A stretch of 64,000 bases of DNA from Agaricus subrufescens. Its lineage: Eukaryota; Basidiomycota; Agaricomycetes; Agaricales; Agaricaceae. The position numbers were made by a program, and so were the translations under genes. The stretch covers positions 496,001 through 560,000 of the forward strand of contig CM057068.1 of assembly GCA_029945375.1 (NCBI GenBank). The letters are read 5' to 3'. The notes below the pieces were generated by a model. It searched no databases and was not told where the DNA came from. It worked only from the letters and a program-made list of their open reading frames with translations. Below, piece after piece: positions 1 through 64,000 of this stretch. Position 1 is the stretch's first letter, and every line of letters starts with the position of its first letter.

Positions 1-1541
1 CTTGGAGTCCAAAACGCCTACTTCCCCATGTTTGTCTCTCAAAGCGTTCTCGAGCGCGAAAAGGACCACATCGAAGGTTTCTCCCCAGAAGTCGCTTGGG
101 TGACTCGAGCGTCCGTCGTTTTTCGTTTTCCTCTCCTTATCTTATCGCTTATCTTATTCCATATTTTTAGCGGCCAATCTGATCTCGAAGAACCCATCGC
201 CATCCGTCCGACATCCGAAACGGCAATGTACCCATACTATGCCAAATGGATTCGTTCACATCGTGATCTTCCACTCAAACTCAATCAATGGAACTCCGTC
301 GTCCGTTGGGAATTCAAAAACCCCCAGCCATTCCTTCGAACCAGAGAATTCCTATGGCAAGAGGGTCATACCGCACATCTCACAAAACAAGAGGCCGATA
401 CCGAGGTTCGACAGATATTAGACCTATACCGCCGTGTCTACGAGGAACTTCTCGCCGTTCCCGTTATTGAAGGAATCAAATCTGAAAAGGAAAAGTTCGC
501 GGGAGGACTCTATACCACTACGATCGAAGGATTTGTGCCAACATCAGGCAGAGGTATTCAAGCCGGGACCTCTCACTGCCTAGGTCAAAACTTTTCTAAA
601 CCCGAAATGTTCAATATCTTTGTTGAAGATCCCGATAATGACGGACAGAAACTTTATGTCTGGCAGAACAGTTGGGGATTGTCGACTAGGACTATCGGTG
701 TTATGGTTATGGTTCATGGTGATAACCAAGGATTGGTTTTACCGCCCAGAGTTGCGAGTATCCAGGTTATAGTTGTCCCTTGTGGAATTACGGCTAGGAC
801 GAGTGATGAAGAGAGAAAGAAGATCAATGACGCTTGTGAAGAATTGGCGGTTACGCTTAGAGGTGTTGGGGTTAGAGCTAAATCTGATTTGAGGGATGCG
901 TATACTCCTGGATGGAAATTTAATGAATGGGAACAGAAAGTATGGGTTTTCTTTCGGAATTTTTCCAGGTTTTTTCTTATTTCTTGTTTTTCTTTTTTAG
1001 GGAGTGCCACTTCGTTTAGAAATAGGTCCTCAAGATCTCAAGAAATCGCAAACGCTAACTGTCCGTCGGGACACCGGAACGAAGAAACCTCTTGCGTTAT
1101 CTACGATTACACAGACTATACCACAATTTCTTGAAGAGATCCAGCAAGATATGTTTGATAGAGCGAAGAAGACGTATGATGAGAGGATAGTTCAGGTTAC
1201 GCAGTGGGAAGAGGTTGTGCCGGCTTTGGATAGGAAATGTGTTGTGGTTATGCCTTGGTGTGAGGAGATGGAGTGTGAAGATGAGATTAAGGATAGGAGT
1301 GCTAGGGGGTGAGTGCCTAACGATTTTCGCTTTTTTTTTTTTTAATCTGAAACTTAATTGTGATTTTTTTTTTTTTAGGAGTGCGGAAGTTGTGGATGAG
1401 AAAGCGCCTTCGGCTGGAGCGAAATCGTTGGCTATACCTTTTGATCAATCGAGATGGACGCCTATTGTTCCTGGTCAGACGAAATGCCCGAATTGTGGGA
1501 AAGATGCGAAGAGGTGGACGTTGTTTGGTAGGAGTTATTAA
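1..1541 (+). CDS. Prolyl-tRNA synthetase, cytosolic type, 3' part (5' end outside window)
   Basis: Charges tRNA-Pro with proline in the cytosol; class II aminoacyl-tRNA synthetase. The frame is open from base 1 and covers the catalytic core. It shows IAIRPTSE and the class II motif 2 region [20 protein letters not shown], then [13 protein letters not shown], the anticodon-binding region [15 protein letters not shown], and the C-terminal metal-binding-like domain with CPNCGK. It ends in FGRSY, a terminal tyrosine usual for this eukaryotic/archaeal-like ProRS type. Three introns are readable at 111-170, 940-1000 and 1309-1378. The first is 60 nt, in frame and without a stop, so a naive translation runs through it; removing it restores the block AGQSDLEEP. 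Stop TAA is at 1539-1541. Only the 5' end is missing because of the window edge. Confidence 0.93.
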
Positions 1542-2429
1542 AAACACGCAGAGAGAGGGTTGGTTGGTCCGTTGGTGGAGGTGTAAAGCGTTTTTTTTTG
1601 GGAGAGCGGGAAAAAGCTTTGATTTATTTTTTTTTGCTTTGCTTTGAATGTGATTAGGGGTAATTAGTCGTTTGCTTTGGCTTTTGGAGGTCATTTGTGT
1701 AGATGAACAAAGATGGTGATGATCCGTTTTGTCGGTACTTTAACGCGTAGTGGGAGAAGGAAGAAATTGGAATTATATGAAGTCGTCCAAAGGTTTGATT
1801 CTTCGTCTTCGAAGAACCTTGAACACGCCAATTTTCTGATACTAAATTATCACTTTGCAAAACTGATATGTGGAACCACTGTGTGAAGAACGAGCGCGGT
1901 GTGTCTTTTCTCCTTTGAAAAAGAAAGGGGGATGTCCGAGTGGGTGACATTTACGACGACTTGACTATAAAGGATTTATCTACTATATGTCCAAGTTTCA
2001 TTCTTCTTCTTTTTTTCTTCAATTCTCATTTTTGGAGAGTCCACGGACGGGGACTTGGGTGAGCCTACGGGCATTCCAACTTCGTCTTCACCGCTTGGAG
2101 GCCCAAAGACAGCACACTACCACTCTGTGCTTTCAAGAATACGTGCTGACCTTCTAGTTATGAAGGAAAGTGGGGAATTGAAACACACAAGATATCAGAT
2201 GGACGAGACAAAAAAGTAAAAGTTTTTTATTTTTATTTTTATTTTTATTTAACAATTTGAATTCAAACCGGTTTGCTTGACGGAGAACGGCAGCAAAGAA
2301 AAACAATGCTAGAACATTTCTCTGTACAGTACAACGGATATAGGGTACATTGAAGAACGCAAAAAACAAAAACAAAAACAAAAAATTCCTTCTTTTTTTG
2401 ACGACGCAATGACGAAGCCAAACACTGAT
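1542..2429. other. Intergenic, no gene recognised
   Basis: Lies between the ProRS stop and the F-box gene end; the two genes converge. It contains poly-T and T/A-rich runs (around 2215-2250 and 2360-2400) that could serve 3' ends of both genes. No convincing protein or RNA gene was seen. Confidence 0.6.
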
Positions 2430-3828
2430 TCAAACGGTTATTATCCACCGATCGTCGTCTGTTGTATCACACTCGAACCAATCACGAGTCAAATACCTAC
2501 TCTCGTCGGACAACGGGTTCGATTTAATACCCAGCATCTCCATCCTAAATCCCTTCTCACTGATACTCTTCCTAGTCCATAGAGCGCTGACGAGAATTTC
2601 AGCGAAATCGGAGAAAGACAGTTCATAAAACGGGAATGCTTTCTCGATTGGGACAAAGTTCCCATGTGAAGCATGCCAGCGACGGCATGAACATTGGGTC
2701 TCGGAGCATCTTAACGAAGGTGGCCAGTCCATCTGTGATGAAACACGAGTAAATTAAGTGTTCGACGGGATGTGCGATTAGCTGAACGAGCCCCTCGTCA
2801 AAGTCCGAGCCCTCTCCTTCGTCATCAATGCCGGAGATACGAATGATGCGACAAGACTGTGGTAAGGAGGAGGTAAAGTCTTGAAACAACTGGAGAGAAT
2901 GTCTGGGTATAATACCATGCCAATGGAAGCATTGAAGTGCGGGAAAGCGATAAAGGGATAGAAGAGTGTTATCCCACTCTGGGTGTAGATGGTGCCATGT
3001 TAGGGATTTGAGATTGGCAAAACAAGTTTCTTGAGCACGGGGAGTGGCTGATTGAGAAGAACGCGGTCTGATATATGAGAATTTGGTGAGATTTGGGCAC
3101 CCAAAGAGTAAAGTGATACAATTCTGCATTGAAGTCTTGGATAGTTTGAGGGTCGTAAGTGTCAACCAAGGAAGTGTAAATCCTGGTATAGAGTCGGGCC
3201 CAATGGTAAAGTTCCGAATGCTCGATAGAGATACTTTACAGGTGTTGAGACTACCCTGTATGATCGGTAACAGATCGACCGGAGGAAAACGGATAGCGAC
3301 TTTCGATGCTGTCATTCCTTCCATAGACTGTAATACTTTTTGGAAAGGGTCATTTGCAACTTGAGAATATGATCTTCCAAACTTGAGTTGTAAAGATTCG
3401 AAGGACGCCCCGTTGCGATTCATGAACATCCCCAGCAATGAAAGTGTCCTCAAAATGCTCGCTTTTTTCCTTTTGATTAGTAGATTGATGGTCTTCCAAA
3501 GGGAAGGGTCGCCGTTGACGAGATCGCGCCAAAGGCGACAGACCCCTCCCAAAGTAAATTGAGGAAACTCTTGAGATTTGAAGAGTGAAGAGAAGATTTT
3601 GAAGATAGAAAGAAGGTTCTCGTTAGGAGGTATCCTTGTTGGTGAGCGAATTGCGTTCAATTGACGGTGACGCTGTGATTTGAGGACGCGAAGACGGTGG
3701 ATGGCCATATCCAAGCTTTCGACTTCATCCAATATAACGCACAGGTCATTATTGTTGCTCGTGTAAATGTGTTTTTTGCATTCACAACTGCAAAAGAGGT
3801 GAGATGAGGTATGAGTTGACATGGACAT
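2430..3828 (-). pseudogene. F-box-like protein, copy 1, with a frameshift near the C-terminus
   Basis: F-box proteins usually act as substrate adaptors of SCF ubiquitin ligases; the substrate here is unknown. From ATG at 3828 the frame reads 401 residues. A Cys/His-containing N-terminus is followed by a coiled stretch (DEVESLDMAIHRLRVLKSQR), an F-box-like segment (IPPNENLLSIFKIF), then leucine-rich-repeat-like sequence with LFGCPNL, YRFPALQCFHWHG and HPVEHLIYS. This frame stops at about 2623, but the family C-terminus continues in another frame (FPFYELSFSDFAEILV to RWIITV, stop at 2430-2432). The frame change falls around 2640-2680, inside a block that is continuous in the intact paralog at 4216-5646. 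Either a one-base indel has damaged the gene or the assembly has an error; an extra small intron is less likely. Amino acid similarity to the paralogs is clear throughout. Confidence 0.75.
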
Positions 3829-4215
3829 TGTGCTTGACGTTCAGTAAAAAGTGCCAGAGTTATCAGACTCGACCTATTCTGAGCGGAGTTCTAATATGAG
3901 AGTCGCGGTTTAGACACGCCGCGCGCGGCACAGGGATGTTATCTGGCAGGCAACATTGCATATAATAATGCTTGCCATTACTGTATACGCCCTGTCTTCT
4001 TGTCTTAAAATACAGAAACCGTTCCCTAACGAAATCATGGCTTCAAAGGCTCGTCTATAGTCAAGGATCACTTCATGATTTCACACCGAATCTCATGATA
4101 GGACGGAGCGTACATCTACTATTCAAATAGTTCTGACTATCTATGCAAAAATAAATTGGAGTCCTGATATATGAATCAACGCAAAATTGATATCGAAATA
4201 CAAACACACGGCGAT
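3829..4215. other. Intergenic between two F-box genes
   Basis: Holds the presumed promoter of copy 1 and the 3' flank of copy 2, both on the minus strand. No further gene or clear element was seen. Confidence 0.5.
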
Positions 4216-5646
4216 TCAGAACGACATTATCCAATAACCGTTTGCGGCTATCTCAAAATGAAACCCACTACCAATCATAAATTCGTGAACTCTCTTTCTC
4301 TGAAGCTCCTCCGGCGTTGAACAGAGCTGTACACCATCTATCTCTATCCTGAACTTCCCTACACCCATTTTCTGCCGATTGTGAAGAATTCTGCGGAGTA
4401 ATAGAGCGAGTTCGAGAATTTTCTCTTCACTCAGCTGACAGACGAGCCGACGTTCCCATTTGAAGGAAGCTAACGATGGCATGAAAGATTTATCTTCAAG
4501 TCTGTCAAGTGCGATGTAGAGGTTGGAGATGTTGAATCCCGAGAAAATCAAGTGCTCGATAGGATGTTTTATCTGCAGAAGACATTCTATATCTAACCTC
4601 ACATCGTATATCGCAGTGCCGGAGACTTGAAGAACACGACAAGCTTGTGGCAGAGAAGAGGTAAAGTCGTGGAAGAGCTCGAAGGAATAATAGTGTTCAC
4701 CACCGCACCAATTAAGATGTTGAAGCGCAGGAAAGCGATATGATGAGAGAAAGTTGTCATCCCAGTCCGTCCAGTTATGGTACCACATCAAGTATTCTAG
4801 ACAAGGGAAACTTGTTTCCCGAGTATGGTGGACCTTCGGTCGCAAGCAACCCATTGTGGGCTCAGAGGGGTCATAACACGAGAACCGGGTGAGATTGGGA
4901 CATCCAAGGAGTAGATCGAAACAAATATTGATTCTAACCCGCGATAATTGGAGGATTGTGAGTGCTAACCAAGGCAATGAGAAGCCTGGTATGGACTCAA
5001 GTTTGATTATGTACGATAGACGGGTCAGAGACACGTCATGGATGTCGAGATTGCTGTTTATGGCTTGCAACAAAGCAGCAGGAGTATTGGTGACGGCGAT
5101 TCTCTGTAGGCCTGACACTCCCTTTATACACTGCGAGAGTTGTTGAAAGGGAGAGTACATCGCACTATGTAACCTTTCAAATTCAAGTTGTATAAATTCG
5201 AAGGTCGCCCTATTGCGCTCCTTGAACGTTTGTAGCAACGATTCCGCCTTCTGGAAATTCCGTATCCGCATATCAATAGTCTTCCAGAATGAAGGGGAGC
5301 CGTTGATAAGGTCGCGCCAATGACTACAAACACCTCCTAAAATGAATTGAGGGAAGGATTGGGGCCTGGAAAACGAACAAAAGAATTCAAATATGGTAAG
5401 AAGGATCTCGCTGGGAATGGCTCCCGTCAATGAACGGAGTGCGTTCAGTTGACGGAAACGCTCGGATTTGAGTGTGCGAAGACTATGCATGGCTTTATCT
5501 AATTTTTCCACATCTTCTAGTATGGCGTCGGCGTCGTTGCCATTGCGTGAGATGATGAATCTGTGCTCTTTGGTCGGGGAACCGCAAAGCATGCAAGACG
5601 ATGAGGTGATGGACATGGCGGCAGTGGTTAAATGCGTGGTTTTCAC
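4216..5646 (-). CDS. F-box-like protein, copy 2, intact
   Basis: Probable SCF substrate adaptor; target unknown. A single uninterrupted frame of 476 residues, the reference member of the local family. Order: MLCGSPTKEH Cys/His motif near residue 19; coiled-coil-like EDVEKLDKAMHSLRTLKSE; F-box-like AIPSEILLTIFEFF (about residues 78-92); GGVCSHWRDLINGSPSFWKTI; then leucine-rich-repeat-like segments with LLLGCPNLTRFS, SSYRFPALQHL, HDFTSSLPQACR, HPIEHLIFS, FMPSLASFKWE; and a fixed family ending FEIAANGYWIMSF. The true start may be the second Met (residue 11, MSITSSS), which lines up with the starts of the relatives at 3828 and 46262. It appears to be a single-exon gene, unlike the intron-rich housekeeping genes nearby. 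Confidence 0.85.
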   Translation of the reverse strand: MKTTHLTTAAMSITSSSCMLCGSPTKEHRFIISRNGNDADAILEDVEKLDKAMHSLRTLKSERFRQLNALRSLTGAIPSEILLTIFEFFCSFSRPQSFPQFILGGVCSHWRDLINGSPSFWKTIDMRIRNFQKAESLLQTFKERNRATFEFIQLEFERLHSAMYSPFQQLSQCIKGVSGLQRIAVTNTPAALLQAINSNLDIHDVSLTRLSYIIKLESIPGFSLPWLALTILQLSRVRINICFDLLLGCPNLTRFSCYDPSEPTMGCLRPKVHHTRETSFPCLEYLMWYHNWTDWDDNFLSSYRFPALQHLNWCGGEHYYSFELFHDFTSSLPQACRVLQVSGTAIYDVRLDIECLLQIKHPIEHLIFSGFNISNLYIALDRLEDKSFMPSLASFKWERRLVCQLSEEKILELALLLRRILHNRQKMGVGKFRIEIDGVQLCSTPEELQRKRVHEFMIGSGFHFEIAANGYWIMSF

Positions 5647-5904
5647 GGTGCGTGCAAACGGTCAGGTCAAGCTTTGCGGAGTTCTAACTTATATGAATAC
5701 GGTCAAAAAGTCCAGGTGATATAGTAACATGTTTTGATGCAGGCGATACTGTACATAGACAACTGCCAGACATAGTGCCAACTTTCCGGACCTAGAGTGG
5801 AAACAGATACCTCTGACGTGGGTCCAGCCTTATATGCAGTGCAATGAGGATCCGATATATAACAAGACATAATATTGATTATCAGATGTGAGATATACCG
5901 CGAC

Positions 5905-7759
5905 TTAGAAGGACATCATCCCGGATTGACCACCCTCTGCTATCTCAAAATCGGACCAACGGCCTCCATAAGCTCATATACTCCTTTCATGTCACACTCC
6001 TTGAACCCACCACGCAACACTATACCTCCAATCTTCATTCTTTGAAACTTCTCCACACCAGTTTTTCTTCTACCCCGAAGGGCATCACTGGATGATTGAA
6101 TGAGCTCGAGAATTGTGTCCTCTTTCATATGATATCTGTTTCGGAATTCCCACGTGAAAAAAGTCAACGATGGAATGAACTTCGGGTCTTGCAGCCGCTG
6201 AAGTGCGACGGAAAGGGATGTCATGTAGAAATGCGAGAAGATCAAATGTTCAACAGGGTGTTCAAATTGAAGAAGAACTTCTTTCTTCAGCTTGACTAGA
6301 ATTTGCTGGGGTAAGGAAAATTGGATTGTACAAGATCGCGGAAGGAAAGAGGTAAAAATCCGGAACGGTGTAGGGGAGTATAGGTGGCTACGGCTAAGGA
6401 CCTCCAGGTGTTGAAGAGCAGGAAAGCGATAAAACGAGAGAAGGATGTAATCCCATCCGGACAGGGCATGGTGCCATGTTAAGTGTTTTAGGTGGGGAAA
6501 GTATATCTTTCGAGCATAGTGATTGTCTGGCACCATATATCCGGCGCTGTGCTTCCCAGGATCTCGAAGCGAGAAACTGTTAAGATTGGGACATCCAAGG
6601 AGTAAGTCGTAACCAATGTTGATTGCAACCTGGTGTAGCGCAAGAGTCGTGAGTGATGACCAAGGCAGTAAGAACCCTAGTATAGACTCGAGCCTTGTAA
6701 TGTTCAGCAGACTACTCACCGACACTGCTATCCAATCACCGTTCTTGGCTATCTCAAAAAGAAGACTAGTGTTGCTCATAAGATCATATACTTTCTTCCT
6801 GTCAGGTTCGTCAGGTTCTAGATACCCCCTTATCTCGATCTTAAGCCTCCCAACACCAATGCCTTTTCTACTCCGTAGAATACAGTTGAATGATCGGGTA
6901 AGATTATGAACCTTTTCATCATCCAGAGAATAGCGAAATTGATCTTCCCATTTAAAGGATGTTAGTGATGGCAAGATCGTCGGCTTCTGAAGTGTCTCGA
7001 GTGCGACAGGAATGTTGGAGATGTCGAAATCTGAGCAAATCAACTGCTCGAAAGGATGTTCTATTCGCAAAAGACTTTTTCTCTCTAGTATTACATCATG
7101 CCTTGGAGAGCTGGAGAGCTGAAAGACGCGACAAGATTGTGGTAGGAAGGATGTGAAGCCGTGGAAGAGTCCAGGGGAATAGGTGTGGCCAATACCACCC
7201 CAATGAAAGTATCGAAGTACGGGAAAGCGATACAAGGAGAGAAATTGGTCATCCCATTCCGACTGGGCATGATACCACGTCAGATACTGTAGATGAGGAA
7301 AGTAAGTCTCTCGGGTATGGTGGCTCTTTCAAGGTAGCCCGCAGCCAAGGGCGAGCTGCAACGAATCATAACAGGAGAATTGGATAATGTTGAGGCATCC
7401 AAGGAGAAAATGAAAACAAAAGTTGATTCTAATCTAGGACAGGGTTGTAAGTGCCGACCAGGGTAGGGGCAACCCTGGCATAGACTCGAGCTCACCGATC
7501 ATGTCCGGCAGACCTGACAGAAATAGGTCCTGAGTGTCAAAATTGCTCCGATTTATGGTTCGTAACAAGTCAAAGGGAGGTTAATAGTGAGATTCTCTGT
7601 ACTGACACTCCTCTCGTATAGACTGCAAGAATTGTTGAAATCGGTGGTTTGTTTGGTTATATACGTTTCCAAGCCTAACTTGTATGAATTCGAACGACGC
7701 TCAGTTGTGCTCTTGGAATGTTTGCAGCAATCATCCCGCCTTTTCAAGGTTCGTGACTT
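5905..7759 (-). pseudogene. F-box pseudogene: two family copies fused, 5' end cut off by a mobile element
   Basis: Read on the minus strand. Homology begins at 7759 with a segment matching about residue 122 onward of the intact paralog (NLEKAG, stop, LLQTFQEHN, stop, ASFEFIQ). It continues through LPLPWSALTTL, a TAG, then IRINFCF, LLGCLN, HHTRETYFPHLQYL and an open stretch from 7235. This first copy reaches its natural C-terminal block FEIAKNGDWI but has no stop there. It runs straight into the middle of a second copy (AVSVSSLLNITRLESILGF matches DVSLTRLSYIIKLESIPGF). The second copy then continues to the family end, with a late frameshift. The open frame stops at 5940, whereas the family ending FEIAEGG...MMSF is in another frame to TAA at 5905-5907. 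So two tandem genes were fused, probably by unequal crossing-over. The missing N-terminal half is found at 28182-28490, beyond the 20.4-kb insertion. Confidence 0.85.
7753..7759. repeat. Target-site duplication, left copy (GTGACTT)
   Basis: The seven bases directly before the outer left end of the composite block. They are identical to 28175-28181 directly after its outer right end. The neighbouring F-box sequence is continuous when one copy is removed. Confidence 0.85.
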
Positions 7760-9219
7760 CAGGGATGGAATAAGCGGGGATAATCGGCAGCGACAAGTGT
7801 CGCAAATCGTGATAATTACCACGATTATCTGCTATGTGAGTATAATGATTATATAATCAAGAATTTGTGACCATAGAATATAATCATGCTTATATAATCG
7901 CGATTTGGCATATTGTGCTTATATAATTGCAATCTATGACTACATATATGACAATAGGATAATCATGATTATAAACTAATTACCACAATACGGATTATCA
8001 CGATTATTTAAGCATGCTATCCCCTCATCCGATAATCAAGATAATGATAATCACGATTATTTAATCGTGATTATATTACCTCATCCCATAATCAAGGTAA
8101 AAATAATCGTGATTATCATTATCGTGATTATGGGATCAACCAGTTCTGACTTCGGTATGGCAAAGGGACTCACCAAGTTGTGAAATGCCTAGTTGTCCCC
8201 CGACACGACAAGGCTCCTTTAGCTCCCTCATAAACTAAGAGCGGAGGTTCACCAGAGTTATCCCGATGTGCATGTTCGTTGGTCCGAGTATGGGGTGTGT
8301 GTGTGTGCATGCGTGTGCGTGTGGTAGAGAGAAAAGAGGGAATGTTACCATGTGACATGTGACATAGCAACTTGTCATCATTTGTTACGGAACAGTTCCC
8401 ACACTGTTGTCATCAAGTACTCTCAATGACGATTTTTACTATTAACAACTAAAAAATTCAATAGCCAGATAAGCTAAATAAATGCTTGACACTTTTACTC
8501 AATCATACTCGAGATTGTAGCCTACAACTCGCAAAGTCCCGGAATTGTGCTTATGGTTGTTTTGATGACAACAGTGTGGGAACTGTTCCGTAACAAATGA
8601 TGACAAGTTGCTATGTCACATGTCACATGGTAACATTCCCTCTTTTCTCTCTACCACACGCACACGCATGCACACACACACACCCCATACTCGGACCAAC
8701 GAACATGCACATCGGGATAACTCTGGTGAACCTCCGCTCTTAGTTTATGAGGGAGCTAAAGGAGCCTTGTCGTGTCGGGGGACAACTAGGCATTTCACAA
8801 CTTGGTGAGTCCCTTTGCCATACCGAAGTCAGAACTGGTTGATCCCATAATCACGATAATGATAATCACGATTATTTTTACCTTGATTATGGGATGAGGT
8901 AATATAATCACGATTAAATAATCGTGATTATCATTATCTTGATTATCGGATGAGGGGATAGCATGCTTAAATAATCGTGATAATCCGTATTGTGGTAATT
9001 AGTTTATAATCATGATTATCCTATTGTCATATATGTAGTCATAGATTGCAATTATATAAGCACAATATGCCAAATCGCGATTATATAAGCATGATTATAT
9101 TCTATGGTCACAAATTCTTGATTATATAATCATTATACTCACATAGCAGATAATCGTGGTAATTATCACGATTTGCAACACTTGTCGCTGCCGATTAATC
9201 CCGGCTTATTCCACCAATG
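7760..9219. mobile_element. Palindromic foldback element, copy 1 (left boundary)
   Basis: Inverted arms of about 657 bp (7760-8416 and 8562-9219) surround a unique loop of 145 bp. Each arm contains a terminal segment, a run of smaller AT-rich palindromes built on ATAATCGTGATTAT, a GC-richer stretch and a TG/CA-rich microsatellite (around 8291-8322 and 8657-8690). The sequence could fold into one very long hairpin. No transposase is encoded, so it is non-autonomous. A 66-residue frame recurs in each arm but is probably fortuitous. It lies inside F-box homology on its left side and joins cargo on its right side. Confidence 0.88.
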
Positions 9220-10381
9220 TCGTAACAAAGTTAGCATGGAAATGAGATGTTTCTACAAGTAGTACAGGATCAGGCCGTGCTATAAAATGCCTCTTATGAG
9301 AAATGATGAGGGAATTTTGGACGAGCAACAGCCTTAATGACAGCTTACACAAGAGGAAGTTTGTAACCAAAATTTGTCTGTCTGAAGTATATCAGCATAT
9401 AATCCTTAGGCATTCACTCGGCCATCAACGTGTAGAGCAACCTAACTCCAACATGCTTGCATATGCAAACTAGAGGGACCGTGCATCTCTCCAGCTCTTA
9501 ACGAAGCAATATGATTTCAACAAGGATAGGACACACGTAACAATTTATGTATCAACGCATAGAACTTATACTCCCACCTCAAAGTCCATACACATGAAGC
9601 ACGCGTACGGGGCAGAGTGTATGGTATACATGATACATAGGTGTCATGGCACTGAGGAGATGCCTTCACGGCTTTCGATCGCCACGCTTGGGAAATCTAT
9701 GCCCCCCCTGTCACAATAAGGTAAATTTATCTTGAAAGGCACTGGGCATTGCCCCTTATATACAAACCGAAGACCGCTTTCATCGTTGACATCTGACAGC
9801 TCTCGAGGAACGCAGTCCGTAGACATGGGATGTGATGTGTCGCATATACTTACAATCCAATCGGGATGAACCAAATGCTGTGATTTCTTTCCCAAACCTG
9901 TCATTAGAAAGTGGTCTGATTTCTGATGAAACGACATGCTCTCGAGGGAAGCCCTATATTTAGCAATAAGTCCGAGTCTTCCAGTGACACTGTCGAGATG
10001 CGATAGAGAGGATCAAACTAACAGTATAGGAACCTGACATAATTCCGTGATGGGCGAGGCTCAAATTCCTTAGCCGACCTTATGCCGGCAACTCGGTGGG
10101 AGAAATATGAACCTTTCGCTCATTGGAGGCGGGGTTCAAAGGATCCAGAATTCACCTATCGCACAGTCCTTATTAATACATTCTTGACTCATATCACTAG
10201 AAGTGTCGTCGTAATATACCCGAAGGAAGCAGTCTTCGCTGTTTCTTCTGCCGGGCTTTTTTCCCGAAAGTCACACTCGTAGATTCACCATACCCCTCCG
10301 AAGAGCGGCCATACAAAACGATACGTAAATACATAGAAACATTTTCTTCGCCATGTCCATATTCAAAGGCTAGGAGTATAA
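9220..10381. other. Cargo stretch without a recognised gene
   Basis: Begins at the inner edge of foldback copy 1. A minus-strand frame of 97 residues at 9644-9937 is open, but I recognise no family, codon pattern or splice structure in it. Nothing else is supported. Confidence 0.45.
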
Positions 10382-11472
10382 TCAAGAAGTCTTGCAGTAA
10401 CCGTCACTATTGGTGATGAAGTCGATACTTCCATCGGGCTGGGATTGACCACCCCTATTATCCGCATCTTCAGGGCCGTGACATTTACCGAAGAGAGCAC
10501 AAGTCAACTGAGTGCTACCATCCTGTTATAAAGTCAGCCAAGTCAGATGAAATGCTATTGGAAAACATACCTTTCCGTTGACGTCATGATAAGCTAAAAA
10601 TGTCGATGTCAATCACATTTTGTGGGGATAACCTGGTTGGAACTTACTATTCACGAAAGCGCATCCTTGGACCGAGTTGCACATAGTCTTACAGTCTAAA
10701 AAAGAGGATCATCAGCTATCCGACATCATGACCTGGAAAAGATTTTTTTTACCCGCAACGGTATCAACGAGACCGAATGTCATGTAATCGTCAGCTTGAA
10801 CAGCAGCAGTGATGTTGTAGAAAGTCGGGGTATAACCATCAGATGGTGGGGGAGGGGGTTGAGTAGTGTGCGGCGGAGGAGTCGTGGTATGGGGGGGTGT
10901 AGTGTGGGTAGGTTCTGTAGATGCGTCAATTAGTCGTAGATTTGGTAACAATAACAATTATATTACTGGTGGTAGTATGGTGCGGGGGGGAGGATGAATG
11001 GTGCGGAGGAGAAGAAGAGTGGTATGGGGGAGAAGAGGAGTGGTGTGGGGGAGGGGGAGGGGGAGAGTGATGAGGAGGAGGATGATACGGGGGTGGCGGA
11101 GGTGGTTTGTGGTGAGGTGGTGGAGGCGGATAAGTAGGCGGGCAATGAATTGTCCCTGGATATTGACTAAGGAACTTGCAATTATCCTATGAACTCACAC
11201 ATCAGTCACTCCGCACTAGGCATGAAAACTATTCTATCACTCACCGGCGTCAAACACGGAATATCGGGGTGCTTGTCTGGGTGGCCACCATAGTACCAGC
11301 CAGGCTTGCTACCAGACTGCCAAGGAGCCTTGGGCGAACCATAATGGTTACTGGCAGTGAGGTCAGTCCCGAAGTGGGCGGCTATCATAGAGGTCATAGC
11401 CTCAGCCGGTGCTGTAATTGCAGACGGGACCAAGCCTGCAATAATAGCGGCAACGAGAGCGGTGGTGCGCAT
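10382..11472 (-). CDS. Secreted protein with Pro/His-rich linker and C-terminal fruit-body-type Cys domain
   Basis: Function unknown; predicted extracellular. Six exons are readable (11472-11245, 11186-10967, 10914-10753, 10695-10648, 10593-10571, 10522-10382), giving 273 residues. A signal peptide (MRTTALVAAIIAGLVPSAITA) is followed by about 50 residues of unknown type, then a long low-complexity linker of proline, histidine, serine and threonine. The C-terminal domain has YMTFGLVDTVAGDCKTMC, QGCAFVN, YHDVNGK, LTCALFGKC, GGQSQPDG and ITNSDGYCK. This matches the neighbouring gene at 12365-13082, including internal exons of exactly 48 and 23 nt. The family resembles basidiomycete fruit-body-specific secreted proteins with a PAN/apple-like cysteine pattern; that name is from memory. 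TATAAAGC lies at 11554-11561, about 85 bases before the ATG. The gene lies inside the 20.4-kb insertion and looks intact. Confidence 0.8.
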
Positions 11473-11553
11473 TTTAAATGACTAGTTGAGCCTGAGGAGA
11501 GAAGGTGTAAGACGTGATTGTCCACAATGAACTATTGTAGTAGAACTGGCCTC

Positions 11554-11561
11554 GCTTTATA
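11554..11561 (-). promoter_or_regulatory. TATA-like box of the 11472 gene
   Basis: TATAAAGC on the minus strand, 82-89 bases upstream of the ATG. The spacing is similar to that of the neighbouring secreted-protein genes. Confidence 0.45.
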
Positions 11562-12364
11562 CTACATTTGTTGTTGCCTGTTGGGCCTCCAGATGTTGAT
11601 GAACAGATGACTGACTGTATACACGTTCGTTGAGAGAACAGGTGCACGTCAGTAGGGAGGCGATTTCAAGACCGAAACTGAAAGGGCTGCCCAACAATGA
11701 TCAAGGGCGGGCGTCTTAATAAGGCACGCTGTCAATCTTCTTTTATATCCGTCGTCAGATAAACTCGGACAACTCCCGAGTTGTGGCAAGTAGTCGAGAA
11801 AAAGAAGCTTTCGCAGGTCAACCACGGAGCAGGGTAGAATCACATACCTAATCTGGTCTTTTCAAAGCAGTTAGTAAAACATTAGACCCCGAGGTTCTGG
11901 GCACCGCAGCCAGAGCGGAATCGTTAAAGTCTAGAAGCTGTAGTGATTATTCGGGATACAGTGGGCCCGAATACATGCAGCGATGGGTATTTGGCCACTA
12001 GTCACATGCGACTACACGTGGTTAAAAACCCGGTCAAACGCCTAGGAGTGGCGTTTAAGCTCTCATCCGTCGAGTCTGGAGTGCCGCGCTTACCGTTCAA
12101 AACTTCAAAAGTACAGTGTAGATACTCATAGTTGAGATTAAAACAGGTCGAGGAAGGTAATGGCTAACGCCGAGAGTGCGCTAGAAGCTTCCTTTCTCGA
12201 CGGTTGCATCATTCAGGTCGAGTCAGCGTGGAACAATGATTGTCGAATAAACTTAGGCATTCAAAAACCGGCATCAATCAGAGTGGTATAATCCGTTCAT
12301 TCAACAGCCCAAAAATTTTCATCCCAAAATATATACATAGTTGCTAGTGTTTGCATATCATAAT
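11562..12364. other. Intergenic between two secreted-protein paralogs
   Basis: Upstream region of the 11472 gene and 3' flank of the 13082 gene, both minus strand. No gene was recognised. Confidence 0.45.
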
Positions 12365-13082
12365 TTAAGCCCGAGCTGGTGGGGTAGTTGGCTCAGTCGG
12401 ATCTGCGGTGCCAGTAGGGTCGGTAGCGGGATCGGTGGTGGGATCAGTGACGGGGTCGGTGGTAGGATCGGTGGTAGGATCGGTGGTGGGATCGGTGGTG
12501 GGATCAGTGGTGGTGGTAGGTGGGGTAACCACAGCTTTGCACCAACCATCACTGTCAGTGATAAAGTTGACTGTGCCGTCCGGTTGCGTTTGACCACCAG
12601 TATTTGTCAGGTCAGTTTCATCATGGCATCCGATGTAAAGCGAACAGGTAAGCTGTGTAGCTCCCCCCTACGAGGAAGTGTATGTCATGCATCAGCATCA
12701 TATTGAGAGTAACATCTCGGATGTGCGTACCTTGCCATTGTTATCGTGATAGCCTACACACAATAGTTCAGATATGTCAGAATCGCGGGGAAAATATACG
12801 CACTGTTAGCAAATCCGCAGGTCGGGACAGAGTCACAAAAGTCTGTGCATTCTGAAAAGATATGAGTTTATTGTTTGACAAGGGATGAAAAAGAGAAATG
12901 TCACCATGTGTGGTATCAAAAAGCCCGAAGGTGATAAAATCGGTGCCTTGAACGGCGCCAGTTTGGTCGCTGAAAACCAATGTGTAATCTCCAGCTGCGT
13001 TGCTGTGACGAGGAACAATAGCCGCGCTTGCCATAGAGGCAGCAATGGCGATGGAAGAGACAAGAGTGGTAGAGAACAACAT
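12365..13082 (-). CDS. Fruit-body-type secreted Cys-domain protein with TDPT-repeat tail
   Basis: Function unknown; predicted secreted, 178 residues in four exons (13082-12905, 12851-12804, 12753-12731, 12652-12365). A signal peptide of about 20 residues (MLFSTTLVSSIAIAASMASA) is followed by one compact domain. It contains YTLVFSDQTGAVQGTDF, TFGLFDTTHECTDFCDSV, TCGFANSYHDNNGK, LTCSLYIGC, GGQTQPDG and FITDSDGWCK. The protein then ends in a Thr/Asp/Pro tail built from repeats of TDPT and closes PTTPPARA. The domain and the two small internal exons (48 and 23 nt) match the neighbour at 10382-11472, so the two are tandem duplicates that differ in domain order and accessory sequence. TATAAGA is at 13155-13161. 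Splice sites are all canonical GT-AG and no lesion was found. Confidence 0.85.
12411..12513 (-). repeat. In-frame 12-nt coding repeat (TDPT units)
   Basis: Tandem units close to GGATCGGTGGTG on the plus strand encode repeated Thr-Asp-Pro-Thr near the C-terminus of the secreted protein. The units differ mostly at one or two bases, giving V/A for T in places. Copy number is likely to vary between strains. Confidence 0.75.
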
Positions 13083-13154
13083 TACTGAGGCAGGAGAGGG
13101 ATTGCAAACAGAGAAGTTCCTGTTGACTGAAGTTCATCCTTGAAACCCTACCCA

Positions 13155-13161
13155 TCTTATA
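13155..13161 (-). promoter_or_regulatory. TATA-like box of the 13082 gene
   Basis: TATAAGA on the minus strand, about 75 bases upstream of the ATG. Confidence 0.45.
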
Positions 13162-15579
13162 CTCCTCAAAGATAATATGTGAGAACTAGAGAAAGCAGCA
13201 AGTGAACTCGAATGAAAACTGTTGTCCTTGAGATTGCTTCTTTTTCGTACCTTGGGAGCTGCATGGTGATGACTAGCTGTCCGAAAATTTCATGATTGCC
13301 ATGCATGTACTTGAGTTATCCGATGGATCTCGTGGCCGTATGTAAACAATAGTGTGCCGGGCGTATTTGTGAAGCGATATGGAATCGAAGTCTTGTATGC
13401 CTGAAAATTATCTCAGGTAAATTATCAACCTGGAAGAAAAAGTTTTGAGATTGATCGGAACATGGATGCGCACCTCTGTATCTCCGTTCCCAGATCGACC
13501 TGCCTCGACGTTTCTCGGGAAGATCCCGATATCGTCACGTGAAGGTTGATGTTCCCTGGGAATCGCTCATGCCGGGAATAGTCGCGTATTTGAAGGCACA
13601 AGGTTCAAGTACCTGAAACCGATGCAGGCCTGTCAAAGCAGAAAAATCTAGCTGTCCAACTGGAGGACACAAAGAAAAAAAAAGTCCTGCCGTTGTACTT
13701 GACGTGAGAATAGCTTGGGATATAGAGGGCTAAATTGTAGCAGGCGCGAGAACGGACGGGTCTAGGACGGGAGGAAGTACCGTCGAACCCACTTTAAGCC
13801 GACAGAAATGTCGGCGATTGTGGGAACCCATATCCGAACCTAGTAATTACATCCGCCATTCATCGTTCTCACCTACCCCCCACAAAATGTCAGGACACAC
13901 GCGGAAGTAGACGTATATCGGCCGTCCTCAGCCCGAACGTGACAAATGCCATAAGAAGCCATAGCATTGGATTGCTCGAATATGGCACAGACGGAACTGT
14001 GAAATGCAATGCCTTTGTGCCTGTGACTCCGTTGGTTCTCCGCGAATCTCCAGTCTACAAGAATCGCATGGATTATACTTGGCATATGTCTTATCTGGTC
14101 TTTCTGCCTTGAGCCAGACCGAAAATTTTCTTTGATCAGCATGGTCCCTTGGCCCAGGCCTATACCTTGCTGCATGTCTTATTCCCATCGATGTCACACC
14201 CCTCGGACGTCGTCTATCATTGCTTGCTGGTTTGGGTGGGTCAAACTCAGTCCTCCGACGAAGCATGCGTATCAGATATATTTCTACACTTCACTTCTTT
14301 CCTCCGATGTTGGCGGTATGCATTTGTCCTCTTTTTTGAACGCAGCTTCTTACCCCTCTATGGTTTGCCGTGGTTTACCACGACTTAATTTGTCCATCTA
14401 GGAATACTCTGGAAAACATCGTTCGATAACCTATTACTTCGCGCAAGCGCTGCTACCGCTAGCATTACACTGGAGATACTTTGCTAAAGGACTCGATGGC
14501 TAATATCAACCTCAGACAGGCAGAACAACTTGAGCTTTGCCAAAAATCTGTTTGATCCTGTATTCAGTATGAGAACGCGTCCTACGCTAACACTACTATC
14601 AGCTGGTATCCCTTATCCGTATCCTTTCACCCTTGCAATTCCTTCTTGCGCCTAAATAGTAATTGAAATTCTCCCAAGTTTAGGAGCCCCGACGCAACAT
14701 CAGAAATCTATCCTCTGTTTCGACACATTACTCACGCCTCGAGCCTTTTCCTCACCATCCCAAGTTCTCAGCCCCATCTTGTCATCAAAAGCATTCTTTG
14801 TCTATTATCCTTTTATGCCAGTCCTGAATTATATGATCTCAAGAATCTATCTACGCAAACGCCGGCCCACAGGGTATCATGTGACGAGGCAAAGATGGAT
14901 TAATGCTGTGAAAGACATTGTTTCCTCGAGGTTAATAACGCGCAGGTTCAACCCTAGGAGGCGATGTCCGCGGAAATGACCCAACAAGAAGATGTATTTG
15001 AAGACAGGAATGCTCTAGAATAACTTATAAGAGTTAAGCTCTTACTTCGGACATGGATGTTCTGACCTGGATTCCCACAGATGCCGAAAGAAGTTACCAT
15101 TGGTTAGATCTTACTTTCAAGTAGCACCAGCTACTAACCTAGAGCTATATATGACACACTATGTTAATTCTTCATAATTAAAGGGTGCGTTCGTAGGGCG
15201 AAATGATAACACTTCAAATAAAGCTCGTTGTTGCCTACCCAGCAAAGTAAACACTTTATCCTATTTGACAACGGGCGCTCATGAAACTCTAAACCGGGAT
15301 ACATGAGTAAGCCACTCTTTGAACGTCAAGCACTTAATGTTAAGCCTTCCATTCAATTTGCCCGCAATGTGTAAGATGATCTATCTGCCGTGAGTGACTC
15401 TCAACAATGTTGTGGAGGATCGCAACTTGTGGAGCCACGCAATAGAATATTACCCGTTTTCGATGATGTGATATCAATTCAAAGTAATTGGTGAGTAATT
15501 GACCCCACCGCATAGAGTTCTACAAACAGAAGACACAGGTATACTAAGTAGTCCGTTGTCCGTTCCCAAAACAATAAGC
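13162..15579. other. Cargo stretch without a recognised gene
   Basis: Several 60-110 residue frames exist on both strands around 13870-14400 and 14780-14980. None shows a recognisable family, signal peptide or splice pattern. Part of it may be decayed coding sequence. Confidence 0.4.
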
Positions 15580-16132
15580 TTATTCAATGATGACGGTGTT
15601 ATTGAGGGTCTCCAACCACGGCTGGAGACCGGCCTGTATATTCGCCGATGGTCAGTGTCAATGTATTATCTTCTGTGACGTCATCGCTTGACTTTTGAAG
15701 ATGAACTTACCCCTATGAGTGCGAAATGTGCAACACCAAGTTGTGCTCTGCCCTTGGGTAAGTTTGATGGTAGCGTGACGGTAAAGTTCTGGTAGGGTTG
15801 TACTGTTGGGCGTTTGGGATCTCTCTGTGGTTTGAAGTCGCCGTTATAAAGGATACGACCCAGTGTGTCAGCCGGGTCGATGCAAGGAGATTCAGCGCAA
15901 GACTGGATGCCAACCGCCACCGCCACGTCTAATGATGACGATTGGAAGTTCTACATATCGATTAGTTGACGGGTTCAAAAGGACTCAAAGAATAGCTCCT
16001 TACCGGGAGTACGATCTGGACGGTTGTTTCCTGGCCAGCAGTAAGTCTAGCTTGGTCAGGAGGGTATCCAATGAAAACGCGTTGAGCGGTTACGACAGTG
16101 AGGCAGGCGAGAAGAGGGGCCACGAGTTTCAT
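15580..16132 (-). CDS. Small conserved secreted protein (basidiomycete family of unknown function)
   Basis: Three exons (16132-16004, 15950-15711, 15633-15580), all split in phase 0, encode 140 residues. A signal peptide of about 16 residues (MKLVAPLLACLTVVTA) precedes the mature protein. The core shows VFIGYPPD, TAGQETTVQIVLP, VAVAVGIQSC, PCIDPADTLGRILYNGDF, PYQNFTVTLPS and KGRAQLGVAHFALIG, and it ends LQPWLETLNNTVIIE. I recall this as a common small secreted family in Agaricomycetes, with a beta-sandwich-like pattern and two cysteines, but I know no function. The start is fixed by the signal peptide and by TATAAAAAG at 16173-16181, about 45 bases upstream. It lies within the 20.4-kb insertion and appears intact. 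Confidence 0.82.
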
Positions 16133-16172
16133 GATGAGTGAGGGGTGGAGTACTACCGAAGAACACTGGAGG

Positions 16173-16181
16173 CTTTTTATA
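16173..16181 (-). promoter_or_regulatory. TATA box of the small secreted protein gene
   Basis: TATAAAAAG on the minus strand, 41-49 bases before the ATG at 16132. The match to a core promoter is good. Confidence 0.5.
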
Positions 16182-19100
16182 GGCCTCATTAATGATGATG
16201 TAAATCTTGCTTTAACGGGCATTTCTATCCGTCGAATGTTATTGCGGTGTCGGGGCACCACAGGGTGAAATCAATGCCGCAGAGAAGAGGGCTGTGATCA
16301 TGGCCGTCAACGGTCGATGCCGAGCGGTGAAACCGGCTTCAGGGCCAAGGACTAGCCAAATCGACCCTCCATCTGCAAAAGAGGGCTAGTCTCAAACCAA
16401 TGTACATCTGAATTAGCACTGCTTTATGGGTGAGCGACAAATTTAACAAACACGCTGCACCCTTGATCGGAGACCGCGGAAAATCCCTGCATCCTCATGT
16501 TCTAGGCCAGTTCCCCAGTGCGCATGTAGTGTGTTAATAAGTTGAGAGACTAACTGAAGTTTAGAAGTGCACACTCCGGGTCAAAAATCAAGTGGTCAAA
16601 TTGCAGTCCTTCCCTGAGGGGGCGGAGCTTCTGACATATTCTATTGATATTATGCCGCCAACCCTTTTCTCAAGAGCGCCACCGCCGAAGTTGGAGTCGG
16701 CCGCAATTACCAGAACGAGTCCAATGAGACAAAAATAAACGCATTAGCAGTGGGTGGTTTCGCCTTTTAGGGTCGAATTTTCCCTTTCAATCCCTTAATG
16801 ATGCAATAACTAGTTGACTCGCATAATGTACCTTATCCGCCACTGCCCGTAGCAACTGCACACTATCGTAAACACACGATATATCCAAGTATATCCTGGA
16901 GTAGCTCTATCGTTTTACCCAGCTCAGCGGCTATTTATAAGGATCGATTCTTAACACTTTATACTATATATCGAGTGCCAAATTTTGTAATCATAGAAAA
17001 AGAATTCAAGATCGTTGGACAGCTTATAATAACCCGGTATTAACATTACCCTACCTGCATGCAGAAGTCATTTTCAGGAAAAGGAGTCTTGATGCCCCAA
17101 AGACATGATTCAGTGGTTATAACAACACTGGTCATGCTCATGACTGTAGTGATGATTGGCGAGCCTAAAATCTATCTTAGGAGTCGCTTATAGCATCATA
17201 TCGGAGTTGTGGTCAAAACAGGCCGATGATATAACAGCAATGGCGAGAAACCGCGGTGCGCCGCCAGAAACTCAGCAATTGAGAACAACCTAATTTCAAT
17301 CCATGAAGGAAGAGGCGTGACACAGGAGGCCTCCTGAGCTATGGAGGATATTGGGTGAGAGACTTAAAAGGGAACCTCGAATGTATAGACGTTCACCAAA
17401 TGGAGATCCATATACGGGGCACTGATGATGACAGCACGGACATTCGAAATAACTACACTCTCACAGTCTCAAGTTTCGCCATGATGGTCTGAGCACGAAG
17501 GATTCAGTTTGAAGAAAGGGTAAATGTTGACACGGGTTAGATATATGACAAGCCATTTATGAAACGAAAACTGAAGGATGGAAATAGGCGACAACCCGAA
17601 AAATGGATGTCACTTTTAACCCCGAGCGAATCGAGGCCAGGCCGTGACGGGCGGAAAACCCGCAACACCGTGTAATTTGGATGACTATCCCACTGTACGA
17701 AGAAACAAAATTGTGTATCTAGAACCACAGGCACCCTTATTGTGTCTATTATAGCAACTATTCGGGAGATGAAATCAAACACTCACTCTTTCCCCTTCGC
17801 CGGGCAGAGAAGGAGATGTGGTAGAAAGAGATGTTAGCATTACCCCCGCACAACACGCTTGGGGCAGGATCAATTACGTGGATTTTTTTTTCTTGCACAG
17901 CTGCAGATGAACAATAGATACAATAAGCTGAAGAGCATATTTTTGTTCCTCCATTACTTTGCAAAATGGACGCAAATGCTGTTCGGTCACTCAACATTCC
18001 CGTAACCATGTTTGACATATGGGATGACATCATTCTATGTTAATTCTGAGCCGTAGAAGTCCAAGGGGTAAGGCTTGGGTAAGGCTACTACTAACAAAGC
18101 CCCCTGCGGCATGTACTGAGCCAAAGAGTGTGGTAGCCGGATCGAGATTATCGAACGTTAGACATTAATACAATTCAGAATGATGACAGTTTCGTCCCTT
18201 ACCTCCCTACCACTTGAGCGCAGACCCTGCGCCGTTATCTTCGTAGAACGAGAAGACAAAGGTATCAAACATTGATACCGCCACAACTCGGATTCTTAAA
18301 CGCACCGTACTTTTGAATGTTTAGGGGAGGGTGGAAACTAACTAAACTCATGAGGGGATGACAGTAGAGGCTTCATGGTTACTTGTGCAATTCAGGGGCT
18401 GTTCTAGGTATTTCGGGTGATTCATCAACCTGATCAAACATGGGGAGAAAACGAGTTTTTCAACAATGTGGCGTCGGCGGAACCCCCTCGCTGCTTCAAA
18501 ACCTGGGGCCAAAGACTAGCATTTAGTAACAGAATATCAGAAGGTACGCAGTGCAAAACAAAATTCGAGCCTTGTAGATTCAGATAGGAAACGACTGTAT
18601 GTTAGACGATGAGCAGAAGGTTGAAGCAATAGGATTCAAATAGCAGCCGAGAAAAAGGATTTGTTTGATCGAATGTCCGAGCCCCTTCGCGAGCGATTGT
18701 CTGCAATAGTTTTCGGGGGGCATCCCTGCGATAATTCTTTGCATGTAGACTGTTGTCACTTTGCACTTTCCAAGCCATTTGAACACACGCTGTTCTCCAA
18801 GTGGATTGGTTGAGCCAGCCGATGCTTAGTAAGAGACAATGATGATCGGCTGTATCGGGCATAACCGATCCACCTCCCAAATAGTTTTCCGTTACTCTGG
18901 ATGGTACTCCCGGAATTACGAGCAGTTGGCCAGCGTTTACTGGAGTTGCCTGACCGAATATTAATAAGTGTGCCGTTACTTCAATAAATGCTATTTCGTT
19001 CGTGGTGGGATGAGGTGATGTGTGATTAGGTTAGTTGCACATCAAGAGTGAGTGAGAGGTATCAGACAGAGAATAGTTGATGAGGCTCTGGAAGAAACAG

Positions 19101-21333
19101 GAAACAGAGGTGGGTGATGGTCACAGCTCTAGGTTGTCGGTGAGACTCAGGGGGGAAATGCAATCCAAAATTGTTCATGGAACTCTTCCCTCAAATCAGC
19201 CTACATTCTAGAAGATTTGAAGTGCAAATGATTGGAGAAGCTGTGTCAATGAGATCTTTACTGGGCGCAGATTTTGGGTCGTGAGGTTGCCTACTCAGAA
19301 AGGCAGTACTCTGTGGAAAGCTGGAATTCTCCGGCGTTTGCGAAGCATGATTACTTTGTAACAAAACACCAGAAAGCCCGCCACCGAGGAGAGAACTCAA
19401 TACTAAATTTTCACCATTCAAACGTGCTTGACCAGGCCAATAAGTAATATTCGATTGTCCTTACCTTACTAAACGTAACAAATTCATTGAAAAAGGCTCA
19501 TTGAACATCACAAACGAACCCTGTGGAGCAGATGTACAGCGATCGCAAAAGCGATACCGCGCCCTGGATTGTGAACTACCTCCTACTGGAACTCAGCTGA
19601 GTGCAATTTGTGGCGTCAGAGTTCCCAGTTTCTGTATATCTGCAGTCCGTCACGGTCGCATGTGCGTCTGCTATTGCTTCAAATGTGCAGCATCACGGGC
19701 GGCCTTCGTTTGAGGGTTGTATTTTATAGATGAGCCATTACGGTCTCTACATTTTGTAGCTGTGAATATTCATCCCTTTGTTCTTGCTCTTCCAATTTGG
19801 AGGATTAATTTGCTTATGACTTTCAAGCGGTACATCCAGCCATTAAAAATTCTGACCGTCAGCCTGGTTTTTCAAAGCGTTTTAAGTACATATGACCAAA
19901 GGTCTTTTTTCTCCAGTTGCGTCGAACTAAACTAAAGCTTTTGTCGAGGCACTCTTTGCATCCCCTTTCTGTTTTCCCCACAATCAAACCATTGGTGTTC
20001 TGAGCATCAATGAAGAACGGATAAGTGAGACGCATAGTAATAATCAGTGAAGGAATTAATCAATAGTACGGCCCCACTGGCAACACTTCGGTAATCTCCT
20101 TGATCAATCTTTTCGCTTCTTGTGTATGTGATAGGGGTTCAAAGCTGAAACATGAAAGAAATACCTACGACACCACTATGATATAACAACAGAGATTGAT
20201 GGACTTTTTTCGTTCATCAAGAAAAGTTCAGATCTTCACATTTTCGGCTCCCTGTGTCATCTATAGAAGGTGACCATCTCGCAAATCTGGGGCTCGAAAC
20301 AGTTTTCTGTCATTTCTTATTGCCTTTCTGGTCAACACTAGCAAGAAGCTAATGGCCGAAGGAAGTGTTTGTGCATTCTTTCTTCTAATCGTAGCATCTG
20401 TGCCCAACCTCTCAGCGCACGGACGACACTATAGATATATCTAATGCGATTGGATTTGGCTTATTATACCTGGGAATTTTAGATCAGATATTACATCCTT
20501 CGATGCTTGAGCAGATTTCAGTCCAATGTCACATGTCTTGGCAATTTTTTTGCACCCTTTGGTCATTGACTGGCAATAAATATTTCATTCCAGGCTGAAT
20601 ATCTGTACCCACAACAAGTTATCGATTTTGCCGCCCAAAGTGGTATGCCAAACTATATCTCACTCGTGTCATAGCCCGACGACTTGAAGAGTAGTTCCCA
20701 CAGCCAGCCAGGCGCGTGAAAACCATAAATCAAAATTGGCCTGCCATCAGAAGCTGCCAGTTTCTGCAGATGTCGTCCGACAGCTTCTGTTGATTTGTAG
20801 CCCTGCCCGGCACTGGGCGTGTCGCCCAGAATGTGTCCTTCGTCTTCTCGGCTACGTAGTTGCCCTCGTCTTTTTGTCATGGGATCGCGGAAGAGATAGT
20901 GAAGTTCAAAATAGTGGCAGTGCAGAAGGCTAATCCAGCTGGTAGTAATAGTCACCACAGGTGGGGAAGTGTCAGTAATATAAGGGTCTTCATCCACCCT
21001 TTTTTCCACATTGGGTCACATTGTCACACGACCGAGAAATCGCGCGACCCTCCACTGATCATGATGATGACATGCCGGGGCATCAATCTATTGACTTATG
21101 AATTGTTTGATATTGACGTATCCATTGCTATCCGGTCGAGCTGGCAATCCGGCCAGTCAACTCTGGCAGCCAATCTTTCTCTAACCCGCTATGTATGTAA
21201 CATAAACCCAATACAGTGGGTGCTTCCAGTTATCAGTTTATCCAGGCTTGCTAATCATATGCCCCGACCCTCAGGGATGTGGTTTTTGGTAAGGTGGTGA
21301 TTTTTACTATCATTCTCATTCCTGACCGCAGTC
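16182..21333. other. Long cargo stretch without a recognised gene
   Basis: About 5.2 kb in which I could not support any gene. Short open frames at 17537-18033, 18580-18880, 19191-19935 and 20653-21300 have no recognisable motifs. A 118-residue minus-strand frame at 20653-21009 is the longest clean one and remains unidentified. Given the decayed hydrolase gene next to it, much of this may be relic sequence. Confidence 0.4.
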
Positions 21334-22293
21334 ATGAGTTTCTGCAAAGAATGTATCCCCGGTGTGCAATCTCCGTAGAAGATTATCATGCTCCGGCACT
21401 ATTTTAGCTTTTGGTGTTGGACATGAAGGGACTCCTGAAGGTAAGACCTGTCATCCACTACTCAATGGTATGTCTGGTTCCTCGCTGATGATTTTGCTCG
21501 GAACGACTTCTATGTACGAAGCATCCATTCTACAAATGCCTGCACAGCCATCAATTGTCTTATAGACCGTGATCCCCGATTATTTCAATGGAGACCCTGT
21601 TCCAGCCGACGCCATCGCCATAAGTCAAGCTGTCCGTAACGGCACATATTTCTTCCAAGCAAGGCTTGGCATTGACACGCTTTATTCCAGACATTCGGTA
21701 TACAAACATAGTTCGTTAATCGCACTCCCTACAAAGCCCTGCCATTTCTGAACAAAGTTATTGTTTGGCTTAAGCTGCAGAGTGTGAAGCACTTCGCGTC
21801 TATTGGGTTTTGTTCTGGTAATACGTTCTCCCTTCACCGAAAGAATATTGCCGTTACCTTCAATAGCAAATCGCCTCTTCCCAGGTCGCTACACTTTTGA
21901 TCTCGCTTTTGAAAATATCGAGGTAGGAGTTGTTCGCACCCGTTTCTCTTCAGAGTTCCCCAGGATTTGGACCTAGGTCTCTCCTCAAAGCTTGGAACTT
22001 GAATATTAATAGGACATGTACTGAACAACAACACAGCGTTATATGAAGCACTCCAAATCGCCTCTGCTAATCGACGTCAGTTGCACTACAGCTGCACAAC
22101 CCTCCATGAGTCACAAGAAAAAGTCGATAAGATTCTTGGCGATTCAAAGTCCGTACCGGGATACAAGAGAGAGTAGTGTGAAGGATGCACATATGGTTTC
22201 GCTGTCCGAGGAGACATGAGTGGCCCAGGAGTTTGAACCGGCAAAGAAAGATCTTTCAAGGTTACTGTGAAGTGGTTCCTCAAGTATTTTTGA
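21334..22293 (+). pseudogene. Dienelactone hydrolase family pseudogene
   Basis: Family members are alpha/beta hydrolases with a Cys-Asp-His triad. The reading starts MSFCKECIP at 21334. An intron 21362-21407 leads to FGVGHEGTPEG, the usual N-terminus. A large part of the next 40-50 residues is missing. Then come LADDFARNDFY, an intron, VIPDYFNGDPVPAD, FLNKVIVWLKLQSVKHFASIGFCSG (nucleophile Cys), an intron, GRYTFDLAFENIE, HPFLFRVPQDLD, CTTLHESQEKVDKIL, GYKRE, EGCTYGFAVRGDM and FKVTVKWFLKYF. Lesions: the missing segment near 21440-21490, TGA at 22000-22002, TAG at 22174-22176, TGA at 22234-22236. The catalytic His of the THGFAVRGD motif is Tyr (TAT at 22192-22194). The order of blocks and the intron positions are still family-like, so this is a decayed gene rather than a chance match. 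Confidence 0.82.
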
Positions 22294-23581
22294 ACTTCAA
22301 GTCCAGGATACTCGTAAGTGATCTGACCCAAGTGTCCGTAATGAAAATATGTGAATATCGACACGTATTAATACCGATATTGAGATTGAGACCGATCTCT
22401 GCTGTAGGCCTTATAATAAATGTCGTCTGATTGTCCAAGGCTAATTCGAGGCTTCGGGCATGCTTCGGGCAATGCCCGAGCCGTTATGTTCGGCTATCCG
22501 ATATCTTCTTTTTTCGCGCATCGGCAACTCGGCAATTTACTTTTCACGCTATCACAGTCTCTTGCTATTGGTAGGCCGCGGTGTCTACATGGCACCAGCT
22601 TTTGGGAAGCACGGAGAAAATACAGAGATAGATCTCTTGATGCTTCTTAGAGCACGTTTTCAACTTGTACAGCCAAACAGAGAAAAAGCTGATTGTCAGA
22701 CACCGATGCGTTCGGCTCTGTAAACTGATGATCTATCTCATTTGTAGTGGGATGTTTAAGCTGCAGTGCTCACCGTTAGACGTTTAACCCCCCGCACAGC
22801 ACATCCCTTGAAGGAGTGTACTGCTATTGTGGCGCTGCTCCTCCGTCGTTCAAAATTTACTTTGCCCATCGATTAAGCTCACGACGAGGTCGGGTCAGAC
22901 TAACGCAAAATACAAACTTCGAACAACAAAACTGCCACGTGCATACTGTTATCGTTCTTGCGTCGTTTCATTTGGGTATTCCCATATTATGGCTCCTTGG
23001 ATTCCCTGCCTGATGGGCTGGCAACGACTCTGATCGAAACAGTGCTCGTAACTATTTTTCGAGTCCTTGAAACTAGAAACTGCGGGAATCTAGAAGCTAG
23101 AAGCTCATGCCGTTGATCTATCCTAGAGACGTCTATGGTTGTGTGATTCGAACAATACGTAAACATTACATTTAGCCTTCTTCTAATCGATTCATCTACT
23201 CAAATTCCCAACCTCCTGAAACCATGTATCCCGCAGGCTATTTATCATAGATTCATCACACATTGGCGCACGTCGTCAACAGCACATGATGGTCAGAGTG
23301 AGAAAAAATCCTGCCATAATTAGTTCAAGGCTTCGGCATCTCGGGCATCCCTGATTCTCATGTGGTCGGGCTAAGCTCGGGCTCATATCCGAACTCCACC
23401 TGTTGATGTATCACTACTTTGAGGCGGTACCAGAACTGATTAGTACAATCACAGAACAAGATCAGAAACCTGACGTGAAGCGGTTTCCGGCGGTAGTTAG
23501 CTTTATATTCTTGCGCGGTGATATCGTCTCTCCCAGCTCACTTTGCCACGCCCCCCATCCTACCCCTTCCCACTATCCATA
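22294..23581. other. Cargo intergenic with TCGGGC-rich patches
   Basis: No gene was recognised. Two patches rich in TCGGGC/GCCCGA words (22440-22495 and 23325-23395) share the phrase AAGGCTTCGG/GAGGCTTCGG. They may be remains of a dispersed repeat. The last 200 bases are the likely promoter of the transporter. Confidence 0.4.
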
Positions 23582-25773
23582 ATGTCAGTGCCGGAAACGA
23601 AGGGAACCAACATCAAACCGGACGTAGAATCCGATACAAGAAACCTCGACGATGGTAGCGATGCCTCTGTGCCGGAGATAGACGGTGGATTGAATGGCTG
23701 GTTGACTGTGGCTGGCGCGTAAGTCAACGACAACGTTTTCAGCCATTACAACGGAGCTTTGTTCTTATACTCTCTATAGATACTGTATCCTCTTCTGCAC
23801 CATGGGGTTCGTTGCTGTCCCTTCATTTCGCAAGCATATCTCATAATGTACCTTAGCTACGTCTATTCCTTCGGCGTGTATCAAGGTAAATGAGCCACTG
23901 GCAGGAGGATACCCATGAAGATTCTAACGAAATTAAAGACTTTTATACGCGCATATTTCTCGAAGGCTTGAGCCCAAGCAAAATCTCGTACGTTTTGGGT
24001 TTTATTGGAACCACAAACTTATGCTTATGCCAGTCCGATGGCAGATGGATGGGGAGCTTCCAACTGGCACTTCCCTTTGCTCTAGGTCCGTTGGCCGGGA
24101 AGCTCTTTGCTCTAGGACACGCTGGACTGGAGATCAAATCTGGTTCATTGCTATATGTTTTCTCGTATGTCTCTTTCGTCAGTATTTCCGAAGCGAAACC
24201 CTCAAAAATTCTCTGTAGAGTATTCATGTTATCGCTCGCCAAAGAAGGGCAATTTTACCAAGTTTGTATCATTGTCTATACGTCTGACGATACTGACATA
24301 TCTTCAAGATTTTCCTCAGCCAAGGCGTCGGAATGGGCCTCGGAGTTGGCTTTATATTCACACCTACTACCGCTGTCATTGGTGTGCATTTTAAACGAAG
24401 GAGGAGCTTGGCCCTGGGAGTTGCGATGAGTGGAATGGGGTTTGGCGCCCTCGCATTTCCTATCTGTTCGTCAAATTTCCGCTTCCAGCTATACTTCATT
24501 GCTGACTTAAATACCTTCGTTTCCCTTTGTCTCACCAGTGATCAAGTAAGGAGACCTCTCTTTTGAGGCAGAATTGATCTGATGATTTTCTTATTCGTAT
24601 TTCAGTCAGCTCCTACCAAAAATTGGGTTTGCTGATACTGTGAGAGTATCGGGTTACGTTGTTCTCGGTTGTTTGGTTGTAGGTAACCTGTTGATACGGA
24701 TACCGACGAGAGTCGCGAAGAAAGCGGAACCCGTTGATGTCGCGTCGTTCTTCCGCGATCCTGTCTATTTGTGGTATTTATCATCGTGAGTAACACAAAT
24801 TTACGCCTGGTTTGAGAGTTGACTGACTTTGGAAAAGATCTTTTCTAGGCCTTTTGAGCATCTACTTCCCAAGTCCGGCCTTTTTCTTCTATTTCAAAGC
24901 GTGACTCTCATTGTTTCTCAGCCTTCTTCCTCCAGCTTTATGCCATAACACACAATATTGACCACACACTCGCATTTTACACCGTAAGTAGAATCTCAAT
25001 TTACGGGTACCAGGCATCTATTCCCCTGGTGATACAACCAACCACCTATTATCCTCCCATCTGTTAGCCCTACTCAGAACGCTGATGTTCTGTTCTTAGA
25101 TCGCGATACTCAATGGTGTAGGGGTCTTAGGACGCGTTTTCGGTTCCGTGTTAGCTGATAGATATGGGCCTTGGAACATGATAATTTTAGCTAGTCTGGG
25201 TTCCACGCTCAGCGTTTGGCTCATACTCGCCATGTAAGTAAATCATTCTCATTATAGTTTCATTATGCTTACTCTGTTGCGTTGCTGTAGTCACGACGCA
25301 GCAAGCCTTGTAGTCATCAGTTGCATTTACGGCATTTTCTCTGGAGCATGCAAGTCATACCTCAGATAGGATTTCTTTATTAGTATACTAAGTGAAGTCC
25401 TTACAGGGCTGGTGATTGGCGTATCGGCACTCGTAACACTTGCGCAGACACCGGCCGAAGTGGGGTGAGTGCTGTTCTTCCATTGAGAATTTTCTCTTAT
25501 TAATTTCCACTAGTCCTCGAATGGGCATTGCATATGCATTTATGAGCATTGGTGCCCTCATCGCCGGCCCTATACAAGGCGCTTTATTATCACAGAAGTT
25601 TACTTGGATAAGGCCAGTCACTTTTAGCGGGGTGAGTGGCAGAGTTCGACTGCTAAACCAAGAATTATTCTAACTTCAAAACCAACGCGCAGGTTGTGAT
25701 GATAATAGGGACGATATCAGTTATTACTGATCGAATGCTCTTTGCAAAGCGGAAGGGTACACAATGGGTATGA
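23582..25773 (+). CDS. MFS transporter, monocarboxylate-transporter (MCT) family
   Basis: Predicted 12-helix plasma-membrane symporter; the substrate cannot be told. The start MSVPETKG is followed by an acidic cytosolic tail and the family entry motif DGGLNGWLTVAGA. The first helices then appear across short exons (YVYSFGVYQ, DFYTR, GLSPSKIS, FALGPLAGKLFALGH). Next come FMLSLAKEGQFYQ, FLSQGVGMGLGVGF, HFKRRRSLALG, a central loop (RIPTRVAKKAEPVDVASFFRDP), LYAITHNIDHTLAFYT, LGRVFGSVLADRYGP, PRMGIAYAFMSIGALIAG and the final helix to TGA at 25771-25773. Around 14 exons are needed. Most junctions are canonical, but some 5' sites are weak (GTTCGT at 23807). No disabling lesion was identified. It is the largest apparently intact gene in the insertion cargo. 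Confidence 0.8.
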
Positions 25774-26609
25774 TCATGCTGTTCAAGCACCTATACCTCG
25801 TTTCAACCGACATCACATCCCATCATTGCCACTATCGTGGCTGAATACATACTTCACGCCTCACTCTTTCCACTTGCCACACCAGATAAACTATGCTCCT
25901 TTCCAGGAACTTTCGCTATTTCGTTATTACTTGCAGATCCATCTCCCAGCATCCTATTATTACCTGTAAAAATAGCAATACAGTCGTATCCTTATAGGCT
26001 CCTTCTTGCATCATTTATCATGTTTCACCTTAAAAAAAGATGAGAACAATCATTAAACCCTCAAACCAGAGAACGAAAGATATCAATCGTTTGATATCCA
26101 AAGATATATGCGAGATACTCGACGACTAAGTTCCATATCATTCAATCCATATATCACCTGATGACAACCTCAGACATCCCGATGGTATCTTTCCATGACG
26201 AGAAGCACAGCACCATGTGGATTACCTTGGCCTTGATTGATATTTGCGTTTGTTTACAAAAACTAACACTCACACAATCACTGGAAAGTACCCTGGTCTC
26301 CTCGTATTACTAATCCCTATGCCAGCCTCTGTTCGCGGCCACTCGCACGCGGCTTGCGCTGAATAAGACCTGGGTCTGCGCTCTGGTGCTTACGAAGCTA
26401 GCGATGTCCACGCCGCCAGTCTCCCGCTTCTGGCGTGATATTGTTCTGCTAGTGAAGTTGGTTCGTCTTAGTAAGACGGCCGCTATATATAGATAGAAGT
26501 AGAAATCATTAATCATCCACACCATTCAGACTCTGATCATACCCAGATATATAACCATAGTGCGTACCGCGGCTTTCTTGTCCTCTGCGTCTGGTTGCCC
26601 AATCCAAGC
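25774..26609. other. Cargo intergenic, no gene recognised
   Basis: Contains the 3' flank of the transporter and the presumed promoter of the truncated gene at 26610. No other supported feature. Confidence 0.45.
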
Positions 26610-26721
26610 ATGCCTGGTTTAAATGGCTGGCACCCAGGTGAACGCCTCATCCACGAGAAACTCGACCTTACCGGTCCAGTGGTCTTCAATTACACTGCGA
26701 TTCAAGGAGACCTCCCCCCTG
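26610..26721 (+). pseudogene. 5' stump of a gene resembling the pyridoxamine-phosphate-oxidase/flavin-binding family
   Basis: ATG at 26610 opens a frame with GWHPGERLIHEKL, LTGPVVFNYTAIQGDLPP. This resembles the N-terminus I recall for fungal flavin-binding, PNPOx-like proteins (GWHPGE...EGDMPPEH). The coding similarity ends exactly where foldback copy 2 begins (CAGGG at 26722), and the frame stops a few codons into the element. The remainder of the gene is not at the inner end of foldback copy 1 (9220 onward). It was therefore lost or left at a donor site. The family call rests on about 37 residues. Confidence 0.6.
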
Positions 26722-28174
26722 CAGGGATGGAATAAGCGGGGATAATCGGCAGCGACAAGTGTCGCAAATCGTGATAATTACCACGATTATCTGCTATGTG
26801 AGTATAATGATTATATAATCAAGATTTGTGACCATTATAATCATGCTTATATAATCGCGATTTGGCATATTGTGCTTATATAATTGCAATCTATGACTAC
26901 ATATATGACAATAGGATAATCATGATTATAAACTAATTACCACAATACGGATTATCACAATTATTTAAGCATGCTATCCCCTCATCCGATAATCAAGATA
27001 ATGATAATCACGATTATTTAATCGTGATTATATTACCTCATCCCATAATCAAGGTAAAAATAATCGTGATTATCATTATCGTGATTATGGGATCAACCAG
27101 TTCTGACTTCTGTATGGCAAAGGGACTCACCAAGTTGTGAAATGCCTAGTTGTCCCCCGACACGACAAGGCTCCTTTAGCTCCCTCATAAACTAAGAGCG
27201 GAGGTTCACCAGAGTTATCCCGATGTGCATGTTCGTTGGTCCGAGTATGGGGTGTGTGTGTGTGCATGCGTGTGCGTGTGGTAGAGAGAAAAGAGGGAAT
27301 GTTACCATGTGACATGTGACATAGCAACTTGTCATCATTTGTTACGGAACAGTTCCCACACTGTTGTCATCAAGTACTCTCAATGACGATTTTTACTATT
27401 AACAACTAAAAAATTCAATAGCCAGATAAGCTAAATAAATGCTTGACACTTTTACTCAATCATACTCGAGATTGTAGCCTACAACTCGCAAAGTCCCGGA
27501 ATTGTGCTTATGGTTGTTTTGATGACAACAGTGTGGGAACTGTTCCGTAACAAATGATGACAAGTTGCTATGTCACATGTCACATGGTAACACTCCCTCT
27601 TTTCTCTCTACCACACGCACACGCATGCACACACACACACCCCATACTCGGACCAACGAACATGCACATCGGGATAACTCTGGTGAACCTCCGCTCTTAG
27701 TTTATGAGGGAGCTAAAGGAGCCTTGTCGTGTCGGGGGACAACTAGGCATTTCACAACTTGGTGAGTCCCTTTGCCATACAGAAGTCAGAACTGGTTGAT
27801 CCCATAATCACGATAATGATAATCACGATTATTTTTACCTTGATTATGGGATGAGGTAATATAATCACGATTAAATAATCGTGATTATCATTATCTTGAT
27901 TATCGGATGAGGGGATAGCATGCTTAAATAATCGTGATAATCCGTATTGTGGTAATTAGTTTATAATCATGATTATCCTATTGTCATATATGTAGTCATA
28001 GATTGCAATTATATAAGCACAATATGCCAAATCGCGATTATATAAGCATGATTATATTCTATGGTCACAAATCTTGATTATATAATCATTATACTCACAT
28101 AGCAGATAATCGTGGTAATTATCACGATTTGCGACACTTGTCGCTGCCGATTATCCCCGCTTATTCCACCAATG
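26722..28174. mobile_element. Palindromic foldback element, copy 2 (right boundary)
   Basis: Arms 26722-27373 and 27519-28174 around a 145-bp loop. It is nearly identical to copy 1 apart from a few substitutions and small indels, for example a 6-base shortening near 26831. One substitution is present on both arms of this copy but on neither arm of copy 1 (T at 27111 paired with A at 27781, versus G at 8154 paired with C at 8824). Its left end cuts the stump gene at 26610-26721. Its right end is followed by GTGACTT and F-box sequence. Confidence 0.88.
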
Positions 28175-28181
28175 GTGACTT
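28175..28181. repeat. Target-site duplication, right copy (GTGACTT)
   Basis: Identical to 7753-7759. Together they bracket the 20.4-kb block. Confidence 0.85.
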
Positions 28182-28490
28182 GCAGATTAATCTTCCGTTA
28201 ATTACTTTATGCCAACAATTACAGACTAAGTTGGGGGAATTTTCGAAGATCGAAGAGGGAGCATAGATGCTGGAAGATGCGTTGGGAAGGTTCTTCGTCG
28301 ATGAACGGATCGTGTTCAATTACCGGCAACGATCAGACTTGAATACACAAAGTCTGTGAATGACCCTCTCCAGACTTTCTGGTTCATCCGATATAGAGTC
28401 ATGATCATTGTTGAGATGAAGGACGTCGACGGATGCGTGATTTTTGTATGGGGATTCACAACGCACGCAAGATAACACCTGTGCCGAAGT
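28182..28490 (-). pseudogene. N-terminal half of the F-box gene split by the 20.4-kb block
   Basis: On the minus strand it reads LSCVRCESPYKNH, then ISDEPESLERVIHRLCVFKSDRCR, a stop, LNTIRSSTKNLP, a degraded F-box region, and VCNCWHKVINGRLICKS. These align in order with MLCGSPTKEH, EDVEKLDKAMHSLRTLKSERFR, LNALRSLTG and VCSHWRDLINGSPSFWKT of the intact paralog. Homology ends at the GTGACTT repeat, at the paralog position where the 7759 segment starts. The residues across the junction (INLQVTNLEKAG when one repeat copy is removed) match IDMRIRNFQKAE of the paralog. Frame changes and stops show that it is dead; the decay may predate or follow the insertion. Confidence 0.82.
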
Positions 28491-28499
28491 AGTAATTAG

Positions 28500-28612
28500 G
28501 ATCTTGTCAAGGGGGTTGTCTCCACTAGAGGCTCTGAAGAGATTCTTTGTCGATGAGCGGATAGTGCCCGGTTGGTGATCCTGCTTTTGTTTTGGTTCGC
28601 GGAGACTGTGGA
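28500..28612 (-). pseudogene. Second scrap of an F-box N-terminus
   Basis: Minus-strand reading IHSLREPKQKQDHQPGTIRSSTKNLFRASS resembles both the adjacent fragment (LNTIRSSTKNLPNASS) and the paralog segment MHSLRTLKSERFRQLNALRSLTG. It is a partial tandem copy wedged between the split F-box gene and the IleRS fragment. Confidence 0.55.
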
Positions 28613-28615
28613 TGG

Positions 28616-29930
28616 TATTCCAGGGTGGGATTGTCATGGTTTACCTATTGAGAACAAAACTCTTCAAGAACTTGGCGTACGTCTTTCTATACACGTCCAA
28701 TCTAAAGCTAATTTTGCTCTAGAGAGATTCGCGCTCAGTTGATCCTACAATCATTAGAGAAGCAGCGAATGCAACCGCTCTACGTGAAATATTTTCACAA
28801 AAGAAGCAATTTTGGTCGTTTGGTGTTACGGCGGATTGGGACTTGAATAAGGCCACGTATAGGACTTCAGGTGATCATCCTTTTGCATATTTGGGAATAT
28901 AGGTTAACGAGGCGTGGGTAGATCACAAGTATGAAATGCGCCAGCTTCGAATTTTCAACAAAATGGCTGAGAAAGGTATGTCCATTATTGTTGTTTGCGC
29001 ATTGTCTGTCCACCGTTAAATGGCAATTGAGCATATAGGATTGATCTGTCGTCACTACCGCCCCGTACACTTTTCTCCTTCTTCGGGGTCTGCTCTCGCG
29101 GAAGCAGAGCTCGTATACAAAGACGATCACGTCTCCCATTCAGTCTTTGTCACGTTCGATTTGGACAAGATTAACACGAAGAACGAGAAACTGCAACCTC
29201 TCTTTGCATCGGCTGAGCATGAGCCTGTTAAATTATTGGTTTGGACGACTACGCCATGGACTTTGACTGCGAATATGGGGATCGCCATTCATCCAGACCT
29301 TGAATATGTTGTTATTCGTAGTGCGACTCGCGGATTGGTCATTGTAGCGAAAGAGAGACTCGAGGCGCTAGCTGAAATATGAAATTCGCGGTGAAACAAC
29401 AGAAGTCCTAGTCACATTCACAGGTCCGTTTGCTCTCGTTCTTTGTTCTGGTTCAGCATTTGAATTGCTAGAATACAGGTTCCGATCTCGTAGATGCGGT
29501 GTACTGTACTGCCCCATTTTCTCATCTGAAAATTATCTCTGCTTCGCATGTTACCTCAGAATCTGGCACAGGCCTTGTCCATTGTGCGTCTGCGCATGGC
29601 GCAGAGGATTATCATGCCTTCCATACCCTCAATTTTCTGTCCAATGTCGACGACATGGTCTGTCATGTCGATGGTGGGGTTAAATTTAGCCGCAATATCA
29701 GTGACGTTCTGGGATTCCACGCCGCAAATGTAATGCAGGAGAAAGATGTCCTTAGCGATGGTTCGAAGGGCGTCCTGGATATTCTCAAACAGTTGGCTCG
29801 GTCGGATTTATTGTTACAGCAGCTGACTCCTTGTTGTTTCTCACTGAATACTAACTGTTTGTATTGCAATGGTTCGCTAGTCTTGACAGCACCGAGGATA
29901 ATGCACCGAGGATCTCCGCATTGTTTCCTT
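28616..29930 (+). pseudogene. Isoleucyl-tRNA synthetase (organellar type), internal fragment, copy 1
   Basis: Starts abruptly in [13 protein letters not shown], the class I synthetase region after HIGH. It continues with exons encoding [114 protein letters not shown] and QWFASLDSTEDNA. All of this matches the copy at 37518-41420, introns included. Exons 1-3 and everything after the editing-domain region are absent. A 7-base insertion near 29378-29384 (relative to copy 2) breaks the frame just after EALAEI, and sequence around 29800-29860 is degraded. At 38228, where copy 2 lacks a base, this copy still has the intact frame. So the copies decayed independently. Confidence 0.85.
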
Positions 29931-30846
29931 CAAATAGCAACGCTTCTAGAAAAATCGTCCTGTATTTGCCTGTATGGACCCTGTGCGTACAAGGTGTTCT
30001 AGCCGGTTGTGTAATTCTTACATCGGGCGGGATATCATCGATTAGTATCTCATTAGTTTCTCCGATCGATAAGTGCGTGTACTGTAACCGCATGTCCACA
30101 TAACTCAATTGAGCTCTCTTTTGTTTTTCCGGACACTCCGTATGTTTGCATCAATAAGCACGGCACGCAGGGCAAATGAGCAGATCAGAAGCAACCAACT
30201 TCGATCATCTAAAGAGAAGGCATCTATTGGACGCTACAAAAGAAAACCGCTTTCGGTCAAGACTCATTAATTGATTCAGAAGCGGATTAAGTCTCCGCCA
30301 ACATGAACACAAACACAAAAGCCTGGCTACAGCGGCATGTATTTTCTAGAAGTCTTCCATTGATAGAACTATCTATCGAAAGAAGCATGGTAGAACTTTT
30401 TTTTCCGATGAGCATTTTGACAGGTAATACTTAGATAGCATCTTCACACAGTGTTGTGGGTCCCGGAGATCAATAAACGAGTGGGAACAAATAATGGTCA
30501 GTCGGTATGTCAGAAGACCTCAATTAATTATATTATAGGCCATCCTCATTCTGACTCATAACAAAACGAGAATAAAGGAGGGTAAAACATTATGCGGGTG
30601 GACAATGGAAGACTAAAGGCGACTATATCGGGTTAATCACTAAACGATTGTTACTGGAAGAAGCTGAGCAAGGGATGGATTGCTCTAATAGCCTGCCGGA
30701 GGCATATGACCTTGCGTCAGACAGCATGTTTATGGGATCGGATGGACGTTTCTGCAGGTATAAAGAAGGAACGTTGCTTGATGATAGAGTCAGATCCCAT
30801 CCCCTGACTTCTGCTAAGTGGGCCTCTGCGATTGACAGAGAACGCT
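29931..30846. other. Intergenic, no gene recognised
   Basis: Between the end of IleRS homology and the first kinase. It likely includes the kinase promoter. An open frame upstream of and overlapping the kinase start (from about 30648) has no support. Confidence 0.45.
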
Positions 30847-33764
30847 ATGGCAGACGACACGAAAAGGTGAGTGAACGTCGTTCTTCTCATTGAAATGTGT
30901 CTCAACTCGTGTACAGCAGCCACGATCAGCAGCCTGGGAATCCACCAAAGTGAGTCTAAAATAAAACATGTACACGTGATCTAATGTTTGAACTCCAGGC
31001 ATACACCGCGAAAACCCAACCACGACGGTGGCGCAGTTAAACAAGCACTTCTTCGGGAGCACATAGCACGCGCCATGCGCAACGAAATGCTTGTATGTCA
31101 TGAGTCCAATTTTCTCGATAAACTTGCTCCATTCTCGCCGGATGATCAATGGATTGAAAATGCCTGTGAACTTTTGACGAACAAGAAGCTGCTCGGGACG
31201 CCTGCTCAGATCGCTCGCCCTGTGACCCCTGATACTACAGCAGGACGGAGAAGCATGAGGATCGCTTCCAACGGGGGGCCGGAAAGGCCGCAGCCAGAGG
31301 TGGAGACAGAGGTATGTATCAATGATATCGAAAGCACTCGGTGGAGGCTAATATAACGATGACAGAGCACAGATATAGTTGACTGGGAGGCATTTCTCGA
31401 TGCAGAGCCAACGGATATGGTGGGAACTGAAACAAAGATATTTAAGCCTCTGGAGGATATTGTAAACGCGCTACTGGAGTGTCCCGACCCGAGCGGCAAG
31501 CGAAAAGCCAACGGATATTCCTATAAAGACAGCCCTTACAACGAAATGGCTTCCGAGATTCTGGGAGCCGGTTTTAAAGTCGACGCTGTGATCACAAACC
31601 CCAATGTATACAAGACGAAGGAAAAGAAAGAGGGTATCGCGGTGGCCGCTGCACAGACAGCGGTGATACTGGAATTTAAAAAAGACGATGATGATGAAAC
31701 CGTACTTCAGGTGAGTGTTTGGACTTGGACCACAATCTCACCTCTTCACAATCCGCTTCAGAATCGAAAACAGATGGTCTCTGCAGCGAACCACATAATG
31801 AATGACGACCCCCGCCGCAACTGGGCGTATGGAGTGCGTTTCGCGTCTGTATTTTGTGTGCCGTCATAGCTAACAGTCCAAAGGTCACAATAGAGAATAC
31901 CAAAATGTCACTATGGTACTTTTCACGCTCATATTCAATGAAGTCAGCCGATTTCAACTTTAAGACGGTTGGTTCTCGCCTATTTTCCATTTTTCTAGCT
32001 AACGCTTTATACGTAGGATTACAAGAAATTCATTCGAGTCTTCTTGTCCTTTCTGTATGCAACTGATGAAGAGTTGGGTCACGATCCATCCATTCGCCGG
32101 ATTGATGACAACGGCAAGTGGTGTTATGTATATGCACTGGCGGTGGACAAGGACTATCAATATTACCGAACGATAGAGCCGTTGTACAATTCCCGCTCCC
32201 TTTGCATCACCGGCCGTAAATCACGCGTTTGGAAAGCCGTGCAAGTTGTTGGCCCAGACGATTTGACCAAGGTTCAGCGTGCTCGCGAGGTTGTATTGAA
32301 GGATTGCTGGGTAGATCAGGGGTCGCTCTCGGAGAAGGAGATACAAACCCAGATCTTCAACAAATTGGCGGACGTTAAGGAAGCCGAGTATGCATGGGCG
32401 CCATCCGACCTAAGGACCAAGCTGAAACACGGACTCGCATGTCCAGAGACGTATTTCATGAAGATCGAGTTGGATTGGAAGGAGGTGGGAGTAAACAAGG
32501 AAAAGCCGAAGAGTAATCCCGCTCCAGATTTATTATCTCATTCACCGACATACTCTCTGGCGGATATTACCAAGGCCATTCCTAGCAGTCAAACACCATT
32601 GTCCACCAACTATCCATCGTACGGATCCCTCGATCCTCACAATGCTCCAGACGACTTAAGCAAAGAAGGTTTGAAGGAGAAGCGTGACTACAAAGTCAAG
32701 CGACACTATCGCGTTGTCTACGCTCATGTTGGCACATCACTTGCACATGTGAAGGGACTCTCTGATGCCGCCACAGCATTTCAGGACATATTCATTGGTA
32801 AGTGACCGATTATAGTAAAGACCGACCCTGTTTGATGTATGGACAGCATTGACGTTGTTGTTCTTGGCTGGGTGGGTGCATCGGGATGTGAGTGAGGGCA
32901 ACATCATCTTGGTGCGAGGAAAAGATGGGATCAGGGCGAAACTGAGTGATCTTGAATATGCGCGAGACTTCTCAGCACACAAAGCTGCCAGTACTGACCC
33001 CAAAACTGTGAGATTTTCTCCTATGGTAGCTCAATCAATGTCGCTGATGCTTGTTACAGGGAACCCCGTATTTTATGCCAATAGAAATACATGGAGGAAG
33101 TCATCTCTCTCTCAAACCCCGTCCCAGGCCAGTCAAGAACACTCAAGCACGTAAAGTCTCAAAGTGTGTGGAGTTCAATTTCGTCCACGATGTCGAATCA
33201 TTGTGGTGGATTATTATATGGATCATCTTCTACCGGCTCGCACTATCTACGTCGCCTTTACCTGGTGTGTTCACTGTGGAAACCCAACCTAGTGTTCAAC
33301 GACGCAATTTTTTTACGGTGGACGCCAGCGACGCAATGTACCTCCATGATTTCATTCACGATTCCCTCCACAAGTACGACACAGACATATTCCTTTCCAC
33401 CTACAACTGGCAGCTTCTCGAGTTCTATAGTATACCCAGCAGAGAGGACGAGACAATTTACTATAACACTGTCTATGGTCCTGTATGGCAGTCACTGCAA
33501 GACTGGATGCAACTCATCCGCGATTCCAGTTTAGAGCTCAAGGACCTATCCGAACCTGATTCTGCTGGTGCCCAAGCGCTGGGAAAGAGGTCAAGGTCGG
33601 GGGCCAGTACTGATGGTGGTAGTGGTGGTCGAAGGGATAGTGTAGAAGGTTCTTCAGAAAGAAAGAAGCAGAAGCCGGGTCAAGATGCAGATGAGGTGAG
33701 TCAAGTGCAAGACATTGCCACAATTGTGCGCAATGAGATCAGTCCAAGAATTCGGATGCCTTAG
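30847..33764 (+). CDS. FunK1-type fungal protein kinase, tandem copy 1
   Basis: Member of the large basidiomycete FunK1 kinase family; substrates unknown. ATG at 30847 opens two tiny exons (MADDTK..., 20 and 33 nt) and then the N-terminal region with NEMLVCHESNFLDKLAPFSP. Next come a DUF-like segment (VFKPLEDIVNALLECPDP in both copies, with I for V here), DYKKFIRVFLSFLYATDEELGHDP, ITGRKSRVWKAVQV, and VVLKDCWVDQGS with the probable ATP-site Lys. The catalytic loop HRDVSEGNIIL follows, then LSDLEYA in place of DFG, GTPYFMPIEI and FNFVHDVESLWWI. A Ser/Lys-rich tail with SERKKQKPG resembles a nuclear-localisation signal, and the gene stops at 33764. Eight or more short introns. The second copy follows at 34225 in the same orientation, and the 3' flank is duplicated too. 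HRD is kept, so activity is possible. Confidence 0.82.
32330..33075 (+). repeat. High-identity tract shared by the two kinases (copy 1 side)
   Basis: This stretch, including the intron at about 32800-32847, is almost identical to about 35480-36227. Flanking exons of the two genes differ far more. Suggests recent gene conversion. Confidence 0.7.
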
Positions 33765-34224
33765 GTTATTTGGAGGCCTAAATTACGGTCTCTCCAACCA
33801 TAATTTGTAATGTCCTTTATAATGTATTCCTTGTTCGCTAGATCGGAACCCAAAGCACGCCGTAATTTAATCCAAGACAGCTCAGTGAGCAATCCCAGCT
33901 GTCGTCTCTTATAATTCTCCCGCACCAGAATTGTTTTCGTTGGGGACAAACCAATACGAAGTTGTATATAATATTTGTTAGAGAAGAAAACTTTGCAAAC
34001 CAAGCTATCTATGGGTCATTCAAACGACTTAATCTGGTAGTCGCTTGACGGCACACTCTTCCCGTAGCTCATAGATTGCACATAGTGCAGCTCGAGCAGT
34101 ATTCTCATTAGGGGATAAGCAAGGAATACGAAGATGATGCTGACGTGGATTCAGCATATGACCAGCATAGGGTCTTGCTTGTATCTATTTATACACCAGT
34201 CTCTTTCAGAACACGAACACACGG

Positions 34225-36918
34225 TTGAATGTAGACATTCGCCACAAGATGATTGTATGTAACGTGCCCGAGTTTCTTGAAAAACTTGCTCCATTCTCGC
34301 CGGATGATCAATGGATTGAGGATGCCTGTCAACTTCTGACGGACCAGAGGTTGCTTGGGCCCCCCGCGCAAACTGCTCGCCCCGTAATCCCTGACACGCG
34401 AAGAACCAACACCGTTGGTGTCCATCACGGGGTGCATACAGAGGAGCTAGCCGAGGCTGAGTATATGGTATGTACATCATATCCAAAGTGCTTGGTAGGG
34501 GCTGATATCACGATATTAGAGCACAAACACACTTGATTGGGACGCGTTTCGTCATGACGAACCAAGGCACATGGTGGGAACCAAGAAGCAGGTGTTTAAG
34601 CCTCTGGAACATATTGTAAATGCGCTGCTTGAATGTCCTGACCCTAGCAGCAAGCGAAAATCCAACGGATATCTTTATAGAGACAGTCCCTATGACGAAA
34701 TGGCGTCAGACATTCTGGGTACTGATTTCAAAGTTGACGCTGCAATTGCAAACCCCGATGTATACAAGACTGGAGAAAAACAAGAGGGCATAGCAGTGGC
34801 TGCTGCACAGACAGCAGTGGTACTGGAATTCAAGAAAGACGCCACCACGGAAAATATATATGAAGTGAGTGTTTGGACCGCTGCCACAAACTCTCTTTCC
34901 TACAACCCGCTTCAGAATCGAAAACAGATGGTCACTGCGGCAAACCACGTATTGAGTGGCGACCCTCGCCGGAACTGGATGTACGGAGTACGTCTCACAA
35001 CTCTTTTATGCCTTGCGTTGTAGCTAACTATTCGCAGATTACAATCGAAAATACTAACATGTCACTCTGGTACTTTTCACGATCATTTTTAATGAAGTCG
35101 GCCCCTTTCAACTTCAAGACGGTCAATTCTCATCCATTTTCCATTTTTCTAGCTAACACTTCATGCGTAGGATTACAAGACATTCATTCGAGTCCTCTTA
35201 TTCATCCTGTACGCAACAGACGAAGAGCTGGGTCACGATCCATCCATTCACCGGAGACATCACGATGGCAAGTGGTGTTATGTATACAAACTGCCGGTGG
35301 GCGGCAACTATCGATATTACCAAACAATAGAGCCGTTGTACAATTCCCGCTCTGCTTGTATCACTGGCCGTAAATCATGCGTTTGGAGAGTCGTGCAAGT
35401 TGTTGGCCCAGACGATTTGTCCAAGATTCAGCGTGCTCGCGAGGTTGTATTGAAGGATTGCTGGGTAGACGAGGGGTCGCTCTCGGAGAAGGAGATACAA
35501 ACTCAGATCTTCAACAAATTGGCGGACGTTAAGGAAGCCGAGTATGCATGGGCGCCATCCGATCTAAGGACCAAGCTGAAACACGGACTCGCATGTCCAG
35601 AGACGTATTTCATGAAGATCGAGTTGGATTGGAAGGAGGTGGGAGTAAACAAGGAAAAGCCGAAGAGTAATCCCGCTCCAGATTTATTATCTCATTCACC
35701 GACATACTCCCTGGCGGATATTACCAAGGCCATTCCTAGCAGTCAAACACCATTGTCCACCAACTATCCATCGTACGGATCCCTCGATCCTCACAATGCT
35801 CCAGACCACTTAAACAAAAAAGGTTTGGAGGAGAAGCGTGACTACAAAGTCAAGCGACACTATCGCGTTGTCTACGCTCATGTTGGCACATCACTTGCAC
35901 ATGTGAAGGGACTCTCTGATGCCGCCACAGCATTTCAGGACATATTCATTGGTAAGTGACCGATTATAGTAAAGACCGACCCTGTTTGATGTATGGACAG
36001 CATTGACGTTGTTGTTCTTGGCTGGGTGGGTGCATCGGGATGTGAGTGAGGGCAACATCATCTTGGTGCGAGGAAAAGATGGGATCAGGGCGAAACTGAG
36101 TGATCTTGAATATGCGCGAGACTTCTCAGCACACAAAGCTGCCAGTACTGACCCAAAAACTGTGAGATTTTCTCCTATGGTAGCTCAATCAATGCCGCTG
36201 ATGCTTGTTACAGGGAACCCCGTATTTTATGCCACTAGAAATACATGGAGGAAATTATATCTTTCCCAAACCCCGTCCCAAGCCACTCTGGGACACTGAA
36301 ACAGGTGACGCCTCAAAGGTGTATGTGGAATTCAATTTCATCCATGATGTCGAATCGTTATGGTGGATTATCATATGGATAATTTTCTGCCGGCTCGAAC
36401 TATCTGCATCATGTTTACTTGATGTGTTCACCGTGGCGCTCAAACCTAGCGAAGAACGTCGCGCATTTTTCACTGCGGACGCGGCCAACCCAATGTACCT
36501 CCGTGGTTTGATTCATGATTCCCTTCACAACTACGCCACACATAAATTCCTTTCCATGTACAACTGGCAGCTTCTCGAGTTCTATCGGTTACACAGCGGA
36601 GAGGACGAGACGATTTACTATAACACTGTCTATGGTCCTGTATGGGATTTACTGCAACACTGGATGCAACTCATCCGCGGTTCCAATTTGAAGCTCAAAG
36701 ATTTATCCGAATCTGACCCTGCTGATGCCCAAGGGCTTGGAAAGAGGTCAAGGTCGAGAAACGGCACTGATGGTGAGACTAGTGGTCGAAGGGGTAGTGT
36801 AGAAGGCTCTTCAGAACGAAAGAAGCAGAAGCCGGGTAAAGATGGAGAGGCGGATACAGTACAAGACATGGCCACAATTGTGCGCAATGAGATCAGTCCA
36901 AGAATTCAGATGCCTTAG
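34225..36918 (+). CDS. FunK1-type fungal protein kinase, tandem copy 2
   Basis: Same architecture as copy 1: KMIVCNVPEFLEKLAPFSPDDQW, VFKPLEHIVNALLECPDP, FIRVLLFILYATDEELGHDP, VVLKDCWVDEGS, HRDVSEGNIILVRGKDG, LSDLEYARD, GTPYFMPLEIHGG, FNFIHDVESLWWI, and a basic tail SERKKQKPGKDGEADT ending ISPRIQMP. The start is uncertain. Similarity to copy 1 begins at about 34210 after a good 3' splice site (CTCTTTCAG), but the two small first exons of copy 1 are not recognisable upstream. The 5' end may therefore be truncated, replaced or simply not readable. About 150 bases after the stop still resemble the 3' flank of copy 1 (GGAGGCCTAA...TTACGGTCTCTCC), so the duplication covered the 3' UTR. Confidence 0.75.
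35480..36227 (+). repeat. High-identity tract shared by the two kinases (copy 2 side)
   Basis: Partner of 32330-33075. Roughly a dozen differences over about 750 bases, with an identical intron. Confidence 0.7.
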
Positions 36919-37054
36919 GCTATTCGGAGGCCTAATTTACGGTCTCTCCTTTACAATATATTGCTTGTTGGCTAGCAAGCCGTAATTTAATCCGAGATAA
37001 TCTAACGACCGGTCTCAGTGATCTGCGAATGAAATTATGCCGTGCCAGTGAGCC

Positions 37055-37185
37055 TAATCGCTTTCTGATTCAAATGACGATCCGTTGCGCTCTTTAAACG
37101 TTCGTAACAAAGACTCCAGGTTTGCAAATCTTCTCAGTTCCAAAATACCGGTTCCCTATTAATGAGATTGCAGTCAGGACCACTC
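37055..37185 (-). pseudogene. F-box gene scrap upstream of IleRS copy 2
   Basis: Minus-strand pieces CNLINREPVFWN and, in another frame, RRFANLESLLRTFKERNGSSF match DLINGSPSFWKTI and IRNFQKAESLLQTFKERNRATF of the intact F-box paralog. A weaker match to the MLCGSPTKEH region lies at about 37190-37245 (FCVLWGSSSKQQALVIQ). Only an internally deleted remnant is left. Its place, head to head with IleRS, mirrors the arrangement at 28182-28616. Confidence 0.6.
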
Positions 37186-37517
37186 ATGGGTTGAATGACG
37201 AGCGCTTGTTGTTTGGATGAGGAGCCCCAAAGTACGCAGAATAAGGGATGCGTTAGGGTCGAGGATAGCATTTCGTCGATACGGGAATCATGTCCATTGA
37301 AATGGCGATCTTGTGGGAATTTGGGTGACGGGATGGCTCTACTCTCGGGCGATGAACAGCCGCTGCTGGTATACAACCGCAAAGTAAGCAGGACGGAGTA
37401 TGCATCGACATGGAGTAGTAGTATACATACATCGCCAAGTGTCACAAAGCGCGTGATTCCCGCTGTGTCGAATGGCGGGATGACGTTTCGTCTTCCGTCG
37501 ATGACCATCTGGACACC

Positions 37518-41420
<3,903 letters not shown>

Positions 41421-41670
41421 GATAGTTTATCTATTTATTACCGTAGAGAGACTTGATCTCGATCCTAGAGTTTTTCCGCATCTCAATTAATTTACTCAGT
41501 CTTCTACTTATCAAGCAAGGCCACCTGAACCTTTTTACAATTGACGTTAACTTCTTATTACAATTTCACTATTCTCGCTCATACTCCTTATATATGCAAG
41601 TCTACTTTACACCCATTGCCTCGTCGCCCAGGCCTCCCTTTACCGTTCACTTAAAAGTCCATTCTCAATC

Positions 41671-43213
41671 TCAAGGTTTAATCGCAATCTTGAGGGCACC
41701 TCTGCTCTTCATCTTGTCGAGAGCAAGTTTGTAATCCTCGAGCTTGAAGGTATCCGTGACCATTCCTTTCACGTTGATCTTGCCACTGTCGAGGTAGGCA
41801 ACGGCACGTGGGAAGCAGTATGTTTGAGAGAAGGATCCGATAATCTAGTCAGGGGCGCTCAATGTGAGTAGAGGGGCCATGTAATTGGGATATGAATACG
41901 TACCCTGATCTCATCCCCGAAGATCTTTTTTCAAAGAGAATCTGAGTGAGCGGACTGCTTTACAGGCAAAACTAACAGTTACCTTTGACGGAGGCCAGTG
42001 TACGAGAGCCTTGTTCTCGTACACTCCGTAGATCATCAATGTACCTCCACGGCGCACGTAGTTGATACTCTCGTTGGCCAATTTTTCCACACCGGTTGCC
42101 TCAACGACAACATCGAAGCCATAAGGATTGTCCTTCTTGAGTTGTTCCCATTGTGCCCCGGGGTTTTGACGGTCAAGTTCGAGATACTCATCACCTGCAT
42201 TCATCTTCTTGGCAATGTCCATCTTGATACCTTTGTTGGCGGCAATGACAATTCGAGAGGCACCGTTCTGTTTGAGGAGTTGCGCGAGGATAAGACCGGT
42301 GGGTCCTGCGCCCATGAGCAGGACTTCGATACCGACGCCGGGGTTGAGTTTATCAAGGCCGTGAACAGCACAAGCGGCGGGCTCGAGGAGGGTCGCTTCT
42401 TCATCAGTGAGGTTCTTGATCTTGTAGAGTTTCTTTTGTTGGCTGGTGGGATATCCGTTAATGGCTGCTTTGATACAGTATCGAAAAACTTACTAGAGAA
42501 TGTATTCCGCAAATCCACCGTCTTCAGCAACACCGCAAGCCCTAAAATTCTCGCAAAGCAAAGATTGACCACGCCTGCAATAGAAGCATGTGTCACACTA
42601 AATAATGAACAAGGTCTTCCATCAGTGGCTGTGCTCATCAGATTAATATTGATAAGGAACTTGCCGTGATGCCAACATCGGCTACACAACGATCGCCAAT
42701 GGCAAAGTCTTTGACGTTCTTGCCCATCTCGACGATGGTGCCAACGGCTTCGTGGCCGGGGATGAGCTATTGTGATCTCAGAATTGTTTCATGAAGAGTA
42801 TCATTTGTGTTACATACAGGGAACTTGGCCATGAACTCACCCTGGGCAACAATGGAAGATTAGATGGTGAGATGTCAGTGCCACATGATAAGATCTCACC
42901 TCATCGATGTGGGCGTCAGTGCCACAGATACCTTGATAAATCAAATCCGTGATTCATATTGATGATGAATCGCTTCTGGGGTGAACATACCACAGCAAGA
43001 GACTAAAACGGTGGTTATGATTGACATCTTACGAAACGATGCACGCGAGCGTACCTTTAAGGAGGACGTCATCGTCACCGACTTTGGGAATAGGTACAGT
43101 CCTGATATCAAATTGCTTGGGCTACCGGCCAGCATCAGACTTTATCCGAGAAGGGGACAAATCAACGAGCATACAGCACTGTACCAAAGCGCTTTCATAT
43201 TTCCTTCAGGCAT
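41671..43213 (-). CDS. Zinc-dependent medium-chain polyol dehydrogenase (D-arabinitol/sorbitol dehydrogenase-like)
   Basis: Probably oxidises a sugar alcohol with NAD(P); the precise polyol is not certain. First exon [13 protein letters not shown] starts at 43213. Then [29 protein letters not shown] (catalytic zinc Cys), [15 protein letters not shown] (zinc His-Glu), [30 protein letters not shown] (structural zinc cysteines) and GGFAEYIL. The C-terminal half has [15 protein letters not shown], the Rossmann motif [77 protein letters not shown] and a C-terminus GALKIAIKP with stop at 41671-41673. The gene is split by many 45-60 nt introns and some exons are very short (for example SCC between two introns near 42995). 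One 3' splice site near 41934 is not preceded by a strong tract. All key residues are present. Confidence 0.85.
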
Positions 43214-43286
43214 TTTAGACGAAAGGATATTGGAGTCAACGGTAAAAGATAGAAAAGTATTTCACTCAGAACGACCCCACTCGGGG

Positions 43287-43294
43287 TATATATA
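43287..43294 (-). promoter_or_regulatory. TATA-like box of the polyol dehydrogenase
   Basis: TATATATA about 75 bases upstream of the ATG at 43213. Confidence 0.45.
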
Positions 43295-46261
43295 CGCATC
43301 TTGGGCTTTGGCCGAGTGAGATTCACATGATACGGTGTGGCACGTGGACAGTTGCGGATTGCCAGGTCATTTATTGAGTATTTAATGTATCTGATCGCTG
43401 GGAGTAGACCACGGTAGACTTCATGATGTCAGGGGGAGAGAATATTCAGGAAAACATAAGTTAATTGGGGTTGAGCCATTTCATTGGGTCCGATATCGGC
43501 ATCTACATATATTAAGAATGATCATTGTACCATCTACTGGACGGTGGGCTCGTATCGATATTACAAACGCTCATGTTATAGTTTTTCTATGACGATCGTC
43601 CATTGGAACTTGCCGTCAAGCGGTCTCTATAGTGATCATGCGGGTCTCTGGTCATGTGCATTTCGGTCCTGCTTTCCGTTGGCTGTGAAAAAGCATGATT
43701 CTCATGATTAATCAATCACTATCATTGCTATATCTGAAGGCACCATACACGGCAGATCCGCGGCAAGAAAATGGGCTCGTGAGCATTGTCCGCCGACATC
43801 CCGAAAACCCCTATAACTCATACCTTGTTAACTGGGCCTCATGTATCCTGGTGATCATCAGCAACCTGTGTTTTATTTTCATTACAGCAATATGCTCACA
43901 CGCAGAAGTTCTGGGGCATAGGGTAGTATGGGATAATATTGAACACATGATTATTGGTCTCTGGAACGGAGCTCAAGTCCCTAGTATCGCAAAATCAATA
44001 AGTCTGTAAGTGTTGAACCCTTGTGAGTTGAGTTTGTTGACCCAGTCGTACACTGAAAGAAGACTCGCAGGCACTAATAAATATGGAAAATTCTCAGACC
44101 GTCGCCCCGCCATTCGGCGTACATTCTGCTTGAGTCTTCTCACCAACCACTCCGGTTGTAGGCTCTTGTCCTATACCTTAAACATATGACACATATGGAT
44201 ATTACTAACTATTTGTAGTTTGTTTTTGCACGTAGTACTGGCAACACTCTCATGTATCGAGTCTGGAATCGCATGTGAACCTACAAATACGATAGGTGAC
44301 TTTACCTGCTCAATTGATAATCCAATTGAAGACAGCCGGCAGTTTCAGTCATTAGGATTGATAAACAGTTACAGCAGATAAGTTTTCAACGTTCAAAAGA
44401 CTAGGATTAGACTTAGTAAAACTTGGTCTAGTGCGGTGCGTGAACGCGGAACTTGAGCCAAATGTGACGAGGCGTTGACAACCTGAGGCCATTTGGCCAT
44501 CCAAGTATCAAGTGTACGGTTTAGTATGAATGCAAGGCAAGCATAACCAGGTATCACACTCTAACTCACTCATTTCTTTTCGAGAACGTTGAGTGTTGTA
44601 TTCGGATCTTGCGTGCCGTACACAGCGATTTTAAAATGTAATGGGTGAGCTTAAGGCGAATTAGGGAATCGAAGAACGTCATACAAAAACTTTATGCTTG
44701 CGAAACTCAACTTCTTCCTATCTTACTTTACATCAAGTGATATATATAATGAGGATTAGTAAACAGGGTTACGATAAGATCGATGATGGTCTTATCTTCG
44801 AATCAGAAGATTGGAGACTATGAGCACCAACGGCAGCATGAAACCGTTAACATGCGGACACTGTGGAGAAGAGCCAAAGGTTATGTTCAAAGGTAACTTC
44901 TGCCCATGTCAATGACATCAGAAGTCCCAACGAAGACTTATCACCCGTTCAAATCTTTGTCGAAGGATACCAAAAGCATAGATTACTAGCCGTAAAGGAG
45001 GGAGATATCATGTACACCGTTAAAAACCCTAGAACAGACCCACGCCAAATCGGTCGCAAAATTGATACAACCAGATTTTACAGGAACTCTATTTGCTGTT
45101 GATCTTTCGGGCTCGGACCCATGCCAATTCTTACAGGAAATTTTTGAGTAAGTACCAGAGACGGGTACGTTACCAAGGACATTACATGACTGACAGTACA
45201 GAGTATGCATGCCCGTGACATTTCCCCTCAGGATGTGATCTACTAAATCTACACAGGATCTGTGGTGGTCACTCTACCATTGTCCACGGAGGTGATTAGG
45301 TATTGAGAAATTTTACATTGCGGTTGTCATGAGAATGTGAAGCCTGAAACAGTTCAGGCAAACCGAAGGATACGATGGCACCTAGATGTAGAGCTCTCGT
45401 AAAAAACGCCACGACCACTACACATCGACTGATGGATCATATAGAATAAGAATAGTAGAATAGATACGGGTACAGGAAATAAGACATTGTCCTCCGGACA
45501 TCTGTCAGTCCATCTAGTAGATTCCCTGATATCAGGCTTTTTTAAAGCGGCGGTCAAAAAGAGGGAGGAGGCGTAGATGAGCGCTCACCACCATCAATCA
45601 CTGTTAATATCTTTCTTATGTGCGAGGAGCTTACCGGTTTGATGGAGTTTCTTCAAATTTCGCCCTACTTTCCCCATGTGAAATGCCATCTCACCAAAAG
45701 CGGCTTGAAAATTTCCTGCGACTTGCATGTTATAGGCTGATGTTGATGCAGTAGTCCGATGAAGGCCGATGAGCTACGGTTTGACAGAACAGACATCTAC
45801 TACTGCTAGTAATCTTATTCGCTACTTTATGCTGTGCGTGTCCCATGTCACCTAGTCCGACAGCCAGATGGTACTCGGGCGAGCTGATACAAATTCAAGT
45901 GCTGGGATAAATCAGGGATAGAAGAGGTGAGTGCTATTCATCGACCCTATGTGAAAGATTCAAGTGTTTTGCAGGATAGGTCGACCCAGGAGAATTCAGG
46001 ATAAATTTAGGCTTATTCAGGTCTGGTTGACACCCTGAAGTTGTAGGAGTGTTTGAGATTCTATACCCTGAAGAACGCCCGAACTCTGCCTGAAGTCTAG
46101 TATATAGTGGACGTCGAAAGCGAAAATGCTTTGATAATTGATTAGGATCTTGATCTCGTAAACGAATGATGTCTGTTCACCACCGCTTGAAATAGCACTT
46201 GGTTAGCCTGGAACCTGAATCACTTTGTCTGACATTCACTTTCTCACGTTCAAGTTCCACC
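43295..46261. other. Gene-poor stretch, no gene firmly recognised
   Basis: About 3 kb. A frame at 43695-44009 contains a hydrophobic segment (CILVIISNLCFIFITAICS) but no known domain. A small frame starting MSTNGSMKPLTCGHCGEEP at 44820 is followed by fragments in shifting frames up to about 45150. It could be a decayed or intron-split small gene, but I cannot assemble it. Confidence 0.4.
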
Positions 46262-47704
46262 ATGTCGTCCAAGTCGACCGATGCCTCGTCCCGCATGCTC
46301 TGCGGATGCCAATGTAATGAACATTGGTTCACCGTCGAAGCCCAAAGAAACGAACCAGATTTCATCTCCGAAGAGATTGAAAGGCTAGATGAAGTTCTCT
46401 ACCATTTCCGCGTACTCAAAGCTCATCGTCTTCGCCAATTCAATTCAATCCATGCATTGACGAGGCATCTTCCTAACGAGCTTCTTTTCGCCATTTTTGA
46501 ACATTTTTGTTCAGTTGTAGGACTTCGAGGACGTCCACAGTTTACGTTGGGAGCTGTATGTGGTCGTTGGTATGATCTAGTCAAGTCTTCTCCTCAACTT
46601 TGGAAGAAGTTTGATTTGGTTCTTTCTGATGAGACTCTTTCTGGGGCTCCATCATTGCTTCAGATTTATCAGGAGCACAATGGGGCGTCATTTGACTCTG
46701 TTAGACTCGATTTTGGGATGTTCCAGTGGACGGCAAGCGATGATTGGTGGAAAGAAAGAGAGCTCCCGATACAGAGACTCATGCAGTCCGTCAGAGGGCT
46801 CAAGATATTGCAGACAATCGAACTTCAACAACCTCCCATTGACTTGTTGCCAATCATAATCAACGATGTCAACGTCCCTGAAGTGCACTTGTCGAATCAG
46901 CTATACCTTCCGCCCGGAAGAAGAACTATGCCAAGTTTTTCGCTTCCTTGGTTGGCAGTGACAACCCTCAAGTTATCTCGGGTTCAGATTGATATTTGCT
47001 GTGATCTACTCCTTGGGTGCCCCAATCTCATCCACTTCTCAAGTTATGATCCTCTTCATGCAACCGAAGGTCGTGTTCGACCAACCGCTCAGCATACTCG
47101 AGAAACCCAGTTCCCCAATTTACAACACCTGACCTGGTACCATACTCGGACAGTATGGGATAACAATCTTCTCTCCTTCTATCGCTTCCCCGCGCTTCGA
47201 CACTTCCACTGGTGTGGCGATCAACATTTCCATTCTTATGATCTCTTTCACGCGTTTACGTCTTCTCTACCACCATCTTGTCATACTATTCAACTCTCCG
47301 CCGGTAAAGAAGTCAACGTCAAGTTGAAAGAAAGAATCTTGAAAGAGATAGACCATCCCATCGAGCAATTGATTTGTTCACATTTCGATAACACCACCCT
47401 CCCCGTCGCACTCGCAAAACTCCAAGACCCAAATTTCATTCCATCGTTGACGTTATTCAAATGGGAAAACCGAAACACTTATTATATGTATAACGAGAGG
47501 ATTGTCGAGATTACTCAGTTATTCAATGATGTTCTTCGGAGTAGGAACGAGATGGGTGTGGGGAGGTTTAGGATGGAGATTGGGGGGCTACGGTTGAGGG
47601 CTGGGACGAGTAAGCAGGAGAGAAAGATGATTTGTGAACGTATGGCTGGTGGGTGGTTCGATTTTGAGATTGCGGAGAATGGTTGTTGGATTATGTCCTT
47701 GTGA
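46262..47704 (+). CDS. F-box-like protein, intact, opposite-strand relative of the left cluster
   Basis: Probable SCF adaptor, target unknown. From ATG at 46262 (MSSKSTDASS) it reads 480 residues without introns; an upstream in-frame extension has no ATG. Order as in the 4216-5646 gene: MLCGCQCNEHWF, EEIERLDEVLYHFRVLKAHR, the F-box-like HLPNELLFAIFEHF, GAVCGRWYDLVKSSPQLWKK, repeat-like segments with LLLGCPNLIHFSSYDP, FYRFPALRHFHWCGDQHF, HAFTSSLPPSCH, HPIEQLICSHF, FIPSLTLFKWE, and the ending FEIAENGCWIMSL. It is clearly a paralog of the left cluster, but it has diverged and lies on the other strand 39 kb away. No lesion was found. Confidence 0.85.
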   Translation: MSSKSTDASSRMLCGCQCNEHWFTVEAQRNEPDFISEEIERLDEVLYHFRVLKAHRLRQFNSIHALTRHLPNELLFAIFEHFCSVVGLRGRPQFTLGAVCGRWYDLVKSSPQLWKKFDLVLSDETLSGAPSLLQIYQEHNGASFDSVRLDFGMFQWTASDDWWKERELPIQRLMQSVRGLKILQTIELQQPPIDLLPIIINDVNVPEVHLSNQLYLPPGRRTMPSFSLPWLAVTTLKLSRVQIDICCDLLLGCPNLIHFSSYDPLHATEGRVRPTAQHTRETQFPNLQHLTWYHTRTVWDNNLLSFYRFPALRHFHWCGDQHFHSYDLFHAFTSSLPPSCHTIQLSAGKEVNVKLKERILKEIDHPIEQLICSHFDNTTLPVALAKLQDPNFIPSLTLFKWENRNTYYMYNERIVEITQLFNDVLRSRNEMGVGRFRMEIGGLRLRAGTSKQERKMICERMAGGWFDFEIAENGCWIMSL

Positions 47705-48540
47705 ATGTTTTTGTACTTTGTATTCTCGTGTATTTGTATCGTTGTTTTATTTGTTAGATAGTAGACTTGTGAAATAAGTCCGAGTAGCTAGCCTTTTCTG
47801 TTGTATTACGTTACCGTCTGTGATGAACAACTATCCGTAGCGACTGTTATTCTGCCAGCCAGGATCTCGAGGATAGCAATAGCGATAATGCAAGGCATTC
47901 CTAATTTATGCCTTCATAATGGCAAGTACAGAAGTACTCGATAATGACACACTCCAGTCGGAGTGTATAACCACGCGACAAATCTCTTCACAAAAATCAT
48001 ATACCTCAGTGCCAAATAAATCACCAATACCAAATTCCTTTATGCTAAACCTCCCTCCATCACCGCCGCACGATCACCTAACCAAGAATAATTCATCAAC
48101 CTCAAATCAAGTCCATTCTCCTCTCGATGAAACAAGGAAATTGTACTCCTGATTAGGATGCTTTTGTGAGGAGGGAATTTGCTGAATGGCATACACATCG
48201 GAGGGAGAGAATGGTGTCGAGATCGAGGAGATACGCGATACATTCACTCAGCTCCATAGGCATATCAATAAATTCAGCAGGTCGTTGTCGTTGCGGCATG
48301 AATGAGTAGGCTAACTGTAGTGTTTATGCATACTTTACTTGAGGTTTGAGACAAGCGTTTGTAAGCGCGGGCCAGGCAATGGGTATTCTAAACTTGTCAG
48401 GTCCTTGGCGGCGTTATTGAACTGTCGTATTTGATAGATAAGAGATTTCTGAGACACCAACAGCAGTAAATTTATTTTGAGGCGGACTTTTACTTCTGAG
48501 AAAACAATTCGAAATATGGGTATATGTAAGGCCCCTGAGA
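47705..48540. other. Intergenic between converging genes
   Basis: 3' flanks of the F-box gene (+) and the GH16-like gene (-). No gene was recognised. Confidence 0.45.
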
Positions 48541-49649
48541 TCATGCAGTGTTTGTGACTTGGACGTTTCGAATCTTGTACGTCGTCGTGCCTGACGGACC
48601 CGGAGAACCTGAAGATCCTTCCATCTAGAGCGACATTTAATTTGGCCCGTCAAGAAACATCCAGGTGACAACTTACCTGCAAGTTGATAATTCTTTAAAT
48701 AAAGTCATTACCAATTAGTTGACCTTTTTTCGAGATAGGAGTAGCGAAATAAGACATACAACCAGAGGGGTTTTCCAACGAAACCTTTACCGAATTGTGT
48801 AGTGCGAAGGGTATTGTCCATGTAAAAGTCGATCTTGACGTCTGCTCCGTTTGACTCTGCTGTGAGGACTGCTTTGAGGGAGTGGAAGGAGAGATCGCCG
48901 GGCCAGTCGACTAGGTTGGATTTGACGATGGAGGAGGTGTTGAAGGTGTTGTACCAGTTTTGGTTTGTGCCTTTCCATTCGCCGATGTCGGTTTCGGGGG
49001 GCCAACTGTTCACGGCCTGGTGGGTTAAGTAAAGTAAGTTGTATGAATGGAGGAAGATGGTGGGAGCGGACGAACTGTCAACCTGTGGTTTGATTGAGTA
49101 TGGTATTGAAGAATGGGAGTTGGGGAGTTTTGCTTACCAGAATGCGGGCCAGGTGCCTCTGGCTGTTGGAGCGCTGAATTCACCAGAGATGGTGTAGCCA
49201 ACTGTCTTGGTCACGGTGATCTGAGATTTTGCGTGGACTGCACCGCTGGAAGACGTCAGTTTTGCAAGATAGTGATGAGTATTTTTTCTGACGATACCTG
49301 ATGTAGTGTATCGCGGGGTGAGGGTCGGCCGAGCTGGTTGGAGGTGAGGCGTTTGATGTTGGTGTGGCTATCAAACTGAGGGTTCCGGATGCGGGGTTGA
49401 TATGACTTTGGTCAGTCGAGCTCCCCTTCATCCTGGCACCTGGACATCGGTCAATGGTGTATCATGCAATAGTCAACTTCAAGGAACAGACGTACTGCCA
49501 TTGTGATCAGAGCCCCATGGATAGAGGTAGTTCCAGTAGGTCTGGAAAGTCGAGACCGAGGAAAAAGAGTTGGAAGGTATGATCGTCGCAGCTTGAACCC
49601 CGGTAGAAGCAGCGAAAAAGACGAGGGCGGCGGTGATGGGTGAGAGCAT
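48541..49649 (-). CDS. Secreted concanavalin A-like glucanase-fold protein, GH16-like, with microexons
   Basis: Predicted extracellular carbohydrate-active enzyme. ATG at 49649 starts a signal peptide (MLSPITAALVFFAASTGVQA). Then WNYLYPWGSDHNGSARMKGS, SGTLSLIATPT, SGAVHAKSQITVTKTVGYTI, SGEFSAPTARGTWPAFWLTA and NSWPPETDIGEWKGT. ETDIGE fits the ExDxxE catalytic signature of GH16-type enzymes. Next come YNTFNTSS, DFYMDNTLRTTQFGKGFVGK, LWLIINLQMEGSSGSPGP and the ending VRNVQVT-like RNVQVTNTA, with TGA at 48541-48543. To keep the conserved WPAFWLTAVNSWPP the splicing needs a 7-nt exon (GTTGACA, 49082-49076). A 16-nt exon encoding IINLQ completes the C-terminal part. A TATAAAG box is at 49690-49696. 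Confidence 0.8.
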
Positions 49650-49970
49650 TTTCGTCAGACGAATGAGAAAATATCTAGCCAGTGGGTGACTTTATAGCCT
49701 GTGTGTCGCTGGCACACGGCGAATAAGAAGGACATGGTTTGTCTTCGGATTTTCCGCTGTGCCAATAGCTGGGGGTCATGAGATAAATAGTATTTTTGTG
49801 CGGGTGGATGACTTGAAAGAGCTGGGCCGACGGACCGCCGAGAGGAGGGACTCAGTCGTGATATAAGAGCGAGCACCTGACCGCGCCCGTGTGATCGCAA
49901 TGGCCTCTTCTCCCGCCAAGCTCATGCTCCTAATCGCTAGCTGTTCCCTGCCTGCGCGCCTCGCCGGGAT
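49650..49970. promoter_or_regulatory. Divergent intergenic region shared by the GH16-like gene and the acyl-CoA synthetase
   Basis: Only 321 bases separate the two divergent ATGs. TATAAAG (minus strand, 49690-49696) lies about 41 bases before the GH16-like start. No clear TATA was seen for the plus-strand gene. Shared control is possible but not shown. Confidence 0.45.
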
Positions 49971-52547
49971 ATGCTCTCTTTTCTTCCTGTGGCTCGTAGC
50001 GCCAGGCTGTGCCTGCGACCGCTCCTGACTAGAGCTTTACTGACCCACTCGGCCGTCGCTGGACCCACAGAGCCACCTCTGTCGTATAAAAGTCTTCCGC
50101 AATATTTCGAGGAGGACGTTTTGGCGCGTTATTCTGCGCGTCCTGCCCTTATATCTCGTCAAGAGGCTTCGCGTTCTCATGCAGGGCCTCCGTCCCGCAA
50201 TTTCAAGGATGTTCCGTACTTGGCTTGGGATTACGAGGAATTCGACAGACATATCCAGGCTGTGGCTCGAGGTTTACTCGCGATGGGTGTCAGGAAAGGT
50301 GATAGGGTGGCTATCGTCATGGGGAACAATAGGTGAGTACCGATCGTGCGTTCGAGTTTCTCTTCAGAAAGTGAACCCATTTTACAGTGCGTACGCCATG
50401 TTACAGTGGGCGTGTGCCAGTATCGGTGCTGTACTCGCGACTATCAACCCTGCTTACAAGTTACAGGAGCTCGTGCGTTTAAATTTTCAAACTATCGTGA
50501 ACAAATTAGGGTACTGAATTCCTAATAATAGGTCGACACACTAAGACTTGTTGGAGCAAAGCATCTTGTGGTCGTTCCCCGTATCCGTACATCCACCTAC
50601 GTTGAGACATTGTCCCAAGCGTTTCCTCAAATTCGATCTCAACAACCCGGTGAAATTGAAATTGAAGAGATGCCGGAGCTTCGGAATTTGATCGTTGTGG
50701 ATAATGCGGAAGAGGAGACGGCGCGACTTGAAAAGCTCAAGATCAAGTCTATGGTTGATTGGAGAGAGGTCTTATTGTGGAACGATAATACTATCGAAGG
50801 AAGAAAGTTGAATGAAATCAAGAATGGTCTGGAGAAGGATGATATCATCAACTTGCAATTTACGAGGTAACTTTACTCTTTCTGATGTTGAACGACCTCT
50901 CACATTACTCTCTTCACAGCGGGACGACGGGGCTTCCAAAAGCGGTTTCGGTCTGTGTTACTTCGTCTTGAGTCGGTGACATGAGTTGACGTAAAGTCTA
51001 GCTCACGCATTCCAATCTTCTCAACAATGGAATCAACATCGGACAAAGCATGTGGTTTACGGAACAAGATGTCCTATGTATGTTTTCCGACTATCGATTT
51101 TCCAAGCTCATTCTAATGGTCAACCTCTTTCAGGCAACACACCTCCCCTTTTCCATTGTTTTGATAAGTTTACGGCATTCCTCTGCGGGTGCTCTTCAAA
51201 TAAGCTGATGGTTTCTTTTCTTCCAAACACGCCTTGTGTTAGGGAACCTAGCCACGTGGACTCATGGTGCTTGCGTTGTGTATCCTTCCTCGGTGTTCGA
51301 CCCCGCCGCTGTTGTGGATGCTGTGACGGAGGAAAAATGTACGGCACTACATGGTGTGCCGACGCACTTTTTAGGTGTACTATCGGAGATCGAGAAGCGT
51401 AAAACTTCGGGTGAATTCTTCAGTGTTGAAACCTTGAGGTGTGTACCCCTCGTAGTAAGGTTCCGATGGGTTTATAGACTAACGTTTGATAGGACTGGTA
51501 TCGCGGCCGGATCGCCTATACCTATTGATCTGATGAAGACCCTGGTGGCGAAAATGAATTTGAGAGATTTAACGGTTGCGTATGGGATGAGTGGGTACTA
51601 TCTCTTCTTGAACCGATGAACTGAACTCATTACTTGTTTTTCTTTTCTTTTTGGTAGCTGAAACGAGTCCCGTGTCATTTCAGTCAACGCCAGCTGATCC
51701 TTTGATCAAACGTGTAGAGACTGTTGGAAAGATATTGCCTCATACAACGGCGAAAGTTGTGGATACAAAAGGGAAGATTGTACCTGTAGGTACACCCGGT
51801 GAGATTATAGTTGCTGGGTATCTTTTACAAAAGGGGTCAGTCGATTCGTGATGTGTGTGTGGTTCTTTTTTGGCTGAACGCGGGCTTTGTAGGTATTGGA
51901 ATGAGGAGGCTCAAACGAAAGAGGTTATGAAACAGGATGAGGAGGGGATTTTGTGGATGTCGACTGGTGATGAGGGGATTATGGATGAGGAGGGATATCT
52001 CAGGAGTAAGTGATCTTTTGCTGTAGTGTCTCAGGTACTGGAGACTAAGGTCTGCTCTGTCAGTTGTCGGCAGAATAAAGGATATTATTATCCGAGGTGG
52101 CGAGGTATGATATATGTGTTAACAATAGCAAGACAGTCTACTGATGGTTCACTTAAAGAATCTATTCCCTGTTCAAATTGAGAACGCGTTGACGGAGCAT
52201 GATTCGATACGAGAAGCTGCGGTAGTTTCGGTTCCGGATGCAAAATATGGTGAGGTTGTTGGGGCTTGGATTATTCGTGAACCGGGAAAGGATGTGGTTT
52301 CGAGAGAGGATGTGAGGATGACTGTTACGCGGAGTATGAATCCTCAGGTAAGTTTCGAGGAGAGTCTATTATGCTGATTCTGATTTCTTTCCTTTGTTTT
52401 TAGAATGCGCCTGCGTGGGTTTGGTTTATTGGGGAAGATGTTGATGCTACTGAGTTACCGAAAACTGCTAGTGGGAAGGTACAGAAGCATATACTAAGGG
52501 AATGGAGTCGTGAGATGGCGAATAAAGGCGTTGGAAGGGTGCGGTGA
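49971..52547 (+). CDS. Acyl-CoA synthetase (AMP-binding, medium-chain/ACSF2-like), probably mitochondrial
   Basis: Activates fatty or other carboxylic acids to CoA esters by way of an acyl-adenylate. The N-terminus (MLSFLPVARSARLCLRPLLTRALL) is rich in Arg, Leu and Ala and lacks acids, which suits a mitochondrial presequence. Core motifs in order: YLAWDYEEFD; GVRKGDRVAIVMGNN; AMLQWACASIGAVLATINPAY; the P-loop-like SGTTGLPKAVSLTHSN; NTPPLFHCFG; YPSSVFDPAAVVDAV; YGMAETSPVSFQS; LWMSTGDEGIMDEEGYLR; the hinge GRIKDIIIRGGENLFPVQIE; and the C-terminal catalytic lysine region LPKTASGKVQKHILREWS. About ten short introns, with the RGGE/NLFP split at 52108-52155. Stop TGA at 52545-52547. No lesion seen. 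Confidence 0.9.
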
Positions 52548-52790
52548 TGGGAGTAGATTGCTTTACTCAATGATAAATTGTCAGCTACTTGCTCTCGTTG
52601 GGGCGGAAAGTCGGAGACACAAACGTTCCGCGGATACCAATGATGTGATGAATGAACGGACTAAGCTCGCACGTGATCGCGTCGAAGTGTGCCCACTTTT
52701 CACTCGGCTTCGCCTGCTCCCTTCTCCGGCTGCTCTCCTTTATCTTCTACCCTCTCCATCTCTCGTATTTCGACCGTCGAAATATCCGCC

Positions 52791-54339
52791 ATGGCTGTTA
52801 CCAAGAGAGTGAAGATCTATACCCGTGAAGACGTCGAAGCGCACAATACCCCTCAGAACTGTTGGGTTTCTAGGAAGGGAAAGGTTTATGACATTACTGC
52901 ATTTCTTCCGGATCATCCTGGAGGGGATGATGTGATTCATGAATATGCTGGGAAGGATGTGGATGAGATTATGCATGATAGACTCTCTCATGAGCACTCG
53001 GATTCGGCTTATGATATGCTGGAGGAGTATGTGGTTGGCCGGTTGGGTACTGAGGAGACTATTCTGAGCGACGGTGAGCGGTGTTTCTTCTTTGAATGGT
53101 TATATGACGCTGTGGTATTGATTGATTTCTGTGTTGTAGATTGGGAGGCGACGGATGACTTCCACCCTGAGGATACTGACTCGGCTAAGGATTTCGAGAA
53201 GAATGAGTTCCTTGATCTCAGGAAACCTTTGTTGAGGCAGGTCTGGGAAACTAATTTCAGGTGAGGACAGAATGTGTCCCTGGATGCTACTTTTGAGCGA
53301 GGCTGACCGAAAATTACAGTAAGGCCTACTACCTACAACAGGTACACCAACCTCGCCACTTGCCGTATTCCGCTCGGCTCTTTGGACCTGATTTCCTCGA
53401 GGTGTGTATCGTCCCTTTTTGTTTCTTGTTCATGTCGTGTATCGGTGTTGACTGTGTTGGCCTTGTAGATGTTCACTGTCACCAAGTGGTATGTCGTGCC
53501 CATGTTCTGGGGCCCGATTACCGCGTACTTGTTACTCCGGTCTCTTTTCCAATTTACTGGTCCTTTACCGAACTTTTTCACGAATCCGGCTTTACCGATG
53601 GCGTATATCTCGAGTGTGCCTGTGGAATCTTATTTCAAGGTTGCGGGGTGTTTCCTGCTTGGGAACTTGATTTGGACTATATTGGAGTATACCATGCATC
53701 GATTCCTTTTCCATATCGATGCTTTGTTGCCTGATACCCCGGCTTTCATTACTTTGCACTTTTTGATGCATGGGATTCATCATTATTTGCCTATGGACCA
53801 GTGAGTTGGGATATTGTTGTGTTGTGGATGTTTATTGAATTTCTTTTTTTAGGCTTCGCCTTGTTATGCCACCGCTGCTCTTCTTTGTGCTGCAGTTACC
53901 GTTTACGCAGTTGGGGTATGTTTTGTTCCCGGTTGCTATGGCTAATGGGATTATTAGCGGGTCGTTCACGTTCTGTAAGTTGGTTTTTCTGTTGTGTGTG
54001 CGGGGGAGGGTTTGAGCTGATATTTCGGGGGGTTTTTTCGCAGATATCCTTTACGATTGCATGCATTACGGGTAAGTTTTCTTTTCTTAAAAAAATGTTG
54101 GGATGTTTTGTTGATTGAGGTTGTAGACTTCATCATTCTAAACTTCCTGCGTACATGCGCGAGATGAAGAAATACCACTTGGCTCATCATTATAAGAACT
54201 TTGATCTTGGGTTTGGTGTTACGAGTACGTTCTTTTTCATATATAATTTGGTTTCGAGAATGAGTTTTTCTGACTTTTGAATGTGTGTTTTATAGGCAAG
54301 ATTTGGGATGTTATTTTCAGCACTATTTTGCCGATTTAG
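52791..54339 (+). CDS. Sphingolipid fatty-acid 2-hydroxylase (Scs7/FA2H type)
   Basis: Adds the 2-hydroxyl to ceramide-bound very-long-chain fatty acids in the ER. ATG at 52791 (MAVTKRVKIYTRED). An N-terminal cytochrome b5 domain shows NCWVSRKGKVYDITAFLPDHPGG and the haem His region LSHEHSD. A linker (WEATDDFHPEDTD) and LRKPLLRQVWETNF precede the integral-membrane hydroxylase domain. The domain has helices around KWYVVPMFWGPITAYLLL and GCFLLGNLIWTILEYT, and histidine motifs HRFLFH, HFLMHGIHHYLPMD, LHHSKLP and YHLAHHYKNFD. It ends FSTILPI with TAG at 54337-54339. All histidines expected for the di-iron centre are present. Introns of 50-70 nt are frequent. Confidence 0.92.
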
Positions 54340-55793
54340 ATGTTTGGCGCTTTAGATTTGTTGGGAATGTGTCGTGGTGGTTGGGATTGATTATCCTATT
54401 TTGCGTACTGTTACTACTACAGTGGCGTTACTGTCTTTCCTCTTTTCTTTACCCTCTCTCTCTCTCTTCTCGTCTCTTTGATTCTGAATAGTTTGTCTGA
54501 TAGTATACCTTTGTTGGTGGACTTTGTATATACGCTAATGATATCTAATTAATTGATAAGTATACCCCTCCCCCCAGGAGAGATTAGAGTAGTTCTGCTG
54601 TATCTAGCGAATGGTTGATGGGCAAGATGATAGTTTGAGTTTGAGATTCGGTAGAGTTTTCGATTTGTATCTTGGTGATATGTGGTTTTGTTGAGTTTTT
54701 TTTTGGGGGGGAGGGGTGTCCAATCGGCTAAGTAACCGTTACACCAAAAGGGTTCTTTATTGGTTTGTCGCTTATCAGTGGTACTGTCCTATTTTTTTTA
54801 CCGGCTGGTGTCAAAGGGGATTATTTGAATGTTCTTGTGGTATGGTTATGATTTCTAAATGAGACTGATGATATGTGGTTCTGTTGCATTTTTCTTTGGG
54901 TTTGAAATGTTGCCGCTGTCTACTCTAGTTGGCCAAGTATCCGTTACACCAAAAGGGACGTAAGATATTCTGTTACAGACTAGTATATGTGTTGTAAACT
55001 CATGCTTACACGCTGGGAGGTTGATGTTTTTTTTTGAATTGTTTAGTGGAGCTTAGTGGTGTGGCAGAATATCTAAGATAATTCTGTTATATCCCTTTCG
55101 GTGTAACCTTATTTGGCCGACTAGGATCGCTAGGCCACATGGTGTTGAATAAAAGGATTCTGAATGGATTTATCGTCGCTTATCGGTGCTAGTAAATTCT
55201 TGTTTTTTACTGGTTGGTGAAGAGCTTGCAACCCGGATCGTTTGACTGTTCTCGTGGTATAGTTATGATTTCTAAATGAGGCTTGACTCGATTGATGCTT
55301 TGGAGTCTATCAAACAAAATCAGGTTTCGAGAAGCCTGAAGACGCTCCAAGAGCCGGGCCGTCTGAAATTGTAATTTGATTCTAGTCGGTGGCAGACAGA
55401 ATATCATGGTATATCCCTGGCTACTGCAGGGTAGCCCAGTACTTACAGTAACCCCATCCCATGGCTGACATCGGCTTCGGGGAATTCTATTAAATTGCCA
55501 AGGTGTATCATCTTATCTTTTGACTGCATTCAATCTCAAATCGCCTTATGCGATACGCCAGTGTCCAGGGTTGAACAATGAGTTTAGAAGGCGGAAGTGA
55601 TCATTGAGTGATCTGACATTTAAACAAGGACAAATAAGGAAGGCAGTAATATGATGCGAGCTGGAAATCCATTTATCCAGCTTGACTTCTACTTTACCCT
55701 TCCAACCGTTCCCCGATAGTTCGGACCCTTCAAAGTCCCCCCCTTTCTCCCCCCTTGTTTTGGATTTCATCATTCGATTCGCTGAAGCGTAGT
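54340..55793. repeat. Intergenic with degenerate repeats around a GTTACACCAAAAGGG word
   Basis: No gene. A segment near 54660-54760 (ATATGTGGTT...TCGGCTAAGTAACCGTTACACC...AAAAGGG) is repeated in degenerate form near 54870-54960. An inverted relative (CCCTTTCGGTGTAACC) occurs at about 55101-55116. A companion segment (TTTGTCGCTTATC...GGTTATGATTTCTAAATGAG) at 54764-54862 returns near 55170-55280. This looks like local duplication of a small MITE-like or 3'-flanking sequence. Confidence 0.5.
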
Positions 55794-58700
55794 ATGCCTC
55801 GACTCAACCTCGATATTGATGAAGCTACTCTTCTCAAGGCATACAAAATCAGTTCGTTGAATCCTACGTACGCGTGTTTTCGAAACCCTCTCCGTGTGTG
55901 CTCGTTCGTTTGATGGCGATTCTGATAGGCAATGGGAGGATATCGATCATGACCTTGATGACTCGGTTCCTGGTGCATTGTTGAGTCCTACTGGTAGTGG
56001 TGAAGGGGACGGTGACTGTTTGGGGTTGGAGACAGACGTCAGGTGAGTGAATGTGTCTACTGTACCAGATGGAACTTTCTTTCTGACCGGTTGTTTATAG
56101 TATCAAGGACTTGGATATGGAGTCTAGTGCGTGTATGGCCCGGGCCTTCTCCATTCCAAGACTAACTCCCGAGTTGGTTTGATCGAATGATAGAGGCCGC
56201 TGTTCTCATAACCTCTAAATCTTTCGATCCAAAGGCTTACCTTTCCGCTGTGCACCCTAATGCTACCTATCAAGATTTAACGGCTGGTATGAATCATTTA
56301 CAACAGGCTATTGACGCACGCTCGGAGGCTATTCGAATTCTTGTGGAAGACAACTTTGATAGGTTCGTTGCTGTGAAGGCCTCGACCGATGGTACGTACA
56401 CCTTTTCGCTCCATTCCGGGTAATGTGAATATTGAGGTGCTGGTTCGTTTGTTTACCAGCTATACACGCGGAGATGAAGGAGGGAATTCTTGCACCACAA
56501 ACAGACTATGCGTCGAAACCCTTGCGTGACCATCTCAAACGTATGTCATTATTGTTATTCCGGCTTTCAATTGTGCCGTCCGAGATATACTTATGCGGAT
56601 ATCATAACACGCAGAGGCTGCACAAAAAGCCAATCAGGTATTTCTGCCGGTACTGGAAAACGCGTCAAGAGCACAGAAGTTGAGAACTACGCTGGGTGTA
56701 TTTGAAAGGTCGAAATTCTTCTTCAATCTCCCGAGTTTCATCATTGAGTCTATTGAAGCTGTGAGCACTTCATTTCTCGTCTCCGAAAAGATTACCTGTA
56801 TTCACGTGTGTTCGATATTTTAGGGGCGCTATGACGTTGCGATGAGGGACTACAAGAAGGGGAAATACATGCTTGAATCGCGATCGAGCCAGCTTTTGCC
56901 TGTCAATATTTCTAAAGATAGTGCTGCATCATCCGCCGCCGAGCAGCAACAAAAGAGAGTGCTGGAGAAGGTGTGGGTAAGCGTAGAGAAGGCTATGACG
57001 GAGATGAGGAATGTTTTGAATGGGCAACTGCAAGACGCCTCCCGCAGTTTAGAAGAACGCGAGAAGACGCTTGAGTGAGTGGTCTTTGTTTTAGAGTTTT
57101 CGGGTCGAAACGAGTGGTGACTGTTTATTTGTAGGATTCTATTAGATTTGCAAGGAACCGATGAGCCTCTATGGACCTATTTTGACAGTCAACACAAATA
57201 TATAATGGCGCAGATGAATAAAACTTATCAGAGTGCCAAAGCCGCCGTGCAAGGTAAAAATAATTGTTTATTTAACTATGATGCATTGTTAACATGTGGC
57301 ATAGCCCAACTGGACAAGACAAAGACGGAAGATCCAGACTTGAAGATGCTAGTGGTGACACAGCTGCGCACGGCTATCCTTGGACTTGAGAAGAAAGAAC
57401 CAGAGACCAAACTCGGTGTGGACTCATTCGTCATCTACCTTTCTAGCTGTTGTTCTGATGAATACCCAGGTAAATCTGAAAGTGAACCCGTCTGGGAAGC
57501 CGTTTTCAGCCTTGTCAAAAGTGTTTCTGAGGTCCTGCTGTCTTCTCTTCCTGACTTTTGGAAGATCTCGAAAAACTTTATGGATGGAAAGTACAAGAAG
57601 GTATGTATAGTCGACCTCAGGTCAACTCGGCTTAACACAGTCATAATGGACAGTCGTCATCAGGGAGTAGGCGGAGCCCGACGCAATGCCGTACAATGGC
57701 GCTTGAATGCGTCAGGCTATACATATCTTTGATATCGGAATTCTTTCTTCTATCCGACATCGTGGTTATGCTCGCGGCAGGGACTAACAAGGCCATGCCT
57801 CCTATGCTTCCCACTAACGCTCATTCGGTTTCTGCCGCTCATTATCTCATGAAGATATCGGGGGAGATACACGAAAACGTCAATGAACTTAACGGCATGG
57901 ACATCTCCTCTGATGCATCTTCAGGATTGAAAAGCTTATTGGAGAGTGTTAAGTGGAGGTTCTGTGACGTTCTTGTACAAGCGTGGTTAAATGGTATGTC
58001 TTTTCAATCCAGTTGAGTTTCATCTGTCCTTGACTACCGTTAAGATGCCAACCTGTTCTACTACTTGGAGGGATGGGAAGCTGACCCCTCCAACCTCACT
58101 ATCACGCGCTACCTCTCCCATATGGAGCATCTTCAACGACATCTGGCTACTGCGGCATTTAAACTTGCCGGTGGCGTTGATCTGTCGTCATCTGTCTCGT
58201 CATCCAAACCCGTGAAACAACATCCCATATCACAGGTCTTCGTCACGAAGATCACCAAAGCGTTTTTAGATGCACTTTACGCGTTTCTAGATGGACTTAT
58301 ACTTTTGGCCTCGGATGAATCACCAATTTTCACAGGAAAACTGCTTCTTAAACAAGAGGAAACACTCGGGCCCAATCGGTTGGATTTACTGGACCTGTCT
58401 GATGGTGTGAGTCCCTCAAGTGATTGTGGTAAAATAACTCTGACTTTGTCTGACATCTGTATTCCATTCCCGTGTGTTAAAACCTCCTTCTGCTTCTTCT
58501 GCCGAGCCATAGAATATCCGCATGCTGCTAGTGATGTCAAACTTTGGTTATTTGGCCGATGCGTTAATCCCAAGTATGTTGAGTCAGTTGGAAGCTGCAT
58601 TTGGTATCTCTATGTTAGACGAGAGACAGGTGAGTGAATTAGCGGGAATAGATCGATCATCTCCCGTTGTGTATTAAACTTAGAGGTGACCCAAAAAAAG

Positions 58701-59493
58701 GCTGATTAAATAGTGTCGCAGGCATTGATGATCGTGGTTAAGGAGCTTGAGAAAACGTTATTTGACGGTTATGTCAAACCAAAAGTCGAATCTCTCAAAG
58801 AGGTTATCCGGAGCGGTATTTTAGATTCAAGCATGGATTGGTACGATACACCACAGCCTACTGGTGAGTATATACTACTATCCCGTTTACTTGTAAAGAC
58901 TATATCTATAACCCTTTCTGATTCCGCAGAGGTTCGGCCATATATGTATGAGTTGCTGACGTCTTTGGTTGGCATCCATGCACAAATTTGCAGCGTGGCG
59001 GAGTCACTGCTTGATCGCATACTGAACGAAATAGTTGAGCAGCTTGCTGAGGAGGGGCTTCGATGTTTCCGCCAGATCAGACGGTTCGGCATGGGTGGCA
59101 TGCTTCGTGTATGTCGTACATTCTTCCTTCTCCGTACGTACTACATGCTAACGAGATTCTTGTGAATTCTAGGCCACGCTTGAGATAGAGTTCATGCACC
59201 AGACTTTAGCAAAACACGTTACTTCCTCGGCCGCAGAAACACTCTCAAACTTGTATAATAAGATCTCTCAAGCTTATCATCGGCGCCCTGGAGATGAAAA
59301 CTTCCAGGCTAATCTCGATTGCGTGAAGAAGACCCTCGCGGAAACGCGGCGCTCAACTCAAAGGGAGTTTTTGTGCTTCAGGCAAACGAGGTCCTCCTCT
59401 GGGTCTTCGAGAAATAATACGACGGGTAGTAGTCGATCAGGACACGATAAAGACGGATCCGGGTCTCGTAGAAGAGAGAAAGAGCATAAATGA
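55794..59493 (+). CDS. SEC5: Exocyst complex subunit Sec5
   Basis: Part of the eight-subunit exocyst that tethers secretory vesicles to the plasma membrane at growing hyphal tips. ATG at 55794 ([20 protein letters not shown]). A short acidic N-terminal part is followed by the conserved Sec5 region: [133 protein letters not shown]. The C-terminal helical bundle includes [40 protein letters not shown] and [16 protein letters not shown] regions. A Ser/Arg/Lys-rich tail ends in KEHK at 59490. More than ten introns. Length is near 900 residues, usual for fungal Sec5. No defect seen. Confidence 0.88.
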
Positions 59494-60518
59494 TATTATT
59501 TTACCATCGACTCATTTGTATATACTTTCTTGACAAGAAAGGAAGTGAACACAATTTGAACCGACACGGTCCCAGTACCCTAACCCTTCTCTTCATCATG
59601 TGGACACGAGATGTGTCACCGGCTATCATTCGAGTATGCTAGGTTAACGAGACATTGTTGACAGTTTTGTCACCAGCCCCTGCATCAACCTCATGAGCCT
59701 CCTTAGACTTTTCTCTCGAGATACCACCCTGCAAACTACGAAACTCAAGTGTAGAAAGGAGTCACGAATGTTTCCTGATCGCCCTTGCATGTAATATTTT
59801 CCCATAATTTCCCAGACTAATTTCCACGGGTCGGCTCCCGTGCCCGATTATCGATAGTCTTTAGTTGCGAAAACGACGGAAAAATTGTCAGGCAAAACGG
59901 AAGCCCAAGAAAGGCATCGATGAGCAGAGGGATAGTCTGGGGATAGTTAAATGGAAATCCGCAGAGCGCTTTACCTTTTTCAGCCTAGCACCGGTCTTGG
60001 TCCAGCCAGCGGTACCGCAAGAACATTGGGAGACCTAGACTGGGCGGTATTACGAAAATCCGGATTTCTGGTGCTAGCTATCGGGAGCGAAGGCAAAGTG
60101 AAAACGACTCCCACCATTTGTAGATCTCCTCGTGGAGGGTGCAGGCTTGAGTGGCGCCCAACGGGTATTCGTTCACCCTCAGTCCTTTCCAACTTGAGAA
60201 ATGCTTCGTAGTTCTTTGACCGCCGATAGGCTAAGCGGCGGAAAAAGCTGAATTTCCTGTCAGACCGTCCACAAAAGCCAAACCACCCATTTAATTCACT
60301 GCGCTTACAGATGCGGAGAAGCGGAACGCCAGGGGGAAACCGCGAACCAATTCAGTGAGCAGTATTCGATTGGTAATCGCTTCCATATGCCAGATACCCA
60401 CACAACGGCGACCTTGTAAAGTATAAAGGAATGAAGAATTTTACGTTGATCTGGGCAACGCCCGGAGTATAAGAGAAATGACTACTGAATAGATAGGATG
60501 CAATATCAGGGCAGTTGT
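59494..60518. other. Intergenic between converging genes
   Basis: 3' flanks of Sec5 (+) and the Rmd1-like gene (-). Short open frames on both strands at about 59950-60210 overlap each other and have no recognisable content. Confidence 0.45.
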
Positions 60519-62453
60519 TCAGGATAATAGATCCACAAGTATAGTGATAATGCCGAGGACTGAGGATTTATGAACGTCAGCGTCCCACGTCAAAGGGTCT
60601 CGAACACTCCACACGAACCAATTTCTATCGCAATGAGGGCAATGACGATTTGCTCCAACCTTTCCGCGTGTCTACTTGAAACGGACTCTTTAAGAAGTTG
60701 TAGCATATCTTGAAGCACCTAGTTCATCATGTAAGAATGGAGGAGACGGCTCCGTAGGTAAGGTACGTACTTCTACACGTGTGTTCAGAAGATTAATACG
60801 CTGAGGAATCTCGAGATAACTCCGAGCGGCGTCGTACAGCGGCTGCAGGTCCGGAAAGCTCTAGAAAATACGGAATGAATGAATTTAGGCCACTGCCGAT
60901 GGACGGACGCACCCAAAATACTTCCTGGCGACGAGGACGTCAAATACCGTAACATCCGAATTGCAAGGAAATTTACCGGAGAATCAAGTACCGATCCAAC
61001 AGAGTTGATATTAGTCCTGAGCAGGAATAGTTGCCCGATCTGTTGCATGATGTCTGGGGCCGTTGTAGTTACCCGTGAGTCCTAAGTGATAGCTGGAACT
61101 ACCTTTATGGGGCATCCCAATTTTTCCTGTTTCACTAATAACTTCAGGTATATCCTTGGTTTCTTCAATTGTCGAGGATATTAGTTCTTCAAACTGGACC
61201 GTATCAATCAAACACGTCAAAAGAAGGAGTGCGTACTTACGAGGGATATTTTCACGGACTGAGAGAGTGCGTGCGATAATGACAGTTTCGTCCTACATAG
61301 CGTGAGGGTAGGTACCAGAGACTGGATGCTAAATGGAAATACATATAACTGGATCCCTTCCGGAGAGTGATAACGTCGTTGTATATTCTAACCTATGGTG
61401 AGAAATGCTTTAACTCGACATGACTTCCGCTTACCGACTGTAATTTGCATAGTAGTAATTGAGATCTTCCATCTCCACGTCGTCCGGGGCTCGGAAATTG
61501 TGAGCTTACGAATCAGTCTTTCAGTGGCGGGCTAAGCATAAATACCTAATTTCTCGATTTCGAAACGCTTTCTGAAATCCAAAATCAATAAAGGTCATTT
61601 ATGGTGCAAAAACACTGACATTGAAGCGAGAAAGCGCTTCTCTTGTGTCTCCGACATACCCCAGATAACCACGGTACCATATTGAAACATGAATACTTCT
61701 GCCTCGTGCGAGGTTGTGTCAAAGAAACTCCTTTTCTTCCTCTTGACCGTCCGATCATCATCCTCAGGCGTTTCCCTTTGAAGTTCTGGAATACCCAACA
61801 AGTCACCAGTGGGTACGACCCCTGGTGCTCTGCTGTCAGAGCGATCTGGTTGGATGTCATAGACATAGGGAGTATAAATAACGTCGTCGATGAGTTTTGG
61901 GTGGGCATGATAGGCATTCCTCCTCGCATTAAAGAATTTCATTAACTCGTTCATTCGATATGAACTTCAAACCGAGCCAGGAATTGAGTATGTGAATTTG
62001 AAATACGAAAGAAAGCCGCTTTACCTTGCCGTTGCGTATGCCGTCACACGAGGTAGGGACTTTGCTTTCTTCTTGGTAAGTCTTAGTGCGTCCCTCCTCG
62101 CAGTTCCATCTGGTATGAGCGAAAGTTGATTGTATATCTGATGTCAGCAGGCCATTCATACTGTCTGTCAGTTCCATTTATTGTCACCCAAGAAATTCAC
62201 ACACCTCAACTTCTGCATCCTCTCGTTCATTGTCCTCGCTACTGATATCGCCGTCCTCGCTCTCTCCTCCAGAAGCCGCTGCACCGTCCCGGGTTGTTTG
62301 AGACTCGTTGAGCACTGGGCTCTTGACCGGAACAAGTTCTGGTTGTTCTGGTAGGACTTTGAGCTTTCCAGCAACCTTGGTCGAGCGGTTTGCTCCTCTA
62401 GGCTTGTTATCCGATGTCGATTCAGATTGTCGAGGGCCCGGCGCGTTGTGCAT
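60519..62453 (-). CDS. Rmd1/Sif2-like protein (DUF155 family), membrane-anchored
   Basis: DUF155 proteins are mitochondrial or nuclear-envelope-associated proteins of unclear biochemical role; yeast Rmd1 is needed for sporulation. Start taken at 62453 (MHNAPGPRQSEST); an in-frame ATG at 62531 is possible. A disordered acidic N-terminus (GGESEDGDISSEDNEREDAE) is followed by SLIPDGTARRDALRL-like and KVPTSC-region exons. Then MKFFNARRNAYHAHPKLIDD, a basic linker (VKRKKRSFFDTTSHEAEVFM), the family core FQYGTVVIWGMSETQEKRFL, FEELISSTIEETKDIPEVIS, ETGKIGMPHK, IGQLFLLRTNINSVGSVLDS and PQRINLL. The C-terminal membrane segment is EQIVIALIAIEI, completed through an intron (60597-60546 region) by LGIITILVDLLS with stop at 60519-60521. 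Reading through that last intron would end the protein early. Confidence 0.82.
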
Positions 62454-62539
62454 GGTTCGGACGCAGTATAGCTGCAGGCACCAAAACCGGCCGTAGTTAG
62501 TAGTAGCACCACACCGCTGACGTAATTGCATCTATACTC

Positions 62540-63029
62540 GTTGCAAAAGACTTGACCCGGACCTCCCGCCTTTACTCCTTTAAAACCACCCAAGTGGTAT
62601 AATCTTGATTGCATTGTGGGAGATAGTTTATCGAAATTTCCACAGCCGAACTTGCGCTGGACGTACCCCACGCCATCCTGTGGACCTATGGAAACGGCTA
62701 TGATGGCACTGGCAGTTGAATTTATTCCAGTAGGGAAACAACAAACTATCAAAATCACAATCGCCACCGCATGTGCTCATGTTTCCAGGTCGTGGAACAA
62801 GCCGATAGGAAACGCAATCCTTCTTCAGGTTCTTTTGGAAAGATTTGTCTGCGAATAAGTTCTCTGTAGACTTCCTGCATGAATTATCACATTGTACATC
62901 AGGACATTTGCTGATGTTACCTGTGGCATACATTTGCACCGCTAAATTGGCGCAAGACCGGAAGCAGTTGGCCCTGTCAGGTTTACACCCTATCGTGAAT
63001 TCTCCGAAACGACACTGGAACGACAGCAA
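62540..63029 (-). CDS. Possible cysteine-rich protein, unrecognised
   Basis: A minus-strand frame from about 63029 holds many cysteines at short intervals (CRFGEFTIGC, ANCFRSC, CPDVQCDNSC, KKDCVSY, STCGGDCDF). A second frame continues nearby with VQRKFGCGNFDKLSP, HLGGFKGVKAGG and FCNEYRC, so a splice near 62740-62710 is plausible. I cannot define the start, a signal peptide or the stop, and the 3' part would abut the upstream region of the Rmd1-like gene. It resembles small secreted Cys-rich proteins only in composition. Confidence 0.3.
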
Positions 63030-64000
63030 ATGTCAGAGCTGATATGTTTGGAATGCCCAGTCAAGGGAATCAGGGGAAACATGGGTTTTTGCGTTGATGT
63101 CCCTCACTCAAATACTCACACGTGAAAATACGTGTAAAAGTGAAACGCGAAATCGGGAATCAAGAATCCCCAACAGCTTCTCCAGGACACCTTCATTCAC
63201 GCAGGACACCAGCAACACCGGCTGCCTGGGTATGTTCCATAAACCTAGAAACATCATGGGGAGTTTGTCCTTGGAGTTCCCAGGAAGACTATTACTGGAT
63301 CGATGGGAATTTTCCGAAAATCTGATACCGCGGAAGAGGGAAGTTTCTGAGAACCAAGATATTAACGCATATCTGGGACCAAGGCACGCCGAGGGAACAA
63401 GGTTCAAACCATAATACTCATAATAAGTAAGTCCTCTCCCTAGCAGCGGTCGTTCCCTCAAAAGTGACGTTCGCGGACTCCAATGTCATTTCGCCCTGTC
63501 ACTCATACGTTTCCTTCCCTTGCTGCCTTCTGGAATTGGACCGATATGGAAGTCGCTCCCGGCAGCATTTTAGTCGCTCGCCGCCGGCTCTGGTTCCCGA
63601 ATTGCCTCGGTCCTAGAATTACAAAAGAATGGCTAGATCAATCGGCGACAGGGAGACCGTAAGGCTTGTGCAATTCGGACCGAATTACGGTATAACACAT
63701 CAGGAATGCTCGTAAATCAGGAAGCCGATCGAACTATGTACACAAGATGGAAACAGGTTGCATCGAAGTTGTATCGTTGGCCTAGGCTCTCAGGTTTGAT
63801 TCTATATATCACGCTCACATATTTCTAAGAAAAGAGGCAGTATGTTTGAATCACAACGGTATCAACCTAAAAACAAGATTGAAAACGAACACTGTTTATG
63901 TGATGGGCACACACGGCGCGAAAGTTCTTGGCACAGGGCGGGAAATGTGGCGAGACGTAAGGTATTCACACAATATTAATGATTGTTACAACACATCCTG
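63030..64000. other. Window end, no gene recognised
   Basis: Overlapping frames of about 110 residues on both strands at 63094-63461 are shadows of each other without motifs. The last 500 bases show nothing that I can support. Confidence 0.4.

Follow-up and report, generated by a model that had tools for sequence, protein, structure and literature searches.

The Locus and Its Genes

The window, a stretch of 64,000 nucleotides from contig C12 of the Agaricus subrufescens assembly, contains a 20.4-kb block which lies inside an F-box pseudogene. The block comprises a left palindromic element (L), a cargo of 17,502 bp and a right palindromic element (R). Its limits, as well as the genes and gene fragments recognized in it and beside it, are given in Table 1.

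Table 1. Features of the 20.4-kb block and of its flanks, in coordinates of the window.
Feature	Position	Strand	Evidence or remarks
C-terminal piece of the F-box pseudogene (to about 6729), then a second F-box-like stretch	5955..7752	-	
Left 7-bp target-site duplication GTGACTT	7753..7759	+	sequence
Left palindromic element L	7760..9219	+	ends CAGGGATGGAATAAG at 7760 and CTTATTCCACCAATG up to 9219; 642-nt arms, 145-nt loop
Cargo	9220..26721	+	17,502 bp; 99.57% identical to C8:2952792-2970308 (minus strand)
Nis1-family ORF	15684..15950	-	PF19271, E 3.2e-10, above the curated cut-off
MFS_1 exon-like stretches 24297-24563 and 25437-25670	24297..25670	+	E 5.8e-6 and 0.017, both below the curated cut-off
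Gene start (first 37 codons), cut off by R	26610..26721	+	the C8 copy reads on uninterrupted
Right palindromic element R	26722..28174	+	orientation as L; about 99% identical to L
Right 7-bp target-site duplication GTGACTT	28175..28181	+	sequence
N-terminal piece of the F-box pseudogene	28182..28496	-	alignment to F-box paralog P1

The heptamer GTGACTT is present at both outer limits of the block, where the original prediction had placed it, and at these outer ends only. The block as a whole is therefore enclosed by a perfect 7-bp duplication, which is missing across either element singly (the flanks of L mismatch at 6 of 7 positions and those of R at 5 of 7). The inner flanks, TCGTAAC next to L and CCCCCTG next to R, are unlike each other and unlike GTGACTT, also as predicted. 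The chance of a common 7-mer at two fixed positions is 6e-5, and 7 bp is the duplication length of other elements that have the same ends as L and R.

Joined with a single GTGACTT, the two flanks of the block align to the F-box paralog P1 and the alignment runs through the junction (RKINLQVTNLEKAG vs KTIDMRIRNFQKAE), which bears out the junction previously proposed. In this alignment 166 of 355 positions are identical in one frame, starting about 7 codons before the junction, and 34 of 101 in the N-terminal part, which is read in another frame. Since in-frame stops are found on both sides and the frame also changes at that point, the target gene is a pseudogene today; therefore, the breakage of a working gene by the insertion cannot be claimed. 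The proposal that the block is inserted in one F-box gene stands insofar as the flanks are pieces of one F-box gene in the right order, with the qualification that this gene is a pseudogene. Similarly, the left side had been described as F-box sequence from about residue 122 to the C-terminus; the C-terminal piece is indeed there, but the flank continues into a second F-box-like stretch. In the whole genome, the right F-box flank has a 100% match only at itself, and one other, partial paralog at 82%.

Secreted-protein genes and a transporter had been announced for the cargo. A Pfam scan of 19 cargo ORFs, out of 155 listed with at least 50 codons, backs the secreted proteins by one family match only (Nis1), and 16 of the 19 scanned ORFs have no match above the cut-off. 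The transporter is likely: although both MFS_1 stretches score below the cut-off, they likely belong to one transporter gene. A search of solved structures with a 37-residue piece of the gene cut at 26721 gave no match.

The Source of the Cargo

The cargo has a second copy on contig C8. The truncated gene at 26721 led to this copy, and 1.5-kb queries taken at either edge of the cargo confirmed it. Each of these edges has two near-identical copies in the genome (in the block and on C8), besides one or two weaker relatives, which are likewise on C8. Compared with C8:2949001-2973000, the cargo gives one collinear match (9220-26721) which ends exactly at the inner ends of the elements, with 17,422 identical and 75 different positions among the 17,497 aligned, and 9 gaps. 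The C8 copy carries neither L nor R. At the two sites, marked here by a slash, C8 reads ..GATAC/TCGTAACAAA.. and ..CCCGCTG/AGCATG.., and thus the right inner flank CCCCCTG of the block is CCCGCTG in the present C8 copy. The first 36 residues of the gene cut at 26721 are unchanged on C8, where the gene continues. Because of this continuation, and because 10 of the 12 matches listed for a 17.5-kb cargo query fall within C8:2.88-3.00 Mb (11 of 13 candidates scored; the matches listed omit the cargo's own locus and the C8 copy), C8 is regarded as the source side, and it looks like the home of the cargo gene families. This source is not called subtelomeric, since neither TTAGGG nor CCCTAA occurs in the last 300 bases of contig C8. 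Of the 17 stop-to-stop frames that reach 100 codons or more in the C8 copy, 16 remain open in the block. The substitutions are unevenly spread, 53 of the 75 falling within the initial 7 kb of the cargo; this speaks against a single clean event, except if the source haplotype was already mosaic.

An identity of 99.57% is a level that two alleles might show, and the element is a long palindrome; in both respects the arrangement could come from a fault of the assembly, in which a two-element C8 haplotype was led by mistake through the one element that the F-box gene contained. Nonetheless, such a fault is very unlikely. The two flanks tested, namely the right F-box flank and the 1.5 kb of C8 adjoining the left site, are single-copy, as in a haploid assembly, and for this reason a second C8 allele is not expected. 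Moreover, the window has no N and the assembly (44.65 Mb) consists of 44 contigs, including one of 6.1 Mb.

The Palindromic Elements and Their Family

L has a length of 1,460 bp and its arms are 100% complementary. R (1,453 bp) has the same design and its arms differ by a 4-bp indel and two mismatches, apart from the few terminal bases, which always differ between left and right ends. Both elements share the same first and last bases (Table 1), their two ends are CAGGGATGGAATAAG / CATTGGTGGAATAAG, and the approximately 50 bp at these ends are imperfect inverted copies of each other. The long inverted arms make up most of the element, as in foldback elements. The alignment of L with R contains 18 differing columns, 5 of them beyond 9219 and outside the elements, which leaves 13 differences over about 1.46 kb. 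One of these (8154/8824) affects the two positions that pair with each other in the palindrome, suggesting that one arm was corrected from the other once L and R had become separate. A genome search with L returned at least 80 matches. Among the matches listed, L and R are the only near-identical full-length copies, and the same contig has a 91% partial relative and a short fragment at 95-98%.

The ends of L and R belong to a wider family. A 15-base end pattern, allowing up to one mismatch, has 65 matches in the whole genome, compared with 18 for the reversed control. The 29 exact matches show two spellings only, corresponding to 17 left ends and 12 right ends. Every exact right end has a left end as its partner. 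A further left end, the thirteenth (on C1), pairs with a right end of one mismatch, and four exact left ends are unpaired. Seven of the end pairs measure 14.2-33.9 kb, a range in which the length of the block is normal, and every one of the seven has a KDZ transposase match inside. Thus, L and R have the same terminal sequences as elements of this genome that encode a KDZ transposase. One of them, C8b, matches KDZ (PF18758, 2.4e-25) and CxC2 (PF18803, 1.1e-28) in a domain scan of 10 selected frames, and also has an ORF with an Spt5 NGN domain. When five long elements were compared with the window, the terminal 44-62 bp were the only sequence in common among the matches listed. These KDZ elements with the same ends are the probable source of transposase for L and R.

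The size and the ends of the block would also fit a single long KDZ element whose internal genes have decayed and in which the palindromes serve as long terminal repeats. This reading is refuted, and can be given practically no weight: the interior is host DNA that is also found on C8, and no KDZ transposase match lies within the block among the 94 listed for the genome. In addition, each palindrome has a left end and a right end of its own.

Target-site duplications were compared for 13 single elements of the family. The 7-bp duplication is exact in three (C8b, a 15.9-kb element on C6 and a 357-bp element on C1; the heptamers are CTCTTAA, ATCATGT and AGCTCGA), matches at 6 of 7 positions in two and at 5 of 7 in one, and is lacking in seven, L and R included. 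This count omits the four unpaired exact left ends and the diverged foldback relatives with a mismatch in the end pattern (e.g., C3, C7, C8:2574660, and C12:1526732). Kyakuja transposons are described as having 7-bp duplications and CA..TG termini, and Zisupton and one Dileera family as having 8-bp duplications (PMC12730594). The block has the 7-bp duplication and the CA..TG termini, in agreement with these published Kyakuja features, and by them the ends of L and R are probably of Kyakuja type, the Pfam model PF18758 being common to the KDZ clades.

Three further end pairs were considered as composites of the same kind as the block and rejected. The pair at C12:1146228-1150138 (3.9 kb) is a foldback with a nested repeat, its 2.4-kb interior having 44 listed matches, itself included. 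The two others, long pairs of 21.8 kb on C12 and 33.9 kb on C5, contain KDZ matches.

Probable Movement of the Block

Several features of the block are those of a macrotransposon. Two copies of one element family surround non-transposon DNA, this DNA is traced to another locus, and a duplication of the family's length is present outside and absent across either single element. At its outer edges the block has a proper left end (CAGGG..) on one side and a proper right end (..CCAATG) on the other, in the two spellings of the 29 exact end matches. We consider it probable that two Kyakuja-type palindromes of a C8 haplotype, together with the 17.5-kb segment between them, moved as one macrotransposon into the F-box pseudogene on C12. 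L and R would first have inserted separately on C8, in the same orientation and 17.5 kb apart, at the sites TCGTAAC and CCCCCTG. A KDZ transposase acting in trans, probably of Kyakuja type, would then have taken the left end of L and the right end of R as its pair of ends, and the whole 20.4 kb would have been cut out and inserted at GTGACTT on C12. The C8 haplotype bearing L and R would lie outside this assembly. Mating and meiosis may later have brought together the block and an uninserted C8 allele, which would be the reason why the strain has two copies of the cargo. Transposition of the whole block in one step would account for the outer duplication of family length, the unmatched inner flanks, the exact limits of the cargo, and a block length within the family's range. 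The original prediction that two foldback elements without transposase were mobilized together with host DNA is consequently the best-supported reading, with the one-step move inferred from the arrangement of the sequence. The C8 source copy, the candidate source of transposase and the family-wide 7-bp duplication are additions to it. In this assembly, neither an empty F-box site nor a C8 haplotype with L and R was found, and both observations count against a move in one step.

Two steps would equally produce the outer duplication and the unmatched inner flanks: a single palindrome would have inserted into the F-box gene at GTGACTT, and a C8-derived unit would then have been added by homologous recombination within the element. 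Such a unit might be, for example, a repair copy, or a circle formed on C8 when L and R recombined with each other. It is known that palindromes can break and recombine. As the 7-bp duplication is exact in only 3 of the 13 single elements, and lacking in seven, exchange between copies may be common in the family, and therefore an origin by recombination is not far-fetched. On the other hand, this route involves three insertions and one or two recombinations, against two insertions and one jump. It still requires L and R on C8, and the near-identical full copies among the matches listed amount to two only. For these reasons the two-step route appears rather unlikely, and transposition of the whole block as a macrotransposon is preferred.

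This case has a broader implication. We lean, with some reserve, toward the view that mushroom-type fungi have true composite transposons, in which outer Kyakuja ends of about 50 bp would suffice: with them, a KDZ transposase acting in trans could mobilize whatever host segment of 14-34 kb lies between two small palindromes. A single jump could transfer several whole genes together, in this case a Nis1-family gene and a likely transporter, and gene clusters could thus be copied to new chromosomes with no transposase aboard. At the level of sequence, the block exemplifies how two minimal DNA transposons would carry along a host segment of several genes, with the source locus, the target site and a candidate transposase within one genome. 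If this is confirmed, genes of basidiomycetes could be duplicated to dispersed sites by way of KDZ elements, and wherever two small copies are linked they would represent a potential mobile unit, open to direct search and test.

Comparison with Known Composite Transposons

Macrotransposons are known from maize Ac/Ds (PMC9910405, which cites Huang and Dooner 2008). The block likewise consists of two elements and the DNA between them as one unit, while L and R differ from Ac/Ds elements in being near-perfect palindromes without transposase. In maize, adjacent Ac/Ds ends and the DNA between them are described as moving as a unit; the excision of a 28-kb macrotransposon is reported to have left a modified 8-bp duplication, and for a 10.3-kb macrotransposon a reinsertion is reported in which the original copy was kept (PMC9910405). 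As described there, Ac is a hAT element with 8-bp duplications, followed genetically in a plant, whereas the block has KDZ-type ends and a 7-bp duplication and is read from its sequence. In Drosophila, the Ising TE is described as moved by flanking foldback elements (PMC6431247). Both the Ising TE and the block are host DNA between two foldback transposons, but the former is given as hundreds of kilobases long and belongs to another element family, in contrast to the 20.4 kb and KDZ-type ends of the block.

Regarding the elements themselves, the mushroom Kyakuja transposons, as described, and the family of L and R both have 7-bp duplications, CA..TG termini and a KDZ transposase; two Laccaria Kyakuja families are reported there to encode TET/JBP and to be without terminal inverted repeats (PMC12730594). 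Unlike these, ends of the L/R type are imperfect inverted copies over about 50 bp, and none of the three Tet_JBP matches in the genome falls inside elements with these ends.

The block was also proposed as a eukaryotic counterpart of the bacterial composite transposons. The composite reading is supported, but counterparts in eukaryotes were already known in maize Ac and the Drosophila Ising TE. In bacteria, the composite transposons Tn5 and Tn10 consist of two short elements that mobilize the DNA between them by their outer ends. Their transposase is encoded by a flanking insertion sequence, whereas in the block it is encoded by neither L nor R.

With respect to fungi, a 2019 review notes transposons near gene clusters and states that a direct part in cluster relocation was still to be demonstrated (PMC6431247). 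No report of a KDZ or fungal composite transposon was found among the titles listed from the open-licence literature. The Starship elements of ascomycetes, which came after the 2019 review, are large fungal units with a cargo of host genes. Starships are single elements with a tyrosine-recombinase captain gene, whereas the block is delimited by a pair of transposon ends. Compared with the known composites, the new features are the KDZ/Kyakuja type, the fungal host, the palindromes without transposase, and the identified source locus.

Arm sequences of the two palindromic elements

The left and right palindromic elements that bound the block (L and R) differ from each other at one pair of partner positions (window 8154/8824 in L and 27111/27781 in R), each palindrome still being perfect there, and this difference suggests arm-to-arm correction within each of the two. 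The right end of R (window 28114-28174) carries GATAATC, a left-end-like spelling, whereas the right end is spelled GATTAAT in L and in all seven long elements with the same ends. From these spellings, correction in R may extend nearly to its terminus.

Related elements and neighboring repeats

The two KDZ elements paired on contig C8, 7.7 kb apart, are 99.95% identical across 14.4 kb, with a perfect 7-bp duplication at one and none at the other. Within the 14.4-kb KDZ element C8b, a 356-codon open frame matches the Spt5 NGN domain (PF03439) over the cut-off, at 2e-7, and weaker Pfam matches to KOW are found in the same frame; this transposon harbors a transcription-elongation-factor-like gene. 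The end pairs on C5 and C12 are unusually long. The related foldback on C12 contains a nested 2.4-kb repeat, which has at least 44 matches in the genome, itself included.

To the right of the block, a direct duplication starts about 435 bases past the right target-site duplication, and the members of a second direct repeat are likely tandem gene copies.

Coordinates of the related elements and repeats
Feature	Position	Orientation	Remarks
Spt5 NGN frame	L029:6113-7180 = C8:809380-810447	minus strand	Pfam match
KDZ element pair	C8:781678-796055 and C8:803768-818143 (L027-L030)	opposite	7.7 kb apart
KDZ end pair, 33.9 kb	C5:1649523-1683460		transposase match inside; no target-site duplication
KDZ end pair, 21.8 kb	C12:1452904-1474688		transposase match inside; no target-site duplication
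Related foldback	C12:1146228-1150138 (L037)		6 of 7 duplication bases matching
Direct duplication	window 28616-29805 and 38028-39224	direct	90-99% identity in pieces
Direct repeat, spacing ~3.15 kb	window 31074-33795 and 34236-36949	direct	76-89% identity in pieces
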